NCBI GenBank assembly: GCA_013298715.1
Contig: JAAFIQ010000020.1
Coordinates: forward strand, 1-64,000
DNA from: Bacteroidota bacterium
GTDB taxonomy: Bacteria > Bacteroidota > Bacteroidia > B-17B0 > Aurantibacillaceae
Direction of reading: 5' to 3'
DNA length: 64,000 nucleotides
Both the position numbers and the translations under genes were made by a program. Positions 1-64,000 of this stretch are shown here, piece after piece (positions within the stretch are counted from its first letter, which is position 1; the number at the start of each line of letters is the position of its first letter). The notes beneath the pieces were generated by a model. It was not told the origin of the DNA. It did no database searches and worked only from the letters and a program-made list of their open reading frames with translations.

Positions 1-658
1 TTGGTACACTCTCTGGTTGCGGACGCAAAATGCTTAAGGTATGCAACATTCCAACTCTATCTTCAACTTTTTCGCCCATACCAATAATTCCGCCACTACA
101 CACTGTTAAACCAGCCTTACGCACATTATTTATGGTGTTTAATCTATCATCGTAAGTGCGTGTAGAAATAATGTTGTTATAATTTTCTTCAGACGTATCA
201 ATGTTATGATTATAGGCATACAAACCAGCATCTGCCAATTTTTTTGCTTGGTCTTCGGTTACCATTCCTAAAGTAGCACACACTTCTAAGCCTTTGCTGT
301 TAATGGTTTTTACCATATCTAGTACTTTGTCAAAATCTTTGTTATCACGCACTTCACGCCAAGCTGCACCAAGGCACATACGGCTAGCACCGCCAGCTTT
401 TGCATTATCGGCACATTCGCTAACTTCTTTTACATCCATTAGTTTATGAACTTTAACCTCAGTGTGGTAACGAGCTGCTTGTGGGCAGTAGGCACAATCT
501 TCGGGGCACCCGCCAGTTTTGATAGAAAGTAAAGAACTAATTTGCACTTCACCAATTTTGTGGTGTTGTTTGTGCACCTCAGCTGCTTGCGCTACTAATT
601 CTAATAATGGGGTGTTATATACTTCTAATATTTCTTGTTTGGTCCAGTTTTTAATCAT
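1..658 (-). CDS. bioB: Biotin synthase BioB (3' end outside window)
   Basis: Radical-SAM enzyme that inserts sulfur into dethiobiotin in the last step of biotin synthesis. The first 219 residues are visible. They include the radical-SAM cluster loop CPEDCAYC (CxxxCxxC) near residue 53, followed by the family motif [11 protein letters not shown] and the YNHNIDTS strand. The start is the ATG at 656-658 ([10 protein letters not shown]). The gene runs off the left edge, so its C-terminal third is not seen. No TAnnTTTG promoter is evident in the 78 bases upstream. Identification is firm. Confidence 0.95.
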
Positions 659-736
659 AAAGCAAATAATTCTTTAAAGCATAAATATACAAAAAAGACT
701 TTAAGTTTTATAGGAGATTTTAATTTGTTAATCGTT

Positions 737-1504
737 TTACTTAAAGGAAATTGGAATGTTAAAGTAAGATTTTACACGTTTGCCTTTTAGGCGTGCAGGT
801 TTCCATTTAGGCATTCGCACTAACACTTTTTGAGCCTCATCATCGCATTCTCTACACTCAGTAATACCTTTCATTACAGTAATATTTTGTATACTTCCAT
901 CTTCAATTACAATAAATCTTAGGTATACTTTTCCGTATGCAAATTTATTTTTTGGAGCTTTAATATTTCTCGAAATAAATTCTATCATTTTTGAAATTCC
1001 GCCAACAAATTCTGCGTTTACAGACGAAGTATCATTTGGGTTGAAACTAATAGAATCAACTAGCTTGATGCTATCAATTGCCTTCTGAGAATAAAGTTGC
1101 GAGTAAACATTTCTAAATTTAACCAATAAGATTGAAGTATCTTTTAATTTGTATTTAATTTTATATTCCTCTAATTTATAATCTTTAGGTTGGGGCTCTA
1201 CTAATTTGATTGTGGTGTCAATTTTACCACATGTTTTTAAGAAAGGTTTGTAGGCCTCGTTATATTCATAGTAACAAGCATATGCTAAGTCTTCGCAATA
1301 ACCTTGCTTATTCGCCATTTTCCCCCTACAATTTGCTCTCTCAAAGTAATGATATCCACTTGGGAAATTTTTTATTATTAGTGTGTAAAGCGAATCAGCT
1401 TTTTCGTATTCGTTATTAAAAAAGTAGTATGAAGCAGAGTTTTGAGAGTTTAATTGTTGAATTACTAATAAAATAAAAAACAATATTTTAAAATGAATTT
1501 TCAC
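737..1504 (-). CDS. TonB C-terminal-domain protein (periplasmic)
   Basis: 255 residues with an N-terminal signal peptide (hydrophobic 'ILFFILLVIQQ', then Q/N). A repeat-like middle segment (Tyr/Cys-rich, about residues 25-95) resembles short Bacteroidota TPR-like regions. The C-terminal ~90 residues match the TonB C-terminal fold: 'GKVYLRFIVIEDGSI', then a conserved Cys pair (ECREC) and 'MPKWKPARLKGK'. It is not a classical TonB, because it has a cleavable signal rather than a Pro-rich linker behind a membrane anchor. The gene lies 14 bases downstream of panB and is probably co-transcribed with it. The function of this subgroup is unknown to me. Confidence 0.8.
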   Translation of the reverse strand: MKIHFKILFFILLVIQQLNSQNSASYYFFNNEYEKADSLYTLIIKNFPSGYHYFERANCRGKMANKQGYCEDLAYACYYEYNEAYKPFLKTCGKIDTTIKLVEPQPKDYKLEEYKIKYKLKDTSILLVKFRNVYSQLYSQKAIDSIKLVDSISFNPNDTSSVNAEFVGGISKMIEFISRNIKAPKNKFAYGKVYLRFIVIEDGSIQNITVMKGITECRECDDEAQKVLVRMPKWKPARLKGKRVKSYFNIPISFK

Positions 1505-1518
1505 ATCAAATAAATAAA

Positions 1519-2334
1519 CTAATATTGCTCTTTCTCGTTAGGAAAATTTTTGCTCTTTACATCTCCAATGTATTGTTTAAAGGCATTGCCCATACTTTCG
1601 TATAAGTTTGCATAGCGGCGTAAAAAACGCGGACTAAACTCGTGTGTCATACCCAGCATGTCATGTGTTACAAGCACCTGCCCATCTACACCACTCCCAG
1701 CTCCAATTCCAATAACAGGTATGGTAATGGAGTTGGCAACTTTTGTAGCAAGCGCAGCCGGAATTTTTTCTAAAACCAGGGCAAAACAGCCATATTGCTC
1801 CAGTAATTTGGCATCTTCTACCAAACGCTCTGCTTCATCTTCTTCTTTAGCTCTAACCGTGTAAGTTCCAAATTTGTAAATACTTTGTGGTGTAAGTCCT
1901 AAATGCCCCATTACAGGTATGCCAGCTGTTAAAATACGTTCAATACTATCTTTAATTTCTCGTCCGCCTTCAAGTTTTACACTATGCGCACCGCTTTCTT
2001 TCATAATTTTTATGGCAGAATTTAATGCTTCTTTTGAGTTGGCTTGATAAGTTCCAAATGGCAAATCTACTACCACCAAAGCTCTGTTAATGGCTCTAAT
2101 AACGCTACTAGCATGATAAATCATTTGATCAAGTGTTATTGGTAAGGTGGTTTCATGACCTGCCATAACATTACTAGCACTATCTCCTACTAGTATAACA
2201 TCTATCCCAGCATTATCAATAATTTTTGCCATGGTATAATCGTATGCAGTAAGCATAGATATTTTTTCGCCATTGCGTTTCATCTCTTGCAAGGTATGCG
2301 TTGTTATTTTTTTTATTTCTTTGTGAACTGACAT
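1519..2334 (-). CDS. panB: 3-methyl-2-oxobutanoate hydroxymethyltransferase PanB
   Basis: Transfers a hydroxymethyl group from methylene-tetrahydrofolate to 2-oxoisovalerate to make ketopantoate (pantothenate/CoA pathway). Its 271 residues are the normal family length. The metal/substrate loop [13 protein letters not shown] is at about residues 48-60. [14 protein letters not shown] and [11 protein letters not shown] follow in the family order, and the late motif is [18 protein letters not shown]. The ATG start gives MSVHKEIKK. Identification is firm. Confidence 0.96.
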
Positions 2335-2353
2335 AAAAATATAGGTTATAAAA

Positions 2354-2373
2354 GTAACAAATAATATTGTTAC
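2354..2373 (-). terminator. Candidate intrinsic terminator downstream of the MuiA-like gene
   Basis: Perfect 7-bp stem GTAACAA / TTGTTAC with a 6-base loop. On the minus strand it is followed by TTTTAT. It sits in the 62-base gap between the MuiA-like gene and panB, both on the minus strand, so it would separate the two units. The stem is AT-rich and the call is tentative. Confidence 0.4.
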
Positions 2374-2396
2374 GGTTTACTCTTAGTGAAAATTGA

Positions 2397-4121
2397 TTAA
2401 AAAGATGGTGAAGATACGGTTCTATATTTTCTGCGCATTTTTTTATATTTAGGATATTTGCTAGTGTAGCCCATTTTAATGAGTTTGGTTTCGTTTGGTG
2501 CTAATAAAAATTTCCAAACTAATTTGCCCGTGGCTTTGTCGTATTCAGCATTAGAAGATTCGTTTAAGGTAATATCTTCATCGGAGTTAGTAGCCAGCGG
2601 AATTTGATCTTCAACCACTAAAAAAATTGTTGCATCTCGGGTGTTTTTAAAAGTTATTTCGTACTTTAAAACTTGTTTTTCGTTATTACCTACGATAACC
2701 CTATTAAATTCTTTTTTCAATTCTTTACGCGTTATTTGTATTTTTTTATCTCTACCTAACGAAACGTTTAACGAATCTTCTAAATCTAATGTTTTAATTA
2801 TTGTTTTACCAATAAATGAGCCTCCAAAATACACACTCGCCTCACCAGTAACCAAATCGGGCAAATCTGCTAAAGACATTTTGGCTTGTAAAAATGCTTC
2901 TTTTTCTAAAGAAGGAACAGCTTTGTATTCATATAGTGCTGGTACATTTTTTTCTAAAACATCTACGGTGTATGGTTTAGAATCTGAAAAAATGCTGTAG
3001 GGTTGATCAATTGTAAATTCTGTACTCAACATATCAACTTCAATTTTTTGGAATTGTACTTTTGGTATTTGTTTTCTTTTTTTATTGCCAAAATTTTTAT
3101 CTGAATCATAAACAATCTCAACTTCGTTGAGTTCACTGTTGGAAACAACTCCATTTTGGTTGTTTACCAAATCCTCAATGTTTGCGGAAACTGCGGGCAT
3201 TTGCTCTTGCCCTAAATACCAGTTAGACAAGGTTGGTGCATCAATACCGACTTGGGGGTTAGCAGTTGATAAAGTTATTTTTATGTCTTTCCAATCTAAG
3301 CCAGAATTGTTAAACAACACACCCCTGTACACCAATTTAACGGGTTTGCCTGTTCCTTCTGTTCTCAGGTCGTATTTAGGTGTCCAGCCTGCTGTTGGCA
3401 CATTGTATTTAAAGTTAATTGTGCTTTCTAAATCTCTATTGGCCAAAAGGGTAACAACTATATCGCTTGTTGGCGGATTAATTTCGTTATTCAACTCGTT
3501 TAATTGTTTTCTGAATTTTAGTTTACTTGCATCAAGGTAGTTTTTATTTTTTTTACTCTTTAAAATCATAGCATTTATCTCTGCGCATCGTTTACGATAA
3601 AAGTCGGCTGCTTTTTCTGTTTCTAAAACGGTAGCGCCAACTTGCCCGCCAATAGATTGATTTTTGAACAACAAACCTTTTTCCGTTTCTAAGGTTTCAA
3701 TTTCTAATTTTATTAATTCTGATTTATCATTATAAAATTCTAAACTGTCTTGCAATTTTTTAATTACATCGTTCTCTTTTTTTGTATCTAAATAATTTAA
3801 TTTTGTTTTTAAGTAAAGTACCGTAACATCATTATTTTCAGGAGTTAAATTAATACTTCCCTCATCTAGCTTGGCAGATAATCCGTTAAAGGTTACGTTG
3901 TTTTTTCCTTTTTTTAATTTAATTTTAGAAACATGGTTAAGCTCAGCCCCAGTTAAAAAAACAGTTACTTTATCAACAATAGAGTTGGCGTTAAAACTAT
4001 TTTCTTGACCTATAATACAATTACTTTGTAAGCCAACAACTAAAATTAGTAACACAATAAAATGGTTCTTTGCGCTCTGAGTGAGGCTATTTTTTGTATT
4101 CATTATGTGGTAGTTTTTCAT
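2397..4121 (-). CDS. MuiA-family protein (DUF4140/DUF4139)
   Basis: 574 residues. An N-terminal hydrophobic segment (about residues 20-40) acts as a signal peptide. The DUF4140-type N-domain begins 'VDKVTVFLTGAEL', a long Lys/Glu-rich coiled coil covers about residues 115-205, and the C-terminal DUF4139 beta-rich domain contains 'YDLRTEG' and 'LSTANP'. This is the usual layout of mucoidy-inhibitor MuiA family proteins, whose biochemical role is unsettled. The start could also be the ATG at 4103 (MNTKNSL), which leaves a cleaner signal peptide. Only 2 bases separate it from the upstream porP-like gene, so the two are coupled. Confidence 0.85.
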   Translation of the reverse strand: MKNYHIMNTKNSLTQSAKNHFIVLLILVVGLQSNCIIGQENSFNANSIVDKVTVFLTGAELNHVSKIKLKKGKNNVTFNGLSAKLDEGSINLTPENNDVTVLYLKTKLNYLDTKKENDVIKKLQDSLEFYNDKSELIKLEIETLETEKGLLFKNQSIGGQVGATVLETEKAADFYRKRCAEINAMILKSKKNKNYLDASKLKFRKQLNELNNEINPPTSDIVVTLLANRDLESTINFKYNVPTAGWTPKYDLRTEGTGKPVKLVYRGVLFNNSGLDWKDIKITLSTANPQVGIDAPTLSNWYLGQEQMPAVSANIEDLVNNQNGVVSNSELNEVEIVYDSDKNFGNKKRKQIPKVQFQKIEVDMLSTEFTIDQPYSIFSDSKPYTVDVLEKNVPALYEYKAVPSLEKEAFLQAKMSLADLPDLVTGEASVYFGGSFIGKTIIKTLDLEDSLNVSLGRDKKIQITRKELKKEFNRVIVGNNEKQVLKYEITFKNTRDATIFLVVEDQIPLATNSDEDITLNESSNAEYDKATGKLVWKFLLAPNETKLIKMGYTSKYPKYKKMRRKYRTVSSPSF

Positions 4122-4123
4122 GA

Positions 4124-5029
4124 TTAAAAAATAAATTTAATATTAATTTCATTGGTAAACAACTTTTGTGGTTGCAATTGTAATTCGGCACCATACACTA
4201 TAACAATTTTTGAAGTAATGTAACCAAGTTTAGCAAGAGGTGCATTGTATTGATTTAAGTTGCTTCTAAAACCAAAGCCAAAAGCCAACCCTGCCTTGTA
4301 ATTTAAATGAAGCTGTAATGTTTGATGGGATAAATTTCTACTTGTTGAAATCGAATCTGAAGAAAAATTATTTATTGTAGTATTGTTATATGTATAATAA
4401 AATACCGCATTTTGTTTCCTTGTAATAGGTACAAAATATTTTAGGAGTGCAAAGGTATTGTTGAATGTGGGGCCAAGCGAATGACTTTTATTAAATGTTA
4501 GCTTATTTGGTTGATGCGAAAAACTCATAGATAATCTATCGTAACAGAATAAAATACCTAAATTAGTGTTATAGTATATTTGCTTATTTGAATGAAAGAA
4601 GCTCGTATCCGTATTACTGAGTGGATTCAAATAAAAATTACCACTAATGTTTTCTCTAGAAACAGCGACGCCAAAACTTACACTTACTTCATTAAAAAAG
4701 AGCAAATGATAACCAATTCCTAAATTATATTTTGCAGTGCTATAATTTTTTTGCTTTTCGTAAAAACTTCCAACATGAAAACCAATGTTTTGTTTTTTTA
4801 GAAATGCATTGGCGTAAACTTCTCCATCTTGTTGAAGCTTACTAAATCTAACGTTCGCATTGGCTTGATTTACCACCCATGTTCTAATAAAATTATTGTT
4901 AATAGCACAGTAAGCAGGGTTATAACGGCTTGGATTACTTGCAGGATTGTTGGTTAATATCACTTGCGAAAAGAGATTAATTTGCCAAAAGAGCGCTATT
5001 GCAAGTAATATTTTTTGAAGGGAATGAAT
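4124..5029 (-). CDS. PorP/SprF-family T9SS-associated outer-membrane protein, non-canonical start
   Basis: The C-terminal ~280 residues look like the PorP/SprF beta-barrel family linked to type IX secretion: an early 'NPSRYNPAY' motif, followed by alternating barrel strands. The first ATG/GTG/TTG codon in frame is GTG 4961-4963, which would remove the export signal. The frame stays open upstream and encodes a convincing signal peptide (QKILLAIALFWQINLFSQ), but from the stop at 5063-5065 to 4964 it holds no ATG, GTG or TTG. I place the start tentatively at ATT 5027-5029. The alternatives are a lost start codon or a sequence error. It is coupled to the MuiA-like gene and divergent from ispG. 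Confidence 0.7.
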   Translation of the reverse strand: MHSLQKILLAIALFWQINLFSQVILTNNPASNPSRYNPAYCAINNNFIRTWVVNQANANVRFSKLQQDGEVYANAFLKKQNIGFHVGSFYEKQKNYSTAKYNLGIGYHLLFFNEVSVSFGVAVSRENISGNFYLNPLSNTDTSFFHSNKQIYYNTNLGILFCYDRLSMSFSHQPNKLTFNKSHSLGPTFNNTFALLKYFVPITRKQNAVFYYTYNNTTINNFSSDSISTSRNLSHQTLQLHLNYKAGLAFGFGFRSNLNQYNAPLAKLGYITSKIVIVYGAELQLQPQKLFTNEINIKFIF

Positions 5030-5090
5030 GCCTAAATATAATGAATAATTAATCCAAATATTTTATAGGCTTAATTCAACTTTTTTCTTC

Positions 5091-5098
5091 TATTTTTG
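5091..5098 (+). promoter_or_regulatory. Candidate -7 promoter element TATTTTTG of ispG
   Basis: TATTTTTG matches the Bacteroidota -7 consensus TAnnTTTG and ends 21 bases before the ispG ATG, which predicts a leader of about 15 bases. No clear -33 TTTG is seen. It also argues against a start at TTG 5096, which lies inside the element. Confidence 0.55.
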
Positions 5099-5119
5099 TT
5101 ATCTCTTCAAACAATAACC

Positions 5120-7060
5120 ATGAATTTTAATTCTTTAAACTACTGCAATAGCCTTAATAAATATAGCCGTTTTGTTACGCGTGAAGTAACAATAGGCGAC
5201 TTAAAAATGGGCGGAACAAATCCTATACGTGTACAAAGTATGACTACTACAGACACGATGGATACGCTTAAAACAGTAGAGCAAAGCATTCGTATGATTG
5301 AAGCGGGTTGTGAATTGGTGCGTATTACAGCACCTAGTTTAAACGATGCTAAAAATTTAGAAGTTATTAAAAAGGAATTAAAGAGTAGGGGATATAACAC
5401 TCCTATTTGTGCAGATATACATTTTACGCCAAACGCAGCCGAATTTGCGGCACGCGTTATTGAAAAAGTGCGTGTTAACCCAGGCAACTACGCCGATAAA
5501 AAAAAGTTTGAAACAATTGATTATACCGATTCTGCTTACGAAGCAGAGTTAGAGCGCATTAGAGAGCGCTTCACGCCCTTGGTTAAAATTTGTAAAGAAT
5601 ATGGCACTGCCATGCGTATTGGCACAAACCACGGTAGCTTAAGCGATCGTATTTTAAGCCGTTATGGTGATACACCTTTAGGCATGGTTGAAAGTGCTTT
5701 GGAGTTTTTAAGAATTGCCGAAGAAAATAATTACCACAACATTGTAATTAGTATGAAGGCAAGCAACACGCAGGTTATGGTGCAAGCTTACCGTTTACTT
5801 GTTGCTAAAATGATTGAAACCAACCGAAATTACCCCTTACACCTAGGAGTAACCGAGGCAGGCGATGGTGAAGATGGAAGAATTAAATCAGCGGTTGGAA
5901 TTGGTACCTTATTAGAAGATGGTTTGGGAGATACTATACGCGTTTCTTTAACCGAAGAGCCCGAATTTGAAATTCCTGTAGCAAAAAGTTTGGCCGATAG
6001 ATATTCAAACAGAGAAAAACATACACCAATACCAGAAATTAAAAATTCGTTACCATACAATCCGTTTGAATACCAACGCCACCAAACAAAACAACTCGTA
6101 AATTTAGGAGCAAACAATGTACCCCGCGTAATTGCTGATTTTAGTGATAGAGCCGAAATTACCGCTGCCTCTTTATTTGCCGTAGGTTTAAATTACTCGG
6201 TACCCTTAGATAAATGGAATTTAACCGATCTTGCGGCAGATTATATTTATGCTGGAAGTAACCCAATTAATTTCGAAATTCCGGGTACGCTAGGAATTAT
6301 TTACAACAGTGAAGTTTGGAAAGCAAATAAAACGCAAACAAGAGCTTATCCTTTGTTTTGCGCTAATGAGTTCTTTGAATCCAATGAAAAATCGAGTGAA
6401 TTAAATTTTGTAGCAGTTGATATAAATTCCTTAACACCAGATTTTGTTTCCAAAATAAAAAATGAATCTGCTGTAACACTTATATTAGATTCTTTTAACC
6501 TCCACACCATGCCAGAACTAAGGCGTATGGCAATATTATTGAAAGAAAGTAATGTAAATTGCCCGCTCGTAATTAAATGCAATTATGCTAATTTATTTGA
6601 ATCTGATTTTCAACTCTACAGCAGTACCGATGTTGGAGGCTTGTTATTAGATGGTTTTGGAGATGGCATTTGGATAAAACAAAAGCAATGTGTTTCGCCA
6701 CAAATAAATAACTCAACTGCATTTGGCATTTTGCAAGCCACGCGCACCCGAATAAGCAAAACAGAATACATTAGTTGCCCAAGCTGCGGACGAACCCTTT
6801 TCGATTTACAAGAAACAACACAAAAAATTCGCGAGCGCACGCACCACCTTAAAGGCGTAAAAATTGGAATCATGGGCTGTATTGTAAATGGCCCTGGTGA
6901 AATGGCAGATGCGGATTACGGTTATGTGGGAACTGGTATTGATAAAATTAGTCTTTACAAAGGGAAAGAAGTGGTTAAGAAAAATATTACCAGCGCAACT
7001 GCTGTTGATGAACTTATCAGTTTAATTAAGGAACAGGGGGATTGGGTAGAAAAAGTTTAA
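5120..7060 (+). CDS. ispG: 4-hydroxy-3-methylbut-2-en-1-yl diphosphate synthase IspG (long form)
   Basis: Iron-sulfur enzyme of the MEP isoprenoid pathway that converts MEcPP to HMBPP. The N-terminal TIM-barrel motifs are clear (GGTNPIRVQSMTTTDT, RVNPGNYADKK, RIGTNHGSLSDRI, EAGDGEDGRIKSAVGIGTLL). The C-terminal [4Fe-4S] domain has SCPSCGRTLFD and MGCIVNGPGEMADADYGYVG. About 250 extra residues (roughly 280-530) lie between them. This is the inserted domain seen in Bacteroidota, Chlamydiae and plants, so 646 residues is normal here. The ATG at 5120 is chosen because it starts MNFNSLNY just after the promoter element. Confidence 0.95.
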   Translation: MNFNSLNYCNSLNKYSRFVTREVTIGDLKMGGTNPIRVQSMTTTDTMDTLKTVEQSIRMIEAGCELVRITAPSLNDAKNLEVIKKELKSRGYNTPICADIHFTPNAAEFAARVIEKVRVNPGNYADKKKFETIDYTDSAYEAELERIRERFTPLVKICKEYGTAMRIGTNHGSLSDRILSRYGDTPLGMVESALEFLRIAEENNYHNIVISMKASNTQVMVQAYRLLVAKMIETNRNYPLHLGVTEAGDGEDGRIKSAVGIGTLLEDGLGDTIRVSLTEEPEFEIPVAKSLADRYSNREKHTPIPEIKNSLPYNPFEYQRHQTKQLVNLGANNVPRVIADFSDRAEITAASLFAVGLNYSVPLDKWNLTDLAADYIYAGSNPINFEIPGTLGIIYNSEVWKANKTQTRAYPLFCANEFFESNEKSSELNFVAVDINSLTPDFVSKIKNESAVTLILDSFNLHTMPELRRMAILLKESNVNCPLVIKCNYANLFESDFQLYSSTDVGGLLLDGFGDGIWIKQKQCVSPQINNSTAFGILQATRTRISKTEYISCPSCGRTLFDLQETTQKIRERTHHLKGVKIGIMGCIVNGPGEMADADYGYVGTGIDKISLYKGKEVVKKNITSATAVDELISLIKEQGDWVEKV

Positions 7061-7109
7061 CAATTTTTTCACAATTTATTTATCGGAAATCAAACTTAGT
7101 TAGTCGAAT

Positions 7110-7129
7110 ATGCAAAGTTATTTTTGCAT
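7110..7129. other. Hairpin with embedded TATTTTTG in ispG-recQ gap
   Basis: ATGCAAA and TTTGCAT form a 7-bp stem around a 6-base loop. It lacks a good U-tract, so it is a weak terminator candidate for ispG. The element TATTTTTG (7119-7126) overlaps its right half and fits the Bacteroidota -7 consensus, 86 bases before recQ. The rest of the 152-base gap shows nothing further to me. Confidence 0.3.
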
Positions 7130-7212
7130 TATTCAAAATATTTTGTATATCTTTATAATAGATAAATAATTCCATTCACTCATTATAAATAGCAACTTAA
7201 TAACTAATACGC

Positions 7213-9423
7213 ATGATTGCCGAAGTAGAAACCCCTGAAATGATAGAAACTCTTAAAAGCTTTTTTGGCTTTGATAAATTTAAAGGAAATCAAGAAAAAA
7301 TTATAAAAAACGTACTTAATGGCAACGATACCTTTGTTATTATGCCAACTGGCGGTGGTAAAAGTTTATGTTACCAATTACCTGCGCTTATGAGCGAAGG
7401 AACTGCTATTGTTGTATCGCCTTTAATAGCTTTAATGAAAAACCAGGTAGATGCCATTCGTGGTTTTAGTAACGAAAGCGGTATTGCACACTTTTTAAAC
7501 TCATCGTTAAATAAAAGCGAAACCTTAACTGTAAAAAAAGATGTTTTGTCAGGCAAAACAAAGCTACTTTATGTTGCCCCTGAAACCTTAACAAAAGAAG
7601 AAAATATTACCTTTTTTAAAGAATTTAAAATTTCTTTTTTTGCAATTGATGAGGCACATTGTATTTCAGAATGGGGACACGATTTTAGACCCGAATACCG
7701 CAAACTACGCCCAATAATTGATGCTGTAGGAAACGTACCTGTAATCGCATTAACTGCTACTGCAACACCTAAAGTACAACAAGATATTCAAAAGAATTTA
7801 GGCATGATGACGGCCAGTTTATTCAAGTCATCGTTTAACCGCGGTAATTTGTTTTACGAAGTTCGCCCAAAACAAAACGTAATTAAAGAAATTATTAAAT
7901 ACGTTAAAAAGAATTCTGGTAAAAGTGGTATTATTTATTGCTTAAGCCGTAAAAAGGTGGAGGAAATTGCACAAGCGCTTCAAGTGAATGGGGTTAAAGC
8001 GCACGCTTATCATGCTGGTTTAGATGCCAAAGAAAGAGCCAAAACGCAAGATGGTTTTTTAATGGAGGATATACAAGTAATTGTAGCAACCATTGCCTTT
8101 GGTATGGGAATTGATAAGCCAGATGTACGTTATGTAATTCACCACGATATTCCAAAATCTTTAGAAGGGTATTACCAAGAAACCGGTAGGGCTGGGCGCG
8201 ATGGAGCAGAAGGAAATTGCGTTACCTTTTATAGCTATGATGATATTATTAAACTAGAAAAGTTTATGAAAGATAAGCCAGTTGCTGAACAAGAAATTGG
8301 TAAACAAATGCTTTCAGAAACTGCGGCTTTTGCAGAAACAAGCAGTTGTCGTCGTAAATTTATTTTGCATTATTTTGGCGAAGAGTTTAATGAGAAAGGT
8401 TGTAACGAAATGTGCGATAATTGTCGTAACCCTAAACAACGTTTTGAAGCCAAAGAGGATTTAGAATTAGCCATTGAAGCCGTTGCAGAATCTAAAGAGC
8501 GCCACAAAGTAAAAGATGTAATTAATATTTTAATGGGAACGCTTACTGCTACTGCAAAAACATATAAGCATAACACGTTAAAAAGTTGGGGCAAAGGTGT
8601 AGAACATGATAAGGATGATAAATACTGGCAAGCAATTTTGCGTCAGGCAATTGTAAATGGTTTCTTATATAAAGACATTGAAAACTACGGTTTAGTAAAA
8701 GTTGCAGAAAAAGGTCAAGCTTTCTTGAAAAAACCAACGAGTGTAAAATTCACCCGTGATCACGATTACAGCAATGCAGAAAGTGATAACGATGACGATA
8801 TTGCAGTTGGAGGTAAAGGAGCAGGCGCGGCAGATGAAGTTTTATATGCCATGTTAAAAGATTTGGTTAAAAAAACAGCCAAAGCCAAAGCATTACCGCC
8901 TTATGTAATTTTCCAAGAAACATCGTTAGAAGAAATGGCCATTCAGTATCCAATTACCATGGAAGAATTGACCAAAATAAGTGGAGTAGGGTCTGGCAAA
9001 GCAGTAAAATTCGGAAAACCATTTATTGAATTGATTAAAAAATACGTTGAGGAGAATGAGATTGAGCGTCCAAGCGATATGGTTATTAAATCGGTGGTTA
9101 ATAAATCTGGCTTAAAGGTTTATATTATTCAAAACATTGATAGAAAGGTGAGTTTGTATGATATGGCAAAGAGCAAAAATTTAAAAATGCCAGATTTGTT
9201 ATCAGAAATAGAAAGCATTGTAGCTAGTGGTACCAAAGTAAACATTAATTATTTTATTGACAACGAGATTGATGAAGAGAAACAAGATGACATAATGGAT
9301 TACTTTAAAGAAAGCGAAACCGATAGTTTAGAAGTGGCTTTAAAAGAGCTTGGCGAGAACGATTATAGCGAAGAAGAAGTAAGAATTATGCGTATAAAAT
9401 TCTTATCTGATTTTGGGAATTAA
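7213..9423 (+). CDS. recQ: ATP-dependent DNA helicase RecQ
   Basis: 3'-5' DNA helicase for recombination and repair. Helicase motif I ([14 protein letters not shown]) is at about residue 45, the DEAH box with [14 protein letters not shown] at about 146, and motif [12 protein letters not shown] at about 320. The RecQ zinc site has four cysteines (SSCRR, then GCNEMCDNC, about 378-412). A winged-helix RQC region follows, and an HRDC-like domain (about residues 535-610) contains [17 protein letters not shown] further ~120-residue acidic tail occurs in Bacteroidota RecQ. The start is the ATG at 7213. It is followed 24 bases later by wbqC. Confidence 0.95.
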
Positions 9424-9447
9424 TTAATTTAATTAGTTCTTTTTAGC

Positions 9448-10089
9448 TTGAACACAATTTGTAGTACCGCATACTTGCCCAATTTACACTACTTGTTTTA
9501 TGTAATTAATAGCAACGAAATTACAATAGAACAATTTGAATTTTACGAAAAACAAAGTTTTAAAAATCGCACACATATTTTAACCGCTAATGGGGTTTTA
9601 AGTTTAACCATTCCTGTGCTAAACAATCATGGCAAATCGTGTGTAAAAGATATTAAAATAAGCTATAAAGAAAACTGGCAAAAGCAACATTGGGGCGCAA
9701 TTACAAGCGCCTACAAAAACTCTCCCTACTTTGATTTTTTTGAAGACGATTTCAAAGGATTTTATTCTCAAAAAATGGAGACGTTGCTCGATTTTAATAC
9801 CCAACAATTAACTACTATTTTAAAATTACTCCAACTAAAAAAAGAAATTAGTTTTACAAGTTCTTACAATTACAATATTCAAGATAAAATAGACACACGG
9901 CGTATAATTCATCCAAAACTAAGTACTAGTGTTGATAAAAACGTTACCGAAGCCCTTGCAAAACCTTATTACCAAACCTTTGGCTACAGACATGGTTTTA
10001 CGCCTAATTTAAGTTGTTTAGATGCTTTGTTTAATATAGGATTAACTACTAAAGAGTACCTAAGCTCCAATTTTGTTTTAGAAACTTAG
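9448..10089 (+). CDS. WbqC-family protein
   Basis: 213 residues matching the WbqC family: an opening 'AYLPNLHYLFYVINSNEITIE', a 'SFKNRTHILTANGVLSLTIPV' stretch and 'WGAITSAYKNSPYF'. Family members occur near O-antigen genes or as stand-alone copies, and their activity is not established in most genomes. The start is TTG at 9448, since no ATG or GTG precedes it before the in-frame stop at 9430. It lies 24 bases after recQ and is probably co-transcribed. Confidence 0.85.
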   Translation: MNTICSTAYLPNLHYLFYVINSNEITIEQFEFYEKQSFKNRTHILTANGVLSLTIPVLNNHGKSCVKDIKISYKENWQKQHWGAITSAYKNSPYFDFFEDDFKGFYSQKMETLLDFNTQQLTTILKLLQLKKEISFTSSYNYNIQDKIDTRRIIHPKLSTSVDKNVTEALAKPYYQTFGYRHGFTPNLSCLDALFNIGLTTKEYLSSNFVLET

Positions 10090-10093
10090 TTAG

Positions 10094-10113
10094 AAATTAT
10101 TCTTTAATAATTT
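10094..10113. terminator. Candidate bidirectional terminator between convergent genes
   Basis: Perfect 8-bp stem AAATTATT / AATAATTT with loop CTTT, placed where wbqC (+) and a T9SS cargo gene (-) converge. It coincides with the codons of the cargo protein's terminal Lys-Ile-Ile-Lys-Glu, so it may be only a by-product of coding. The pairing is all A-T, so stability is low. Confidence 0.35.
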
Positions 10114-11044
10114 TCTGTGTGAAGCTTTGGTTATTTGCCCCAGTTAATTTTAAGAAGTAAATGCCTTTTGGTAAATCGTTTACATCAAGTTCTAATTCAT
10201 TACCAGTTGGTTCAAGCTGTTTTTGTAAAACAATTTGGCCTAGTGTGTTTTGTAAATTAATTTTGTAAGGTTGAGTGTTACTATTTGAGAGTTTTAAAAC
10301 CAGAGTACCCGATACTGGATTAGGGAATAATTGAAACGCATCTACTTCATTTTCATTTAAGCCTACAGGAGGTATGTAAAAGTAATTACATACAATAGTT
10401 CCAGTAGAATAATTCACCAGTTGATTATCGTTGAAACATCTCAATTTACCACCAGAAAAGCCATCTGAAGCCCAAGGACACAAATTAAACGCTTCAAAAA
10501 AATCATATTTTTTAGAGCCAAATTTTTCAAAAATAGTATCAGTGTACATGGTAGGTGTATTCATATTGTAGATAGAATAGCCAGCAATATCAACTTTTAA
10601 CCACTTTAAGGATATGCCTTGAATTACTTGAGTTCCAGTGGCTGCAACCGTTACTCTAGATTTTGCACAGGTTGTGTGATTTTTTGGACTTAAGCTCCAT
10701 TTATCGCCAATAGTGGCGTTAAAATTATAAATTGTATCAAAATTAGTTGTGTTTTGATTGTATCGAGATACCACACCATTGTTAAAGTTAGTAACTAGAT
10801 TACTTGTTGTAGTTACGATGCCTATTATGTTAGAATAACTATGATTTTTTTTCTCAGTTAAAATTACTTGGCAAGGTAAATTGTTTACTGTTGTGGTATT
10901 ACTAAAACTATATTTAATATAGCCAGGGTAATTAAAATCTCCAAAAAAATCTCTGTAAAAAACTGTATTTGGAGCGCACCAACTCTGAGCGCTTGTATAT
11001 AAAGAAAAGATAATTAAACTGATTGAGAATAAAAGTGTTTTCAT
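10097..11044 (-). CDS. Secreted protein with T9SS type A sorting domain
   Basis: 315 residues: an N-terminal signal peptide (SLIIFSLYTSAQS), an unrecognised mature region and a C-terminal Por-type sorting domain of about 80 residues. The sorting domain has 'FQLFPNPVSGTLVLKL', 'NTLGQIV', 'LPKGIYFLKL' and the tail TQKIIKE. This C-domain directs cargo through type IX secretion to the cell surface or medium. The mature part shares 'WCAPNTVFYRDF' and 'DTIYNFNATIGDKW' with the neighbouring broken paralogue, so they arose by duplication. Its start codon overlaps the stop of the upstream gene by ATGA. Confidence 0.85.
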   Translation of the reverse strand: MKTLLFSISLIIFSLYTSAQSWCAPNTVFYRDFFGDFNYPGYIKYSFSNTTTVNNLPCQVILTEKKNHSYSNIIGIVTTTSNLVTNFNNGVVSRYNQNTTNFDTIYNFNATIGDKWSLSPKNHTTCAKSRVTVAATGTQVIQGISLKWLKVDIAGYSIYNMNTPTMYTDTIFEKFGSKKYDFFEAFNLCPWASDGFSGGKLRCFNDNQLVNYSTGTIVCNYFYIPPVGLNENEVDAFQLFPNPVSGTLVLKLSNSNTQPYKINLQNTLGQIVLQKQLEPTGNELELDVNDLPKGIYFLKLTGANNQSFTQKIIKE

Positions 11045-12040
11045 TCCTTAATAATTTTTTGGGTAATCTTATTCTCGTTGTTGATTGTGAGAGTTAAAAA
11101 ATAAACACCAGCAGTTAAGTTTTCTAATTTTAGTTTAGTTGAATTTGCTTCTAAAGTTAGTTTCCCGCTTTGGGTAATTTGACCAAGGGTGTTTGCTATA
11201 GAAAAGCCAATATTTTTATTCTCTAAATTAATGTTTGCATTCAGGTTAATTTTTATCTCTGAGTTTGCGGGGTTGGGCGAGATTTTTATTTCATTGAAAG
11301 TAGAATTTTTTTTTAAGCCCAACTGTACTAATAAAATTACAGATACCTGAATATTGTGGATTTTGATAGGTTCCAAATGAAGTATTATCTTTATAACACC
11401 TTAGTAATCCTGGTCCATAAAATGAATGGGCTGTTTGGGGTGGGTTCATAAATTCACATGTTTGCGAAGTAAAAATACTATTTGCTAAACTTATTCTCTC
11501 AATCGCAACCATAGTTTGTGTTGTAATTGGAGAACTTGTGCTTGTATGAATGGCTTTAAAAGTCCATTCCAAAGTAAGTGTTCGTAAACTAGTTGAGTTT
11601 ACAACTACATGTCCTGTATCTATTACTTTAATAGGTTTGCGAGGACCATCACACATTGCGCCAATACTATAATTTTGATAGAAGGTTGGACGTAGCCATA
11701 CATCACCAATAGCTGCATTAAAATTATAAAGTGTATCGTTGTTTAAAAAAACTACACTATTGTTTTCGTGTAAATAACTTGTGCTTCTGTAAAGATTCAA
11801 TAAATTGGGATTACTTCCAAGTGTACCAATAAAATATTCTTGAATTACTTTTTTTTGAACTAATGCAATAGTTGTATCTGCCCTGTATTTAAACAAAATA
11901 TAGCCATTGGGGTTTTGGTTAAAAAACGATACAGGATTATTAATTGAAAAGTACCACTCTGCACCAGTTGGACACCAGCTTTGGGCTTTAGCAAAAGTTA
12001 CTGTGAGCAATAAACAAATTGCAAGTAATTTTTTTTTCAT
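11041..12040 (-). pseudogene. Frameshifted T9SS-sorted secreted protein (paralogue of its neighbour)
   Basis: Two overlapping frames form one protein. The first encodes a signal peptide (MKKKLLAICLLLTVTFAKAQ) plus a mature domain to '...STVGLKKK'. The second encodes 'LKKNSTFNEIKISPNPANSE' and the rest of a Por sorting domain ending TQKIIKE. The break is at a run of nine T (nine A on the coding strand) at 11306-11314; eight would restore the frame. It may be a real mutation, a slippage-prone phase switch or a sequencing indel. The mature domain resembles the intact downstream gene (WCPTGAEWYFS, DTLYNFNAAIGDVW). Confidence 0.8.
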
Positions 12041-13592
12041 TCTTTAATTATTTTTCTAGTTATAATTTTATAATCTGCCGTAACTAATTTTAATAAATAA
12101 ACACCAGGGGTTAAATTACTAAGTACAATACCGCTTTGGTTATTTATAAATTCTATTTTTTTGTTTAACACAACCTCACCTAAATTATTAACTATTGTAG
12201 CGCTTACAACTTGATTATTTAAAATAGTACTTTGTAAGTTTAGCACCTCTTTTGCAGGTTGTGGGTACGTATTTATTTGGCTATTAGTTAAAATTTGTTC
12301 TTTTAAACCAACAGTAGCACAATAAAAACTACTGCTATCACAACCAGTACTATCATATTTTACAACCATGAATTTTCCAGGCGCTGTAGTGGCTTGATGG
12401 TAATAAGCTGCGATGTATCCTTTATCGCTTGTTTGAAAAAATGAATACAATGCAGACAAGTTGCCATTATTATCATTAATATCATTTGTGGAATAATATC
12501 TTTTTTTTATCAAATTACAATCTTTATCCAACAAAAGGATTTTGCCCATTAAGTCAAACGGTTTTGTTTTAATAAAGCTTGTATCCTGAATTCCTGCAAA
12601 AACAAGATTACCATTATTTAACTCAATAATATTATTATAAATATTATAGACACTTTTTTCGTCTAAATTTTGTTTTTGATAAATAATGGATAGATTATTG
12701 TCAAAAAGGAATTTAACAATGTAACCAGAAGACAATTCGTAACTGTTATAAAATTCCAAATTACTCATACTCCCACATGCTAATATTGAGCCATCCTTTA
12801 ATTGTTTTAAACATGATATGGCTCCAGCGGTATTAACAGGATAATTTTTTCGCAGTATAAAATTACCTAAACTATCGGTTACAACTAAATTGCTATATGC
12901 TGTCCACCAACTAGTATTTCCTATATATTGTATCCCGCCAACTAAGATTTTTTTGCTTACACTGTCTTCTAATATTGATAACCCTACTTGATAATTAGGT
13001 CCATTATGAGTGGGTTTATCAATTGCTTGTCTCCATAACTCATTTCCAACAGAATTAGTTTTAATAATTAATAACTTATTCTCTAAATTATCATAAATTG
13101 TACCAGTAATTAAAAATCCGTTATCTTTTGTCTTAGTAATATAATAAGGTACAACATTGTAATTAGTAGCGTAGTATTTTTTTGCCACACAGTATCTCCA
13201 TTAAAATTAATTTTTAAAAGCACTCCTAGGCATTTATTATTACTATCTATAACAGCTGTAGTTAAGTATATAAAATTTCCAATTTTATTGACCCAGTTAA
13301 TCCTTGTTGGATTATCAACATAAACAAATTTATGATTCCCATATTTCTTAACCCACTGTACCTGCCCGTCTTGGTTTAAACCCATAATGCACAACCTATT
13401 TGTTTCGAACCCACTTAAGGTATCAACGACTAAGCCTACGTGGACAAAATTATTAGGTGTACTTTCGGCAACCCCAAGGCTAAAGTGTGCTTTAGAATTC
13501 GGCAATACAATGTTACGCTTAAACCCACCTTGCCCGTAGTTAATCACTACAAGAAAGGTAAGTATAATAGTGTGCGTTATTTTTTTTAACAC
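12037..13592 (-). pseudogene. Frameshifted T9SS-sorted secreted protein, beta-propeller-like
   Basis: The upstream frame (start 13592) gives a signal peptide and 'LSGFETNRLCIMGLNQDGQVQW'. The downstream frame continues with repeated strands such as 'DNGFLITGTIYDN', 'LKQLKDGSILACGS' and 'TSDKGYIAAYYHQ', which are typical of beta-propeller-like surface proteins. It ends in a Por sorting domain (INTYPQPAKEVLNLQ ... TRKIIKE). The frames meet at seven T (13177-13183); one more A on the coding strand restores TGG CAA AAA AAA TAC. Its stop overlaps the next start (ATGA at 12037-12040). Confidence 0.8.
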
Positions 13593-13614
13593 CGTATTGT
13601 AAATTTATGAAAAA

Positions 13615-16463
13615 TTATTTCATTTTAATAATTTTATTGCTTTGTACTAATTCGTTTTTAACATAAGCGTTTAAAATATAAATACCAGCATCTAAATTAG
13701 TAAAAGGTACTTGCAGGTTACTCGTTCTTGTTAAATTACCTTGATAAACTTTTCTGCCCAAAGCATCAGTAATTATTACGTTTAATTCTTCATCTGTAGC
13801 CATGTTTGCAACGGCAAGGGTTATATTATTAGTGGTTGGGTTGGGGTAAACACTAACTAAATTTTCAACTTTACTTTCGTTTTGAGGCTCTGTTGTGTTT
13901 GCCATGCGTACCCCTTATTTTTACCATCAGGTAATACTCGTGGCTCAGCATAATTTATATCTTTAACTATTTTTAGCAAGGCTTTTGCGCCAGCGCTGCC
14001 CGGATTAGCATCTGTACTACTTACACTTGCAAAATAATTATACAAATTTTCATTGGTTAATAAGGCAAAGGCTTTGTTTGTTTCGTTATTTAAACTTACC
14101 AATTTTTCTAAATAATTACCATAGTCTAAATTACTAGCTTTAATAACTGTTATTAGGTTGTTAAGCTCTTTTGATTTATTAGCGCTTAAGTAAGCAAAAA
14201 ACAATTGTTCGTTTGCATTATCAATATTGGCTTTACTTAGTTGTAAGGTTTTAATTAGACTATCTTGGCTTTGCACCAAGCTATCTGTGGCAAAGTAATT
14301 TAATTTTTCGGCTACTGCACTTTTTAGGTTAGATGTGGTAATGGCAACATAAGCATCTAACTCATCGCGTTGGCTAAACTTTTTTTCGTTTTGTTTGGCA
14401 TTAATTTGGTTGCGTATGCCGTTACTTAAACTAATGGTTTGCAAGGTTTGCCAGACGCTTGCGCTAACGGGTGCATTAAGTTCGTGTATTTCCTTAATAT
14501 GCCCACTTGGTATGTTGCTTTTAGTAAAGTAAGCAGTTAATGCCGCATCGCTTAAATATGGGCTTTTGCTCTCTAATAAATTTTTTAAATTACCATTGCT
14601 AATATTGCTGTTTATAGCGGCTACCAAAGTAGTTGTATTGCCTCCATCAATTAAGTTGCTGGCACTTGTTTTCGCTAAATTTGATTGTAACTGCGCATTA
14701 TTAATTGAAGAGTTAAGGTTAGTTAACTTATTACAGCTTGGGCATGGGTTAGGTGGTGTAATCGTTGGTGGGCATTGGTTGGAAGCATAAGGTATTGAAC
14801 CAGATACAGATACACTAACATCGCTTAAATCTGGTTGTGGAATGGGTTTTGCATTGGCATTACTATTGGTTACGTGAAGGTAATTTTTAGCGCTTGTTAG
14901 TTCAATAAAAAACTGGTATTCGCCTCCAGAATTAAATACAGGTGCAGCGTATCTATTTCTAACTAAAAACGAGGGGCTCGAACCAGCACTTGTACCTTGA
15001 TTTCGATCTACCGTTGGTGGTTGCGAAGAGCTTGTTAATGCAATGTCATATAAATTTGGAATAGTGGTAAAATTGTTACAGTTCATTCTTAACCCATCGC
15101 TTATATTAGTAATACCACTGTTATTATCTGTAGCAATTATACCAACAGTTAAATCGCTAAAATTATTTCGGTAAATATTATGCGCTCCATTTTGACTATT
15201 GTTTACGGTGATACCCGAACAAGGATTCCAGCTAAAAGGTGGTAGTGTTTTATTGAAAGAGTTATTGCGTACATTGTAAAATTTACAATTATTTAAATAT
15301 AAACCATTCGAGTATAGAAGCGAAGGTGTAACAACTTGAGACGGTAATGTGAAATAATTATCTTCAATTATTAAATTATTTGTATTATTTATGTAAATAC
15401 TATTATTGTAATTGTTTATATAATTTGTGTTTTTTAAGGTTGCCAAATTTAAAGGATTAGTATTATCAATCCTTATACCTTCTTTAAAACCTTTAATTTC
15501 GCTGTTAACACTTCCTAGTTTATCTAAAGTGAATTTAGAATCAAAACTTAAAATACCTATATTGTGAGGATTAGGATTTGCTGGGGTGCTATTTTCGAAT
15601 TTACACCCTAAGAACTGAACACCATGTATATCAAATAAAAGCACCCTGCTAAGTGGTTGTGCATTACCATTAAGGTTACCAGTAATTTTAAAATTACAGT
15701 TTTTAAAAAATCCACCATTCGCCTGATTAAACTGGCTTTGATAATAGATATATTCAACGTCCCTTATATTGTTAATGAAATTAGCATTATCGCACATAAT
15801 TATACCACCTGTAGTATTTAGGTTATAGCCTCCATTTGAATTTAGCAGGTAAGCATTTATTGCAGATTTTGCATTTGTAAGCGTGCCGCCATTTTTAACT
15901 TCCACCTGACCTTGGTATAATAAATTTTGCGGTGTCCCATAACCACTTCCTTCTATGTAAATGCCATCCCATAAACCACTTTTACTCCAAGTGGTAATTT
16001 CGCCAGCATCCACAATAAGTTTAGCGCCTTTTTCAACTATAATGCGGCCTTGTTTTAGCATTCTTATTTTACAAGTAATATTTAAAGTGTTGCCAGTTTT
16101 TACAATAATGTCCTCATACATTTGAATGTCAAAGTCCCAGGTTTCATTTGCCGTTATATTCCATGTGTTAATATGGTCGCTTGGTAAGTCGGTTGCAAAA
16201 TCTCTTATCGTGTTTAATCTCATATTTCTGATCCTACGCCCCATTTGAAGCGGAGAATACCATCCAATACCAAATATATCAGAAGCACCCATACAGTTGT
16301 TACTCTCGAAAGATAAGTTAGTTTGAGGTACCTCATAGCATGATGCGCAAGCATTTATTGGCGGACTTGAAGTAATAGTAATCGGGCAGGTATTTAGTTG
16401 CTTGTAATAGCAGAATAGTTGACCCGAAAGGAAGACATCAGATAGATAATCATTTTCTACTGC
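13615..16463 (-). pseudogene. Large right-handed beta-helix T9SS surface protein, frameshifted and 5'-truncated
   Basis: An 811-codon frame (first ATG at 16292) encodes parallel beta-helix repeats (about 'GNTLNITCKIRMLKQGRII', 'GAKLIVDAGEITTWS', 'LWDGIYIEGSG'), a Pro/Cys linker (QCPPTITPPNPCPSC) and a helical region. The Por sorting domain (SVYPNPTTNNITLAV ... NKIIKMK) lies in another frame; the break is near GGGG at 13911-13914, where five G would join them. Open frame continues upstream of the ATG to 16463 with no start codon and then meets TAG (16464-16466). The true N-terminus and signal peptide are therefore missing. Confidence 0.75.
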
Positions 16464-16480
16464 CTAATTGCGGGTAAAAA

Positions 16481-16792
16481 ATGATACGACAAAGTGGTTA
16501 CCCCATTAGTAAGCTTGCAATAAGGATTGGGTATACTAGGCAACATTTTTACAATTTGTTTGAAAAAAGGAAAATCAGTTATGAGCTAATTGAAAGAATT
16601 GGAAAAGTTATAAACGTAAATTTTGCTAATGAATTAAAAGATTTTGAAAAGCATACAAAATCAAAGGAAGAAACTAATTTTACTGATACCGATATAGATT
16701 ACAAGGAACTTTATTACGCATTACTAGAACAACAAAATAAATTGTTGAAAGAGAATTATAATTTGCTGAAAAAAATAAATTCGAAAACCTAG
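16481..16792 (+). CDS. Small helix-turn-helix protein with C-terminal coiled coil
   Basis: 103 residues. Residues 1-50 resemble the XRE-type HTH of small Bacteroidota regulators (ISKLAIRIGYTRQHFYNLFEKRKISYELIERIGKV, split here across helices 1-5). Residues 60-100 are charged and probably coiled (LLEQQNKLLKENYNLLKKI). An in-frame TAA lies 3 bases before the ATG, and the protein starts inside what is normally the first helix, so the N-terminus may be lost. The target is unknown. It lies tail-to-tail with glyA and head-to-head with the truncated surface-protein gene. Confidence 0.65.
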   Translation: MIRQSGYPISKLAIRIGYTRQHFYNLFEKRKISYELIERIGKVINVNFANELKDFEKHTKSKEETNFTDTDIDYKELYYALLEQQNKLLKENYNLLKKINSKT

Positions 16793-16803
16793 TTATAACA
16801 GAG

Positions 16804-18084
16804 CTACTCCCCTTTAAACAAAGGATATTTGCGCATCATGGTATTAACTTTGGTTTTTATTTTGGCTAATTCTTTTGGGTTATCTTTTTTCTTTAACACC
16901 TCATCAATTAAGCCAACTATTTTAATACACTCTTTTTCTTTTAGGCCGCGGGTTGTAATAGCAGGAGTTCCTATGCGTATGCCAGATGTTACAAAAGCAG
17001 ATTTATCATCAAACGGAACCATGTTTTTGTTTACGGTAATGTTTACTTGCTCCAGTGCAGCTAAAGCTTCTTTACCAGTTAAGTTTTTGTTTCTTAGGTC
17101 AATTAAAAACATGTGGTTGTTTGTGCCTTTGCTTACAATGTTGTAACCTAGTTTTATAAATTCGGCTGCCATGGCTTGCGCATTTTTAACCAATTGCACG
17201 CAATAGAGCATATAATCATCTGTTAAGGCTTCGGCATACGCAACGGCTTTTGCGGCAATTACGTGTTCTAGCGGCCCGCCTTGGGTGCCAGGGAAAACGG
17301 CCATGTCTAAAACGTTAGACATCATTTTTGTTTCGCCTTTTGGTGTTTTTTCTCCAAATGGGTTTTCAAAATCTTTCCCCATCATTATCATTCCACCGCG
17401 TGGGCCACGCAAGGTTTTGTGTGTTGTTGTTGTAACAATGTGGCAATGCGGGATTGGGTCGTTTAAAATGCCTTTGGCAATTAAACCACTTGGATGAGAT
17501 ATATCTGCTAATAAAAGTGCATTTACTTTATCTGCAATAGCTCTAAAGCGCTCATAGTCCCAATCACGCGAGTAGGCGCTGGCACCGCAAATAATCATTT
17601 TTGGTTTTTCTTGTAGTGCAATTTTTTCAATTGTGTCGTAGTTTAATAATCCCGTTTCTTTTTCTACCCCATAAAAAGTTGCTCGGTATAATTTGCCTGA
17701 AAAGTTTACAGGCGAGCCGTGTGTTAAGTGTCCGCCATGACTTAAATCGAAACCTAAAATGGTATCGCCAGGTTTTAGGCAGGCTAACATAACTGCAGCA
17801 TTGGCTTGGGCACCGCTGTGTGGTTGCACGTTCACCCATTCAGCACCAAACAATTCTTTAGCTCTATCAATTGCAAGTTGCTCTATTTTATCTACTACTT
17901 CACAACCGCCGTAATAACGCTTAAAGGGCAAGCCCTCAGCATATTTGTTGGTTAAAACACTGCCCATAGCCTGCATTACTTGTTTGCTAACATAGTTTTC
18001 GCTAGCAATTAGTTCTACGCCTTCGGTTTGGCGGTGTTGTTCTTCTTTAATGAGTTTGAAAATTAGAGTATCTTTTTTTATCAT
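16804..18084 (-). CDS. glyA: Serine hydroxymethyltransferase GlyA
   Basis: PLP enzyme interconverting serine plus tetrahydrofolate with glycine plus methylene-tetrahydrofolate. Its 426 residues are the normal length. The N-terminal motif is [13 protein letters not shown], with [18 protein letters not shown] and [14 protein letters not shown] following. The PLP lysine lies in [15 protein letters not shown]. Its start overlaps the end of the exosortase-associated gene (ATGA), so it is coupled to the xrtF operon. Confidence 0.96.
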
Positions 18085-18563
18085 AACGCGTTAGATTTAG
18101 TTTCTGAAATAATAGGTAATTTATTGGTAGCTAAAAGTATAAAACAAATTATTGGAGATTGCGCAATACCAAGTAACCAGCGGCTAAAAGTGTACTCATC
18201 GTCCTGTAATCTATTATTTATAAGTAAGCCATACGCCATAAATACTGAGGCTAAAAGTACTAAAACAACATAAGAATAAAAATGAATTTTATTTATTTTT
18301 TTTGAATTGCAAATTTTCTTTAAACCAAAGTGCCCAAATGCGAAAAATAGGAAGGTGAAAAATACCGTAAACAAATATTTTGAGTAGTATAAAAATGTAT
18401 AGCTAAAAATCTCGAAAGGCTTCATAATGAATGGGATAGGTAAATCAGTGTGGTTGTAATATTTTTTAAACATAATGTTGTTTAGGTTCACAAAAAAGAA
18501 CTCACGGAAATACCCCAAAACACCAAATGCTACAATTAAAAGTATGTAATTTAAAATTCTCAA
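18081..18563 (-). CDS. Exosortase F system-associated membrane protein
   Basis: 160 residues with four predicted membrane segments (about 4-20, 55-80, 95-115, 130-150). The opening '[26 protein letters not shown]' and the following aromatic-rich loop fit the small protein that always accompanies XrtF in Bacteroidota. Its function is unknown. It overlaps xrtF upstream (ATGA) and glyA downstream, which places all three on one transcript. Confidence 0.8.
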
Positions 18564-19090
18564 TTTAGTTTTGGTTTAGAAAATTTATTAATCCAAATGA
18601 CCCAAAGCGTAAAAATTACAATGTAAATCAAAAAGGTAAATGTGTAAGTGTGATTAAAATTGAGCGATTCAGGACTGTAAAAAGCAATTAAAGCCAATGC
18701 AACAACTCTACAAATATTTAGCGTATGAATTATTAATACGCCTAATGGAATAAACCAAAGCTTATGTTTTATTACACCAGGGTAGGCAATAATAAAAACC
18801 GAGAATAGTGCAAATAAAGTAATTGAATTGCATTTTGATCCAATCCACACACCGCTACTACCATCAACTCCTATTACCTGGTAATCTCTATCTTGCAATA
18901 CTAAAAAAGTTTTATAACCTATGGTTTGCAAAACGGAGTTAGAAACTTTAATAATATGTCCGATAAAATTTTGATCGTAATAGGTGTATTTTTTTAAAAT
19001 GTAATTGTAAATTAGATAAAAAACTAGGTAGGATATTATAGAAATTATAGCAAACTTAAAAAAGGCATTCTTCTTTAGCTCAGCCTTCAT
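18560..19090 (-). CDS. xrtF: Exosortase XrtF
   Basis: Membrane transpeptidase that is predicted to cut C-terminal sorting tags and attach the protein elsewhere. It has 176 residues and several membrane helices. The exosortase/archaeosortase catalytic triad can be seen: Cys87 in GSKCNSITLF, Arg128 in LNICRVVALA and His147 in NFNHTYTF. It is short, as XrtF-type enzymes are. Its upstream neighbour, 9 bases away, is a plausible substrate. Confidence 0.88.
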   Translation of the reverse strand: MKAELKKNAFFKFAIISIISYLVFYLIYNYILKKYTYYDQNFIGHIIKVSNSVLQTIGYKTFLVLQDRDYQVIGVDGSSGVWIGSKCNSITLFALFSVFIIAYPGVIKHKLWFIPLGVLIIHTLNICRVVALALIAFYSPESLNFNHTYTFTFLIYIVIFTLWVIWINKFSKPKLN

Positions 19091-19099
19091 TTAGTAAAA

Positions 19100-19312
19100 T
19101 TAAATTGTTTGTTTCTTTTGGCGGGTGTTGTAAAGTTTTTTTACACCGTAAGCAGCACCAGCGGCAATCAAGAATCCTATTCCACCATCAACAGGGATAC
19201 AAGGAGGTGGCCAACAACCAGGACTTCCAGCGGGTGGAGGAGGAGGCGCACTAAGAATAACATTGGTTAGGAGAACAAAAAATAATAAGAAAAGATTTTT
19301 TAATAATTTCAT
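19100..19312 (-). CDS. Tiny exported protein with PID-CTERM-like sorting tag, probable XrtF substrate
   Basis: 70 residues: a signal peptide (MKLLKNLFLLFFVLLTNVILS), a Pro/Gly/Cys-rich mature stretch (PPPPPAGSPGCWPPPC), then IPVDGG, a short hydrophobic helix (IGFLIAAGAAYGV) and a basic tail (KKLYNTRQKK). That tripartite C-end (motif, membrane segment, positive tail) is the architecture of exosortase substrates. The motif resembles the 'PID-CTERM' signal of Bacteroidota with Val in place of Ile. Almost the whole mature protein is the tag plus a Pro-rich strip. It is first in the xrtF operon. Confidence 0.75.
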   Translation of the reverse strand: MKLLKNLFLLFFVLLTNVILSAPPPPPAGSPGCWPPPCIPVDGGIGFLIAAGAAYGVKKLYNTRQKKQTI

Positions 19313-19338
19313 ACGGTAAATATATCAATTTAATCTTT

Positions 19339-19346
19339 CAAAAATA
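19339..19346 (-). promoter_or_regulatory. Candidate -7 element of the xrtF operon
   Basis: The minus-strand sequence TATTTTTG fits TAnnTTTG and ends 26 bases before the ATG of the small sorted protein. No clear -33 TTTG is found at the usual 19-21 base spacing. Confidence 0.45.
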
Positions 19347-19403
19347 ATAAATTCGTCTAAATAAATATATTTTAAACTTTAGGTAAAATGTTAAGAAAAA
19401 TAA

Positions 19404-19411
19404 TATCTTTG
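19404..19411 (+). promoter_or_regulatory. Candidate -7 element of the polysaccharide locus
   Basis: TATCTTTG fits TAnnTTTG and ends 17 bases before the GTG start of the BY-kinase gene, implying a leader of about 11 bases. It would be the first promoter of the polysaccharide locus. The -33 element is not evident. Confidence 0.5.
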
Positions 19412-19428
19412 AACGTTAACTGAATAAA

Positions 19429-21810
19429 GTGTCGAATACAACAACCTCTAAAAAACAAGGCCTAGTCTCCCAAAAAGATATTAGTCTCATTGTTCGGATT
19501 TTAAAAAGTAATTGGTGGATACCACTTCTAATTATTCCAATTTTTTATGGCGCATCAGTTTTCTATGTTTACAGATTAACAAATGTTTATCAAGTAAGTA
19601 CTCAAATTTTACTTAAAGTTAACGATACTTATTACAATAATAATGTTGTTAACGACCAAAGTTTTTATGGTTTTGGCGGTTATGTAGATAACCTAAATGA
19701 GCAACGCATTTTACAATCGTATGATTTAGCAAGCATTGTTGTAGGCAAAAACATGTCTCGTTTAGAAGTATCTTACTTTATTATTGGTAAAGTTAGACGT
19801 ACTGAACAATTTTCAGGAATGCCATTTTCAGTATCGGTTAAAGCTCTTAGGCCAGATTATTATGAGCTCCCATTAGATTTTAAGTTTATTGACGAATCAC
19901 GCTATCAAATTTCAATACCAACCGGAGATAAAGTAATTACTAAAACTGGTTTTTTTGGAAAAGATTTAATTGATTTAGACATGAATATAAACATTACCAA
20001 AAGTGAGCAATTATCAGGTAATGCAATAAAGGCTATTATGCCAATTTTTTATCAATTTGAGATTCACAGCAAAGATTATTTAATCTCAAATTTTTTAGGA
20101 AATATGAGTATTGAAAATCCGGAGTATACTAATATTTTAATGATTAACTTAAAGGATATTATTCCTGAAAGAGCCGCATTACTGCTAGATACGCTCAACA
20201 AAGTTTACCAAGAAAGCAGGTTAAAAAGTAAGTTTGATTTGAATGAGAGAACTATTGAATACATTGACAAACAGTTAAATGAAATAACTTTTTCTTTAAA
20301 AAGCATTGAAGATACCATGCAGAACTATAAACTTTCTCGAAACATTATCAATTTGCAATGGGAAGAAGGAGATTATTTGGCGAAAATTTCAACCTATGAT
20401 AGGCAGCGTTCTGAGACAGAACTATCTGTTGCGGCGATGAATGACTTAGAGAAATATATTATTGAAGATAAAGATCCTCAATTTTTACCTCCAAGTGTTT
20501 TTATTGTTGAAAAAACCGGGTTTATGGCTACATCAGCAACAGAGTTATACATAAAACAAATTGAATTAAACAAAACATACAACACAACAAAAGAATCTAA
20601 TCCAAATATTATTGAATTAAAAAATACCATCAATAAAATTAAACAAGATTTACTTGTATACATTAACAATGCTCGAAAAGCATCTAATGATCAAATTAAG
20701 AATATAGAAAAAGAAATAAAAAATTATATTTCTAACGCAAAAAACATTCCACAAAAACAACGCGACGTTGTTAATATTCAACGAAAAGCCATTGTAAGCG
20801 AACAACTATACAATTTCTTACTCGAAAAAAGAGCCAATACAAAAATAGCCAGAGCTACAATTATACCAGATGTAAAAATTGTAGAATCTCCAAGAAATAT
20901 AGGTAGTGTTGAACCTGACAAAGCCAAAATACAGAAACAATTTTTAAATATTGGCTTTCTTATTTCGCTGGTACTTATACTCGTTAGAACATTTGTTTTG
21001 TCCAAAATTAAATCTGTTGAACATTTAAAAGAATTAACGGAATTACCATTAATTGGGGTTTTACCCTATGTTCTTGAAAAGGGCGATGGTGTTATTGTAA
21101 ACGAAAAACCAAATTCGGCAATATCTGAAGCTTTCAGAAATTTACAAACAAATTTACAATATGCTTGTATTGATACAAATTCTAAAACATTTTTAGTAAC
21201 CTCATTTATGCCAAGTGAAGGAAAAACGTTTACCACAGTAAACATGGCGCATATCTTTGCCAAATCTGGTAAAAAAACAATTATTTTAGAACTAGATTTA
21301 CATAAACCTAGAATTTATGCGAGCTTAGGATTTAAGCCTCAAGATAAAGGAATTACTACTTTTATAGCCGGTAGAAATACTTTTGAAGAGATAATTTCTC
21401 CCACTAACACAAATAATTTATTTTGTGCATTTTGTGGGCCTATTCCTCCAAATCCGTCGGAGTTCGTTTTATCCAATAAACTAGAAGAATTTATTGAAGA
21501 GGTAAAGAAAAAATTTGATATTGTTATAATTGATACACCGCCGTCAGGCTTATTATCAGACGCCATGTACTTAATTAAAAACGTAGATGCTACCATTTTT
21601 GTTTTAAATACCAATAGCAGCACCAAAAAAACGGTAACTTTTGTGAATAATATTGTAGAAATTAATAATTTTAATAATGTTTTCTTAGTATTAAATGGTG
21701 TTAGGCGTTCTCTAAAACGCTACTATTATCAAGGCTATGGCTACGGCTATGGTTACGGCTATGGCTACGGGTATGGTTATGGCTCAGTTTACAGAGGTGG
21801 TAAAAGTTAG
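19429..21810 (+). CDS. Polysaccharide co-polymerase / BY-type tyrosine autokinase (Wzc family)
   Basis: Inner-membrane protein that regulates chain length and export of surface polysaccharide. The Wzz domain has membrane helices at about residues 30-50 and 505-525, with a long coiled-coil periplasmic part between them. The cytoplasmic kinase has Walker A MPSEGKTFTT (about 595), Walker A' ILELDLHKPRI, and Walker B VIIDTPPSGLLSDA. The tail is a tyrosine cluster (YYY, then eight Gly-Tyr repeats) for autophosphorylation. The start is GTG at 19429, just after a promoter element. No outer-membrane Wza-type partner is in the window. Confidence 0.92.
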   Translation: MSNTTTSKKQGLVSQKDISLIVRILKSNWWIPLLIIPIFYGASVFYVYRLTNVYQVSTQILLKVNDTYYNNNVVNDQSFYGFGGYVDNLNEQRILQSYDLASIVVGKNMSRLEVSYFIIGKVRRTEQFSGMPFSVSVKALRPDYYELPLDFKFIDESRYQISIPTGDKVITKTGFFGKDLIDLDMNINITKSEQLSGNAIKAIMPIFYQFEIHSKDYLISNFLGNMSIENPEYTNILMINLKDIIPERAALLLDTLNKVYQESRLKSKFDLNERTIEYIDKQLNEITFSLKSIEDTMQNYKLSRNIINLQWEEGDYLAKISTYDRQRSETELSVAAMNDLEKYIIEDKDPQFLPPSVFIVEKTGFMATSATELYIKQIELNKTYNTTKESNPNIIELKNTINKIKQDLLVYINNARKASNDQIKNIEKEIKNYISNAKNIPQKQRDVVNIQRKAIVSEQLYNFLLEKRANTKIARATIIPDVKIVESPRNIGSVEPDKAKIQKQFLNIGFLISLVLILVRTFVLSKIKSVEHLKELTELPLIGVLPYVLEKGDGVIVNEKPNSAISEAFRNLQTNLQYACIDTNSKTFLVTSFMPSEGKTFTTVNMAHIFAKSGKKTIILELDLHKPRIYASLGFKPQDKGITTFIAGRNTFEEIISPTNTNNLFCAFCGPIPPNPSEFVLSNKLEEFIEEVKKKFDIVIIDTPPSGLLSDAMYLIKNVDATIFVLNTNSSTKKTVTFVNNIVEINNFNNVFLVLNGVRRSLKRYYYQGYGYGYGYGYGYGYGYGSVYRGGKS
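21733..21783 (+). repeat. Hexanucleotide tandem repeat GGNTAY x8 in the kinase tail
   Basis: Eight consecutive copies of a 6-base unit (GGC/GGT/GGG plus TAT/TAC) encode (Gly-Tyr)8 followed by Gly. Third positions vary, so the run is not perfectly uniform, but 6-base steps allow in-frame gain or loss of phosphorylatable tyrosines. Confidence 0.9.
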
Positions 21811-21845
21811 TCTAAATCACTTTAATTTCTTTTATAACTGCTAAT

Positions 21846-21870
21846 AAATGAGTAAGTTTGTTACTCATTT
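21846..21870. promoter_or_regulatory. 25-bp palindrome enclosing a -7 promoter element: likely operator/promoter
   Basis: Perfect 10-bp arms AAATGAGTAA and TTACTCATTT around GTTTG. The sequence TAAGTTTG (21853-21860) spans the left arm and loop and is an exact TAnnTTTG element. The regulator's ATG starts at the very next base (21871). A dimer bound here would block the promoter, which suggests autorepression by the downstream winged-helix protein. It could also act as a terminator for the kinase gene, though no U-tract follows. Confidence 0.55.
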
Positions 21871-22401
21871 ATGTTAGAAACCTTGGTATCTTCTAAAACA
21901 CGTTTAAAAATCTTATTAAAATTTTTTTTAAACGAAAATGCTCAGGCTCACTTAAGAGGCTTAGAAGAAGAGTTCAGCGAATCTACAAATTCAATAAGAA
22001 TAGAATTAAACAGGTTTGAGGCCGCAGGTTTTTTAATTTCTAATAGGTCTGGCAATAAGAAAATTTTCTCTGCAAATATATTACACCCACTTTTCAAAGA
22101 CATTCAGAGCATTTTAAAAAAAATGACTGGCATTGATTATGTAATAGATTATACACTTAAACAAATTGGTGATTTAAAGAAGGTTTATCTAGTTGGAAGT
22201 TTAGCAAACGGCATAGATAGTAAAGAAATAGAGCTGATTTTAGTTGGCGATATTAACACAAATTATCTTAACAAATTGGTGCCTAAAGCAGAGAAAAAAA
22301 TAAATAAAAAAATTATATTTAAAATCTTTACAAAAAAAGATTTTGATTTAGATAAGATTGATACTGGAAAAACACCTCCATTATTAATCTGGAGTAAGTA
22401 G
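21871..22401 (+). CDS. Winged-helix regulator fused to a nucleotidyltransferase-like domain
   Basis: 176 residues. Residues 1-75 form an ArsR/MarR-like winged helix (TRLKILLKFFLNENAQAHLRGLEEEF, NSIRIELNRFEAAGFLI, RSGNKKIFSAN, given in segments). Residues 100-175 resemble an MNT-type nucleotidyltransferase fold: VYLVGSLANGIDSKEIELILVG has the Gly-Ser motif, but the acidic pair is reduced to D/E-x-E. I infer a DNA-binding switch in which the NTase-like part is a sensor or remnant. It sits between the kinase gene and upxY, so a role in controlling the polysaccharide locus is likely. Confidence 0.7.
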   Translation: MLETLVSSKTRLKILLKFFLNENAQAHLRGLEEEFSESTNSIRIELNRFEAAGFLISNRSGNKKIFSANILHPLFKDIQSILKKMTGIDYVIDYTLKQIGDLKKVYLVGSLANGIDSKEIELILVGDINTNYLNKLVPKAEKKINKKIIFKIFTKKDFDLDKIDTGKTPPLLIWSK

Positions 22402-22429
22402 AGATAAGGTTTTGGTGTTATTATACACA

Positions 22430-22458
22430 CTTAGTCAATGGGACTGAGGTGGCGAAGC
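22430..22458 (+). promoter_or_regulatory. Hairpin leader element before the UpxY gene, possible antiterminator loading site
   Basis: CTTAGTC (22430-22436) and GACTGAG (22442-22448) pair, with one G-T wobble, around a 5-base loop. They are followed at once by the unusually GC-rich GTGGCGAAGC. It lies 11 bases before the antiterminator's ATG. RfaH-type factors load at hairpin-forming ops sites, so this is a candidate equivalent. No known consensus was matched. Confidence 0.3.
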
Positions 22459-22469
22459 TTTAAATAAAA

Positions 22470-22967
22470 ATGCACTGGAAAGCTGTATACGTAAATTCTC
22501 GATCAGAGAAAAAAGTGAGTAAAAAGCTTATAGAAACCAATATAGAAAGTTATGTTCCATTAAAAAAAGAATTAAAACATTGGAGTGATAGAAAAAAGTT
22601 GGTTATTACGCCATTAATTCCAGGATATGTTTTTTTAAAAATTGAAGAAAAAAATAGAGAGAAAGTTTTTGAAATTTCTGGCGTTATTCAATTCTTGCGT
22701 TACAATGGAAAAGATGCGGTTATTTATGATAAAGAAATTGAAATCTTAAAATCCATCGAAGAAAAAGGCTACTACGTAGAAGGTAAATTTGGTACCGATT
22801 TAAACATTGGCGATTTAGTAGAAATTAAAGCGGGTCCATTTAAAGGATATGAAGGATTAATTACTCAAACCAAAAGCGAACAAATTTGTTATGTGGTTAT
22901 TAAAAGCATCGACTTCCAACTAAAAATTCAATTACCAAAAGAAACACTCGAAAAAATAAAAAACTAG
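22470..22967 (+). CDS. UpxY/RfaH-type transcription antiterminator (NusG family)
   Basis: 165 residues. The N-terminal NGN domain starts 'WKAVYVNSRSEKKVSKKL' and contains 'LIPGYVFLKI' and 'VIQFLRYNGK'. A C-terminal KOW motif follows (IGDLVEIKAGPFKGYEGLI, about residues 108-127). In Bacteroidota these proteins let RNA polymerase read through long polysaccharide operons. It stands just before about 40 kb of co-oriented sugar genes. Its stop overlaps the next start (GTG at 22967). Confidence 0.9.
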   Translation: MHWKAVYVNSRSEKKVSKKLIETNIESYVPLKKELKHWSDRKKLVITPLIPGYVFLKIEEKNREKVFEISGVIQFLRYNGKDAVIYDKEIEILKSIEEKGYYVEGKFGTDLNIGDLVEIKAGPFKGYEGLITQTKSEQICYVVIKSIDFQLKIQLPKETLEKIKN

Positions 22968-23935
22968 TGGACAAAACAATCTTGGAAAAACGTATTTTAA
23001 TAACTGGCGGAGCCGGATTTATTGGTAGTAATATTATTGACTATCTTATGAGTATTGGTCATAAAAATATTACAGTACTTGATAATTTAGAAACCGGTTC
23101 ATTAACCAATATTCAACAACACCTGTCAAAAATTAATTTTATACAAGGTGATATAACAAATTATGAAGCTTGTTTAACCGCTACTAAAAATTGCGATGTT
23201 GTTTTACATCAAGCGGCTTTAGGCAGCGTGCCTCGAAGTATTGCTAATCCCACTAATACGCATGCTACTAATTTAAGTGGCTTTTTAAATATGTTAGAAG
23301 CGTGTAAAGCAAATCAAGTAAAACGTTTTGTTTATGCCTCGTCTTCGTCAGTTTATGGAAGCGACGAAACTTTACCTAAGCAAGAACATAAAACAGGGCA
23401 ACCGTTATCGCCCTATGCCATTACAAAAGTAGCTAACGAATTGTATGCAAATGTATTTTATCAACTGTATAATTTAGAAGTAATAGGTTTGCGTTATTTT
23501 AATGTATTTGGACCAAAACAAAATCCTGCTGGACCTTACGCAGCTGTAATCCCTATTTTTATTACCAATTGCTTAAATAACGAACCTTCTTTTATTTTTG
23601 GAGATGGCACTAACCAACGTGATTTTACGCACGTTAGCAATGTAGTACAAGCAAACATATTAGCCGCTACTACTACTAATACCAATGCCTTTGGAGATGT
23701 ATTTAATATTGCTTTTGGCGGTTCTATTGCCATTAATGAATTGTACAAATTAATAAAAACAAAATTAAATTCCGATTTACAAATACAATATAAAGCGCCT
23801 CGTATGGGTGAAATAAAAAATAGTTTTGCCGCTGTTGATAAAGCAAAAGAAATATTAGGTTACCTCCCTCAAATAAATTTACAAGAGGGTATTAATGATA
23901 CGCTTAATTGGTATCAAACATATTTTAAAAAATGA
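22967..23935 (+). CDS. SDR UDP-sugar epimerase, WbpP/TviC-like (UDP-GlcNAc C4 epimerase)
   Basis: 322 residues of the extended SDR family. NAD-binding [12 protein letters not shown] is at about 10-21, and the catalytic Ser-Tyr-Lys set is YASSSSVYGS with YAITK. LRYFNVFGPKQNPAGPYAAVIP and GDGTNQRDFTHV resemble WbpP/TviC-type UDP-N-acetylhexosamine 4-epimerases more than GalE. It probably supplies UDP-GalNAc or its uronic acid. The GTG start overlaps the upxY stop, and the ATG of hisH overlaps its own stop. Confidence 0.82.
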   Translation: MDKTILEKRILITGGAGFIGSNIIDYLMSIGHKNITVLDNLETGSLTNIQQHLSKINFIQGDITNYEACLTATKNCDVVLHQAALGSVPRSIANPTNTHATNLSGFLNMLEACKANQVKRFVYASSSSVYGSDETLPKQEHKTGQPLSPYAITKVANELYANVFYQLYNLEVIGLRYFNVFGPKQNPAGPYAAVIPIFITNCLNNEPSFIFGDGTNQRDFTHVSNVVQANILAATTTNTNAFGDVFNIAFGGSIAINELYKLIKTKLNSDLQIQYKAPRMGEIKNSFAAVDKAKEILGYLPQINLQEGINDTLNWYQTYFKK

Positions 23936-24543
23936 TAGTAATTATTGATTACGGTATTGGAAACTTAGCTTCTGTACTCAATATGTTTAAAAAAATTGGG
24001 ACAAAAGAAGTGTGTATCTCTAACGATGCTTCTGTTATTTCAAAAGCCGATAAACTATTATTACCTGGCGTTGGCGCTTTTGATGCGGCTGCCATTCAAT
24101 TAGAAAAATCTAACCTAATAAAACTGATTGATGATAAAGTTTTAAATCAAAAAGTTCCCTTACTTGGTATTTGTTTAGGAATGCAATTGCTTACCAAGCG
24201 CAGCGAAGAAGGTGAAAAAAATGGTTTAGGATATATTGATGCAGAAACCGTAAAGTTTAATTTAGATCCTAGCTTAAAATTAAAAGTACCTCACATGGGT
24301 TGGAATTACATCAACGTAAAACAAGCTAATCCACTCATCGAAATGGAAACTAAATCTCGTTTTTATTTTGTGCATTCATATTATGTAAAATGTTTTGATG
24401 AACGTCAATCGCTTGCCACCTGCCAGTTCGGTACAGAGTTTACTTGCATGGTAAATAAAGATAATGTGTTTGGCGCACAATTCCATCCCGAAAAAAGTTT
24501 GAAATTCGGAATGAAATTATTAGAAAATTTTTCAAAATTATAA
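23932..24543 (+). CDS. HisH2-type glutaminase subunit for sugar amidination
   Basis: Class I glutamine amidotransferase that hydrolyses glutamine and passes ammonia to a HisF-like partner. Its 203 residues have the nucleophile in GICLGMQLL (about Cys82) and the His-Glu pair in AQFHPEKS. It has no histidine-biosynthesis neighbours. In P. aeruginosa O-antigen and flagellin-glycan loci such HisH2/HisF2 pairs feed ammonia to WbpG/PseA to make acetamidino sugars. Here WbpG homologues occur at 32.7, 38.1 and 60.8 kb. Its partner gene is unusually about 840 bases away, beyond an inserted cassette. Confidence 0.88.
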   Translation: MIVIIDYGIGNLASVLNMFKKIGTKEVCISNDASVISKADKLLLPGVGAFDAAAIQLEKSNLIKLIDDKVLNQKVPLLGICLGMQLLTKRSEEGEKNGLGYIDAETVKFNLDPSLKLKVPHMGWNYINVKQANPLIEMETKSRFYFVHSYYVKCFDERQSLATCQFGTEFTCMVNKDNVFGAQFHPEKSLKFGMKLLENFSKL

Positions 24544-24550
24544 AAAGATT

Positions 24551-24640
24551 AGCACGCAAAGAGCGCAAAGTACGCAGAGAGAGAATCAAACATAAATAGC
24601 ACGCAAAGAGTGCAAAGAGCGCAAAGTAAGCAAAGAAAAG
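24551..24640. repeat. Left repeat cluster of the GxxExxY cassette (GCAAAGAGCGCAAAG type)
   Basis: Two related copies, at 24551-24580 and 24598-24640, start AGCACGCAAAGAG and continue with GCAAAGWRCGC units. They are the reverse-complement type of the CTTTGCG units to the right of the GxxExxY gene, for example GCAAAGAGTGCAAAGAGCG against the complement of 25061-25080. The cluster ends 3 bases before the GxxExxY start. Confidence 0.8.
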
Positions 24641-24643
24641 ATA

Positions 24644-25030
24644 ATGACTGAAAATGAAATATCTAAAGTGTTGATTGGAATATTCATTAAAGTTCACAAA
24701 GAATTAGGTCCAGGATTATTAGAAAGTATTTATGAAAAAGCAATTTGTTACGAACTTTCAAAAAACAAAATACGGTTTACTAAGCAACAAGCAATTCCGG
24801 TTATTTATGATGGTGTAGATTTAGATATTGGATTTCGAGCCGATATAATTGTTGAGAAAAAAGTTATAATCGAACTAAAATCGATTGAGTATGTTTTACC
24901 ACTTCACCACAAAACACTTCTTACTTATTTAAGATTAACAAACATAAAATTAGGCTTATTAGTCAATTTCAATGTTGTACTTTTAAAGGATGGGATATCA
25001 AGAGTTGTTAATTATTTAGATGAAGTTTGA
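24644..25030 (+). CDS. GxxExxY protein (PD-(D/E)XK nuclease-like)
   Basis: 128 residues. The family motif GLLESIY is at about residues 24-30, and an ELK core with upstream Asp (FRADIIVEKKVIIELKS, about 65-82) matches a PD-(D/E)XK nuclease-like fold. LPLHHKTLLTYLR and GLLVNFNV are further family signatures. It appears full length. Its function is unproven. It interrupts hisH and hisF and lies between two repeat clusters of opposite orientation, which suggests it travels with them. Confidence 0.88.
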   Translation: MTENEISKVLIGIFIKVHKELGPGLLESIYEKAICYELSKNKIRFTKQQAIPVIYDGVDLDIGFRADIIVEKKVIIELKSIEYVLPLHHKTLLTYLRLTNIKLGLLVNFNVVLLKDGISRVVNYLDEV

Positions 25031-25053
25031 GTTATTTGGCATATCAATATTAC

Positions 25054-25384
25054 CTTTTCGCTCTTTGCGCACTTTGCGGATCATTTTATTACTACTAACA
25101 TTATTACCTTTGCGAACCTTGCGAACTTTGTGTGCCATTTTTTTACTACTAACTTCATCACCTTTGCGAGCTCTGCCTTTGCGTGTCCACATACGATACC
25201 TACTTCATCACATTTGCGAGCTCTGCGCCTTTGGGTGCCCACATACTATACCTACTTCATCACCTTTGCGAGCTCTGCGCCTTTGGGTGCCCACATACTA
25301 TACCTACTTCATCACCTTTGCGAGCTCTGCGCCTTTGCGTGCCCACTACGATACCTACTTCATCACCTTTGCTAACTTCAAAAA
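25054..25384. repeat. Right tandem array, about 7 copies of a 50-54 bp unit
   Basis: CCTTTGCG-type anchors occur at 25054, 25107, 25161, 25211, 25263, 25315 and 25366 (spacing 50-54). Units share ACTTCATCACCTTTGCGAGC, TCTGCGCCTTTG, GTGCCCACATAC and TACCT. The first two copies are more diverged, the central ones nearly identical. The last partial unit stops directly at the hisF ATG (25385). All three forward frames are open through much of it, but the predicted peptides are low-complexity and not credible. It fills the 354-base gap; no gene is seen. Confidence 0.88.
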
Positions 25385-26143
25385 ATGGCGCTTAAACGCA
25401 TAATTCCCTGCCTCCTCTACGATGGTGTTGGACTCGTAAAAACGGTCAAATTCAAAAACCCGTCTTACATTGGCGATCCTATTAACGCTATAAAAATTTA
25501 CAACGAAAAAGAAGTAGATGAATTAATTGTTATCGATATTAATGCCTCTAAACAAAAGCGTAAACCTAACTTCGATAAAATAGCTGATATGGCAAGCGAA
25601 GCCTTTATGCCCTTTGCTTATGGCGGTGGTGTAAAAACATTTGAAGACTTTGCCACACTTTATAAAATTGGTGTAGAAAAAGTAATTGTTAACTCATTAA
25701 TTCAAGAAAACCCCGAAGTAATACAAAAAGTTGTAGCACATTATGGCGCACAAGCGGTAGTAGCTTGTATCGATTTTAAAAAACCATTATTTGGAGCAAA
25801 AGCACCTTACTCTTACATTGGTAATAAAATAAAAGGCTCCTTAGTTGAATATGCAAAATACCTAACCGAAATAATTGGAGTAGGCGAGTTAATGTTATAC
25901 AGTGTTGACAACGACGGCACTTGGGAAGGATACGATACCGAAATAACTTCGCAATTATTAAACGCTGTTGAAGTTCCCGTAATTGCCTGCGGTGGTTGCG
26001 GAAGTATAGAGCACTTAAAAACAATTTTATATACGACTAATGCAAATGCCGCCGCAATTGGTAGTATGGCAGTTTATAGTAAAAAAGGAATGGGTGTATT
26101 AATTAATTTTCCTGTACGAGAAACAGTAATAAACGAATACTAA
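25385..26143 (+). CDS. HisF2-type ammonia-channel subunit for sugar amidination
   Basis: 252-residue (beta/alpha)8 barrel. It opens RIIPCLLYDGVGLVKTVKF, whereas histidine-pathway HisF has CLD at that place, so the catalytic Asp11 is replaced by Leu. YIGDPINAIKIYNEKEVDEL, FAYGGGVKT and VIACGGCGS follow. This is the HisF2/WbpZ pattern: it relays ammonia rather than cyclising imidazole. It is the partner of the HisH2 gene upstream. The ATG at 25385 follows immediately on the repeat array. Confidence 0.88.
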   Translation: MALKRIIPCLLYDGVGLVKTVKFKNPSYIGDPINAIKIYNEKEVDELIVIDINASKQKRKPNFDKIADMASEAFMPFAYGGGVKTFEDFATLYKIGVEKVIVNSLIQENPEVIQKVVAHYGAQAVVACIDFKKPLFGAKAPYSYIGNKIKGSLVEYAKYLTEIIGVGELMLYSVDNDGTWEGYDTEITSQLLNAVEVPVIACGGCGSIEHLKTILYTTNANAAAIGSMAVYSKKGMGVLINFPVRETVINEY

Positions 26144-26147
26144 TTTA

Positions 26148-27002
26148 ATGACTGAACAATGGCATAGCGTTCAAAAAGGAACAGCCTTTAACTTAAAAAA
26201 GATTATTAAAGATCTTATTGAGTATAAAGACTTAATAGGTTTGTTTTTTAAGCGTGATATTAAATCAAGTTACCAACAAACGGTATTAGGACCTCTATGG
26301 TTAATTATACAGCCCGTTTTTACAAGTATTGTTTTTACAGTTGTATTTGGTAATATTGCTAAGATACAAACACCTAACGCCATTTCACCATTTGCTTTTT
26401 ATCTTTTAGGTTTATCATTTTGGAATTATTTTGCCGATTGTTTCAATAAAATTTCGGGAACCTTTGTAACAAACGCCTCCGTATTTGGTAAAGTTTATTT
26501 TCCTCGTTTAGCTGTTCCTGTTTCAATTTTGTTATCTGGTATTTTTAAATTTAGTATTCAGTTTGTCTTGTTTTTTGCTGTTTACTTTTATGGGATCTTC
26601 TTTCAAGGATTTAATTTTCACATCAATTTAACTGCTTTACTTATTCCCATTTATTTATTGCTTTTATCTATGTTTGCTTTAGGCTTAGGACTTATTGTAT
26701 CTTCTTTTACAACAAAATATAGAGATTTAACAATGTTAGTAGCATTTGGAGTTCAGTTATTGATGTACGCAACTCCTATTGCTTATCCCTTTTTTACAAT
26801 TGCAAACACTTCCATTTTTTACAAAATTTTATTATGCAATCCTTTAACAGGTATAATTGAAGCTTGCAAATACGCTTTTACTTCAACTGGATTATTTAGT
26901 TTAAAATTATTGCTAATAGATGCAAGTGTTATAATCATTGTTTTAATATTAGGAATCTACATTTTCTCAAAAGTTGAAAAACGTTTTATGGATACCGTAT
27001 AA
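26148..27002 (+). CDS. Polysaccharide ABC exporter permease (Wzm type)
   Basis: 284 residues with six predicted membrane helices of the ABC-2 family. An N-terminal amphipathic segment contains 'FFKRDIKSSYQQTVLGPLWL', the classical start of O-antigen/teichoic-acid permeases. It forms the channel that exports completed, lipid-linked glycan with the adjacent ATPase, 1 base downstream. This implies that at least part of the glycan is made by the ABC-dependent route. Confidence 0.93.
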   Translation: MTEQWHSVQKGTAFNLKKIIKDLIEYKDLIGLFFKRDIKSSYQQTVLGPLWLIIQPVFTSIVFTVVFGNIAKIQTPNAISPFAFYLLGLSFWNYFADCFNKISGTFVTNASVFGKVYFPRLAVPVSILLSGIFKFSIQFVLFFAVYFYGIFFQGFNFHINLTALLIPIYLLLLSMFALGLGLIVSSFTTKYRDLTMLVAFGVQLLMYATPIAYPFFTIANTSIFYKILLCNPLTGIIEACKYAFTSTGLFSLKLLLIDASVIIIVLILGIYIFSKVEKRFMDTV

Positions 27003-27003
27003 C

Positions 27004-28287
27004 ATGAGTGTAGTTATTAAAGCCGAAAATATTTCAAAACAATATAAACTAGGAGCCGTTGGCATGTCTAGTTTATCCGACGATGTACAACGCTTAATTG
27101 CCAAACTAAAAGGAAAAGAAGATCCGTTTTTAAAAGTAGGTGGTGAAAATACACGTGATAAAGCATCAACCGCAAACGATTCTAAATTTGTTTGGGCACT
27201 ACAAGATATTAATTTTGAAATCAATCAAGGTGAAGTAGTTGGTATTATTGGTAAAAACGGTGCAGGTAAATCTACTTTACTAAAAGTTTTATCGCGCGTT
27301 ACCGAACCAACAAAAGGTCAATTAAAATACAAAGGTCGCTTGGCTTCTTTACTAGAAGTTGGCACAGGCTTTCATCCCGATTTATCTGGAAGAGATAATG
27401 TGTACTTAAACGGAGCTATTCTTGGAATGAAAAAACAAGAAATAACAAAAAAATTTGATGAAATTGTTGCGTTTAGTGGAGTTGCAAAATACATTGATAC
27501 ACCTGTAAAGCGCTATAGTAGCGGAATGTACGTACGCCTTGCATTTGCTGTGGCTGCCCATTTAGACCCAGACATTTTAGTAATTGACGAAGTATTAGCT
27601 GTAGGAGATATCGAATTTCAAGAGAAATGCTTAGGCAAAATGAAAGATGTGGCAGGGCAAGGTCGAACAGTTTTGTTTGTTAGTCATAACATGGCATCTA
27701 TGAAAGCACTTTGCAAGCGAGGCATTGTAATGCAATATGGAAAAATAAATTATGATGGGAACATTGCCGATAGTATCGCCAATTATTTAGCAGGATTAAA
27801 TACAGGAACGAATAACGGAACAATTCAATCCTCTCACCGAACCATTAATACTGGTAAAGTATTTTTTAAACAAGTACTAGTAAAAAACGAAGAGTTTGAA
27901 AATGGAAATAGTATTTATTTTAATAACCCAATTCGTATTGCATGTGAACTTGAATTTTTAAACGATTTTGACAATGTCATATTTGATGCTAGGATTATTA
28001 GCGCCGATGGCATTGAACTGCTTCACAGTATGACGCTTTACGACGGAAATTATTGTTCTATTAAAAAAGGAATAATAAACCTTACTATTGATATTGAAAA
28101 TAAATTACAACCAGGGAAGTTTTTCGTTAATCTGGGTGTGCATTTAAGTGATGGATTAACGTTAGATTATTTAGAACATATTTTAGAGCTGAACATATTA
28201 AATGTAAGTAAAGACAATCAAAAAGGTTTAGTATATGATTTTAAACTCGGTTACTATCGCCTTAATGCAAAATGGCAAATAAATTAA
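27004..28287 (+). CDS. Polysaccharide ABC exporter ATPase with carbohydrate-binding tail (Wzt type)
   Basis: 427 residues. The ABC domain has Walker A GKNGAGKST (about 83-91), signature YSSGMYVRLAFAVAAH and Walker B ILVIDEVLAVGD. A C-terminal beta-sandwich of about 170 residues (from about 260) corresponds to the Wzt glycan-recognition domain that reads the chain-end modification. The ATG at 27004 is preferred because it begins MSVVIKAENISKQYK right after the permease stop. Confidence 0.93.
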   Translation: MSVVIKAENISKQYKLGAVGMSSLSDDVQRLIAKLKGKEDPFLKVGGENTRDKASTANDSKFVWALQDINFEINQGEVVGIIGKNGAGKSTLLKVLSRVTEPTKGQLKYKGRLASLLEVGTGFHPDLSGRDNVYLNGAILGMKKQEITKKFDEIVAFSGVAKYIDTPVKRYSSGMYVRLAFAVAAHLDPDILVIDEVLAVGDIEFQEKCLGKMKDVAGQGRTVLFVSHNMASMKALCKRGIVMQYGKINYDGNIADSIANYLAGLNTGTNNGTIQSSHRTINTGKVFFKQVLVKNEEFENGNSIYFNNPIRIACELEFLNDFDNVIFDARIISADGIELLHSMTLYDGNYCSIKKGIINLTIDIENKLQPGKFFVNLGVHLSDGLTLDYLEHILELNILNVSKDNQKGLVYDFKLGYYRLNAKWQIN

Positions 28288-28292
28288 ATGAA

Positions 28293-29405
28293 ATGATGAG
28301 CACATTTATTCCTTTAGCAAAACCTAATATACTCGAACAAGATATACAATTGGTAAATGATGTGTTACGAAGCGGTATGTTAGTGCAAGGCAAGTATGTA
28401 AACGAATTAGAAACTAGTTTTACAAAATTATGTCAAACAGCTTACGCATCTGCTGTTAGCAATGGAACGGCCACTTTACATTTAGCACTTATCGCTCTTG
28501 GCATTGGTAAAGACGATGAGGTAATTGTTCCAGCATTTTCTTATATTGCAACAGCTAATGTTGTAGAGCTCGTTGGAGCCACTCCTGTTTTTGTTGATAT
28601 AGATATTTCAACGTTTAACATTGATGTTTTAAAAATTGAACAAGCTATTACACCTAAAACAAAAGCTATTATTCCTGTTCATGAATTTGGCTTGGCTTGT
28701 GATATAGAGGCAGTAATGAAAATTGCTGTTAAACATAATTTAGCTGTAATAGAAGATGCAGCTTGTGCATTGGGCGCGTTATATAACGGCAAACATGTTG
28801 GTAGTTTCGGACAATTCGGTTCTTTTTCATTACACCCTCGAAAAGCCATTAGTAGCGGCGAAGGAGGGGTATTAATAACAAACAACGAAACCTTAGATAA
28901 AAAAATAAAACTACTTCGAAATCACGGCACTGAAATTATAAATGGCAAAATGGATTTTTCTGAGTTTGGGTATAATTATAGACTTACTGATTTTCAAGCA
29001 GCCCTCGTGTATTCTCAAATGGAGCGATTGCAAGCGAGTATTGATTACAAAAATAAATTAGCAATAATTTATAATCAACAATTAAATACTTCGAAAATGC
29101 AATTGCCTCATATTCCAGATTATACAACACATACTTGGCAAACCTATCACGTTATAATAAACGAAACAATTAATCGCAATGAGTTGATAGTAACATTACG
29201 CGAAAAAAATATTGGAGTAAATTATGGTGCGCAATGTATGCCATATATGCAATCCTTTCAACAAAAATATAAACTCAATTGCGAAGCCTTATTCCCAAAT
29301 GCATTACGAGCATATAAACAAGGATTAGCCTTACCTATTTACGATTTATTAAATAAAGAACAAGTAAATTATATTATAAATACCATAAATAAACTAGTAT
29401 CATGA
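28293..29405 (+). CDS. DegT/DnrJ/EryC1-family sugar aminotransferase
   Basis: PLP-dependent transfer of an amino group to a keto-sugar nucleotide. It has about 370 residues. [13 protein letters not shown] is the N-terminal PLP loop, [12 protein letters not shown] holds the cofactor Asp, and [15 protein letters not shown] holds the Schiff-base Lys at about 186. Three in-frame starts exist (28272, 28293, 28296). The first overlaps the Wzt gene, so I use 28293. The downstream SDR and acyltransferase probably complete an N-acyl amino sugar. Confidence 0.88.
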
Positions 29406-30358
29406 TTCAAAACAAAACAATTTTTATTACCGGTGGCGCAGGCTTTATAGCTAATACGTTAATTAAACATTACATACCTCATAATAAAATTGTGGTGTAC
29501 GATAATTTTCATCGCGATACATTAAGTAATAGCGATGTAGCTAATCATCCTAATTTAAAAATAATTAAAGGTGATGTGTTAGATCTTTCCGCACTTACCC
29601 AAGCTATGAAAGGCGCTGATATCGTTATTCATGCTGCTGGTATTGCTGGCATTGATACCGTTATCAAATCACCTGTAAGAACCATGCAAGTTAATATGAT
29701 TGGAACTGCCAACGCTTTACAAGCAGCACACGAGAATGGTATTAAAGATAGGTTTATTGATTTTTCCACTTCCGAAGTTTTTGGTTCAATGGCATTCAAA
29801 TCAAGCGAAACCGACTCAACTGTTGCAGGTAGCGCAGGCGAAGCACGTTGGACGTATGCTGTTAGTAAATTAGCTGGCGAACATTTAGCACACGCCTATT
29901 TTAAACAATATCAATTACCTGTTGTAACCGTTCGTCCTTTTAATGTTTACGGACCCGGGCAAACAGGCGAAGGAGCCATACAAATATTTATAAAACGTGC
30001 ATTAAAAAATGAAGACATTCACATCGATGGAGATGGCTCTCAAATTCGTGCGTGGTGTTATGTTGACGATTTTGTAGATTGTTTAATTCGTTGTGTTGAA
30101 AATCCGAAAGCTGTAGGAGAGAGTTTTAATATTGGTAATGCGCGTGCAGTAATTACAATTTTAGGTTTAGCGCAATTAGTATGTCGCGTGTTAAAATCAG
30201 ATTCTAAAATCGTGTACGACCCACCTTTATCTGCAGATATAGCTATTCGTATTCCAAGTGTAGAAAAAACAAAAGAAATCTTAGATTTTAAAGCACAAGT
30301 TGATTTAGAAGAAGGTGTGTTAAGAACCGCTGAATGGATGAAAAAAGCAAGTCTGTAA
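29402..30358 (+). CDS. SDR-family NAD(P)-dependent sugar epimerase/dehydratase
   Basis: 318 residues. Rossmann motif [13 protein letters not shown] is at about 9-21. The catalytic set is STSEVFGS plus [22 protein letters not shown] and [12 protein letters not shown] are typical of extended SDRs acting on UDP- or dTDP-sugars. The exact reaction cannot be read from sequence. It overlaps the aminotransferase by 4 bases and shares TAATG with the acyltransferase. Confidence 0.85.
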
Positions 30359-30951
30359 TGGATAAAGAAAAAGCATTAAACGGACACCCAGAATTGCAAA
30401 AAAACTTAAATGCAATTACGGAGTTAAATGTGTTTTTGGAGTCTGAATTTCAAAAGCAATTTAACCGTTCGTTGCCTATGACCGATCATTTTAACGACCG
30501 TTGGCAACGTGCACAACGACTCGGTTTTGGAAAAGGAAGTAATATTTACGATTCGAGTTATGTAATTGGAAAAGTAACTGTCGGTGAAAATTGTTGGATA
30601 GGAATGTTTACTATTTTAGATGGCTCGGGTGGACTAAGCATTGGAAATAATTGTACAGTTTCTGCTGGCGTTCATATTTATACCCACGATAATGTAAAAG
30701 CAACACTAAGCAATAACCAATTAGAAATTGAACGTAACGAAGTGGTTATTGGAAATAATTGTTACATTGCCCCACATTCAATCATTGTTAAAAATGTTAC
30801 CCTTGGTAATTCATGTGTGGTGGCTGCACAAAGTTTTGTAAATAAATCATTCCCCGATTTTTCAATAATAGCAGGTACTCCAGCCAAACAAATTGGAGTT
30901 GTAAAAATAAATGGAAATCAAATTTCATTTGAATATTTTAAAAATCAATAA
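30358..30951 (+). CDS. Left-handed beta-helix acyltransferase
   Basis: About 197 residues. The hexapeptide repeats run from about residue 70 to 180 (for example VIGKVTVGENCWIGMFTIL, IGNNCTVSAGVHI, IGNNCYIAPHSII). The likely catalytic His is in HIYTHDN and the end is FSIIAGTPAKQIG. It resembles O- or N-acetyltransferases of sugar loci. The start at 30358 uses the TAATG junction; an earlier ATG (30334) lies inside the SDR gene. Confidence 0.82.
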   Translation: MDKEKALNGHPELQKNLNAITELNVFLESEFQKQFNRSLPMTDHFNDRWQRAQRLGFGKGSNIYDSSYVIGKVTVGENCWIGMFTILDGSGGLSIGNNCTVSAGVHIYTHDNVKATLSNNQLEIERNEVVIGNNCYIAPHSIIVKNVTLGNSCVVAAQSFVNKSFPDFSIIAGTPAKQIGVVKINGNQISFEYFKNQ

Positions 30952-30963
30952 AATACCAAACGT

Positions 30964-31860
30964 ATGAGGTTTACAGCAAAATTACTATCAAATAAATTTA
31001 ACTTATCACTATTAGGTAACGATGTTGTAATAGAAAGTTTAGGTTGGCAAAACTGTAGAAATGCCAACATGCTTTATTTTGCCGGGAATCAAGCCTATTT
31101 AGAAATAGGATTAAATATGCCAAATGTGAGTGTTTTGTTAACAACACAAGCCTTAGCAGAGAAAAATAAAGCTACTACCAAAACTTTTTTGATAAGTGAA
31201 TTTCCTGCTTATACATTTACATTAATTCAAAATTATTTGGTAGCAGAAACCGAGTTTTATTTTGAGAAAAAGGAAAGCGTAATACAATCAAATAAAATTC
31301 ATCCATCTGCTATAATTGCTACTAATAATGTATACATAGGTAAAAATGTTGAAATAGCAGCTAATGTTGTGATTTATGAAAATACTCGAATTGAAGATAA
31401 CGTTAGAATTCAAGCAGGATGCATTATTGGTTGTGAAGGAAATCAAACGGTAAGATATGAAGATAAGATTTTTTTTACCAAACATGGCGGAGGCGTTTTA
31501 ATTGAAGAGGGTGTAGAAATATGCGCAGGATGTATTATTGATAAAGCAATATTTAAAGAAACTACAACCATAGGTGCCTATTCGATGATTGGAAGCTTCT
31601 CTTACATTGCGCATAATGATAAGCTCGGAAAACGTGTGGTATTAACGTTTAAAGTGGGGATTGGAGGAACAGTTACAATAGGAGATGACGTAGTTATTGG
31701 AAGCGGATCAACTATTCGAAATGGAATTTCTATTGCCGATAAAGCCTTTATATCAATGGGTTCTGTGGTTAGCAAAAATGTTGGAGTTGGTGAGCATGTA
31801 ACCGGAAATTTAGCTATTCCCCACGAAAAGTATATGGATTTTTTTAAAACAATTCGCTAG
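30964..31860 (+). CDS. LpxD-like N-acyltransferase (left-handed beta-helix)
   Basis: 298 residues. An N-terminal alpha/beta domain (about 1-100) resembles the uridine-binding domain of LpxD. A long left-handed beta-helix follows (IHPSAIIATNNVYIGKNVEI onward), and the active-site-like His is in IAHNDKLG. Genomic LpxD proteins are longer, about 340 residues, and sit with lipid A genes. Here a sugar-specific acyltransferase is more likely, perhaps adding an acyl group to an amino sugar made by the preceding genes. It lies 12 bases after the upstream acyltransferase. Confidence 0.78.
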   Translation: MRFTAKLLSNKFNLSLLGNDVVIESLGWQNCRNANMLYFAGNQAYLEIGLNMPNVSVLLTTQALAEKNKATTKTFLISEFPAYTFTLIQNYLVAETEFYFEKKESVIQSNKIHPSAIIATNNVYIGKNVEIAANVVIYENTRIEDNVRIQAGCIIGCEGNQTVRYEDKIFFTKHGGGVLIEEGVEICAGCIIDKAIFKETTTIGAYSMIGSFSYIAHNDKLGKRVVLTFKVGIGGTVTIGDDVVIGSGSTIRNGISIADKAFISMGSVVSKNVGVGEHVTGNLAIPHEKYMDFFKTIR

Positions 31861-31866
31861 TAAAAC

Positions 31867-32619
31867 TTAATCTTCTTGGGTTAGCTCGTATAGCTCATCT
31901 AAGTAATAAGTTGTTGTATTGTTTTTTTTAAGATAAGTAATAAGTTCATCTAAAAATGTACCCGTACCATGCCCCTCAAAAACATAATCTTTCCAATTGC
32001 TTAGGTCTTTATGTTTTATTGAATTGTAGAAATCGAAATGTGGTGTGTTTAAACAAATATGTATTGGATGAAAGTTGATTAGTTTTAAACCAGGTGTTTC
32101 AAACCATTTTTGTATACTCGAAAATTGCCAATTACCTCGTTCTCTTGCATATATATCGTCTTCAAAAAATACTGGGAAACGAATTGAACCTGAACAATGA
32201 TTTAATGGAACAATATTAGGTTGTAAATGCAAACAAATATTAGAATCGTATTTAAGGCCTTTACTGAAAAATAAATCGGTTACTAAAAAATTATCAAAAA
32301 AACAATGAGAAGCAAAGGAACGTGCACTCGGCCACAAATTAAAAACGTAATCAACTACTTCGTTATAATTAGTACCATGCGAACTATTGGGCAAAAAATT
32401 GGGGTGTACTCCTACATATTTTTGTTTGTCGTTGGTATAGCGAGTGGTAATAACCTTTGATGGATTGGTAATGTAAGGTGTTAAAGCAATACCCGATGTG
32501 TCAAATTTGTCTAGGGTAAATTCAAGCATACTTTCAGAAGCCCAATCAGTATGAATTAAAAAACAAAAAACAGGTTCTTTTGATAAACGATTAAAAAATG
32601 AAGAATTAAAATTTAGCAT
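31867..32619 (-). CDS. WbmS-like polysaccharide deacetylase-fold protein
   Basis: 250 residues. 'CFLIHTDWASESMLEFTLDK' at the N-terminus holds a His-Thr-Asp-like metal motif. Other conserved-looking stretches are GVHPNFLPNSSHG, RSFASHCFFDN, LINFHPIHICLN and GHGTGTFLDELI. This pattern recalls the WbmS family of the Bordetella O-antigen locus, which is predicted to be carbohydrate deacetylases. It is the only minus-strand gene between 19.4 and 64 kb. The start at ATG 32619 is preferred over a longer frame because a -7 element lies 20 bases upstream. Confidence 0.72.
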   Translation of the reverse strand: MLNFNSSFFNRLSKEPVFCFLIHTDWASESMLEFTLDKFDTSGIALTPYITNPSKVITTRYTNDKQKYVGVHPNFLPNSSHGTNYNEVVDYVFNLWPSARSFASHCFFDNFLVTDLFFSKGLKYDSNICLHLQPNIVPLNHCSGSIRFPVFFEDDIYARERGNWQFSSIQKWFETPGLKLINFHPIHICLNTPHFDFYNSIKHKDLSNWKDYVFEGHGTGTFLDELITYLKKNNTTTYYLDELYELTQED

Positions 32620-32639
32620 AAAATAAATATTTGTGATAA

Positions 32640-32647
32640 CAAAACTA
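32640..32647 (-). promoter_or_regulatory. Candidate -7 element TAGTTTTG of the WbmS-like gene
   Basis: On the minus strand TAGTTTTG fits TAnnTTTG and ends 20 bases before ATG 32619. It gives the reversed gene its own promoter and supports the shorter start. Confidence 0.5.
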
Positions 32648-32689
32648 CAATTTAAAATAAATGAAACTAATTTATTAAAAATAAAATAA

Positions 32690-33847
32690 ATGAAAACGTG
32701 TAAACGCTGTATATACAATGAAACAATACCAAAAATCACTTTTAACGAAGAAGGTGTCTGTAATTATTGTGTACAATTTGATGAAATGAATGTTCAATAT
32801 CCAATAGATGCTACAGGGTATAAGCATTTAGAAAAATATGTTGAGCAGATGAAGATTGACGGTAAGGGAAAGGCTTATGATGTTGTTATTGGAGTAAGTG
32901 GGGGTTGCGATTCATCTTACATGTTACATTTAGCCACTAAGGTATTTGGGTTACGTGTTGTTGCAGCGCATTTTGATAATACCTACAACTCTCGCATTGC
33001 CGTTGAAAATATTAATGTATTTATTACCAAACTAGGAATTGATTTAGAAACCTATGTTGTAGATAACGAAGAATTTCACCGCATTTTTAAATCGTTGTTA
33101 AAGGCATCAGTTCCTGAAACGGAGTCCTCAACTGATTTAGCTTGCGCAACGGTTTTATATAAGGTAGCAGAAAAACATAAAGTAAAGCATATTTGGGAAG
33201 GTCATTCCTTCAGAACAGAAGGAATTTCTCCTCCAGGGTGGTTTTATATGGATGCAAAATACATCAGTCAAATTCACAAACGATTTGGCGATGGAAAAAT
33301 TAAATCACTTCCTCTTTTGTGGCTTACAAAATGGATGAAATGGATGGTGGTTGACAAAATAAAAAAATTTAGACCACTTTATTATTTAGACTATAATAAA
33401 GAACAGGTTAAAAAGTTTTTAGTTGACGATTACGGCTGGCAATGGTATGGTGGGCATCACATGGAAAATAGAAGTTCTTATTTTGTAAACAATTATTACC
33501 TGCCTACTAAATTTGGAATTGATTTAAGGTGGTGTGAGTTTTCTGCATTAATACGTAGTGGACAACTAAAACGAGAAGAAGCTTTAGAAAAAATAAAAAT
33601 TCCAAAACCATTTGAAAAAGACATATTGGTTGAAATAAAACAACGCCTTGGTCTATCTGATAAAGAATGGGAGGATATAATGAATCTACCTCCAAAGCAT
33701 TATACTGATTATCCTACTTACAAAAAAACATTTGAACGTATGCGCCCTTTCTTTTTTATGTTGCTAAAATCAGGATACGTTACACGAAGTTTTTACGACA
33801 AGTTTTGTGTACTGAAGGAAGAGCCTAAGAAACTTCCTGTAAAATAA
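32690..33847 (+). CDS. N-acetyl sugar amidotransferase, WbpG/PseA type (copy 1)
   Basis: ATP-dependent enzyme that converts a sugar N-acetyl group to acetamidino with ammonia. It has 385 residues. Two CxxC pairs are near the N-terminus (CKRC, about 4-7; CNYC, about 24-27). The adenylation PP-loop is VSGGCDSSYML (about 69-79). GLRVVAAHFDNTYNS and IWEGHSF follow. It has no glutaminase domain, so it needs the HisH2/HisF2 pair. It is followed directly by a glycosyltransferase. Confidence 0.9.
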   Translation: MKTCKRCIYNETIPKITFNEEGVCNYCVQFDEMNVQYPIDATGYKHLEKYVEQMKIDGKGKAYDVVIGVSGGCDSSYMLHLATKVFGLRVVAAHFDNTYNSRIAVENINVFITKLGIDLETYVVDNEEFHRIFKSLLKASVPETESSTDLACATVLYKVAEKHKVKHIWEGHSFRTEGISPPGWFYMDAKYISQIHKRFGDGKIKSLPLLWLTKWMKWMVVDKIKKFRPLYYLDYNKEQVKKFLVDDYGWQWYGGHHMENRSSYFVNNYYLPTKFGIDLRWCEFSALIRSGQLKREEALEKIKIPKPFEKDILVEIKQRLGLSDKEWEDIMNLPPKHYTDYPTYKKTFERMRPFFFMLLKSGYVTRSFYDKFCVLKEEPKKLPVK

Positions 33848-33849
33848 AT

Positions 33850-35034
33850 TTGAAAAAGATTTGGATAGAAGGTATTGAAACGGCTGGATTAATCCATACC
33901 TTATCAAAAGGTTTTAGTAGTTTGGGTTATGAAGTACTAACTTTTGCTGACAAAAATCCGTTTTATAATTATTCATATACGCTAGATAAATATAATTTTA
34001 TTGAAGATTTAAAATCAAGTAATCTTTTAAGTTATCCTTTACTAACTCGCTTAAACTTAGTTTTCATAAATAAATTTGCGCCCAATAAAAGGATTCGATT
34101 TTTTAAACGGTTACAACTTAGATTATTAAAAAAAATAGATTTTTATATCCCTGTGTTTGACACACATTTTTTAAAGGAAAACGATTTTAAAGAAATTGTA
34201 AAATATAAAACAAAAATAATTGGTTACTTTGTTGGTTCTGAAATTAGAATATACTCAGTGTTCTGTAAGCACTACGAAGTATCTCCACAAGCGTTAGGTT
34301 TTTCATTCTTAAACGAATCGTTTAGTGATAAAGCAACTAAATTACGCTACTTTGAAAAATATGCGCATTGTATTTTTTCTGTGCCCGATCAAATGTCTAT
34401 TGCAACAAAACCATATTTTCATTTGCAATTGCCTTTTGATACTTCAAAATTTATCTTTAAAATAAACAAAAATGAAAAACCTATAGTTTTACATTGCCCC
34501 AGTAATTTAGATTTTAAAGGAACCACCGTTATAAAAGCAGTAATTAGCGAACTAAAAAATGAGGGGTTAAATTTTGAATTCAAATTTTTGCAAAACATTC
34601 CGCATACAGAACTTTTGGAAGAGCTTACCAATGCAGATATTTTATTAGATGAGTTATATGGTAACGGTCCTGGACTTCTATCATTTGAGGCAATGGCGAG
34701 TGGTTGTGTTGTATTAACAAAACATTTAGAAAGCTCCCCAAATTGTTTTAAACCACCTGTTATAGCTGTAAATAAAGATAATTTAAAAGAAAAGCTACGA
34801 GAGATAGTTTTAAATAGAAATAAACAAGTTGAACTCTCTCAAAAAGGGAAAGAATATTTAACGGAGCATAATAATTTAGACAAAGTAATAAAAGACATGC
34901 TCCAAAAAATGGAAGCGACTCCCTTACAGTTAAAAGAGTTTGGTTACGATTACTTTCCAAACTTTGAGGCAGTTTCTAAAGATATTCTCTCAGAGGAACA
35001 AAACAACATTTTGAAGTCTTTAGTACTTAATTAA
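33850..35034 (+). CDS. Glycosyltransferase, GT4-like
   Basis: 394 residues of apparent GT-B fold. The C-terminal half carries the donor-binding pattern ADILLDELYGNGPGLLSFEAMASGCVV (read in parts) followed by LESSP, as in family-4 retaining transferases. The N-terminal half is diverged. The start is TTG at 33850, 2 bases after the amidotransferase stop; no ATG is available. Donor and acceptor are unknown. Confidence 0.75.
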   Translation: MKKIWIEGIETAGLIHTLSKGFSSLGYEVLTFADKNPFYNYSYTLDKYNFIEDLKSSNLLSYPLLTRLNLVFINKFAPNKRIRFFKRLQLRLLKKIDFYIPVFDTHFLKENDFKEIVKYKTKIIGYFVGSEIRIYSVFCKHYEVSPQALGFSFLNESFSDKATKLRYFEKYAHCIFSVPDQMSIATKPYFHLQLPFDTSKFIFKINKNEKPIVLHCPSNLDFKGTTVIKAVISELKNEGLNFEFKFLQNIPHTELLEELTNADILLDELYGNGPGLLSFEAMASGCVVLTKHLESSPNCFKPPVIAVNKDNLKEKLREIVLNRNKQVELSQKGKEYLTEHNNLDKVIKDMLQKMEATPLQLKEFGYDYFPNFEAVSKDILSEEQNNILKSLVLN

Positions 35035-35038
35035 TAAA

Positions 35039-36223
35039 ATGAATAGTCAATCTAAAAAAGTTGTAATTATTTGTTTTTCTGATTTTACTAAAGAGCCTCG
35101 CGTGTTAAGATCAATTGCCGCAGTTAGTAAGGATTTTGAGTTGGTTATTTATTCTACAAAAAACGCCTATAAAAATTTCAGAGTAGTTGATATTGAAAAA
35201 TTAAATACAGATTTTGAATACGAGAATATAACCAATAAGTATTTCCGAAAAATTAAAAAAATTAAGGATAGCTTAGGCGGTAAAACATTTGGAACAAATG
35301 CATACTACCATCAAAAATATTGGAGTAAAGAACGCCAAACTTTGATTCAGAAATTAACGCAAGAACAAGCGCATTTATATATTGGGCATGGAATTTACAC
35401 AGTGCCTCTTTTGGCAGCGTTAAATGGAAAAGCTAAAACTATTTTTAATGCACACGAATATTATTTAAAAGAGTTTGAAGAAAATGAAAGTTGGAAGAAG
35501 TACACCCAACCTTATTATTTTTGGATTCAAGAAAACCATCTTTCTAAAATAAATAAACTATTTTGTGTTTGTGAAACAATATGTCAAACGTATTTAAAAA
35601 ATGTAACTATTGATTCGTTAGTTGTTACAAATGCTCGCTCTCACATACCCTTATCAGCATCCCATAATTATGATGGAAAAGTACGCTTAACACATCACGG
35701 TGCTGCTCTTAAAGGAAGAAACCTGAAGCGTACCTTTGATGTTATTAAGTTTTTACCAACTAATTATGAGTTACACGTTATACTAATGCCAACGGATTTG
35801 GTATACTATAATGAATTAAAACTTTACTATCAACATGAAACGAGAATCGTTTTTCATAATCCAGTAAGCATTAACGAAATTCCTAATTTCATTAATCAAT
35901 TTGATATTGGTATTTATATTTTGCCACCAACAAATTTTAATAATTTAGCGGCCTTACCAAATAAATTTTTCGAGTTTATTCAAGCGCGTTTGTGTTTAGC
36001 AATCTCCCCAAATCCTGAAATGAAACGCATTATTGAAGAGTATAAAATTGGGGTTACCTCAACTTCATTCGAAACCGAAGATTTAGCAAAAGCAATATTA
36101 AGTATTACACCTTCTCAATTAGTAAAATTTAAGTCTAATTCGGATATCTGTGCAAAAGAATTATGTGCCGAGGTTTCTGAAAAAGAAATGTTAACGGCAA
36201 TAAATCAACTCTTGAACGCTTAA
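35039..36223 (+). CDS. Glycosyltransferase, GT4-like
   Basis: 394 residues. 'FSDFTKEPRVLRSIAAVSK' is the common N-terminal acceptor-side motif of GT4 enzymes. 'IFNAHEYYLKEFEE' and the late 'LPNKFFEFIQARLCLAISPNPEM' mark the donor site (K-F-x-E pattern). It is probably membrane-associated in the cytoplasm, adding one sugar of the repeat. It lies 2 bases before the AsnB-type gene. Confidence 0.82.
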   Translation: MNSQSKKVVIICFSDFTKEPRVLRSIAAVSKDFELVIYSTKNAYKNFRVVDIEKLNTDFEYENITNKYFRKIKKIKDSLGGKTFGTNAYYHQKYWSKERQTLIQKLTQEQAHLYIGHGIYTVPLLAALNGKAKTIFNAHEYYLKEFEENESWKKYTQPYYFWIQENHLSKINKLFCVCETICQTYLKNVTIDSLVVTNARSHIPLSASHNYDGKVRLTHHGAALKGRNLKRTFDVIKFLPTNYELHVILMPTDLVYYNELKLYYQHETRIVFHNPVSINEIPNFINQFDIGIYILPPTNFNNLAALPNKFFEFIQARLCLAISPNPEMKRIIEEYKIGVTSTSFETEDLAKAILSITPSQLVKFKSNSDICAKELCAEVSEKEMLTAINQLLNA

Positions 36224-36225
36224 TT

Positions 36226-38124
36226 ATGTGTGGCATTGCTGGAATATATAAACTTAATTCATCTTCTGTTAGTTTAAATAGTATTCAACAGTTTACTGAT
36301 GCTATGAAACATCGTGGTCCCGACGGAAGTGGTTATGAGTTATATGCCAACAATACTTTAGCATTTGGCCACCGTCGTTTATCTATCTTAGATTTAAGCG
36401 AAGCGGGCAAGCAACCGCTTTCATTTCTTAATCGTTACCACATTACTTATAATGGCGAAGTGTATAATTTTTTAGAAATAAGAAACGACTTACAAGCGAA
36501 AGGTTACACATTTAAAACAGATACCGATACCGAAGTTATTTTAACAGCCTATCACGAATACGGAAAAGACTGCTTATTTAAATTTAATGGGATGTGGGCA
36601 TTTGCTATTTACGATGAGCATACACAAGAATTATTTTTAGCAAGAGATAGATTTGGGGTTAAACCTTTGCATTATGTTTATCTTCCTAATCAACTGTTTG
36701 CCTTTGCCTCCGAAACTATTGCATTTAAACATTTAGAAGGATTTCAACGTCAATTTAATCAACAACATTTATTAAGGGCTATTCAAGCACCACATGTTGT
36801 AGAAGCAAACGGGCAAACTATTTTTGAAGAAATAGCACAAGTATTACCAGGACATCAAATTACAATTTCTGCGAATAAGCAATTACAAATTAAATGTTGG
36901 TGGAATACTGCCGATCATCTATTAAAAGTACCAAGCGATTATCAAATTCAAGTACAACAATTTAAAGAACTATTTTTCGACGCTTGCAAATTGCGAATGC
37001 GTAGTGATGTGTCTATTGCCTCTGCATTAAGCGGTGGTATTGATTCGAGCTCGGTTTATTGTACTTTACAACAATTTAATTCAGGTTCAATTACACGTAC
37101 ACCAAGTGATTGGCAAAAAGCATTTGTTGCTACTTTTCCCAATACAAAAATGGACGAACGTCAGTATGCCGAAAAAGTAATTGAACATACTAAAGGAAAT
37201 GCTGTTTATATCACTCCCGATTATTCGAATTTAATAAACGATATTGAAAGCGCTACAAAATTATTAGACGCTATTATTTCTAATCCCATTATTGCCATTA
37301 CAGATATTTATAAAGCCATGCGTCAAAACGGCATCACCGTTTCGTTAGATGGGCATGGAGCCGATGAATATGCCTTTGGTTATAATTCATATGTGTTACA
37401 AAGTTTTTATGAAGCTTTAGAAACTGGAAACGAAGCAAAAGCAATCAGCATGTCAAATACGGTGGCTAATTTATCACCATTGTATAATGCAGAACAATTA
37501 ATGAAAACGTATTATGATAATAACTCAATAAAATCTAAGCTTAAAAAAAGTATTAAGTCATTTGTATCTAATGAAAAGAAAGTAGAGAAAGTGTATGCAA
37601 ACACTTGGTTTACCGACCCAACTTCTTTAGAAATTACAAAAGTGTTTACAAATCCATTTACAGGCATTACTAAAACCTTATTCGACGATTTTCATTATAC
37701 TAGCTTACCAATTAATTTACGTGATTTTGATAGAGCCTCTATGCAAAATAGTATCGAAGTGCGCATGCCTTTTATGGATTATCGTTTAGTATGTTTTATG
37801 TTTTCGTTACCCGAAGAAAGTAAATTAGGTGGTGGATTTACAAAACGCATTATTCGCGATGCAATGAAAGGAATATTACCCGATTCTATTCGTACCCGCA
37901 CTTTAAAAATAGGAATTGGTTCACCCATTGCCGAATGGATGCAATCGCATTTAAAAGATTTTACGTTAGATTATTTGCACTCGCAACAATTTCATAAATT
38001 AAGTTTCGTAAATCATGCTAAGGTAAAAGATGAAGTTGAACAGTTATACAAAACGAATGCGTTTAATACAAACAATGCTTCACAAACTTGGAGCCTCATT
38101 AACGCCATATTAATAGATGAGTAA
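36226..38124 (+). CDS. AsnB-type glutamine-hydrolysing amidotransferase (copy 1)
   Basis: 632 residues. The class II glutaminase domain has nucleophile Cys2 (MCGIAGIYK), RHRGPDGSG-like HRGPDGSG and YNGEVYNFLEI. The synthetase domain has PP-loop ALSGGIDSSSV at about 266-276 and FMDYRL. In polysaccharide loci such enzymes, like WbpS, are thought to amidate uronic-acid carboxyl groups rather than make asparagine. The context supports that. It overlaps the second WbpG-type gene by 8 bases. Confidence 0.88.
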   Translation: MCGIAGIYKLNSSSVSLNSIQQFTDAMKHRGPDGSGYELYANNTLAFGHRRLSILDLSEAGKQPLSFLNRYHITYNGEVYNFLEIRNDLQAKGYTFKTDTDTEVILTAYHEYGKDCLFKFNGMWAFAIYDEHTQELFLARDRFGVKPLHYVYLPNQLFAFASETIAFKHLEGFQRQFNQQHLLRAIQAPHVVEANGQTIFEEIAQVLPGHQITISANKQLQIKCWWNTADHLLKVPSDYQIQVQQFKELFFDACKLRMRSDVSIASALSGGIDSSSVYCTLQQFNSGSITRTPSDWQKAFVATFPNTKMDERQYAEKVIEHTKGNAVYITPDYSNLINDIESATKLLDAIISNPIIAITDIYKAMRQNGITVSLDGHGADEYAFGYNSYVLQSFYEALETGNEAKAISMSNTVANLSPLYNAEQLMKTYYDNNSIKSKLKKSIKSFVSNEKKVEKVYANTWFTDPTSLEITKVFTNPFTGITKTLFDDFHYTSLPINLRDFDRASMQNSIEVRMPFMDYRLVCFMFSLPEESKLGGGFTKRIIRDAMKGILPDSIRTRTLKIGIGSPIAEWMQSHLKDFTLDYLHSQQFHKLSFVNHAKVKDEVEQLYKTNAFNTNNASQTWSLINAILIDE

Positions 38125-39274
38125 TACTAAAGCATATCAACAATGTACGCGTTGCGTAATGGATACAACAGCAACCGAAATTACATTTGATAAAAATGGT
38201 GTGTGTAATTTTTGTACCGACTTTGAAACACTAGCGCATAAAACTATTTGGCGACCAATTGATGTGCGTTTAAAAGAGCTTGAAGATGGCGTGGCAAAAA
38301 TTAAAGCACTCGGAAAAAATTCAAAGTACGATTGTTTGGTTGGTTTAAGTGGCGGTGTTGATAGTTCTTATATTTGTTATTGGGTTAAGCAGGTTGGCTT
38401 ACGTCCACTTGTAGTTCATTTTGATAATGGTTGGAATAGCGAATTAGCCGTGCAAAACATCAATAATATTATTTCAAAAACAGGTTTTGATTTATATACT
38501 TATGTAATTAATTGGGAGGAGTTTAAAGATTTACAACTAGCATATATAAAGGCTTCTGTAATAGATATTGAGGTACCTACAGACCAATTAATTTTTGCCA
38601 CCTTATTTAAAATTGCCAGAAAGTATAAAATTAAAAGTGTCATCAATGGTAATAACATTTCATCTGAGGCGATATTGCCACACTCCTGGTATTTTCCAGA
38701 TAAGTTAGATATTGTTAATCTAACAAATATTCATAAAAAATTCGGGACAAAGAAATTGGTTAATTTTCCGAGTTTAAGTTTAACCAAGCAATATATAAAT
38801 TCAACTTTGTTCTCAATGTTCTCTATTTCACCTTTAAATTTATTAGATTATAATAAAGAAGAAGTAAAAAAATTATTAATGAAAGAGTTTGGTTGGCGTG
38901 ATTACGGTGGCAAGCATTATGAATCAGTGTTTACAAGGTTTTATCAAGGATATATTTTACCAGTAAAGTTTAATGTAGATAAACGAAAGGCACATTTAGC
39001 TACACTAGTTGCAGCAAAAATAATTACAAGAGAAATGGCACTTGCAGAATTAAAAAACTCAACATACGATTTAAACTTGCAAAAGCAAGATTATAACTAT
39101 GCACTAAAAAAATTTGATATAACTGAACAGGAGTTTGAAACGTTTATGAAACAAACTCCAATTGCGCATAAGGAATATGGCACACAATGGGATAAAAAAG
39201 AATTCAGGAAATATTATATTTTTAAACGAGTAGTAGGTCCTTTTTTAAAGTTTATAAAACCATTCGTTAAATAA
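38117..39274 (+). CDS. N-acetyl sugar amidotransferase, WbpG/PseA type (copy 2)
   Basis: 385 residues with the same layout as copy 1: CxxC pairs CTRC and CNFC, PP-loop LSGGVDSSYICYW at about 77-89, and PLVVHFDNGWNS. It has no glutaminase domain. The two copies differ strongly outside the motifs, so they probably act on different sugars. It lies directly against the next glycosyltransferase with no gap. Confidence 0.9.
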   Translation: MSNTKAYQQCTRCVMDTTATEITFDKNGVCNFCTDFETLAHKTIWRPIDVRLKELEDGVAKIKALGKNSKYDCLVGLSGGVDSSYICYWVKQVGLRPLVVHFDNGWNSELAVQNINNIISKTGFDLYTYVINWEEFKDLQLAYIKASVIDIEVPTDQLIFATLFKIARKYKIKSVINGNNISSEAILPHSWYFPDKLDIVNLTNIHKKFGTKKLVNFPSLSLTKQYINSTLFSMFSISPLNLLDYNKEEVKKLLMKEFGWRDYGGKHYESVFTRFYQGYILPVKFNVDKRKAHLATLVAAKIITREMALAELKNSTYDLNLQKQDYNYALKKFDITEQEFETFMKQTPIAHKEYGTQWDKKEFRKYYIFKRVVGPFLKFIKPFVK

Positions 39275-40441
39275 ATGGTGAACGTTGCATTTTTTATTTA
39301 TGGTGTAAACAAATTACACGGTGGTGGTGGAGCCGAGCGTTTTTTTTCAGATTTTTTTGATGAGTACCAAAAAGAAACCAATAAAAAATTCAAACTTTAC
39401 TTTATTACAGATAAAACTTCAATTAATAACCTGCGCAATGTAGGTAAACTAAAAGCTAACGCTAATATTCTTAATTTTGATATCGTATCCAATCGGTTTA
39501 AAAAAATATTAGAAACATTAAATCTATATAAACTTATTGTTTTAAATAATATAAGAATTATCCATATACCGCTTTACGATTTAAGCTATTTACCTTTACT
39601 AAAATCAATTAATAGGTTACCATTTTTTCTTAGACCTAGGTTGGCTATTAATATAGTTAATTGTTACGCCGCTAATGCGTTAGAGGATAAAACTAATCCT
39701 TATCATACATCCATTTCTAATACGTATTTACCCCTGTTTAGAGATATTAAGGTTGATGGCTATTTTTGTTGGAATACAAACTTTGAGGCGTATTTAAAAA
39801 AAAAAGCTCTTCTTACTTGGCAGCCAATGCATGTTCAATCAATTACTTCTCGATTTTCTGACGTAAGTCATTATTATCCTGAAAAGCCTAAAAATAATTG
39901 GGTTGTTTTTGCATCACGCCTTGATGCGCAGAAGCATCCAGAATGGATTATTCAGGCTGTGAAAGAAATTTCTGAGCTCGAACCAAAACTATTACACGAC
40001 TGGAAGTTTAAAATTTGTGGAGACGGTAATTTACGCGAAGCGCTTATAGCAGAAGTAGAAATGCAAAAACTAAATGGGACTATTGATTTTGAGATTCAAG
40101 GAGAAATGTTTAAGATACTAAACGTATCAAAAATTTATGTTTCTTGTCAAGATTACGATAATTTTCCTTCGCTCACCATGGCAGAGGCCATGGCTTCGGG
40201 GAATGCCATTGTAGCAAGAAATGTAGGGCAAACGGAATTGTTTGTGAAAGATAAAAAGAATGGAGTGCTTATTAATCCTGACTCGCCTTCACAACTTGCA
40301 AAAGCCTTGATAGAGCTAATGAAAAATGAAGAAAAAATAGGCTTAATGGGTAAAGAGAGCCTAGCATTGATTCAAAAAGTTCATAATGTTCCAAATTTCA
40401 TCAGCCAAATACATCAGTTTTGGCAAAGCATATTAAACTAA
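39275..40441 (+). CDS. Glycosyltransferase family 4
   Basis: 388 residues. The Gly-rich N-terminal loop GVNKLHGGGGAERFF and the donor-site stretch FASRLDAQKHPEWIIQAV are typical. DNFPSLTMAEAMASGNAIVARNVG contains the ExxxxxE signature (Glu in MAEAMASG). It is a retaining GT-B enzyme of unknown donor. The ATG is at 39275 and it is followed 1 base later by the MBOAT gene. Confidence 0.9.
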   Translation: MVNVAFFIYGVNKLHGGGGAERFFSDFFDEYQKETNKKFKLYFITDKTSINNLRNVGKLKANANILNFDIVSNRFKKILETLNLYKLIVLNNIRIIHIPLYDLSYLPLLKSINRLPFFLRPRLAINIVNCYAANALEDKTNPYHTSISNTYLPLFRDIKVDGYFCWNTNFEAYLKKKALLTWQPMHVQSITSRFSDVSHYYPEKPKNNWVVFASRLDAQKHPEWIIQAVKEISELEPKLLHDWKFKICGDGNLREALIAEVEMQKLNGTIDFEIQGEMFKILNVSKIYVSCQDYDNFPSLTMAEAMASGNAIVARNVGQTELFVKDKKNGVLINPDSPSQLAKALIELMKNEEKIGLMGKESLALIQKVHNVPNFISQIHQFWQSILN

Positions 40442-40442
40442 A

Positions 40443-41894
40443 ATGATTTTTAATTCGGTAGAATTTGTTATTTTTTTTGGTATTGTTACAGCATTATTTT
40501 ATTTAATAAGCCATAAATATAGGTGGATGTTATTATTGATAGCGAGTTGCTATTTTTATATGTTCTTTAAACCTATATACATTCTTATACTTTTTCTTAC
40601 AATTGTTATTGATTATTATGCAGCTATTTATATTGATAAACAGAGTGGCTCTAAACGAAAGTATTTTTTAGCATTAAGTATTTTAGCAAACGTTGGCATA
40701 CTTGCTATATTCAAATATTATAATTTTTTTGTTGAAAATGTTAATGGTTTATTATCTGTAGCAAATTCAGATGTAACCTTTTCTTATCTAAACATATTAC
40801 TGCCAATTGGATTATCCTTTCACACATTTCAGGCAATGAGTTATACAATAGAAGTTTATAGAGGCAATTTTAAGCCTGAACGGCATTTTGGAATCTATTC
40901 GTTGTATGTAATGTTTTACCCACAACTTGTTGCAGGCCCTATAGAGAGGCCTCAACAAATATTGCCGCAATTTCATGTAAAGCGTGAATTTAATTATCAA
41001 AATATTTCAGATGGCTTAAAACTTATGCTTTGGGGAATGTTTAAAAAAGTTGTAATTGCTGATAGGCTTGCTGTGTTTGTAAATCAAGTTTATAACAATC
41101 ATACCGATTATGAAGGATTGCCTTTGTGTATTGCAGCGGTTTTTTTTTCTTTTCAAATTTATTTTGATTTTAGTGGCTATTCAGATATTGCGTTAGGCAG
41201 CGCTAAAGTAATGGGTTACGACCTTATGCAAAATTTTAACCGACCTTATGCAGCAAAAAGTATTAGCGAATTTTGGAAACGATGGCACATTTCGCTTTCT
41301 TCTTGGTTTAAAGATTATGTCTACATACCACTAGGTGGTAACAGGGTTAAATTAAATCGAATGCTCATTAATGTTTTAATTGTTTTTATGATAAGTGGAT
41401 TATGGCACGGAGCAAGTTGGACATTTATTGTTTGGGGTGCATTGCATGGTTTGTTTACGTTAGCTGAAATTTTTATAAAAAAAATTAATCTACCTTCAAT
41501 TTCTAAAATAATCATTCATAAAAAAATACTTGTGTTTTTTCTGGTTACTTTTGCCTGGATTTTTTTTAGAGCTGAGAATTTTGATAAAGCATTTCATTTT
41601 TTCAAATACATGTTCATCGGCATACCCGAACAATTAATTACAGTTATAAGTAATCAAAATTTCGATCGTCTGCATCTAATTTATATGGAACAAACTGGAG
41701 GACAGTTTTTTCTTGCCATATTTTTAATACTCTTTGTTGGGTTGCTCGAACACTTTCAATTTCATAAAACTATTCCAGAATTTATAGGTTCCTTTAAACC
41801 AGTTGTTCGTTGGGGTTTTTACTTTGTTATATTTTATAGCATTGTTTTGCTTGGCATTTTTGATAATACAGAGTTCATTTATTTTCAATTTTAA
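40443..41894 (+). CDS. MBOAT-family O-acyltransferase (AlgI/DltB type)
   Basis: 483 residues with about 10-12 membrane helices. FYPQLVAGPIERPQQILPQF and YFDFSGYSDIALGSAKVMGY are AlgI hallmarks. The catalytic His is in LWHGASWTFIVWGALHG (about 322). The family moves acyl groups across the inner membrane onto glycans, usually with an SGNH-type partner, and the adjacent gene fits that role. It overlaps that gene by one base. Confidence 0.92.
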   Translation: MIFNSVEFVIFFGIVTALFYLISHKYRWMLLLIASCYFYMFFKPIYILILFLTIVIDYYAAIYIDKQSGSKRKYFLALSILANVGILAIFKYYNFFVENVNGLLSVANSDVTFSYLNILLPIGLSFHTFQAMSYTIEVYRGNFKPERHFGIYSLYVMFYPQLVAGPIERPQQILPQFHVKREFNYQNISDGLKLMLWGMFKKVVIADRLAVFVNQVYNNHTDYEGLPLCIAAVFFSFQIYFDFSGYSDIALGSAKVMGYDLMQNFNRPYAAKSISEFWKRWHISLSSWFKDYVYIPLGGNRVKLNRMLINVLIVFMISGLWHGASWTFIVWGALHGLFTLAEIFIKKINLPSISKIIIHKKILVFFLVTFAWIFFRAENFDKAFHFFKYMFIGIPEQLITVISNQNFDRLHLIYMEQTGGQFFLAIFLILFVGLLEHFQFHKTIPEFIGSFKPVVRWGFYFVIFYSIVLLGIFDNTEFIYFQF

Positions 41895-42925
41895 TGAAGA
41901 GAGAAGTCAAAATCGTTCTTGTTAAATTGTGCATAATATTGTGTCCTTTGGTTATACTGCTCTTATCGTTTATAATTATTGATCCATTTGGGCTAATTCA
42001 TAACAAAAAAATAGTGTCAGAAACAAGCGATGATTTTTTATCAACGGAGTTATATCTCAAAAACACAAAAAACATACCTTACAATGCATTTATTTTTGGC
42101 AATAGTAAAACACTTGCTTTCCGTAGCAAGGATTGGCAAAAATATGTAAAGGATACCCTTATTGCGTTTAAATTTGGTTGTCCTGGCGAAAGTATCAATA
42201 ATATTTACAAAAAAATTGAGTTGATTACAAAAATGGGCGACACTATAAAGCAAGCCTTAATTGTGTTAGATGAAGGTTTGTTTTTAAATGTAAATAATCG
42301 GCATAAATCTTATTTCGGCCCAGTTTATAAGCATCATTGGAAAACAACGGATGAAAGTATCCTTGATTTTTATTTTACATATTTTAAGTTTTATTTAAAA
42401 GACCTAAACTTTATTAAATACATAGATTATTCTATCTTTAATAAATATAGAAATTATATGAAAGGGGTTATTAGTATAACTAATGAGGATAAAATAGGAA
42501 CAAAAAGTGAAAGGAATTCTCTTACCAACGAGTTTTATTTTTCAGATATTGAAAGCGAAATAGAAAAACTTGGATTTGATACTTACTATAAAAGGCATCA
42601 AAATTTATTTTCGGTAACACAAAAAAATAATAATTCTACTAGCAATATTTTAATTGAAACCGAAGATATAGAGTACCTAAAGCAAATTAAAAAATTGTTG
42701 GTAGAGGAAGGTGCCAAATATAAAATAATCATAAGTTTAGCTTTTGATCAGCAAAAAATGAATGAACTGAATATCAAATTACTGACCGAAATTTTTGGAA
42801 AAGAAAATGTTTTTGATTTTTCAGGTAAAAATGAAATAGCAGCCGATTCTTCTTTTTTTTACGAGAGATTACATTTTAGGCCTATTGCAGGAGATTTGTT
42901 GTTGAAAAAAGTATACTCTAAGTAA
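41894..42925 (+). CDS. SGNH/AlgX-like membrane-anchored partner of the MBOAT acyltransferase
   Basis: 343 residues with one N-terminal membrane anchor (about 8-30). A Gly-Asn-Ser block (FGNSKT, about 66-71) near the start and a late His motif (YERLHFRP, about 321-328) match the Ser ... His layout of SGNH-fold acyl-transfer partners such as DltD and AlgJ/AlgX. Otherwise it is unlike any family I can name. Its position one base after the MBOAT gene makes periplasmic transfer of acetyl or a similar group to the glycan likely. Confidence 0.62.
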   Translation: MKREVKIVLVKLCIILCPLVILLLSFIIIDPFGLIHNKKIVSETSDDFLSTELYLKNTKNIPYNAFIFGNSKTLAFRSKDWQKYVKDTLIAFKFGCPGESINNIYKKIELITKMGDTIKQALIVLDEGLFLNVNNRHKSYFGPVYKHHWKTTDESILDFYFTYFKFYLKDLNFIKYIDYSIFNKYRNYMKGVISITNEDKIGTKSERNSLTNEFYFSDIESEIEKLGFDTYYKRHQNLFSVTQKNNNSTSNILIETEDIEYLKQIKKLLVEEGAKYKIIISLAFDQQKMNELNIKLLTEIFGKENVFDFSGKNEIAADSSFFYERLHFRPIAGDLLLKKVYSK

Positions 42926-44154
42926 TGAACAGTAAACGTTTAATTTTATTAACTAATAATTTCCCAAAATCAAACGGAGCTGAGGGTGTTTTTTTAAGAG
43001 ACGAATTAAAAGAAGCTATCAAATACTTCGATAAAATTTATATCCTTCCAGTAGATACCGGTTTTAATACAAAAGCAAATATTCCTAATGAAAAAATTAC
43101 ATTTATAGACCTTAACGAGTTTAGCAATAAATTCAATAATTTTTTTAGCGCATTTGCTCGTATAAGCCTATTGTTAAGCGCCATTTTGTACGCCTTTAAA
43201 AAGAAAAAAATTAATTTTTTAAATTTAAAATCACTAAGCTATGAGTTTGCTTATTTAAAACAGATATTAAAACTTCAATCAAGTTTTGAAAATTTTCTTT
43301 CCACTTTATCACCTGGCACGCTCTATGCTTATTCTTTTTGGTTCGATATTTGGCCTATAATTCTTTCAAAACCAAGGTTAAAAAATAAATTTCAAAATGT
43401 CATTAGCCGAGCACATGGATTTGATATCTTTCCTGAACAACAAAAATATAAATTTGATCCTTTTTTTCGCGTTAAACTAAAGGGGGTTAATCTAGTAAGC
43501 AGTGTTTCTTTAAAAGGCAAACTAACCCTTCAAATCGCTGCACCAAACTACAAAAATAAGTTTGTTACCATGAATTTGGGAGTAAATCAAAATACCGAAA
43601 AAGTTAAAGTAGTTGATGCACAAAAATTACTAATTGTTAGTTGTTCTAACATTACTAAAATAAAAAGAGTTTTTTTAATTCCAGAAATATTAAAAAATTT
43701 AACGGTAGATTATACTTGGGTGCATTTTGGCGGTGGTGTTGAAGAGGATATTTTATTACTTAATAACTCAATTACACGTAATAAAGTAAATGCAGAATTA
43801 AAAGGCTACATTTCTAACACAGAACTACTGAAATTTTATAATGAAAACGTTATCAATTTATTTATTAATGTATCCGCCTCAGAAGGCATTCCGTTTTCAA
43901 TTATGGAAGCTATGAGTTTTGGAATCCCATGTATGGCAACTGATGTTGGAGGTAATACTGAAATTGTTGACACTAACAATGGTTTTGTAATACCCGAAAA
44001 TTTTGATCCAAAAACCGTTGCTGGGTATATAAATGAATTTAGTCTTGATCTTCAAAACGCCAAGCGTACGCAAGCTTATAATTGTTGGAAAGAAAAATTT
44101 AATGCTGAAAAAAATTATAAAAACTTTTATCACCGTTTAATTGGTGGCAATTAG
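42925..44154 (+). CDS. Glycosyltransferase family 4
   Basis: 409 residues. 'LLTNNFPKSNGAEGVFLRDEL' is an N-terminal GT4 motif and ISRAHGFDIFPEQ lies mid-protein. The C-terminal domain has INVSASEGIPFSIMEAMSFG and DVGGNTEIV, with the conserved donor-phosphate Glu pair. It overlaps the upstream gene by one base. Donor unknown. Confidence 0.88.
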   Translation: MNSKRLILLTNNFPKSNGAEGVFLRDELKEAIKYFDKIYILPVDTGFNTKANIPNEKITFIDLNEFSNKFNNFFSAFARISLLLSAILYAFKKKKINFLNLKSLSYEFAYLKQILKLQSSFENFLSTLSPGTLYAYSFWFDIWPIILSKPRLKNKFQNVISRAHGFDIFPEQQKYKFDPFFRVKLKGVNLVSSVSLKGKLTLQIAAPNYKNKFVTMNLGVNQNTEKVKVVDAQKLLIVSCSNITKIKRVFLIPEILKNLTVDYTWVHFGGGVEEDILLLNNSITRNKVNAELKGYISNTELLKFYNENVINLFINVSASEGIPFSIMEAMSFGIPCMATDVGGNTEIVDTNNGFVIPENFDPKTVAGYINEFSLDLQNAKRTQAYNCWKEKFNAEKNYKNFYHRLIGGN

Positions 44155-44183
44155 TATTTTAGTAAAATATTTAATAATAAATT

Positions 44184-45185
44184 ATGAATATAGCAATAAT
44201 AGGTTACGGATACTGGGGACCTAATTTGGTTCGAAATTTTTCTGCAGTAGCAAACTGTAAGGTAAAATATGTAATTGATGCACGAACCGAGCGTTTAGAA
44301 ACGGTAAAAAAAGCATATCCAAACATTGAGGTTAATGTTTTAGCAGATTTAGCAATGGCTGACACAAGCGTTGACGCACTCGTTATTGCAACGCCAGTTT
44401 TTGCGCATTATGCCTTAGCTAAACAAGCCCTCTCTAGCGGAAAACATGTGTTAATTGAAAAGCCAATGACAGCAACTGTTGCAGAGGCCGAAGAGTTGAT
44501 TGAACTCGCAAAGAGAAATAATCTATTGTTGATGGTTGATCATACCTTTTTATACACTGGTGCCATAAAAAAAATGAAAGAATTAATTGATGCAAATGAT
44601 CTTGGCGGTATTCAATACTTTGATTCAACACGTATAAACCTAGGCCTATTTCAGCCTGATGTAAATGTTTTGTGGGACTTGGCGCCACACGATATTTCAA
44701 TTTTATTATATCTTATTAATTCAAAACCATACAGCGTTAATGCTACTGGGATTTCACATACTAATAATGGAATAGAAAATATTGCCTATTTAACTGTGAA
44801 TTATACCAATGGCTTTATTGCACATTTTAGCTGCTCATGGACATCGCCTGTAAAACTGCGAACCTTATTAGTTGGTGGCGATAAAAAAATGGTAGTTTTT
44901 AATGATTTAGAGCCCTCAGAAAAAATTAGAGTATACGATACAGGTTACAACTTTAGAACCGATGAAGAAAAAAAACGTTTATTAGTGGATTATCGAACAG
45001 GTGACGTTTTTATCCCTAAGTTAGAAATGAAAGAAGCACTGTTAGGAATGGCAAACGATTTCATAACCTGTATTCAAACAAAAGGAGTACCAGTTTCAAA
45101 TGCTGAATTAGGACTAGAAGTTATCAAAATTTTAGAAGCAGCTCAACAATCAATTAAACAAAACGGAAAAGAAATAAAATTATAG
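44184..45185 (+). CDS. Gfo/Idh/MocA oxidoreductase, WbpB-like
   Basis: 333 residues. The Rossmann start is [18 protein letters not shown], and the family motif is [18 protein letters not shown] with catalytic-type Lys. [15 protein letters not shown] holds the substrate-side His. It is followed by WbpD- and WbpE-like genes with 1-2 base gaps, the set that turns UDP-GlcNAc-uronate into the 3-acetamido derivative. I therefore assign the 3-dehydrogenase step. Co-factor cycling with 2-oxoglutarate is known for WbpB but cannot be seen here. Confidence 0.85.
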
Positions 45186-45186
45186 T

Positions 45187-45678
45187 ATGGAATTATTAAA
45201 TATAGATGAATCACGAAAAAGTATTGTTAACGTTAAGGTAGGACATAATGTTCGTATTTTTAATTTTGTAAATGCTTATGGATGCAGTATAGATGACAAT
45301 ACCAAAGTAGGCACATTTGTAGAAATCCAAAAAGGAGCTAGTGTAGGAAAAAATTGTAAAATATCTTCTCATTCATTCATTTGCGAAGGTGTACATATTG
45401 CCGATAATTGCTTTATTGGACACGGAGTAATGTTTACAAATGATTTGTTTCCACGTGCTACCAATCCAGATGGATCTGCACAAACTGAACAAGATTGGAC
45501 ATTAATTGAAACCCATGTTAAAAAAGGAGCTTCCATAGGTAGCAATGCCACTATTTTATGTGGCGTAACTATTGGCGAAAATGCGTTAATTGGGGCAGGA
45601 GCAATGGTTACTAAGGATGTGCCAGATAATGCTGTTGTAGCAGGTAATCCGGCAAAAATTATTAAATATTTAAAATAG
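45187..45678 (+). CDS. WbpD-like UDP-sugar 3-N-acetyltransferase
   Basis: 163 residues forming a short left-handed beta-helix: [30 protein letters not shown] (the loop with likely catalytic residues), [21 protein letters not shown] and [12 protein letters not shown]. Length and motifs match WbpD-type enzymes, which acetylate the 3-amino group of UDP-2-acetamido-3-amino-glucuronate. It lies between wbpB- and wbpE-like genes. Confidence 0.86.
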
Positions 45679-45680
45679 AT

Positions 45681-46781
45681 ATGATGGAAAAAATTAATTG
45701 CCTTGATTTAAAAGGACAACATCAACAAATTAAGCAAGAAGTATTTGCAGCCTTCGAAAAAGTGTATGAAAAAACAGCCTTTTCAGGTGGCCCTTTTGTA
45801 GAAGAGTTTGAAAATGAATTTTCTAGGTACATAGGTTGTAATTACTCTGTTGGCGTTAGTAACGGCACTATTGCTTTGCATTTAGCAATGCTCGTGTTAA
45901 ATATTGGACCCGGTGATGAAGTAATAATTCCTGCTAATACATTTATTGCCACAGCTTGGGGCGTATCACACGCAGGAGCAACCCCAGTGTTTGTAGACTG
46001 TGATGCCGATACTTGGGAGTTAGACGCTTCCAAAATTGAAGCAGCTATTACACCTAAAACCAAAGCAATTATTGGGGTGCATTTATACGGTCAACCCTTT
46101 GATGTAGATGCTGTGAAAGCAATTTGTGATAGGCATAATTTATTTTTAGTTGAAGACGCTGCTCAAGCGCAAGGAGCGCGTTACAATGGAAAAACCGTTG
46201 GGGTATTTGGCGAAATGGCATGCTATAGTTTTTATCCAGGAAAAAATTTAGGTGCTTGTGGCGAAGCTGGCGGATTAACTACCAATAATGAATCGCATTT
46301 AAAACACCTACAATCATTGCGTAATCATGGAAGCGTGGTGCGTTATTATCACGATGAGATTGGTTACAATTACCGTATGGGTGGTCTAGAGGGAGCATCG
46401 CTAACTGTAAAATTAAAATACCTTGAGGAATGGAACAACCGTCGTAGAGAAATTGCTAAACGCTATCAAACTGAAATAATTAATCAAAAAGTAAAAATGC
46501 AAAGCAAACCACAATGGTCAGATGGAATTTATCATTTGTTTGTTGTAACAGTTGAAAATAAAGACGCATTTGTTAAGCATTTAGAAGAAAATAATATCAA
46601 TGCAGCTTATCATTACCCAGTGCCTTGTCATTTACAAAAAGCTTATTCTCACTTAAATCATAAAATAGGGGATTTCCCTAACTCAGAATACCTAGCTGCA
46701 CATTGTGTAAGTTTACCCATGTACGCTGAGTTAACAGATGAGCAAGTAAATTGGGTGGTTCAATGTATTAACTCGTTTTAA
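45681..46781 (+). CDS. WbpE-like DegT aminotransferase
   Basis: 366 residues of PLP fold. VGVSNGTIALHLAM and LVEDAAQAQGARY bind the cofactor, and YSFYPGKNLGACGEAGG holds the Schiff-base Lys at about 187. The wording 'FYPGKNLGA.GEAG' and the neighbours are those of WbpE, the 3-aminotransferase of the ManNAc3NAc-uronate pathway. The start may be either of two tandem ATGs (45681, 45684). It overlaps the next gene by one base. Confidence 0.87.
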   Translation: MMEKINCLDLKGQHQQIKQEVFAAFEKVYEKTAFSGGPFVEEFENEFSRYIGCNYSVGVSNGTIALHLAMLVLNIGPGDEVIIPANTFIATAWGVSHAGATPVFVDCDADTWELDASKIEAAITPKTKAIIGVHLYGQPFDVDAVKAICDRHNLFLVEDAAQAQGARYNGKTVGVFGEMACYSFYPGKNLGACGEAGGLTTNNESHLKHLQSLRNHGSVVRYYHDEIGYNYRMGGLEGASLTVKLKYLEEWNNRRREIAKRYQTEIINQKVKMQSKPQWSDGIYHLFVVTVENKDAFVKHLEENNINAAYHYPVPCHLQKAYSHLNHKIGDFPNSEYLAAHCVSLPMYAELTDEQVNWVVQCINSF

Positions 46782-47401
46782 TGGAACAGTTGTTCATTTT
46801 TCCTTTTAACGGCAATGGTTTAGAAGCATTAGATTGCATAAAAAACCAATTTGAGTTGATGGGCTTTATTGATGATACTATAGAAAAACAAGGAAAACAT
46901 GCTTTCGGATTTGAAGTATTTGATAGAAGCATTTTAGAAAAATATCCCGATGCAAAAGTATTAGCAGTTCCTGGCAGCCCTTCAAGCTATACAATTAGAG
47001 ATAAAATTATTAGTGAGTTTAATGTACACGATAATCGTTTTGTTACTTTAATACATCCAAACGCTTCTGTATCTCCTTTTGCTAAAATAGGTTATAATAC
47101 TTTAATAATGGCAGGTGTAGTAATAACAAGTAATGCAGTTATTGATAATCATGTATGTATTTTACCAAATACAGTAATTCATCATGATGTAAAGATTGGG
47201 GAATATACTTTAATCGGTTCTAATGTTTCTGTAGCAGGAAGCACAACTATTGCAAACAATTGTTACATCGGTAGTGGCAGTAAAATTATGAATGGAATTT
47301 GTATTGAAAAAAATTCGTTAGTTGGATTAGGAACAACTGTATTAAAAAGCTTACCTGCAAATTCAAAAGTAGTGGGTAATCCAGCACGTTTTATAAAATG
47401 A
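46781..47401 (+). CDS. PglD/NeuD-type sugar O- or N-acetyltransferase
   Basis: 206 residues. An N-terminal Rossmann-like part (LFIFPFNGNGLEALD, LMGFIDD) is followed by beta-helix repeats (IHPNASVSPFAKIG, IAGSTTIANN-like VAGSTTIANNCYIGSGSKI). PglD/NeuD enzymes acetylate UDP-4-amino sugars or sialic acids using a His in the HHDVKIG loop, which is visible here. With the SDR/DegT pair just downstream, a 4-amino-sugar role is plausible; action on a nonulosonate is the alternative. Confidence 0.82.
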   Translation: MEQLFIFPFNGNGLEALDCIKNQFELMGFIDDTIEKQGKHAFGFEVFDRSILEKYPDAKVLAVPGSPSSYTIRDKIISEFNVHDNRFVTLIHPNASVSPFAKIGYNTLIMAGVVITSNAVIDNHVCILPNTVIHHDVKIGEYTLIGSNVSVAGSTTIANNCYIGSGSKIMNGICIEKNSLVGLGTTVLKSLPANSKVVGNPARFIK

Positions 47402-48336
47402 AAAAAGTTTCCATACTCATTCCGTTTTTAAATGAAGAAGAAAATATTCCTTTTTTAGTAGAGGGCTTAAATACTTATTTTAAAACAAATACTCAATTTA
47501 CTACCGAAGTAATTTTTATTGATGATGGCTCTACCGATTTATCTTTAAATGTATTACAAAATCAAACACACTTAAACTACGAAGCTAAAGTAATTTCTTT
47601 ATCTAAAAATTATGGCTCTCATGCGGCTTTGCGCGCCGGAATTTTACATGCTAGTGGCGATTATATTTGTTTCATTTATGCCGATTTACAAGATCCATTA
47701 CAGTTAATTCATCAACTATACGAAAAATGTATAACTGGTTTAGAAATATGTTGGGCAACCCGAGAGACCTCTGATAATGGGCTATTCGAAAAGGCATTTT
47801 CTTCTTTGTATGCACGGTTAATGAAAAAATATGCAGTATCTACTTTTCCTGAAAAGGGATTTGATATTGTAATGTTTTCTAAAAAAGTACAAACCTTATT
47901 GAATGAAAACATTGAAGCAAATTCTTCTATCTTCCTCCAAATTTTAACTTTAGGATTTAAGCAAGATAGTATCTACTATAATAAGCAAGCACGTAAAAAA
48001 GGAAAATCAAAATGGACACTTAGTAAAAAAATAAAATTACTGGTAGATTCATTTATCGCTTTTTCATTTGCACCTATTCGTTTTGTTACAATGGTTGGAC
48101 TCACCTTATTTATTGCAGGAATCTTGTTTACTAGTTATTTAATAATTCGAAAATTAGTGTACAACGATTTGAATTCGGGTTGGCCTATGTTAGGCTCCAT
48201 TATTTGTATGGGTTTTGGCATCACCAATATTTCACTAGGTATTTTGGCTGAGTATCTCTGGCGCAATTTAGACGCAACTCGTAAGCGTCCTGTATTTATT
48301 ATTAATCAAATTTTTTCATTAACAAATGACAAGTAA
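47398..48336 (+). CDS. Glycosyltransferase family 2, DPM1/GtrB/ArnC type
   Basis: 312 residues. The GT-A nucleotide-binding start is SILIPFLNEEENIPFLVEGL, the DD motif is VIFIDDGSTD, and the metal site DxD-like is YADLQDP. Two C-terminal membrane helices (about 228-250 and 262-285) identify the subgroup that loads a sugar onto undecaprenyl phosphate for later periplasmic transfer. A multi-membrane GT-C candidate lies at 50.4 kb and could be the user. It overlaps its neighbours at both ends. Confidence 0.88.
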   Translation: MKKVSILIPFLNEEENIPFLVEGLNTYFKTNTQFTTEVIFIDDGSTDLSLNVLQNQTHLNYEAKVISLSKNYGSHAALRAGILHASGDYICFIYADLQDPLQLIHQLYEKCITGLEICWATRETSDNGLFEKAFSSLYARLMKKYAVSTFPEKGFDIVMFSKKVQTLLNENIEANSSIFLQILTLGFKQDSIYYNKQARKKGKSKWTLSKKIKLLVDSFIAFSFAPIRFVTMVGLTLFIAGILFTSYLIIRKLVYNDLNSGWPMLGSIICMGFGITNISLGILAEYLWRNLDATRKRPVFIINQIFSLTNDK

Positions 48337-49300
48337 AATAACAAATTCAACTATTTTAATTACTGGTGGTGCTGGATTTATTGGTTCCTATGTTACCGAA
48401 CTTTTATTAGCGCATCAACCAAAAAAAATTCGTATCATCGATAATTTTATAAGAGGGAGTTATGAAAATATGAAAAATTTTTCATCTCATCCTTGCATCG
48501 AATTTATTGAAGGTGATATTCGTAATGCCGAATTATTAGAACAATGTGTAACAGGAGTAGATTATGTTTTTCACATGGCAGCTTTGCGTATTAATGCTTG
48601 TGCAGCTAATCCACAAGATGGTTTTGAAGTGATGTTACAAGCTACTTTTAATTTAGCTAACTTATGTGTAAAACATAAAGTGAAAAAAGTAATTTATTCT
48701 TCAACGGCTTCGGTATATGGCTTGGCGCAACATTTTCCAACTCCCGAAACGGATAATCCATACAATAATCAAACGTTTTATGGTGGAGCAAAAGTTTGGG
48801 GCGAGCAATTATTTCGTTCGTATAAATTTATGTACAACTTAGATTATTGTGCCTTGCGTTATTTTAATGTATATGGACCTCGTATGGACACCGACGGAAA
48901 GTACACCGAAGTAATGATTAAGTGGTTAGATTGTATTAGAGATAAACGCGAACCTGCCATATTTGGAGATGGTACCGATAGCATGGATTTTGTGCATGTA
49001 AAAGATATTGCAAAAGCAAATGTACTAGCATTGCTAAGTGAAGTAACAGATGAAGCATTTAATGTGGGGTGCCAAGTAGAAACAAATTTGAAAGAAATGT
49101 TGGCAGTTTTATTAAAAGTAAACAATGCAAACTTAGAACCAGTTTACAAAGAAGCAAATTCGATAAATCCTGTAAGTCGACGTTTAGCCGACATTACAAA
49201 AGCCAAACAATTATTAGGATATACACCAGATATAAGTTTAGAACAAGGATTACAGAAATTATCTGCTTGGTATTTTGAAAAACAAAAACAAAAAATTTAA
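48326..49300 (+). CDS. SDR-family sugar-nucleotide epimerase/dehydratase
   Basis: 324 residues. [12 protein letters not shown] is at about 11-22; the SSTASVYG and YGGAK elements give the Ser/Thr-Tyr-Lys set, and LRYFNVYGPRMDTDGKYTEV follows. It resembles UDP-glucose 4-epimerase relatives in O-antigen loci. The substrate cannot be fixed. It is followed 2 bases later by an aminotransferase, so a keto-sugar intermediate is likely. Confidence 0.84.
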   Translation: MTSKITNSTILITGGAGFIGSYVTELLLAHQPKKIRIIDNFIRGSYENMKNFSSHPCIEFIEGDIRNAELLEQCVTGVDYVFHMAALRINACAANPQDGFEVMLQATFNLANLCVKHKVKKVIYSSTASVYGLAQHFPTPETDNPYNNQTFYGGAKVWGEQLFRSYKFMYNLDYCALRYFNVYGPRMDTDGKYTEVMIKWLDCIRDKREPAIFGDGTDSMDFVHVKDIAKANVLALLSEVTDEAFNVGCQVETNLKEMLAVLLKVNNANLEPVYKEANSINPVSRRLADITKAKQLLGYTPDISLEQGLQKLSAWYFEKQKQKI

Positions 49301-49302
49301 AC

Positions 49303-50427
49303 ATGATAGCAATTGCAAAACCCTATTTAACAGCCGACGAAGCACAATGTGCGTATGATACCATTCTTACTGGATGGGTTACTCAAGGACCAAGGGTTCA
49401 AGAGTTTGAAGAAAAATTTGCGAGTTATACTGGTGCAAAGTATGCGGTTGCTTTAAGTAATTGTACTACCGCTTTACATTTAGCAATGATTGTAGCAGAT
49501 GTTAAAGCAGGTGATGAAGTTATTTGCCCGAGCATGAGTTATGTAGCAACCGCTAATTGTATTATGTATGTGGGTGCAACGCCTGTATTTGCAGAGGTTA
49601 ACGAACATTTTAATTTAGATGTATCAGATGTTGAAAAACGAATTACATCAAAAACAAAAGCTATTTTATTAGTACACCAAATTGGTATGCCAGCTGATAT
49701 TGCTGCATTTAAGCAATTATGTGAGAAACATAAATTGTTATTAATTGAGGATGCTGCTTGTGCGGCGGGTTCTGCGTATCAAGGACAAAAAATAGGTTCA
49801 CATTCTGATTTAGTTTGTTTTTCTTTTCATCCACGAAAAGTAATTACAACTGGCGATGGAGGCATGGTTACTACAAATCGTGAAGCGTTTTACAAACGAT
49901 TAAAATTATTACGTCAACATGCTATGTCTGTAAACGATCGTGAGCGCCATCACTCAACTAAAATTATTTTTGAAGATCATTTAGAAGTTGGGTATAACTA
50001 TCGTATGACGGATATACAAGCTTCTGTTGGTATTAAGCAACTAGAGAAATTAGATTTTATAATTGAAGAGCGACGTAAAATTGCAAAACGTTACAATGCT
50101 GCATTTTCCAATATCAAAGGTGTGAAAGTTCAAGAAGAAAAGGAAGGGTATTTTACAAATTATCAATCTTATACTTTATTGTTTGATGCAACTTCAAAAG
50201 CAACGCGTAATCAATTTATGGAATTAATGTTGGAGAAAGGAATTTCAACACGTCGTGGTATTATGACCTCTCATCGCGAATCGGCTTATAAAACAACGCA
50301 TAGCGATTTAAGTTTACCCTTAACGGAGTATTACTCAGATAACAGTGTGGTTATTCCTTTGTTTTATCCAATGTCTGATCAAGAAATTGAAACAGTAATC
50401 ACTACGGTAAGATCAATTTTAGAATAA
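49303..50427 (+). CDS. DegT/DnrJ/EryC1 sugar aminotransferase
   Basis: 374 residues. ALSNCTTALHLAM, LIEDAACAAGSAY and FSFHPRKVITTGDGG, with Lys at about 179, are the PLP sites; GYNYRMTDIQASVG is conserved. It is close to the LegC/PseC/PerA group. Together with the SDR upstream and the PglD-like gene it could make an N-acetylated 4-amino sugar. It overlaps the membrane protein gene by one base. Confidence 0.88.
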   Translation: MIAIAKPYLTADEAQCAYDTILTGWVTQGPRVQEFEEKFASYTGAKYAVALSNCTTALHLAMIVADVKAGDEVICPSMSYVATANCIMYVGATPVFAEVNEHFNLDVSDVEKRITSKTKAILLVHQIGMPADIAAFKQLCEKHKLLLIEDAACAAGSAYQGQKIGSHSDLVCFSFHPRKVITTGDGGMVTTNREAFYKRLKLLRQHAMSVNDRERHHSTKIIFEDHLEVGYNYRMTDIQASVGIKQLEKLDFIIEERRKIAKRYNAAFSNIKGVKVQEEKEGYFTNYQSYTLLFDATSKATRNQFMELMLEKGISTRRGIMTSHRESAYKTTHSDLSLPLTEYYSDNSVVIPLFYPMSDQEIETVITTVRSILE

Positions 50428-52133
50428 TGGAGAATAAACTAAATAAAACTTTAATAGTTCTTTCATGTACATTATTCATTGTATTTATAGTTTATTTTAT
50501 TCCTGCTCATTCTCACAATGTAAGGCAACATGATGAGTATGATGGCAATTTTACTTCTCGCCATTTAATCGTTTCTTCGGGTCAGTTTTTTGAAACCAAT
50601 CCAACATCAATTGTATACGGCTCAATGAATGGATTGCCAAGAGCAGCTTTTGTAAGATTTACAGAGCCAATTGCTTTATTAATGTATTTTTTTGGCTCCT
50701 TATCTGGTTATGCAATTAGTTTCATTTTAATAAGGTTAGTTGCTTTTTTAGGTATCTTTTTAATCGGCAAGGACTTTTTAAAATTCAATAAACAACAATT
50801 TGGTATTTTATTTTTAGTGGCACTATGTTTTGCTTGTTTACCTTATAATACTTCATACTGTTTATCTATATGCGGCACTCCTATTGCAGTTTGGGCATTT
50901 TTAAATGTTTTAAATAAGTCTAGGCTTAAGGTTTCATTTTTAACATTGTTTTTATACGCCCTAAGTTCAAATTTTGTTTTGGTTGGATTTCATATCTGCT
51001 TGGTATTCTTTTGTTTGGCAACATGGCTGAGCTTCAAAAACAAAAAAATAAATTGGCTACCGTTTTTAGCAATACTTTTTTTAGGAATTGTTTATGTGTT
51101 CTCAGATTACATGCTATTTTACAACCATCTGCTTAATACTAATTATCAAAGTTCACGTTCAGTTTTTGATAAGGTATTAACCTTAAATTTAAAAGGAGTT
51201 ATTGGTGTTTCTTTAATAAATTTTTTTAATGGAGAGTTCAACGGTGCAAATTATTTTGGATGTTTATTTATCCCATTTCTATTATATTATTTACACAATT
51301 TCCGCCATGTAAATGCTACAAATAATTTAATTGGTTTTCAGTTTTTATTTATAGCCATACTTTGTTCTACTGCATCTGCTTTTTTTGATTGGGAAAAACT
51401 GGCTGGATTTTATAACACATTTAGTTTTGCCAAAGTTTTTAATTTGAAAAGATTTATTTCTCTCGTTCCTGGATTTTTCTTTTGTGCAGTGCTAGCAAGC
51501 GTTTTATTTATAATTAATAAAGGGAATAGGTGGAGCTATGGTTCTGTTGTAATACTTTTGCTTTTATTTTTTACTTTAGCGTGGCGAGGTAATGTCGCTC
51601 GAAATTTAAGTAGTTTTGAATGTAATGGAATAACTATAAAGGGTGATGAACCTCATACCTTTGATGAATTTTTTAACGTTGAATTATATAAAACTATAAA
51701 AAAGGAGATTGGTAAAGATACTGTTGGTAATGTTGTAAGTTTTGGATTACTCCCTTCAGCATGTAAATATGTTGGCTTGAATGTGCTAGATGATTACCAA
51801 AGTGATTACCCTCTTTCTTACAAATTAGAGTTCAGAAAAATAATTGAAGGTGAATTAAATAAATCTAAAGAATTAAAAGATTTATTTGATAATTGGGGGT
51901 CTAAATGTTACCTACAATCTGCAAGTACCCAAGAGAACACGTTGAGCAGTTTAAATGGTTTTTATTTTGAAAAATCCTTAGCTATAAATACCAAACAATT
52001 ACAAAAATTAAATTGCAAGTATATTTTATCTTCAATAATAATAGGCAACTCCAACGAACTTGGACTAAAATTTCAAAAAGTTGTTGTTAGTCGCTTAAAT
52101 TTTAAGGCTATAATTTTATACAGAATTATTTAG
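50427..52133 (+). CDS. Multi-pass membrane protein, candidate GT-C glycosyltransferase
   Basis: 568 residues with about 11 membrane helices in the first 390 residues and a soluble C-terminal domain of about 170. Its first periplasmic loop has HDEYDGNF after helix 1, the position where GT-C enzymes keep an acidic catalytic motif. It may belong to the DUF6044-type membrane proteins, but I cannot confirm this. A polyprenyl-phosphate-sugar-using transferase or an O-antigen polymerase are both possible. The polyprenyl-loading GT2 at 47.4 kb favours the first. Confidence 0.55.
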   Translation: MENKLNKTLIVLSCTLFIVFIVYFIPAHSHNVRQHDEYDGNFTSRHLIVSSGQFFETNPTSIVYGSMNGLPRAAFVRFTEPIALLMYFFGSLSGYAISFILIRLVAFLGIFLIGKDFLKFNKQQFGILFLVALCFACLPYNTSYCLSICGTPIAVWAFLNVLNKSRLKVSFLTLFLYALSSNFVLVGFHICLVFFCLATWLSFKNKKINWLPFLAILFLGIVYVFSDYMLFYNHLLNTNYQSSRSVFDKVLTLNLKGVIGVSLINFFNGEFNGANYFGCLFIPFLLYYLHNFRHVNATNNLIGFQFLFIAILCSTASAFFDWEKLAGFYNTFSFAKVFNLKRFISLVPGFFFCAVLASVLFIINKGNRWSYGSVVILLLLFFTLAWRGNVARNLSSFECNGITIKGDEPHTFDEFFNVELYKTIKKEIGKDTVGNVVSFGLLPSACKYVGLNVLDDYQSDYPLSYKLEFRKIIEGELNKSKELKDLFDNWGSKCYLQSASTQENTLSSLNGFYFEKSLAINTKQLQKLNCKYILSSIIIGNSNELGLKFQKVVVSRLNFKAIILYRII

Positions 52134-52597
52134 TGATTTATACAAATTTAAATAATTTAAGTCGCTATTTTATGTTACATCCTTATTTTAAAGATGCAGC
52201 TAACTACCTACTAGCCTCTAATTTCAAGAATGTTGACGATGGGAAATATGAATTAATTGGGGAAGACTTATTTTCTATAGTGTCTACCTTAGAAGATTCG
52301 GAAGAAAATGAAACAAATTTAGAAGTGCATAAAAAGTATATAGATATCCATTTTATTTATAAAGGAACCGAGAAGTTTGGTATTAAACACGCTGCAAAAT
52401 GTTTAAGCCCAATAGGCGTTTTTGATGAGGGTAAGGATGTATTATTTTATAACGACAAAGATTATTCTATTTTAAATTTAAGTGAAAATGATTGTGTGAT
52501 TGTATATCCTGAAGATGCGCATGCCCCAGTGCTTCAAACAGTAGGATTAAAAAAAGTTATTGTAAAAATTGTTGTAAATGTTGCCTCTAAAAGTTGA
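52133..52597 (+). CDS. YhcH/YjgK/YiaL-family protein, possible sialic-acid anomerase
   Basis: 154 residues of the cupin-like YhcH (DUF386) family: LEVHKKYIDIHFIYKGTEKFG carries the metal-site His residues, and IVYPEDAHAPVL the second His. E. coli YhcH (NanQ) acts as a sialic acid anomerase, and neighbouring NeuB genes make a nonulosonate role plausible here. The GTG start overlaps the previous stop. An internal ATG 36 bases on (MLHPYFKDA) is an alternative start. Confidence 0.85.
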   Translation: MIYTNLNNLSRYFMLHPYFKDAANYLLASNFKNVDDGKYELIGEDLFSIVSTLEDSEENETNLEVHKKYIDIHFIYKGTEKFGIKHAAKCLSPIGVFDEGKDVLFYNDKDYSILNLSENDCVIVYPEDAHAPVLQTVGLKKVIVKIVVNVASKS

Positions 52598-52636
52598 AAT
52601 TAATTTAAATTTTAAGTAAAATAATCTAAATCTCTA

Positions 52637-54301
52637 ATGAAAATAATAGCAGAAAGCGCCTACAATCATCAAGGTAATTTTGAATATCTTAAACAGCTTG
52701 CAACAGCCGCTAAGCTGGCCAATGCAAATTATTTTACGGTTCAAATGATGAACGTAGAGGAGTTTTGCACAAAAGATTATTCTAAATACCAACTCTATAA
52801 GGATACTGAATTTTCGGCTGAACAATGGCTTCAATTGTTCAATTTTTGTAAAACACTTCAATTAGATTTAATCCCCTGCACCTTAGAAAAATCTTCATTT
52901 GAGTTAGCATATAATTATGGGTTTAGACTTGTTAAAATTCACGGAACAGATTTAACGAACAAACCATTATTAGATTATATTAAATCAAAAGTCGATTGCA
53001 AAATTATTTTAGAAACGCAGTGCAGTACCGATTTTGAAATTAAATTATGTGTTGAAAATTATAAAGATATTATCGAATGTCTTTTTCATGGCTTTAGTAA
53101 TTATCCTACCGAGCCTAACGAGCATAATCTGTTAGCACTTACTTATCTTAAAAAGCAATACCAATTAAAAACTGGCTTTGCCGATCATAGCCTAGACACT
53201 CAAATAATTCCATGTATGGCAATGGCCTTGGGTTGCGATTATTTAGAAAAACACATTACCTTACGTCGTAATGATAGGCAGTTTGACTATCAAGTTTCAT
53301 TAGAACCATTTGAATTTGCTACAATGGTAAATTCGGTTGCACATTACGCACAAACGCTGGGTAAGCCAGTTAAGCACCCAGTAAAATCAGAAAAAGGATT
53401 TCGTAATATTTTATTCAAAAAATATTTAGGCAATGGTGTGTTTAAACGCGATAATGAAGGAAAAACATTTATAGAAAGCGAAATTCGTACGTTTGATAAG
53501 ACAAATGTAACCGCTGCACTTATAGCCCGTTTAAAATCGAAGCGGTTAAAACTAAAAGTACTAAAACCTTTTGGAGAGAACGAGTCCATTGTTTCGCTTT
53601 ATAAGCGCTTAAAACAAAATTGCAAAAGCATAAAACATATACAACTTGCTACGAGTTATCTGGCAGAAGACGAACCATTAGTTCAACTATTTGAACAAAA
53701 GCAAATCCCACATTATGCCGGACACCCAGAAAGCGTGATTGATAGGTTATTAGAAATTGCTTACAAAAATAAATCAGCTTCTGTGTTTAGAGTTACTGGC
53801 GATAACCCATTCACCGACCCAGTATTGATGGATAAAATGGTGAAGATAATGTTAGAAAAAGATGTTGATTATGTGCGTGTAAATAATGTTCCTTTTGGCG
53901 TAAGTGCCGAACTTTTTAAAACAAGTTACTTATGGGATTTATACCTTCGAATGGACGATCCTTTTGTAAGCGAGTATTTATCTTGGTTTGTGCTTAATGA
54001 TAGCTCTTGTAAAAAAGCATGTATTGAATTTAGTTGCGAAAAGCCATTTGCTAAGTTTGTTAATTTAAGCATTGATTATCCTGAAGATTATGAGTACGCA
54101 ACCTCAGTGCTTAACTCCATCAATAAAACACCTTTTGAAACAATTAATTTAGAGGATATAATTAACAACATAACCGATAAGCATGTCGTAGATCTAACTA
54201 AATTTATTAAACTACCAGATGGAATTAGTATATTGTATAGCGATTACATGAAACTAATAGACGAAACAAATTATATTTACAAAGAAACATTTTCAATTTA
54301 A
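52637..54301 (+). CDS. Fusion of NeuB-type nonulosonate synthase and SpsF-type cytidylyltransferase
   Basis: 554 residues. Residues 1-265 are the NeuB barrel: IAESAYNHQGN, VKIHGTDLTNKPLL, GFSNYPTEPNEHNLL, TGFADHSLD and EKHITL (about 204-209). The C-terminal SAF domain of normal NeuB is absent. Residues from about 290 form a cytidylyltransferase-like domain: ALIARLKSKRLKLKVLKPFG replaces the usual QARMGSTRLPGKVL nucleotide loop, then ESVIDRLLEIA and VFRVTGDNPFTDP. It would make a nonulosonic acid and activate it to CMP-sugar in one polypeptide. The altered loop leaves activity open. Confidence 0.8.
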   Translation: MKIIAESAYNHQGNFEYLKQLATAAKLANANYFTVQMMNVEEFCTKDYSKYQLYKDTEFSAEQWLQLFNFCKTLQLDLIPCTLEKSSFELAYNYGFRLVKIHGTDLTNKPLLDYIKSKVDCKIILETQCSTDFEIKLCVENYKDIIECLFHGFSNYPTEPNEHNLLALTYLKKQYQLKTGFADHSLDTQIIPCMAMALGCDYLEKHITLRRNDRQFDYQVSLEPFEFATMVNSVAHYAQTLGKPVKHPVKSEKGFRNILFKKYLGNGVFKRDNEGKTFIESEIRTFDKTNVTAALIARLKSKRLKLKVLKPFGENESIVSLYKRLKQNCKSIKHIQLATSYLAEDEPLVQLFEQKQIPHYAGHPESVIDRLLEIAYKNKSASVFRVTGDNPFTDPVLMDKMVKIMLEKDVDYVRVNNVPFGVSAELFKTSYLWDLYLRMDDPFVSEYLSWFVLNDSSCKKACIEFSCEKPFAKFVNLSIDYPEDYEYATSVLNSINKTPFETINLEDIINNITDKHVVDLTKFIKLPDGISILYSDYMKLIDETNYIYKETFSI

Positions 54302-54305
54302 TTAA

Positions 54306-55340
54306 ATGACATACATTATAGGCGAAATAGGACAAAATCATAATGGCTCAGTTGATATTGCTAAACTCATTATAGATTCGGCAGCACGACCAATTAACGA
54401 AGAGTTATTCGGTTTAAAACTTAAACCAATGAACGCCGTAAAATTAACTAAGCGCGATTTAAATGCTGAATTATCCGATTCTCAAATGCAACGGCCTTAT
54501 GATTCGGCACATTCCTTTGGTAAAACGTATGGCGAACACAGGGCCTTTTTAGAATTAAACGATGAGCAACACTTTGAATGTTATAAACACGCCAAATCAT
54601 ATGGATTAGATTTTGTTGAAACGCTTTGTGCCGTTGGTTGCTTATCCTTATTGAAGTTGTTTACACCAGAATATTTAAAAGTAGCAAGTAGAGATTTAAC
54701 TAATCTGCCTTTATTATCTGCCTTAGCCGAAACAAAAATTCCAATTATTTTATCAACTGGTATGGCTGGAAAAGTTGAATTAGACAACGCTTTAGAAACC
54801 ATTCTAAAATACCATCAAAATATTTCTATTTTGCATTGTGTATCGCAATACCCAACAGAACCTCAAAATACAAATCTCAATACGATTAAGTACTTACAAA
54901 AAAATTACAGTCAATTTACAATTGGGTACTCCGATCATACTATCGGAATTTCTACACCAGTAGCAGCGGTTGCAATGGGGGCTAAGATTATTGAAAAACA
55001 CATTACCTTGGATAGAAGAATGAAAGGAACTGACCAAGCCGGTTCACTTGGGCCAGATGGGATTAACAGAATGGTGCGCGATATAAGAGTATTGGAAATG
55101 GCTTTCGGAAAAGAAGAAATTTTTATTGAGGAGGCTGTTATGTCAGCAAGGGTAAAATTAGAACGTTCAATAGCATCAAACAAAAATTTAAATGCTGGGC
55201 ATATTATAACTGTTGATGATTTACACATGCTCTCACCTGGAGATGGTTTTAAATGGTCAGAAAAAAATCTAATAGTTGGAAAAAAATTAGTGAAAGTAAT
55301 AAACAGAAATGAAATTATTTATAAAGAGCATTTATCTTAA
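54306..55340 (+). CDS. N-acetylneuraminate synthase family protein (full-length NeuB type)
   Basis: 344 residues. Barrel motifs are GEIGQNHNGSVDIAKL, VKLTKRDLNAELS, KVASRDLTNLPLL, LSTGMAG, CVSQYPTEP, IGYSDHTIG and EKHITLDRRMKGTDQAGSL. A C-terminal SAF domain follows (about 285-344; RSIASNKNLNAGHIITVDDL). It condenses phosphoenolpyruvate with an N-acyl-mannosamine-like sugar. The subgroup with 'KRDL ... YGEHR' is usual in environmental bacteria. It is the second NeuB homologue in the locus, so two nonulosonates or a division of labour is implied. Confidence 0.9.
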   Translation: MTYIIGEIGQNHNGSVDIAKLIIDSAARPINEELFGLKLKPMNAVKLTKRDLNAELSDSQMQRPYDSAHSFGKTYGEHRAFLELNDEQHFECYKHAKSYGLDFVETLCAVGCLSLLKLFTPEYLKVASRDLTNLPLLSALAETKIPIILSTGMAGKVELDNALETILKYHQNISILHCVSQYPTEPQNTNLNTIKYLQKNYSQFTIGYSDHTIGISTPVAAVAMGAKIIEKHITLDRRMKGTDQAGSLGPDGINRMVRDIRVLEMAFGKEEIFIEEAVMSARVKLERSIASNKNLNAGHIITVDDLHMLSPGDGFKWSEKNLIVGKKLVKVINRNEIIYKEHLS

Positions 55341-55383
55341 AATCTTCGTAGTAATACCTTCTTAAAATTACAAAATAAACTTC

Positions 55384-56337
55384 ATGCAAAGTGAAAATAA
55401 CATACCAATAAGTTCAATACATAGAATGGTGGATTGCCCGCTATGTGAGAAAAATAATTTTAAAGTAATTTATAAATATAAACCTAACCGTTACAACCAC
55501 AACTATTTTTACACACCTTCATGGGATGGTGGTTTAGAGGTTGGACTTACCCTTGTAAAATGTAAATCATGTAATTTTAAATACCAAAATCCAATTTTTA
55601 AAGATGAAGATTTAAATTTGCTTTACCCCGAAAGTATTGCCCCAGAAAATTTGAAGCCAGCAGATTTTGGTGATTTTTCATTTATTTATAAAGCTGTAAA
55701 ACCTTATATTGATTCAAGTAATAAAGATTTTTTTGCAGTTGATATAGGCACGCGAGTTGGTGGATTACCTAAGCTTTTGCAAGAGAATGGAGTAAACGCA
55801 GCTGGTATCGAAATGAACAAAGCACTTGTTCGTGCATCAAATAAATATGGTGTAAAAAATATTTATGAAGGGAAAGTAGATAATCTTAAAGAAGTCTTGC
55901 AGAAACATAATAAGAGTAATGTTGATTTATTAACAATGACGGATGTGATTGAGCATTTAACAAATCCGAATAAAGATTTTAAACTTATATCCTCGTTGCA
56001 AAAATCCGGACAGATTTTATTACTAACAACAATGTTTGATGATTCATTGGGAAGATTTTTTTTCGGAAAAGAGTGGTATTATATCCATGCACAACACACC
56101 CTTTATTTCAGCAGAAAAACAATTACTGAATTCTTACACAAATTCGGATACAAAGTTGTAAAGATAGATTCTATTCCGTTTTACAAAAGCTTAATACATT
56201 TACCAAAGGGCTATACAAAATTCTTTAAACACAAATGGCATTTGTTAGCTGGAACTAAATTTACTCCAAAAAAATGGTTTGCTGATGATAGACCTGAGTG
56301 TCAGGATATGATGACAATTGTAGCAATAAAGAGTTAA
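55384..56337 (+). CDS. Class I SAM methyltransferase with N-terminal zinc ribbon
   Basis: 317 residues. Two Cys pairs (CPLCEKNNF, about 19-22; CKSCNFKYQNP, about 61-64) form a likely zinc site. The SAM-binding loop is VDIGTRVGGLPKLLQENG (about 120) with acidic IEMNKAL, and a late MTDVIEHL follows. This architecture is common in sugar methyltransferases of polysaccharide loci. The methylated position is unknown. Confidence 0.8.
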   Translation: MQSENNIPISSIHRMVDCPLCEKNNFKVIYKYKPNRYNHNYFYTPSWDGGLEVGLTLVKCKSCNFKYQNPIFKDEDLNLLYPESIAPENLKPADFGDFSFIYKAVKPYIDSSNKDFFAVDIGTRVGGLPKLLQENGVNAAGIEMNKALVRASNKYGVKNIYEGKVDNLKEVLQKHNKSNVDLLTMTDVIEHLTNPNKDFKLISSLQKSGQILLLTTMFDDSLGRFFFGKEWYYIHAQHTLYFSRKTITEFLHKFGYKVVKIDSIPFYKSLIHLPKGYTKFFKHKWHLLAGTKFTPKKWFADDRPECQDMMTIVAIKS

Positions 56338-56342
56338 CAACA

Positions 56343-57116
56343 ATGTTGAAATTTCAACTAAATTTTATGAATATAGAAACAAACACACTAGCATCTAAAA
56401 ACGAACAAACAAACAGATTGTCGTTGGCCGAACTAATAAACAACAACCCTATACCAAACAACGAAAAATCGTTCCACACCCCTTTGTTTGTAAAACGCCA
56501 AGAGCTTTCAAAAATATTATACTTTCAATTTTTGTACACGCAATTTATAAATACACATGGTGTTATTTTTGAATTTGGTACACGCTGGGGAACCAATTTG
56601 GTAACCCTTTCTAACTTGCGTGGTATTTTAGAACCTTTTAATTACAATCGAAAAATTATTGGCTTAGATACGTTTGAAGGATTCAAAAATACTAATACTA
56701 AAGACGATGGCTCGCACAACATTATTAAAGATGGCGCTTTTGCTGTATCATCGAATTATGAAAATTATTTACATCAGTTGTTAACAATACATCAAAATGA
56801 ATCGCCATTAAATCATATTAATAAATTTGAAATATTAAAAGGCGACGCACCTGTTAAACTAAAAGAGTATTTAGAAAAAAATCCTCAAACAATAATTGCA
56901 TTTGCTCATTTTGATTTTGATATATACAAACCAACATTAGATTGTTTAAACTTAATTAAACCGCACTTAGTAAAAGGCAGTATAATAAGTTTTGATGAAT
57001 TAAACGACCCAAATTTTCCAGGCGAAACTAAAGCGCTTAATGAGGCTTTTGGCTTAAATAATATTGAGTTAAAACGTTTTGCTGCTTGCCCAATGCAATC
57101 TTATTTTATTTATTAA
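56343..57116 (+). CDS. TylF/CmcI-like SAM methyltransferase
   Basis: About 257 residues. The SAM site is IFEFGTRWGTNLVTLSNLRG followed by IIGLDTFEGF. FAHFDFDIYKPTLDCLNLIKP supplies the acidic metal-binding residues, and ISFDELNDPNFPGETKAL completes the pattern of macrocin-type O-methyltransferases. Starts are possible at 56343 (ATG, 5 bases after the previous stop) or 56367. It lies directly before the phosphatase gene. Confidence 0.8.
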   Translation: MLKFQLNFMNIETNTLASKNEQTNRLSLAELINNNPIPNNEKSFHTPLFVKRQELSKILYFQFLYTQFINTHGVIFEFGTRWGTNLVTLSNLRGILEPFNYNRKIIGLDTFEGFKNTNTKDDGSHNIIKDGAFAVSSNYENYLHQLLTIHQNESPLNHINKFEILKGDAPVKLKEYLEKNPQTIIAFAHFDFDIYKPTLDCLNLIKPHLVKGSIISFDELNDPNFPGETKALNEAFGLNNIELKRFAACPMQSYFIY

Positions 57117-57617
<501 letters not shown>

Positions 57618-57618
57618 A

Positions 57619-58860
57619 TTGATACCTATTATTCATAATTACTTTCTAGGACTTTTAAATTTTTGCTTAGGCAATAATAATACCTATTGCCTGGCATTTA
57701 AAAAATCAATTGGTGCAAGTTTTAACCTCCAACAAAAATACCGATATAAATATGCGGCTGTGTTATCAGGTATAAAACAAATTTACACACTGCCTGTAAA
57801 ATCAATTGCAAACAACTTTAAAAACAAAACTGTAATTTTTGATTTAACACCCGATAGTGAAAAAATCAGATTAAACTATATTAACAACACTTACGAAGAT
57901 AAGCCAGAATGCGTTTTTGTTGCTGGATCTGAACTTTTATTGTATGAAACTAAATTAGATAAAATTCTTTTCCTTCTTTTTTCTTTTCCATTTCAATTAA
58001 GTTTATTGGTTTTAGGATTATTTGTAAAAGATAAATCGGGTTTAAATTGTATGCCAACTAATTTAGTTACGGCTTATAATTTTTGTAAACTTTGTAAACG
58101 AACGGCAACAAAAGGTGTATTTATGTTTTGTGTGTTTGATACAAATAGCGTTTTTTTAACACTTTGCCTTCAAAAAATTAATATTTATGTTACCTCTTTT
58201 ACTTCGGAAGTGCCGCTATATAAGTGGAATCAGATTATAGTAACTGACCATTTAAAAATTTGTATCGAATATCAAAAAACTGAATGTGAAATTTTTAATA
58301 AAACTATTCTCTACAAAAAGCTAAGTTATATTGAACCTGAAACTTATTACCGCGCCAAACACCTTTATCTTGATCCTCAAGAATATTCAAATAAACTAGG
58401 CTTCGTTTCTACAGGCGGTTGGGTTAGGAATAGATTAGACCACATTCACCAAGGTTTGGATTTTGAAACATTTGAAAATCAGATTTTGACTGATTTGAAT
58501 GAAATTTTGGCAGAGAACAAACACATCAGTTTAGTTATTTATCCGCATCCGCGTGAGTTAGAATATTATAATTTAACTGAACTAACAAATTATTATGCTG
58601 AGAAATTACCAAATACCAAGTTCCAAATAAATAGTCCTAATACACATAGCAATATGCTCTTTAATGAAACGTATTTATCTATTTGTTTTATTTCTACCTT
58701 AATTTTTGAACGATTTTACGCAAAACGAAAATCAGCTTTGGTTTACTACAAAGAAGAGCATTTCCCCTTACCTTACAAATCTGATTTTTTAAGTTTTGTT
58801 TTTAATAAATCTGAATTTACAAAATTGATTACAGATACATTTTATTTAAAAGAGAGTTAG
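57619..58860 (+). CDS. Unrecognised protein, candidate CMP-nonulosonate glycosyltransferase
   Basis: 413 residues, start TTG (57619). Two features recall bacterial sialyl- and polysialyltransferases (GT-B): a His-Pro motif after a strand (LVIYPHPRELEYY, about 305-317) and a later Ser-Thr motif (CFISTLIFERF, about 353-363). An acidic-Gly motif (D/E-D/E-G) is not clearly visible; FVSTGGWVRN (about 270) is in the right area. A hydrophobic stretch lies at about 115-140. It follows NeuB, cytidylyltransferase and phosphatase genes, which fits a transferase for their product. No family match is certain. Confidence 0.5.
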   Translation: MIPIIHNYFLGLLNFCLGNNNTYCLAFKKSIGASFNLQQKYRYKYAAVLSGIKQIYTLPVKSIANNFKNKTVIFDLTPDSEKIRLNYINNTYEDKPECVFVAGSELLLYETKLDKILFLLFSFPFQLSLLVLGLFVKDKSGLNCMPTNLVTAYNFCKLCKRTATKGVFMFCVFDTNSVFLTLCLQKINIYVTSFTSEVPLYKWNQIIVTDHLKICIEYQKTECEIFNKTILYKKLSYIEPETYYRAKHLYLDPQEYSNKLGFVSTGGWVRNRLDHIHQGLDFETFENQILTDLNEILAENKHISLVIYPHPRELEYYNLTELTNYYAEKLPNTKFQINSPNTHSNMLFNETYLSICFISTLIFERFYAKRKSALVYYKEEHFPLPYKSDFLSFVFNKSEFTKLITDTFYLKES

Positions 58861-58863
58861 CTT

Positions 58864-60732
58864 ATGTGCGGAATATCAGTCCTCTTTAATAAAAATAACA
58901 TCACATCCCAACTTTATAATGAGTTTATAAATTCATTACAAAAAATTAATCATCGCGGACCAGATGATGAAGGTGTTGTTTTAATTAATACATTAACCAA
59001 CGATTATAAAATTGTAAAAACAAAACAAACACATGTAGCTGTTACCAATTTGGTTACGATTGATGAAATTGAGTTAGAAAAATATAATTTAATTTTAGGA
59101 CACAAACGATTAAGTATTATTGATTTAAGCGTTAATGGCCATCAACCAATGCATGCTAGCAATGGAAATTGGATAGTGTTTAATGGCGAAATTTATAATT
59201 ATATTGAATTAAGAGAAGAGTTAAAAAAGTACAATTGCACTTTTAACACCAATTCAGATACTGAAGTTGTTTTAGAAGCTTACCGAATTTGGGGAACAGA
59301 TTGCTTTAATAGATTTAACGGCATGTGGAGCATTATTATTTGGGATGCCTCACAAAAACTAATAATCATAAGTAATGATCGATTTGGTGTAAAGCCGCTT
59401 TATTATTATGCCAATCAAAATGGATTTAATTTAGTTTCTGAAACAAAACAATTTCAAGCTTATTCCACTATTCAAAAAAAAATTAATCACAAGCACGTTG
59501 ATGAATTTGCAAAGTTTGAATATGTTGATATTGATGATGAAACCATGTACGAAGGTATTTACAGGTTTAAAAAATCACATTTTATTACCATTAATCCTTT
59601 AAACTACAATTTATCTAAAATTAAAAACGAGCAACTGCCATACTATTCGCTAAAGCAAACACAAATTAAAATTTCTGAAACAGAGGCTCAAAATCAGTTT
59701 AGAGAATTATTGTATGATGCAGTTAAAATTAGGATGCGCGCCGATGTAGATTTTGGTTTTGCACTCTCTGGTGGAGTAGATTCTAGTTCAATCCTCTATA
59801 CTGCCAGAAATATTATAAATACGGAGAGTAAAACAACAAAATTACTTGGTTTTTCGGCAGTATTTCCTGGGTACGGCGAGGATGAGTCTAAATTCGTGAA
59901 AATTGTTGAAAACGATTTACCATGTAAAACTTCTTATTCAAACGCATTAGAAGATTTTAGTTTTGCAAACTTTGAAAAACACATTTACCATCAAGATGAA
60001 CCTGTTCATGGAACTTCTTATTTTGCGCAATGGAGTGTTTATAAAGTGGCACAACAAAGCAATATTAAAATTTTATTTAATGGCCAAGGTTCAGATGAAG
60101 TGTTTGCAGGCTACCACCATCATTTTTATAGGTATTGCAGGCAGCTACTAATGTCCGGAAAACTCATTGCTTACTTTAGTTTAGTAAAACAATTTGCCGA
60201 ATTAAAAAGTATTTCAACAGCCTACATCCATAAAACTGTTTTTAACGAGGTTAAATTAAAATCTAAAATTTTGCTCGGTATTCAAAAGTTCGATCATGCC
60301 ATTGTAAAGTATTGGAATAACATTAACACACTCGATGAAATGCTAGTAAGAGATTTTGATACCTTTCAGCTCCCAACTTACTTAAGAGCAGATGATAGAG
60401 ATAGTATGAGTTTTAGTATAGAATCAAGGCATCCATTTATGGATTATAGATTAGTAGAGTTTGGCTATTCTTTACCAAACACTATGGTTATAAAAAACGG
60501 GTGGCAAAAGCATTTACTCAGGCAAAGTATGCACGAAATGCCAGCCGAAATTCGATTTAGAAAAGATAAAAAAGGATTCACATCACCACAAACTGCCTGG
60601 ATTGAAAAATATAAACCAGAGTTTGAGTCTAATTTAATTTATAACGAAAAACACTTTGGAACTAAAACCCCATCCAAAGATGCCTTTTTTAATTATGTAT
60701 TAGGAACATGGTTAAAAGTTAATGGTTTTTAA
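58864..60732 (+). CDS. AsnB-type glutamine-hydrolysing amidotransferase (copy 2)
   Basis: 622 residues. Nucleophile Cys2 is in MCGISVLFN; HRGPDDEGVV and FNGEIYNYIEL are glutaminase motifs. PP-loop ALSGGVDSSSILY lies at about 300-312, and FMDYRLVEF near residue 520. The glutaminase domain carries an extra insertion of about 25 residues (about 40-70) compared with copy 1. A carboxamide on a sugar acid is the likely product; asparagine synthesis itself cannot be ruled out. Confidence 0.88.
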   Translation: MCGISVLFNKNNITSQLYNEFINSLQKINHRGPDDEGVVLINTLTNDYKIVKTKQTHVAVTNLVTIDEIELEKYNLILGHKRLSIIDLSVNGHQPMHASNGNWIVFNGEIYNYIELREELKKYNCTFNTNSDTEVVLEAYRIWGTDCFNRFNGMWSIIIWDASQKLIIISNDRFGVKPLYYYANQNGFNLVSETKQFQAYSTIQKKINHKHVDEFAKFEYVDIDDETMYEGIYRFKKSHFITINPLNYNLSKIKNEQLPYYSLKQTQIKISETEAQNQFRELLYDAVKIRMRADVDFGFALSGGVDSSSILYTARNIINTESKTTKLLGFSAVFPGYGEDESKFVKIVENDLPCKTSYSNALEDFSFANFEKHIYHQDEPVHGTSYFAQWSVYKVAQQSNIKILFNGQGSDEVFAGYHHHFYRYCRQLLMSGKLIAYFSLVKQFAELKSISTAYIHKTVFNEVKLKSKILLGIQKFDHAIVKYWNNINTLDEMLVRDFDTFQLPTYLRADDRDSMSFSIESRHPFMDYRLVEFGYSLPNTMVIKNGWQKHLLRQSMHEMPAEIRFRKDKKGFTSPQTAWIEKYKPEFESNLIYNEKHFGTKTPSKDAFFNYVLGTWLKVNGF

Positions 60733-60776
60733 AAAAGTAACCTCTTCCTAAAAAAAAACATTTGTAACAAAATTTT

Positions 60777-62603
60777 ATGTGCGGAATATTTGGCATTATT
60801 GCCCAACAAACTATTAATAGTAACGATTTAAAACTACTTGTTAAGCATTCAAAACAACGTGGTAAAGATTCGAGTGGATTACTTTTTTTTGATGTAAACT
60901 GCTATTCTATTAAGCGGGCAGATTATAGTATTGATAAGTTATTAAATCAAACACAAGTAAATAATTCAAAAGTAGTTTTTGGTCATAGTAGGTTAATTAC
61001 TAATGGGCTTGCAGACAATCAACCTGTTTTAAGGGATAATATCTTTGTATTACACAACGGAATTATTGTTAATGAAACCGAGATATGGGAAAAACTCACC
61101 ATACCTCGGAAATTTAAAATTGATACAGAGGCAATTGCTGGTATTACGATAGAGCATCTCAATAAGGGAAATCCTATTTCTACCTTGGCTGAGAGTATAC
61201 TTCAAAAATGCAAAGGTGTTGTTTCGTGTGCTATTGTTATTCAAGATTTAGGAAAGTTGCTCCTAATATCAAATAACGGCAGCCTTTACACTGGAATAAA
61301 AAGTGGTACCACTTATTTCGCATCCGAAAAATTTGCGCTTAGCCAAATTAACTGCTCACAAATTTCTCAACTTTTAAACAGCCATAAAATTATTGATATA
61401 CCAATAGCAACCAATTTAACTTATAAGTTGAATGACTACAATACCAGAACTGAAAATTTGATTCCTGAATTTAAATTTGATAAAACGCAAGAAAAATTAT
61501 TAGAATATAAAAAACACACCCTGCGCAGATGCACAAAATGTATCTTGCCAGAAACCATGCCCCACATTCGGTTCAACGAACAAGGCATTTGCAATTATTG
61601 TTTAAACTATAAATTAAGAAATAAACCAAAACCTAAGGAGGAATTATTTAAATTAATAGAACCATACAGAAAAAAAGGAGAATTAGAATGTATTGTACCA
61701 TTTTCTGGCGGAAGAGACAGTTGTTATGGTTTGCATTTAATTATAAAAGAACTTGGGCTTAAGTCTGTTACCTATACTTATGACTGGGGAATGGTAACCG
61801 ATTTAGGGCGAAGAAATATAAGCAGAATGTGTGCTGAACTGGGAGTAGAGAACATCATCATAGCCGCTGATATTTCGCTTAAACGTAAAAATATAAAAAT
61901 GAATTTAGAGGCATGGCTAAAATCTCCACATTTAGGAATGATGGCCATGTTAACAGCCGGAGATAAACATTTTTTTAGATATGCTGAAGAAATGAAAAAA
62001 CAAACCGGCGTTAATTTAAATTTATGGGGAATAAATCCTTTAGAAGTTACGCATTTTAAAACAGGTTTTTTAGGAATTAAACCAGATTTTGAAGAAGAAA
62101 GGGTGTATTCAAACGGCGTAATTAAACAACTCCGTTACCACAAAAAAAGATTTGGTGCAATGCTAGATAGCCCGGGTTATTTTAACTCTTCGCTTTGGGA
62201 TACACTATCTGGAGAGTATTACAGAAGTTTTAATAAGAAAAAAGATTATTACCACATATTTGATTACTGGCGCTGGGATGAGGATTTAGTAAATTCAACC
62301 TTAATAAATCAATACGATTGGGAGCTAGCCCCGGACACTAAAACCACTTGGAGAATTGGGGATGGTACAGCGGCATTTTATAATTATGTTTACTATACCG
62401 TTGCCGGATTTACTGAGCACGATACATTTAGAAGTAACCAAATTCGTGAAGGACAAATTACACGAGAAAAAGCTTTAGAGTTAGTTGAAGATGAAAATCA
62501 GCCGCGTTACCAAAACATTAGGTGGTATTTAGATACATTAGGAATGGATTTTGAGCGGGTTATAAAAGTGGTAAACGCAATAAAAAAATTATATTCTGAA
62601 TAA
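60777..62603 (+). CDS. Fusion of class II glutaminase and WbpG-type sugar amidotransferase (copy 3)
   Basis: 608 residues. Residues 1-235 are an Ntn glutaminase: Cys2 in MCGIFGIIAQQ, KQRGKDSSGLL, FGHSRLITNG and VLHNGIIVNE. From about 250 a WbpG-type synthetase follows: CTKC and CNYC pairs, PP-loop PFSGGRDSCYGLHL (about 307-320), then TYTYDWGMVTDLGRRN, WGINPLEV and FDYWRWDEDL. This enzyme can make its own ammonia, so it should not need HisH2/HisF2. Stand-alone WbpG copies occur at 32.7 and 38.1 kb. The substrate is unknown. Confidence 0.85.
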   Translation: MCGIFGIIAQQTINSNDLKLLVKHSKQRGKDSSGLLFFDVNCYSIKRADYSIDKLLNQTQVNNSKVVFGHSRLITNGLADNQPVLRDNIFVLHNGIIVNETEIWEKLTIPRKFKIDTEAIAGITIEHLNKGNPISTLAESILQKCKGVVSCAIVIQDLGKLLLISNNGSLYTGIKSGTTYFASEKFALSQINCSQISQLLNSHKIIDIPIATNLTYKLNDYNTRTENLIPEFKFDKTQEKLLEYKKHTLRRCTKCILPETMPHIRFNEQGICNYCLNYKLRNKPKPKEELFKLIEPYRKKGELECIVPFSGGRDSCYGLHLIIKELGLKSVTYTYDWGMVTDLGRRNISRMCAELGVENIIIAADISLKRKNIKMNLEAWLKSPHLGMMAMLTAGDKHFFRYAEEMKKQTGVNLNLWGINPLEVTHFKTGFLGIKPDFEEERVYSNGVIKQLRYHKKRFGAMLDSPGYFNSSLWDTLSGEYYRSFNKKKDYYHIFDYWRWDEDLVNSTLINQYDWELAPDTKTTWRIGDGTAAFYNYVYYTVAGFTEHDTFRSNQIREGQITREKALELVEDENQPRYQNIRWYLDTLGMDFERVIKVVNAIKKLYSE

Positions 62604-62674
62604 CGCATAAACTTTTATACTAATTTCAAAGCATGCTATTTCCTGAAAATAGATTTAGCGAATAACTATTAAAA

Positions 62675-63886
62675 ATGCATTTCGTAATTGTTTCATATAC
62701 CTTTCCTCCCTCAAAAGAAATTGGTGGAAGACGTTGGGCAAAATTCAGTAAAGAACTCAGAAATGCAGGTCTCCAAGTGAGTGTTATTTGTTCAAAGGAA
62801 AATGATTATAAAGAATCCGATTTAGAGGAGTATGCTGGTATAACCATTAACCACTTACCAAAATATTATCCAGTTTGGTTAGAGGGACATGCAAAAACAC
62901 TGTTCGAAAAAATCGCGTATAAGTTGTGTGTTTCCGTTTTGTCAAAATTTATAAAAAATAATATTTTTGATAGAGGTGTTGCATGGAAAAAACCATTAAT
63001 TGCAACATTAAATAAAATAAATAAATCAAAACCAATTGATGTTTTAATAGTTTCTGGTGCACCATTTTCATTGCTTTATTATGCCAGTAAGTTTAAACTT
63101 GAAAACAAAAATGTGGTATATATTGCTGATATAAGAGATCCGTGGACCTGGGGTAATTTATTTGGAATACCAAATATGTCTGCGCAGAAAAAGCAATTTC
63201 AAGAGTACATGGAATTAACTGCAATTAAAACCTGTGATATGTTTGTTTACCCAACTAAAAACATGGGAGATTTTTTATTGCAGAAGTATAAAGACTACAC
63301 GGATAAATTTTATTTATTACCACACGCCTACGAGCCCGATAAATTTAAAAATATTGTAAAAACAAATCCTAAAAAAGGATTTATATATGGAGGAACACTT
63401 TATAGCGCAATTGATGATTATATTAAAGATTTGGAAGTTATTGTTAATCAAAATTTAGATACTACGTTTAATTGGGAGATATACACAAGCACAGAGTACC
63501 CGCTAATTAGCTCTTGGTTTGCCAATGGTCGGATAAAAGTTTATGGATTAATACCTGAAACAGAACTTTTTCAGAAAATTGCAAATGCTAAAGCGTATCT
63601 TGCATTCTTTCCTCCTAGCGATAAAGATTTAATATCAACCAAATTTTTTGAAATTGTTTATATAGGTACACCAATTATTTATGTTGGTGAAGAGGGCGAA
63701 GTAGCTAGATTTATTAGAGAGAATAAATTAGGTGTACATATTTTACCAAAAAATTTGATGGATGAACTACCAAAATATATAGATGGAGAGATTACCGTTG
63801 AAAATAATAGTTTTGATGTAACAAAGTATTCGTTTACAAATGTTACAAAAGAATTTTTAAAAATACTACAACATAAATTTAATTAA
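62675..63886 (+). CDS. Glycosyltransferase family 4
   Basis: 403 residues. The start 'FVIVSYTFPPSKEIGGRRWAK' is the Pro-Pro-Gly-Gly loop of WbuB-like GT4 enzymes; YIADIRDPWTWGN follows. The donor half has FIYGGTLYSAID, FQKIANAKAYLAFFPPSDKDLISTK-type spacing (Lys/Phe-Glu site at STKFFEIVYIG) and YVGEEGEV. It transfers an unknown sugar. Preceded by a 71-base gap holding only a weak 6-bp hairpin (62636-62652). Confidence 0.87.
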   Translation: MHFVIVSYTFPPSKEIGGRRWAKFSKELRNAGLQVSVICSKENDYKESDLEEYAGITINHLPKYYPVWLEGHAKTLFEKIAYKLCVSVLSKFIKNNIFDRGVAWKKPLIATLNKINKSKPIDVLIVSGAPFSLLYYASKFKLENKNVVYIADIRDPWTWGNLFGIPNMSAQKKQFQEYMELTAIKTCDMFVYPTKNMGDFLLQKYKDYTDKFYLLPHAYEPDKFKNIVKTNPKKGFIYGGTLYSAIDDYIKDLEVIVNQNLDTTFNWEIYTSTEYPLISSWFANGRIKVYGLIPETELFQKIANAKAYLAFFPPSDKDLISTKFFEIVYIGTPIIYVGEEGEVARFIRENKLGVHILPKNLMDELPKYIDGEITVENNSFDVTKYSFTNVTKEFLKILQHKFN

Positions 63887-63937
63887 AAACTTACCAAATT
63901 TAAAATTAAATTAACCAAATTAAACTTTTTACTTGTT

Positions 63938-64000
63938 ATGTGCGGCATTACTGGAGTAATTTCATTCACAAATTCACCTATTAATCTTCAAAATCTTGTA
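63938..64000 (+). CDS. AsnB-type amidotransferase (copy 3), 5' end only
   Basis: The first 21 codons read MCGITGVISFTNSPINLQN and continue out of the window. The Met-Cys-Gly-Ile start with nucleophile Cys2 is that of class II glutaminases, and the neighbours suggest a third AsnB-type amidotransferase. GlmS- or WbpG-fusion-type enzymes share this start, so the call is limited. Confidence 0.6.
   Translation, partial: MCGITGVISFTNSPINLQNLV

Follow-up and report, generated by a model that had tools for sequence, protein, structure and literature searches.

Can a single polypeptide amidinate a sugar with an ammonia supply of its own? The known WbpG/WbuX/PseA systems (TIGR03573), working with HisH2 and HisF2, consist of three separate proteins. 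The question is raised by one gene of the window (that is, the whole 64,000-nucleotide stretch of a Bacteroidota contig that was analyzed), in which an earlier note on this DNA had recognized a WbpG-type synthetase fused to a class II (Ntn) glutaminase, an AsnB-like solution to the same chemistry. The reading frame is open, begins with MCGIFG and lies within a long co-directional run of polysaccharide genes (Table 1).

Table 1. Position of the fusion gene, its parts, its neighbours in the window and related features in other loci.
Sequence	Feature	Position	Strand	Evidence or remark
Window	HisH2-type class I glutaminase, would feed unfused NASATs	23932..24543	+	TIGR01855 239 bits, over cut-off
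Window	HisF2/AglZ-type partner	25385..26143	+	NF038364 307.6 bits, just below cut-off 310
Window	Unfused canonical NASAT 1	32690..33847	+	TIGR03573 242.8 bits, over cut-off
Window	AsnB-like gene	at 36226
Window	Unfused canonical NASAT 2	38117..39274	+	TIGR03573 281.5 bits, over cut-off
Window	NeuB-like domain fused to cytidylyltransferase-like domain	52637-54301
Window	KDN-9-phosphate phosphatase	57117-57617		over cut-off
Window	AsnB-like amidotransferase with true Asn_synthase domain, directly upstream of fusion	58864..60732	+	PF00733 4.6e-57
Window	Glutaminase-NASAT fusion, 608 aa	60777..62603	+	ORF, domain matches, AlphaFold model, fold matches
Window	N-terminal domain, class II (Ntn) glutaminase, about residues 1-236	60777..61484	+	GATase_6 7.6e-9, GlmS 1e-18, Z 22.6 to 1xff
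Window	C-terminal NASAT domain, residues 246-608	61512..62600	+	TIGR03573 136 bits; 8wex Z 22.2 over 306 residues
Window	Tetracysteine CxxC-CxxC (C252, C255, C272, C275), predicted zinc site	61530..61601	+	83/83 invariant; LpNASAT zinc site (PMC10607449)
Window	PP-loop SGGRDS (310-315), ATP site	61704..61721	+	83/83 invariant
Window	Glycosyltransferase-like gene, directly downstream of fusion	62675..63886	+	cluster c28
Window	AsnB-like gene	from 63938 past window end
L086	VimE-like deacetylase near fusion	12744-14051	-
L095	VimE-like deacetylase near fusion	4049-5452
L116	Full fusion, IMG/VR	7035-8852
L117	Full fusion, IMG/VR	8001-9818
L118	NASAT half alone, IMG/VR	7983-9101
L012 (G035)	Apparently broken fusion	1336-2259
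L133	Canonical NASAT with N-terminal glycosyltransferase-like domain	954-2777
L134	Canonical NASAT with N-terminal glycosyltransferase-like domain	1962-4301	-
L135	Canonical NASAT with N-terminal glycosyltransferase-like domain	366-2771

Each half gave the type of domain that had been announced. At the N-terminus (residues 1 to about 240), Pfam matched GATase_6 and GATase_7, and the NCBIfam models of GlmS (67 bits), PurF (50 bits) and AsnB (43 bits) matched in their glutaminase portions; the glutaminase itself spans residues 2-209. Residues 251-589 matched the WbuX model TIGR03573 with 136.2 bits (E 2e-39), below the family cut-off of 203.2 bits; the remaining fusions found in 49 genomes likewise stayed under 203 bits. 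Pfam found no Asn_synthase domain (PF00733) in the fusion, while the neighbouring AsnB-like gene matched this model clearly, and the same search found no sugar-isomerase (SIS) domain. Among solved proteins, the N-terminal half came closest in sequence to GlmS and the C-terminal half to LpNASAT (8wex).

Glucosamine-6-phosphate synthase is the name given to the protein in some records, such as that of the Agrobacterium plasmid NZ_CP045856, and the GlmS model does match residues 2-247. However, this match covers the glutaminase third only, no SIS domain follows, and the score of 67 bits compares with a cut-off of 418. GlmS was therefore excluded, and there is next to no chance that the fusion is this enzyme or a relative of it. 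AsnB was also excluded, as the fusion is without an Asn_synthase domain.

An AlphaFold model of the fusion was built from 46 sequences of the window and the loci (mean pLDDT 89.6, pTM 0.89). It bore out the fold of both halves. With VIA-align, the first domain superimposed on PurF and GlmS with Z scores of about 23-24 over about 215 residues (rmsd 2.5); the glutaminase domain scored 23.9 against PurF and 22.6 against the GlmS glutaminase 1xff, and AsnB gave Z 18.9 over 185 residues. Residues 246-608 matched LpNASAT best (Table 1; rmsd 4.4), so that neither by profile nor by fold did the C-terminal part group with asparagine synthetase. In the model, the relative placement of the two domains is confidently predicted (pTM 0.89). 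As in AsnB, an N-terminal Ntn glutaminase and a C-terminal PP-loop ATP enzyme are carried by one chain, but the fusion PP-loop domain lacks PF00733 and the glutaminase is closer to GlmS and PurF by both profiles and fold. Thus, the comparison with AsnB made in the earlier note stands for the architecture only.

Catalytic residues were compared in 83 fusion homologues. On the glutaminase side, C2 (the nucleophile after Met1), R72, N94-G95 and D116 are invariant, so no member has lost the catalytic residues. The four cysteines of the predicted zinc site are equally invariant, and the SGGRDS motif (S310-S315), present in all 83, was also found in 101 of 102 reading frames of the fusion lineage. 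The earlier note had drawn attention to an unusual Arg-Asp-Ser-Cys PP-loop. The loop is an ordinary SGGxDS in which x is arginine throughout the fusion family, and the cysteine that follows is present in 75 of the 83 homologues and is thus not essential. Since x varies freely (V, I, L, C, T, R or A) among canonical NASATs, the idea that the loop signals new chemistry was dropped.

The fusion is not a local oddity: among 84,980 species genomes, up to 493 loci were found to encode a relative, the weaker of which may be other glutaminases. The best 80 of these 493 all matched across both domains with about 62-79% identity, which argues against a chance joining; among them, L105 is in two reading frames and a few others are cut by contig ends. 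In three GC-rich loci (L083, L089 and L095) the gene was skipped by ORF picking and was fully covered by tblastn. Judged by record titles, the hosts belong to Bacteroidota, Pseudomonadota, Campylobacterota, Spirochaetota, Bacillota and Bdellovibrionota, with metagenome-assembled genomes (MAGs) from several more phyla. More distant fusions (41-49% identity, with a longer linker) were found in other genomes of the window's phylum.

In a maximum-likelihood tree, all 30 fusions tested fell into one clade (100/99), which sits on a long branch and includes one unfused phage-type copy. Canonical NASATs formed a separate clade (100/100) holding 32 of their 34 rows. LpNASAT was not placed and several partial rows were long-branched, so only the split between these two clades is used here. 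This split indicates that the NASAT half is a sister lineage, and not WbpG with an extra domain. The fusion of an Ntn glutaminase and a synthetase in one chain was upheld, and the assignment of the synthetase to the WbpG branch was not.

Several unusual copies were met during this survey. A full fusion (55% identical, catalytic residues all kept) is encoded on two near-identical IMG/VR contigs, L116 and L117, which also carry the gene for a terminase large subunit (phrog_2, 3e-26); it is probably a phage-borne sugar amidine synthetase. A third IMG/VR contig, of 119 kb and probably also from a phage (L118), has a NASAT half that belongs to the fusion clade (70% identical) but stands alone, without glutaminase, next to nucleotide-sugar genes. 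In L012, a transposable element has apparently broken the fusion, leaving the residues from about 360 behind transposase-like sequence. Three canonical NASATs (L133, L134 and L135) carry N-terminal glycosyltransferase-like domains, hinting that amidination may be coupled to sugar transfer. Finally, MAGs labelled Brevundimonas and Bryobacterales (L112 and L113) have identical NASAT proteins in the same gene order; at least one of these bins is thus probably contaminated.

Does the fusion depend on the HisH2/HisF2 pair? In the window, the two unfused NASATs reported earlier were confirmed, and they share the locus with the fusion and with HisH2 and HisF2 genes that the earlier note had not listed. 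Both ammonia strategies therefore coexist here, as the earlier note had said. A third canonical unfused NASAT of the same genome is on another contig. Of 49 genomes that carry the fusion, 23 contain a canonical NASAT besides (above the TIGR03573 cut-off) and 26 have the fusion only. HisF2 over the NF038364 cut-off was detected in 19 of the former 23 and in none of the latter 26 (Fisher p 5e-10, with no correction for relatedness or for incomplete MAGs). HisF2 thus tracks canonical NASAT and not the fusion, and its absence from the fusion-only genomes indicates that the fusion does not need the pair. The expectation that fusion genomes lack HisH2/HisF2 outright was dropped, as the pair coexists with the fusion where canonical NASAT is also present; in genomes with the fusion only, the survey agreed with it.

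These counts also bear on a reading in which the glutaminase half is regulatory or redundant, the NASAT half being fed by HisH2/HisF2 where present. The window and 19 of the 49 sampled genomes do have HisF2, and the stand-alone NASAT half of L118 would fit as well. The lack of HisF2 over the cut-off in all 26 fusion-only genomes, the conservation of every glutaminase residue in 83 of 83 homologues and the failure to detect HisH in Taylorella asinigenitalis (see below) make this reading very doubtful. We consider it likely that the fusion is an N-acetyl-sugar amidine synthetase that works as one chain, uses glutamine and ATP, and has an independent ammonia source.

The surroundings of the gene give indications on its acceptor. 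In many phyla, the usual order is fusion, GT4 glycosyltransferase, PglC, PglD, DegT aminotransferase and PglF. GT4 is present in 60 loci, in 52 of them at most 3.5 kb from the fusion. This synteny with bacillosamine genes suggests that the adjacent GT4 adds the amidinated sugar onto a bacillosamine-type first sugar. In about 15 loci, a gene for a VimE-like UDP-diacetamido-glucuronate deacetylase (104-161 bits, under the cut-off) is found close to the fusion. In the window, the GT4-bacillosamine block is replaced by other genes; the glycosyltransferase-like gene downstream belongs to a cluster (c28) that also adjoins the fusion in L036, L039, L040 and L052, from several Bacteroidota. The window also holds a NeuB-like domain without its C-terminal part, fused to a cytidylyltransferase-like domain. 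After it come another NeuB-like gene and a gene for a KDN-9-phosphate phosphatase; these genes probably form a nonulosonic acid pathway.

The fusion could also be a PP-loop enzyme that acts on some other acceptor (thiolation, or modification of nucleosides or peptides) and stands in polysaccharide loci by chance. Against this speaks the block that it forms with GT4 and bacillosamine genes, which is conserved between distant phyla. The weak QueC/TilS-like PP-loop similarity of the group and the copies on probable phage contigs would be in keeping with such an enzyme. As the best fold match is moreover a sugar enzyme (8wex), we regard it as highly improbable.

Taylorella asinigenitalis ATCC 700933 (L086), whose O-chain was solved chemically by Vinogradov and colleagues in 2008 (as cited in PMC3250509), has the fusion as the sole NASAT of its genome. 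No HisH was found there at E <= 1e-5 by a search that was positive in 14 of 14 control genomes, and no HisF at E <= 1e-20. No NASAT was found in a 1.7-Mb relative of the same genus group. The genes of the O-antigen locus are, in order, PglC, NeuD/PglB-type acetyltransferase, aminotransferase, GT4, Wzx-like, fusion and Wzy-like. Beyond the Wzy-like gene come a VimE-like deacetylase and an acyltransferase (opposite strand), then a 4,6-dehydratase. The fusion is thus surrounded by PglC/PglD/PglE/PglF-like genes, a bacillosamine module, and the genome also encodes a TviB UDP-GlcNAc 6-dehydrogenase over the cut-off (686 bits). From this gene set, a repeat composed of QuiNAc4NAc and amidinated GlcNAcA is predicted. 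The O-chain is reportedly [3)-QuiNAc4NAc-(1->3)-GlcNAmA-(1->], with an amidine and no uronamide, and would match this prediction.

The same strain helps to weigh the reading in which the fusion makes a uronamide, the primary amide at C6 of a uronic acid that AsnB-like enzymes are thought to form, instead of an acetamidine. Both reactions are ATP- and glutamine-dependent amidations, the NASAT half forms a divergent clade, and UDP-sugar dehydrogenases occur in 12 fusion loci. However, by profile and fold the PP-loop domain is of the amidine-making NASAT kind. AsnB-like genes adjoin the fusion in the window and occur in 21 of 78 fusion loci, and the true Asn_synthase domain beside the fusion indicates that uronamide chemistry has its own enzyme. 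Moreover, no AsnB is present in the 20-kb locus of T. asinigenitalis, whose O-chain reportedly has an amidine and no uronamide. A uronamide product is therefore unlikely. Nevertheless, with a NASAT domain below the TIGR03573 cut-off and in a separate long-branch clade, the fusion might use a different substrate from canonical NASATs or even make a different bond.

Domains, residues, fold, family spread, HisF2 independence and synteny were computed; from them we infer a reaction, its substrate, an ammonia tunnel and a bound zinc. C2, exposed after removal of Met1, would hydrolyse glutamine in the Ntn domain, and the ammonia would reach the C-terminal PP-loop domain without leaving the protein. 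This domain would adenylate an activated amino sugar at its N-acetyl oxygen, converting ATP to AMP and PPi, as was proposed for LpNASAT (PMC10607449). Ammonia would then displace the adenylated oxygen, turning acetamido into acetamidino. The substrate of most members is probably a hexosamine or hexosaminuronate; in T. asinigenitalis it is probably UDP-GlcNAcA or its lipid-linked counterpart. The adjacent GT4 would then add the product as second sugar, behind a bacillosamine-type starter. In the window, the fusion would contribute one amidine to a complex surface polysaccharide, next to two NASATs fed by HisH2/HisF2.

LpNASAT of Legionella pneumophila (PDB 8WEX, PMC10607449) shares the fold of residues 246-608, the Cys4 zinc site and SGGxDS with the fusion, but lacks a glutaminase domain, reads SGGKDS and is about 22% identical over aligned residues. 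The WbpG/WbuX/PseA systems match the same family model and, by inference, share the reaction, whereas the fusion is one chain, below the cut-off and in its own clade. The GlmS and PurF glutaminases have the same Ntn fold and Cys/Arg/Asn-Gly/Asp site, but are joined to a SIS or PRTase domain instead of a PP-loop synthetase. GMP synthetase (PMC13329287) and NAD synthetase are also PP-loop amidotransferases with fused and split forms, but GMPS has a class I and NadE a nitrilase-type glutaminase. The function of the family was described as little known in the 2023 LpNASAT structure paper (PMC10607449). In the literature searched, we found no reconstitution of NASAT activity and no description of the glutaminase-NASAT combination or of its HisH/HisF independence. 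The chemistry and both domains are of known kinds.

Altogether, we lean towards a distinct and widespread class of HisH2/HisF2-independent sugar-amidine synthetases, of single origin from a GlmS/PurF-type glutaminase and a non-WbpG NASAT, travelling in a GT4-bacillosamine cassette. N-acetimidoyl sugars are known from E. coli O118, O145 and O151 (PMC9912281). Public records list the fusion as glucosamine 6-phosphate synthetase, 7-cyano-7-deazaguanine synthase or hypothetical protein, so that O-antigen typing probably predicts amidino sugars too rarely. With its ammonia source built into one chain, the fusion would be far simpler to assay and to study structurally than WbpG with HisH2 and HisF2 as three proteins, and T. 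asinigenitalis offers a natural background without detectable HisH. If this reading is true, the fusion, GT4 and bacillosamine starter genes form a transferable cassette, from which an amidine would be predictable on the second sugar of the repeat.
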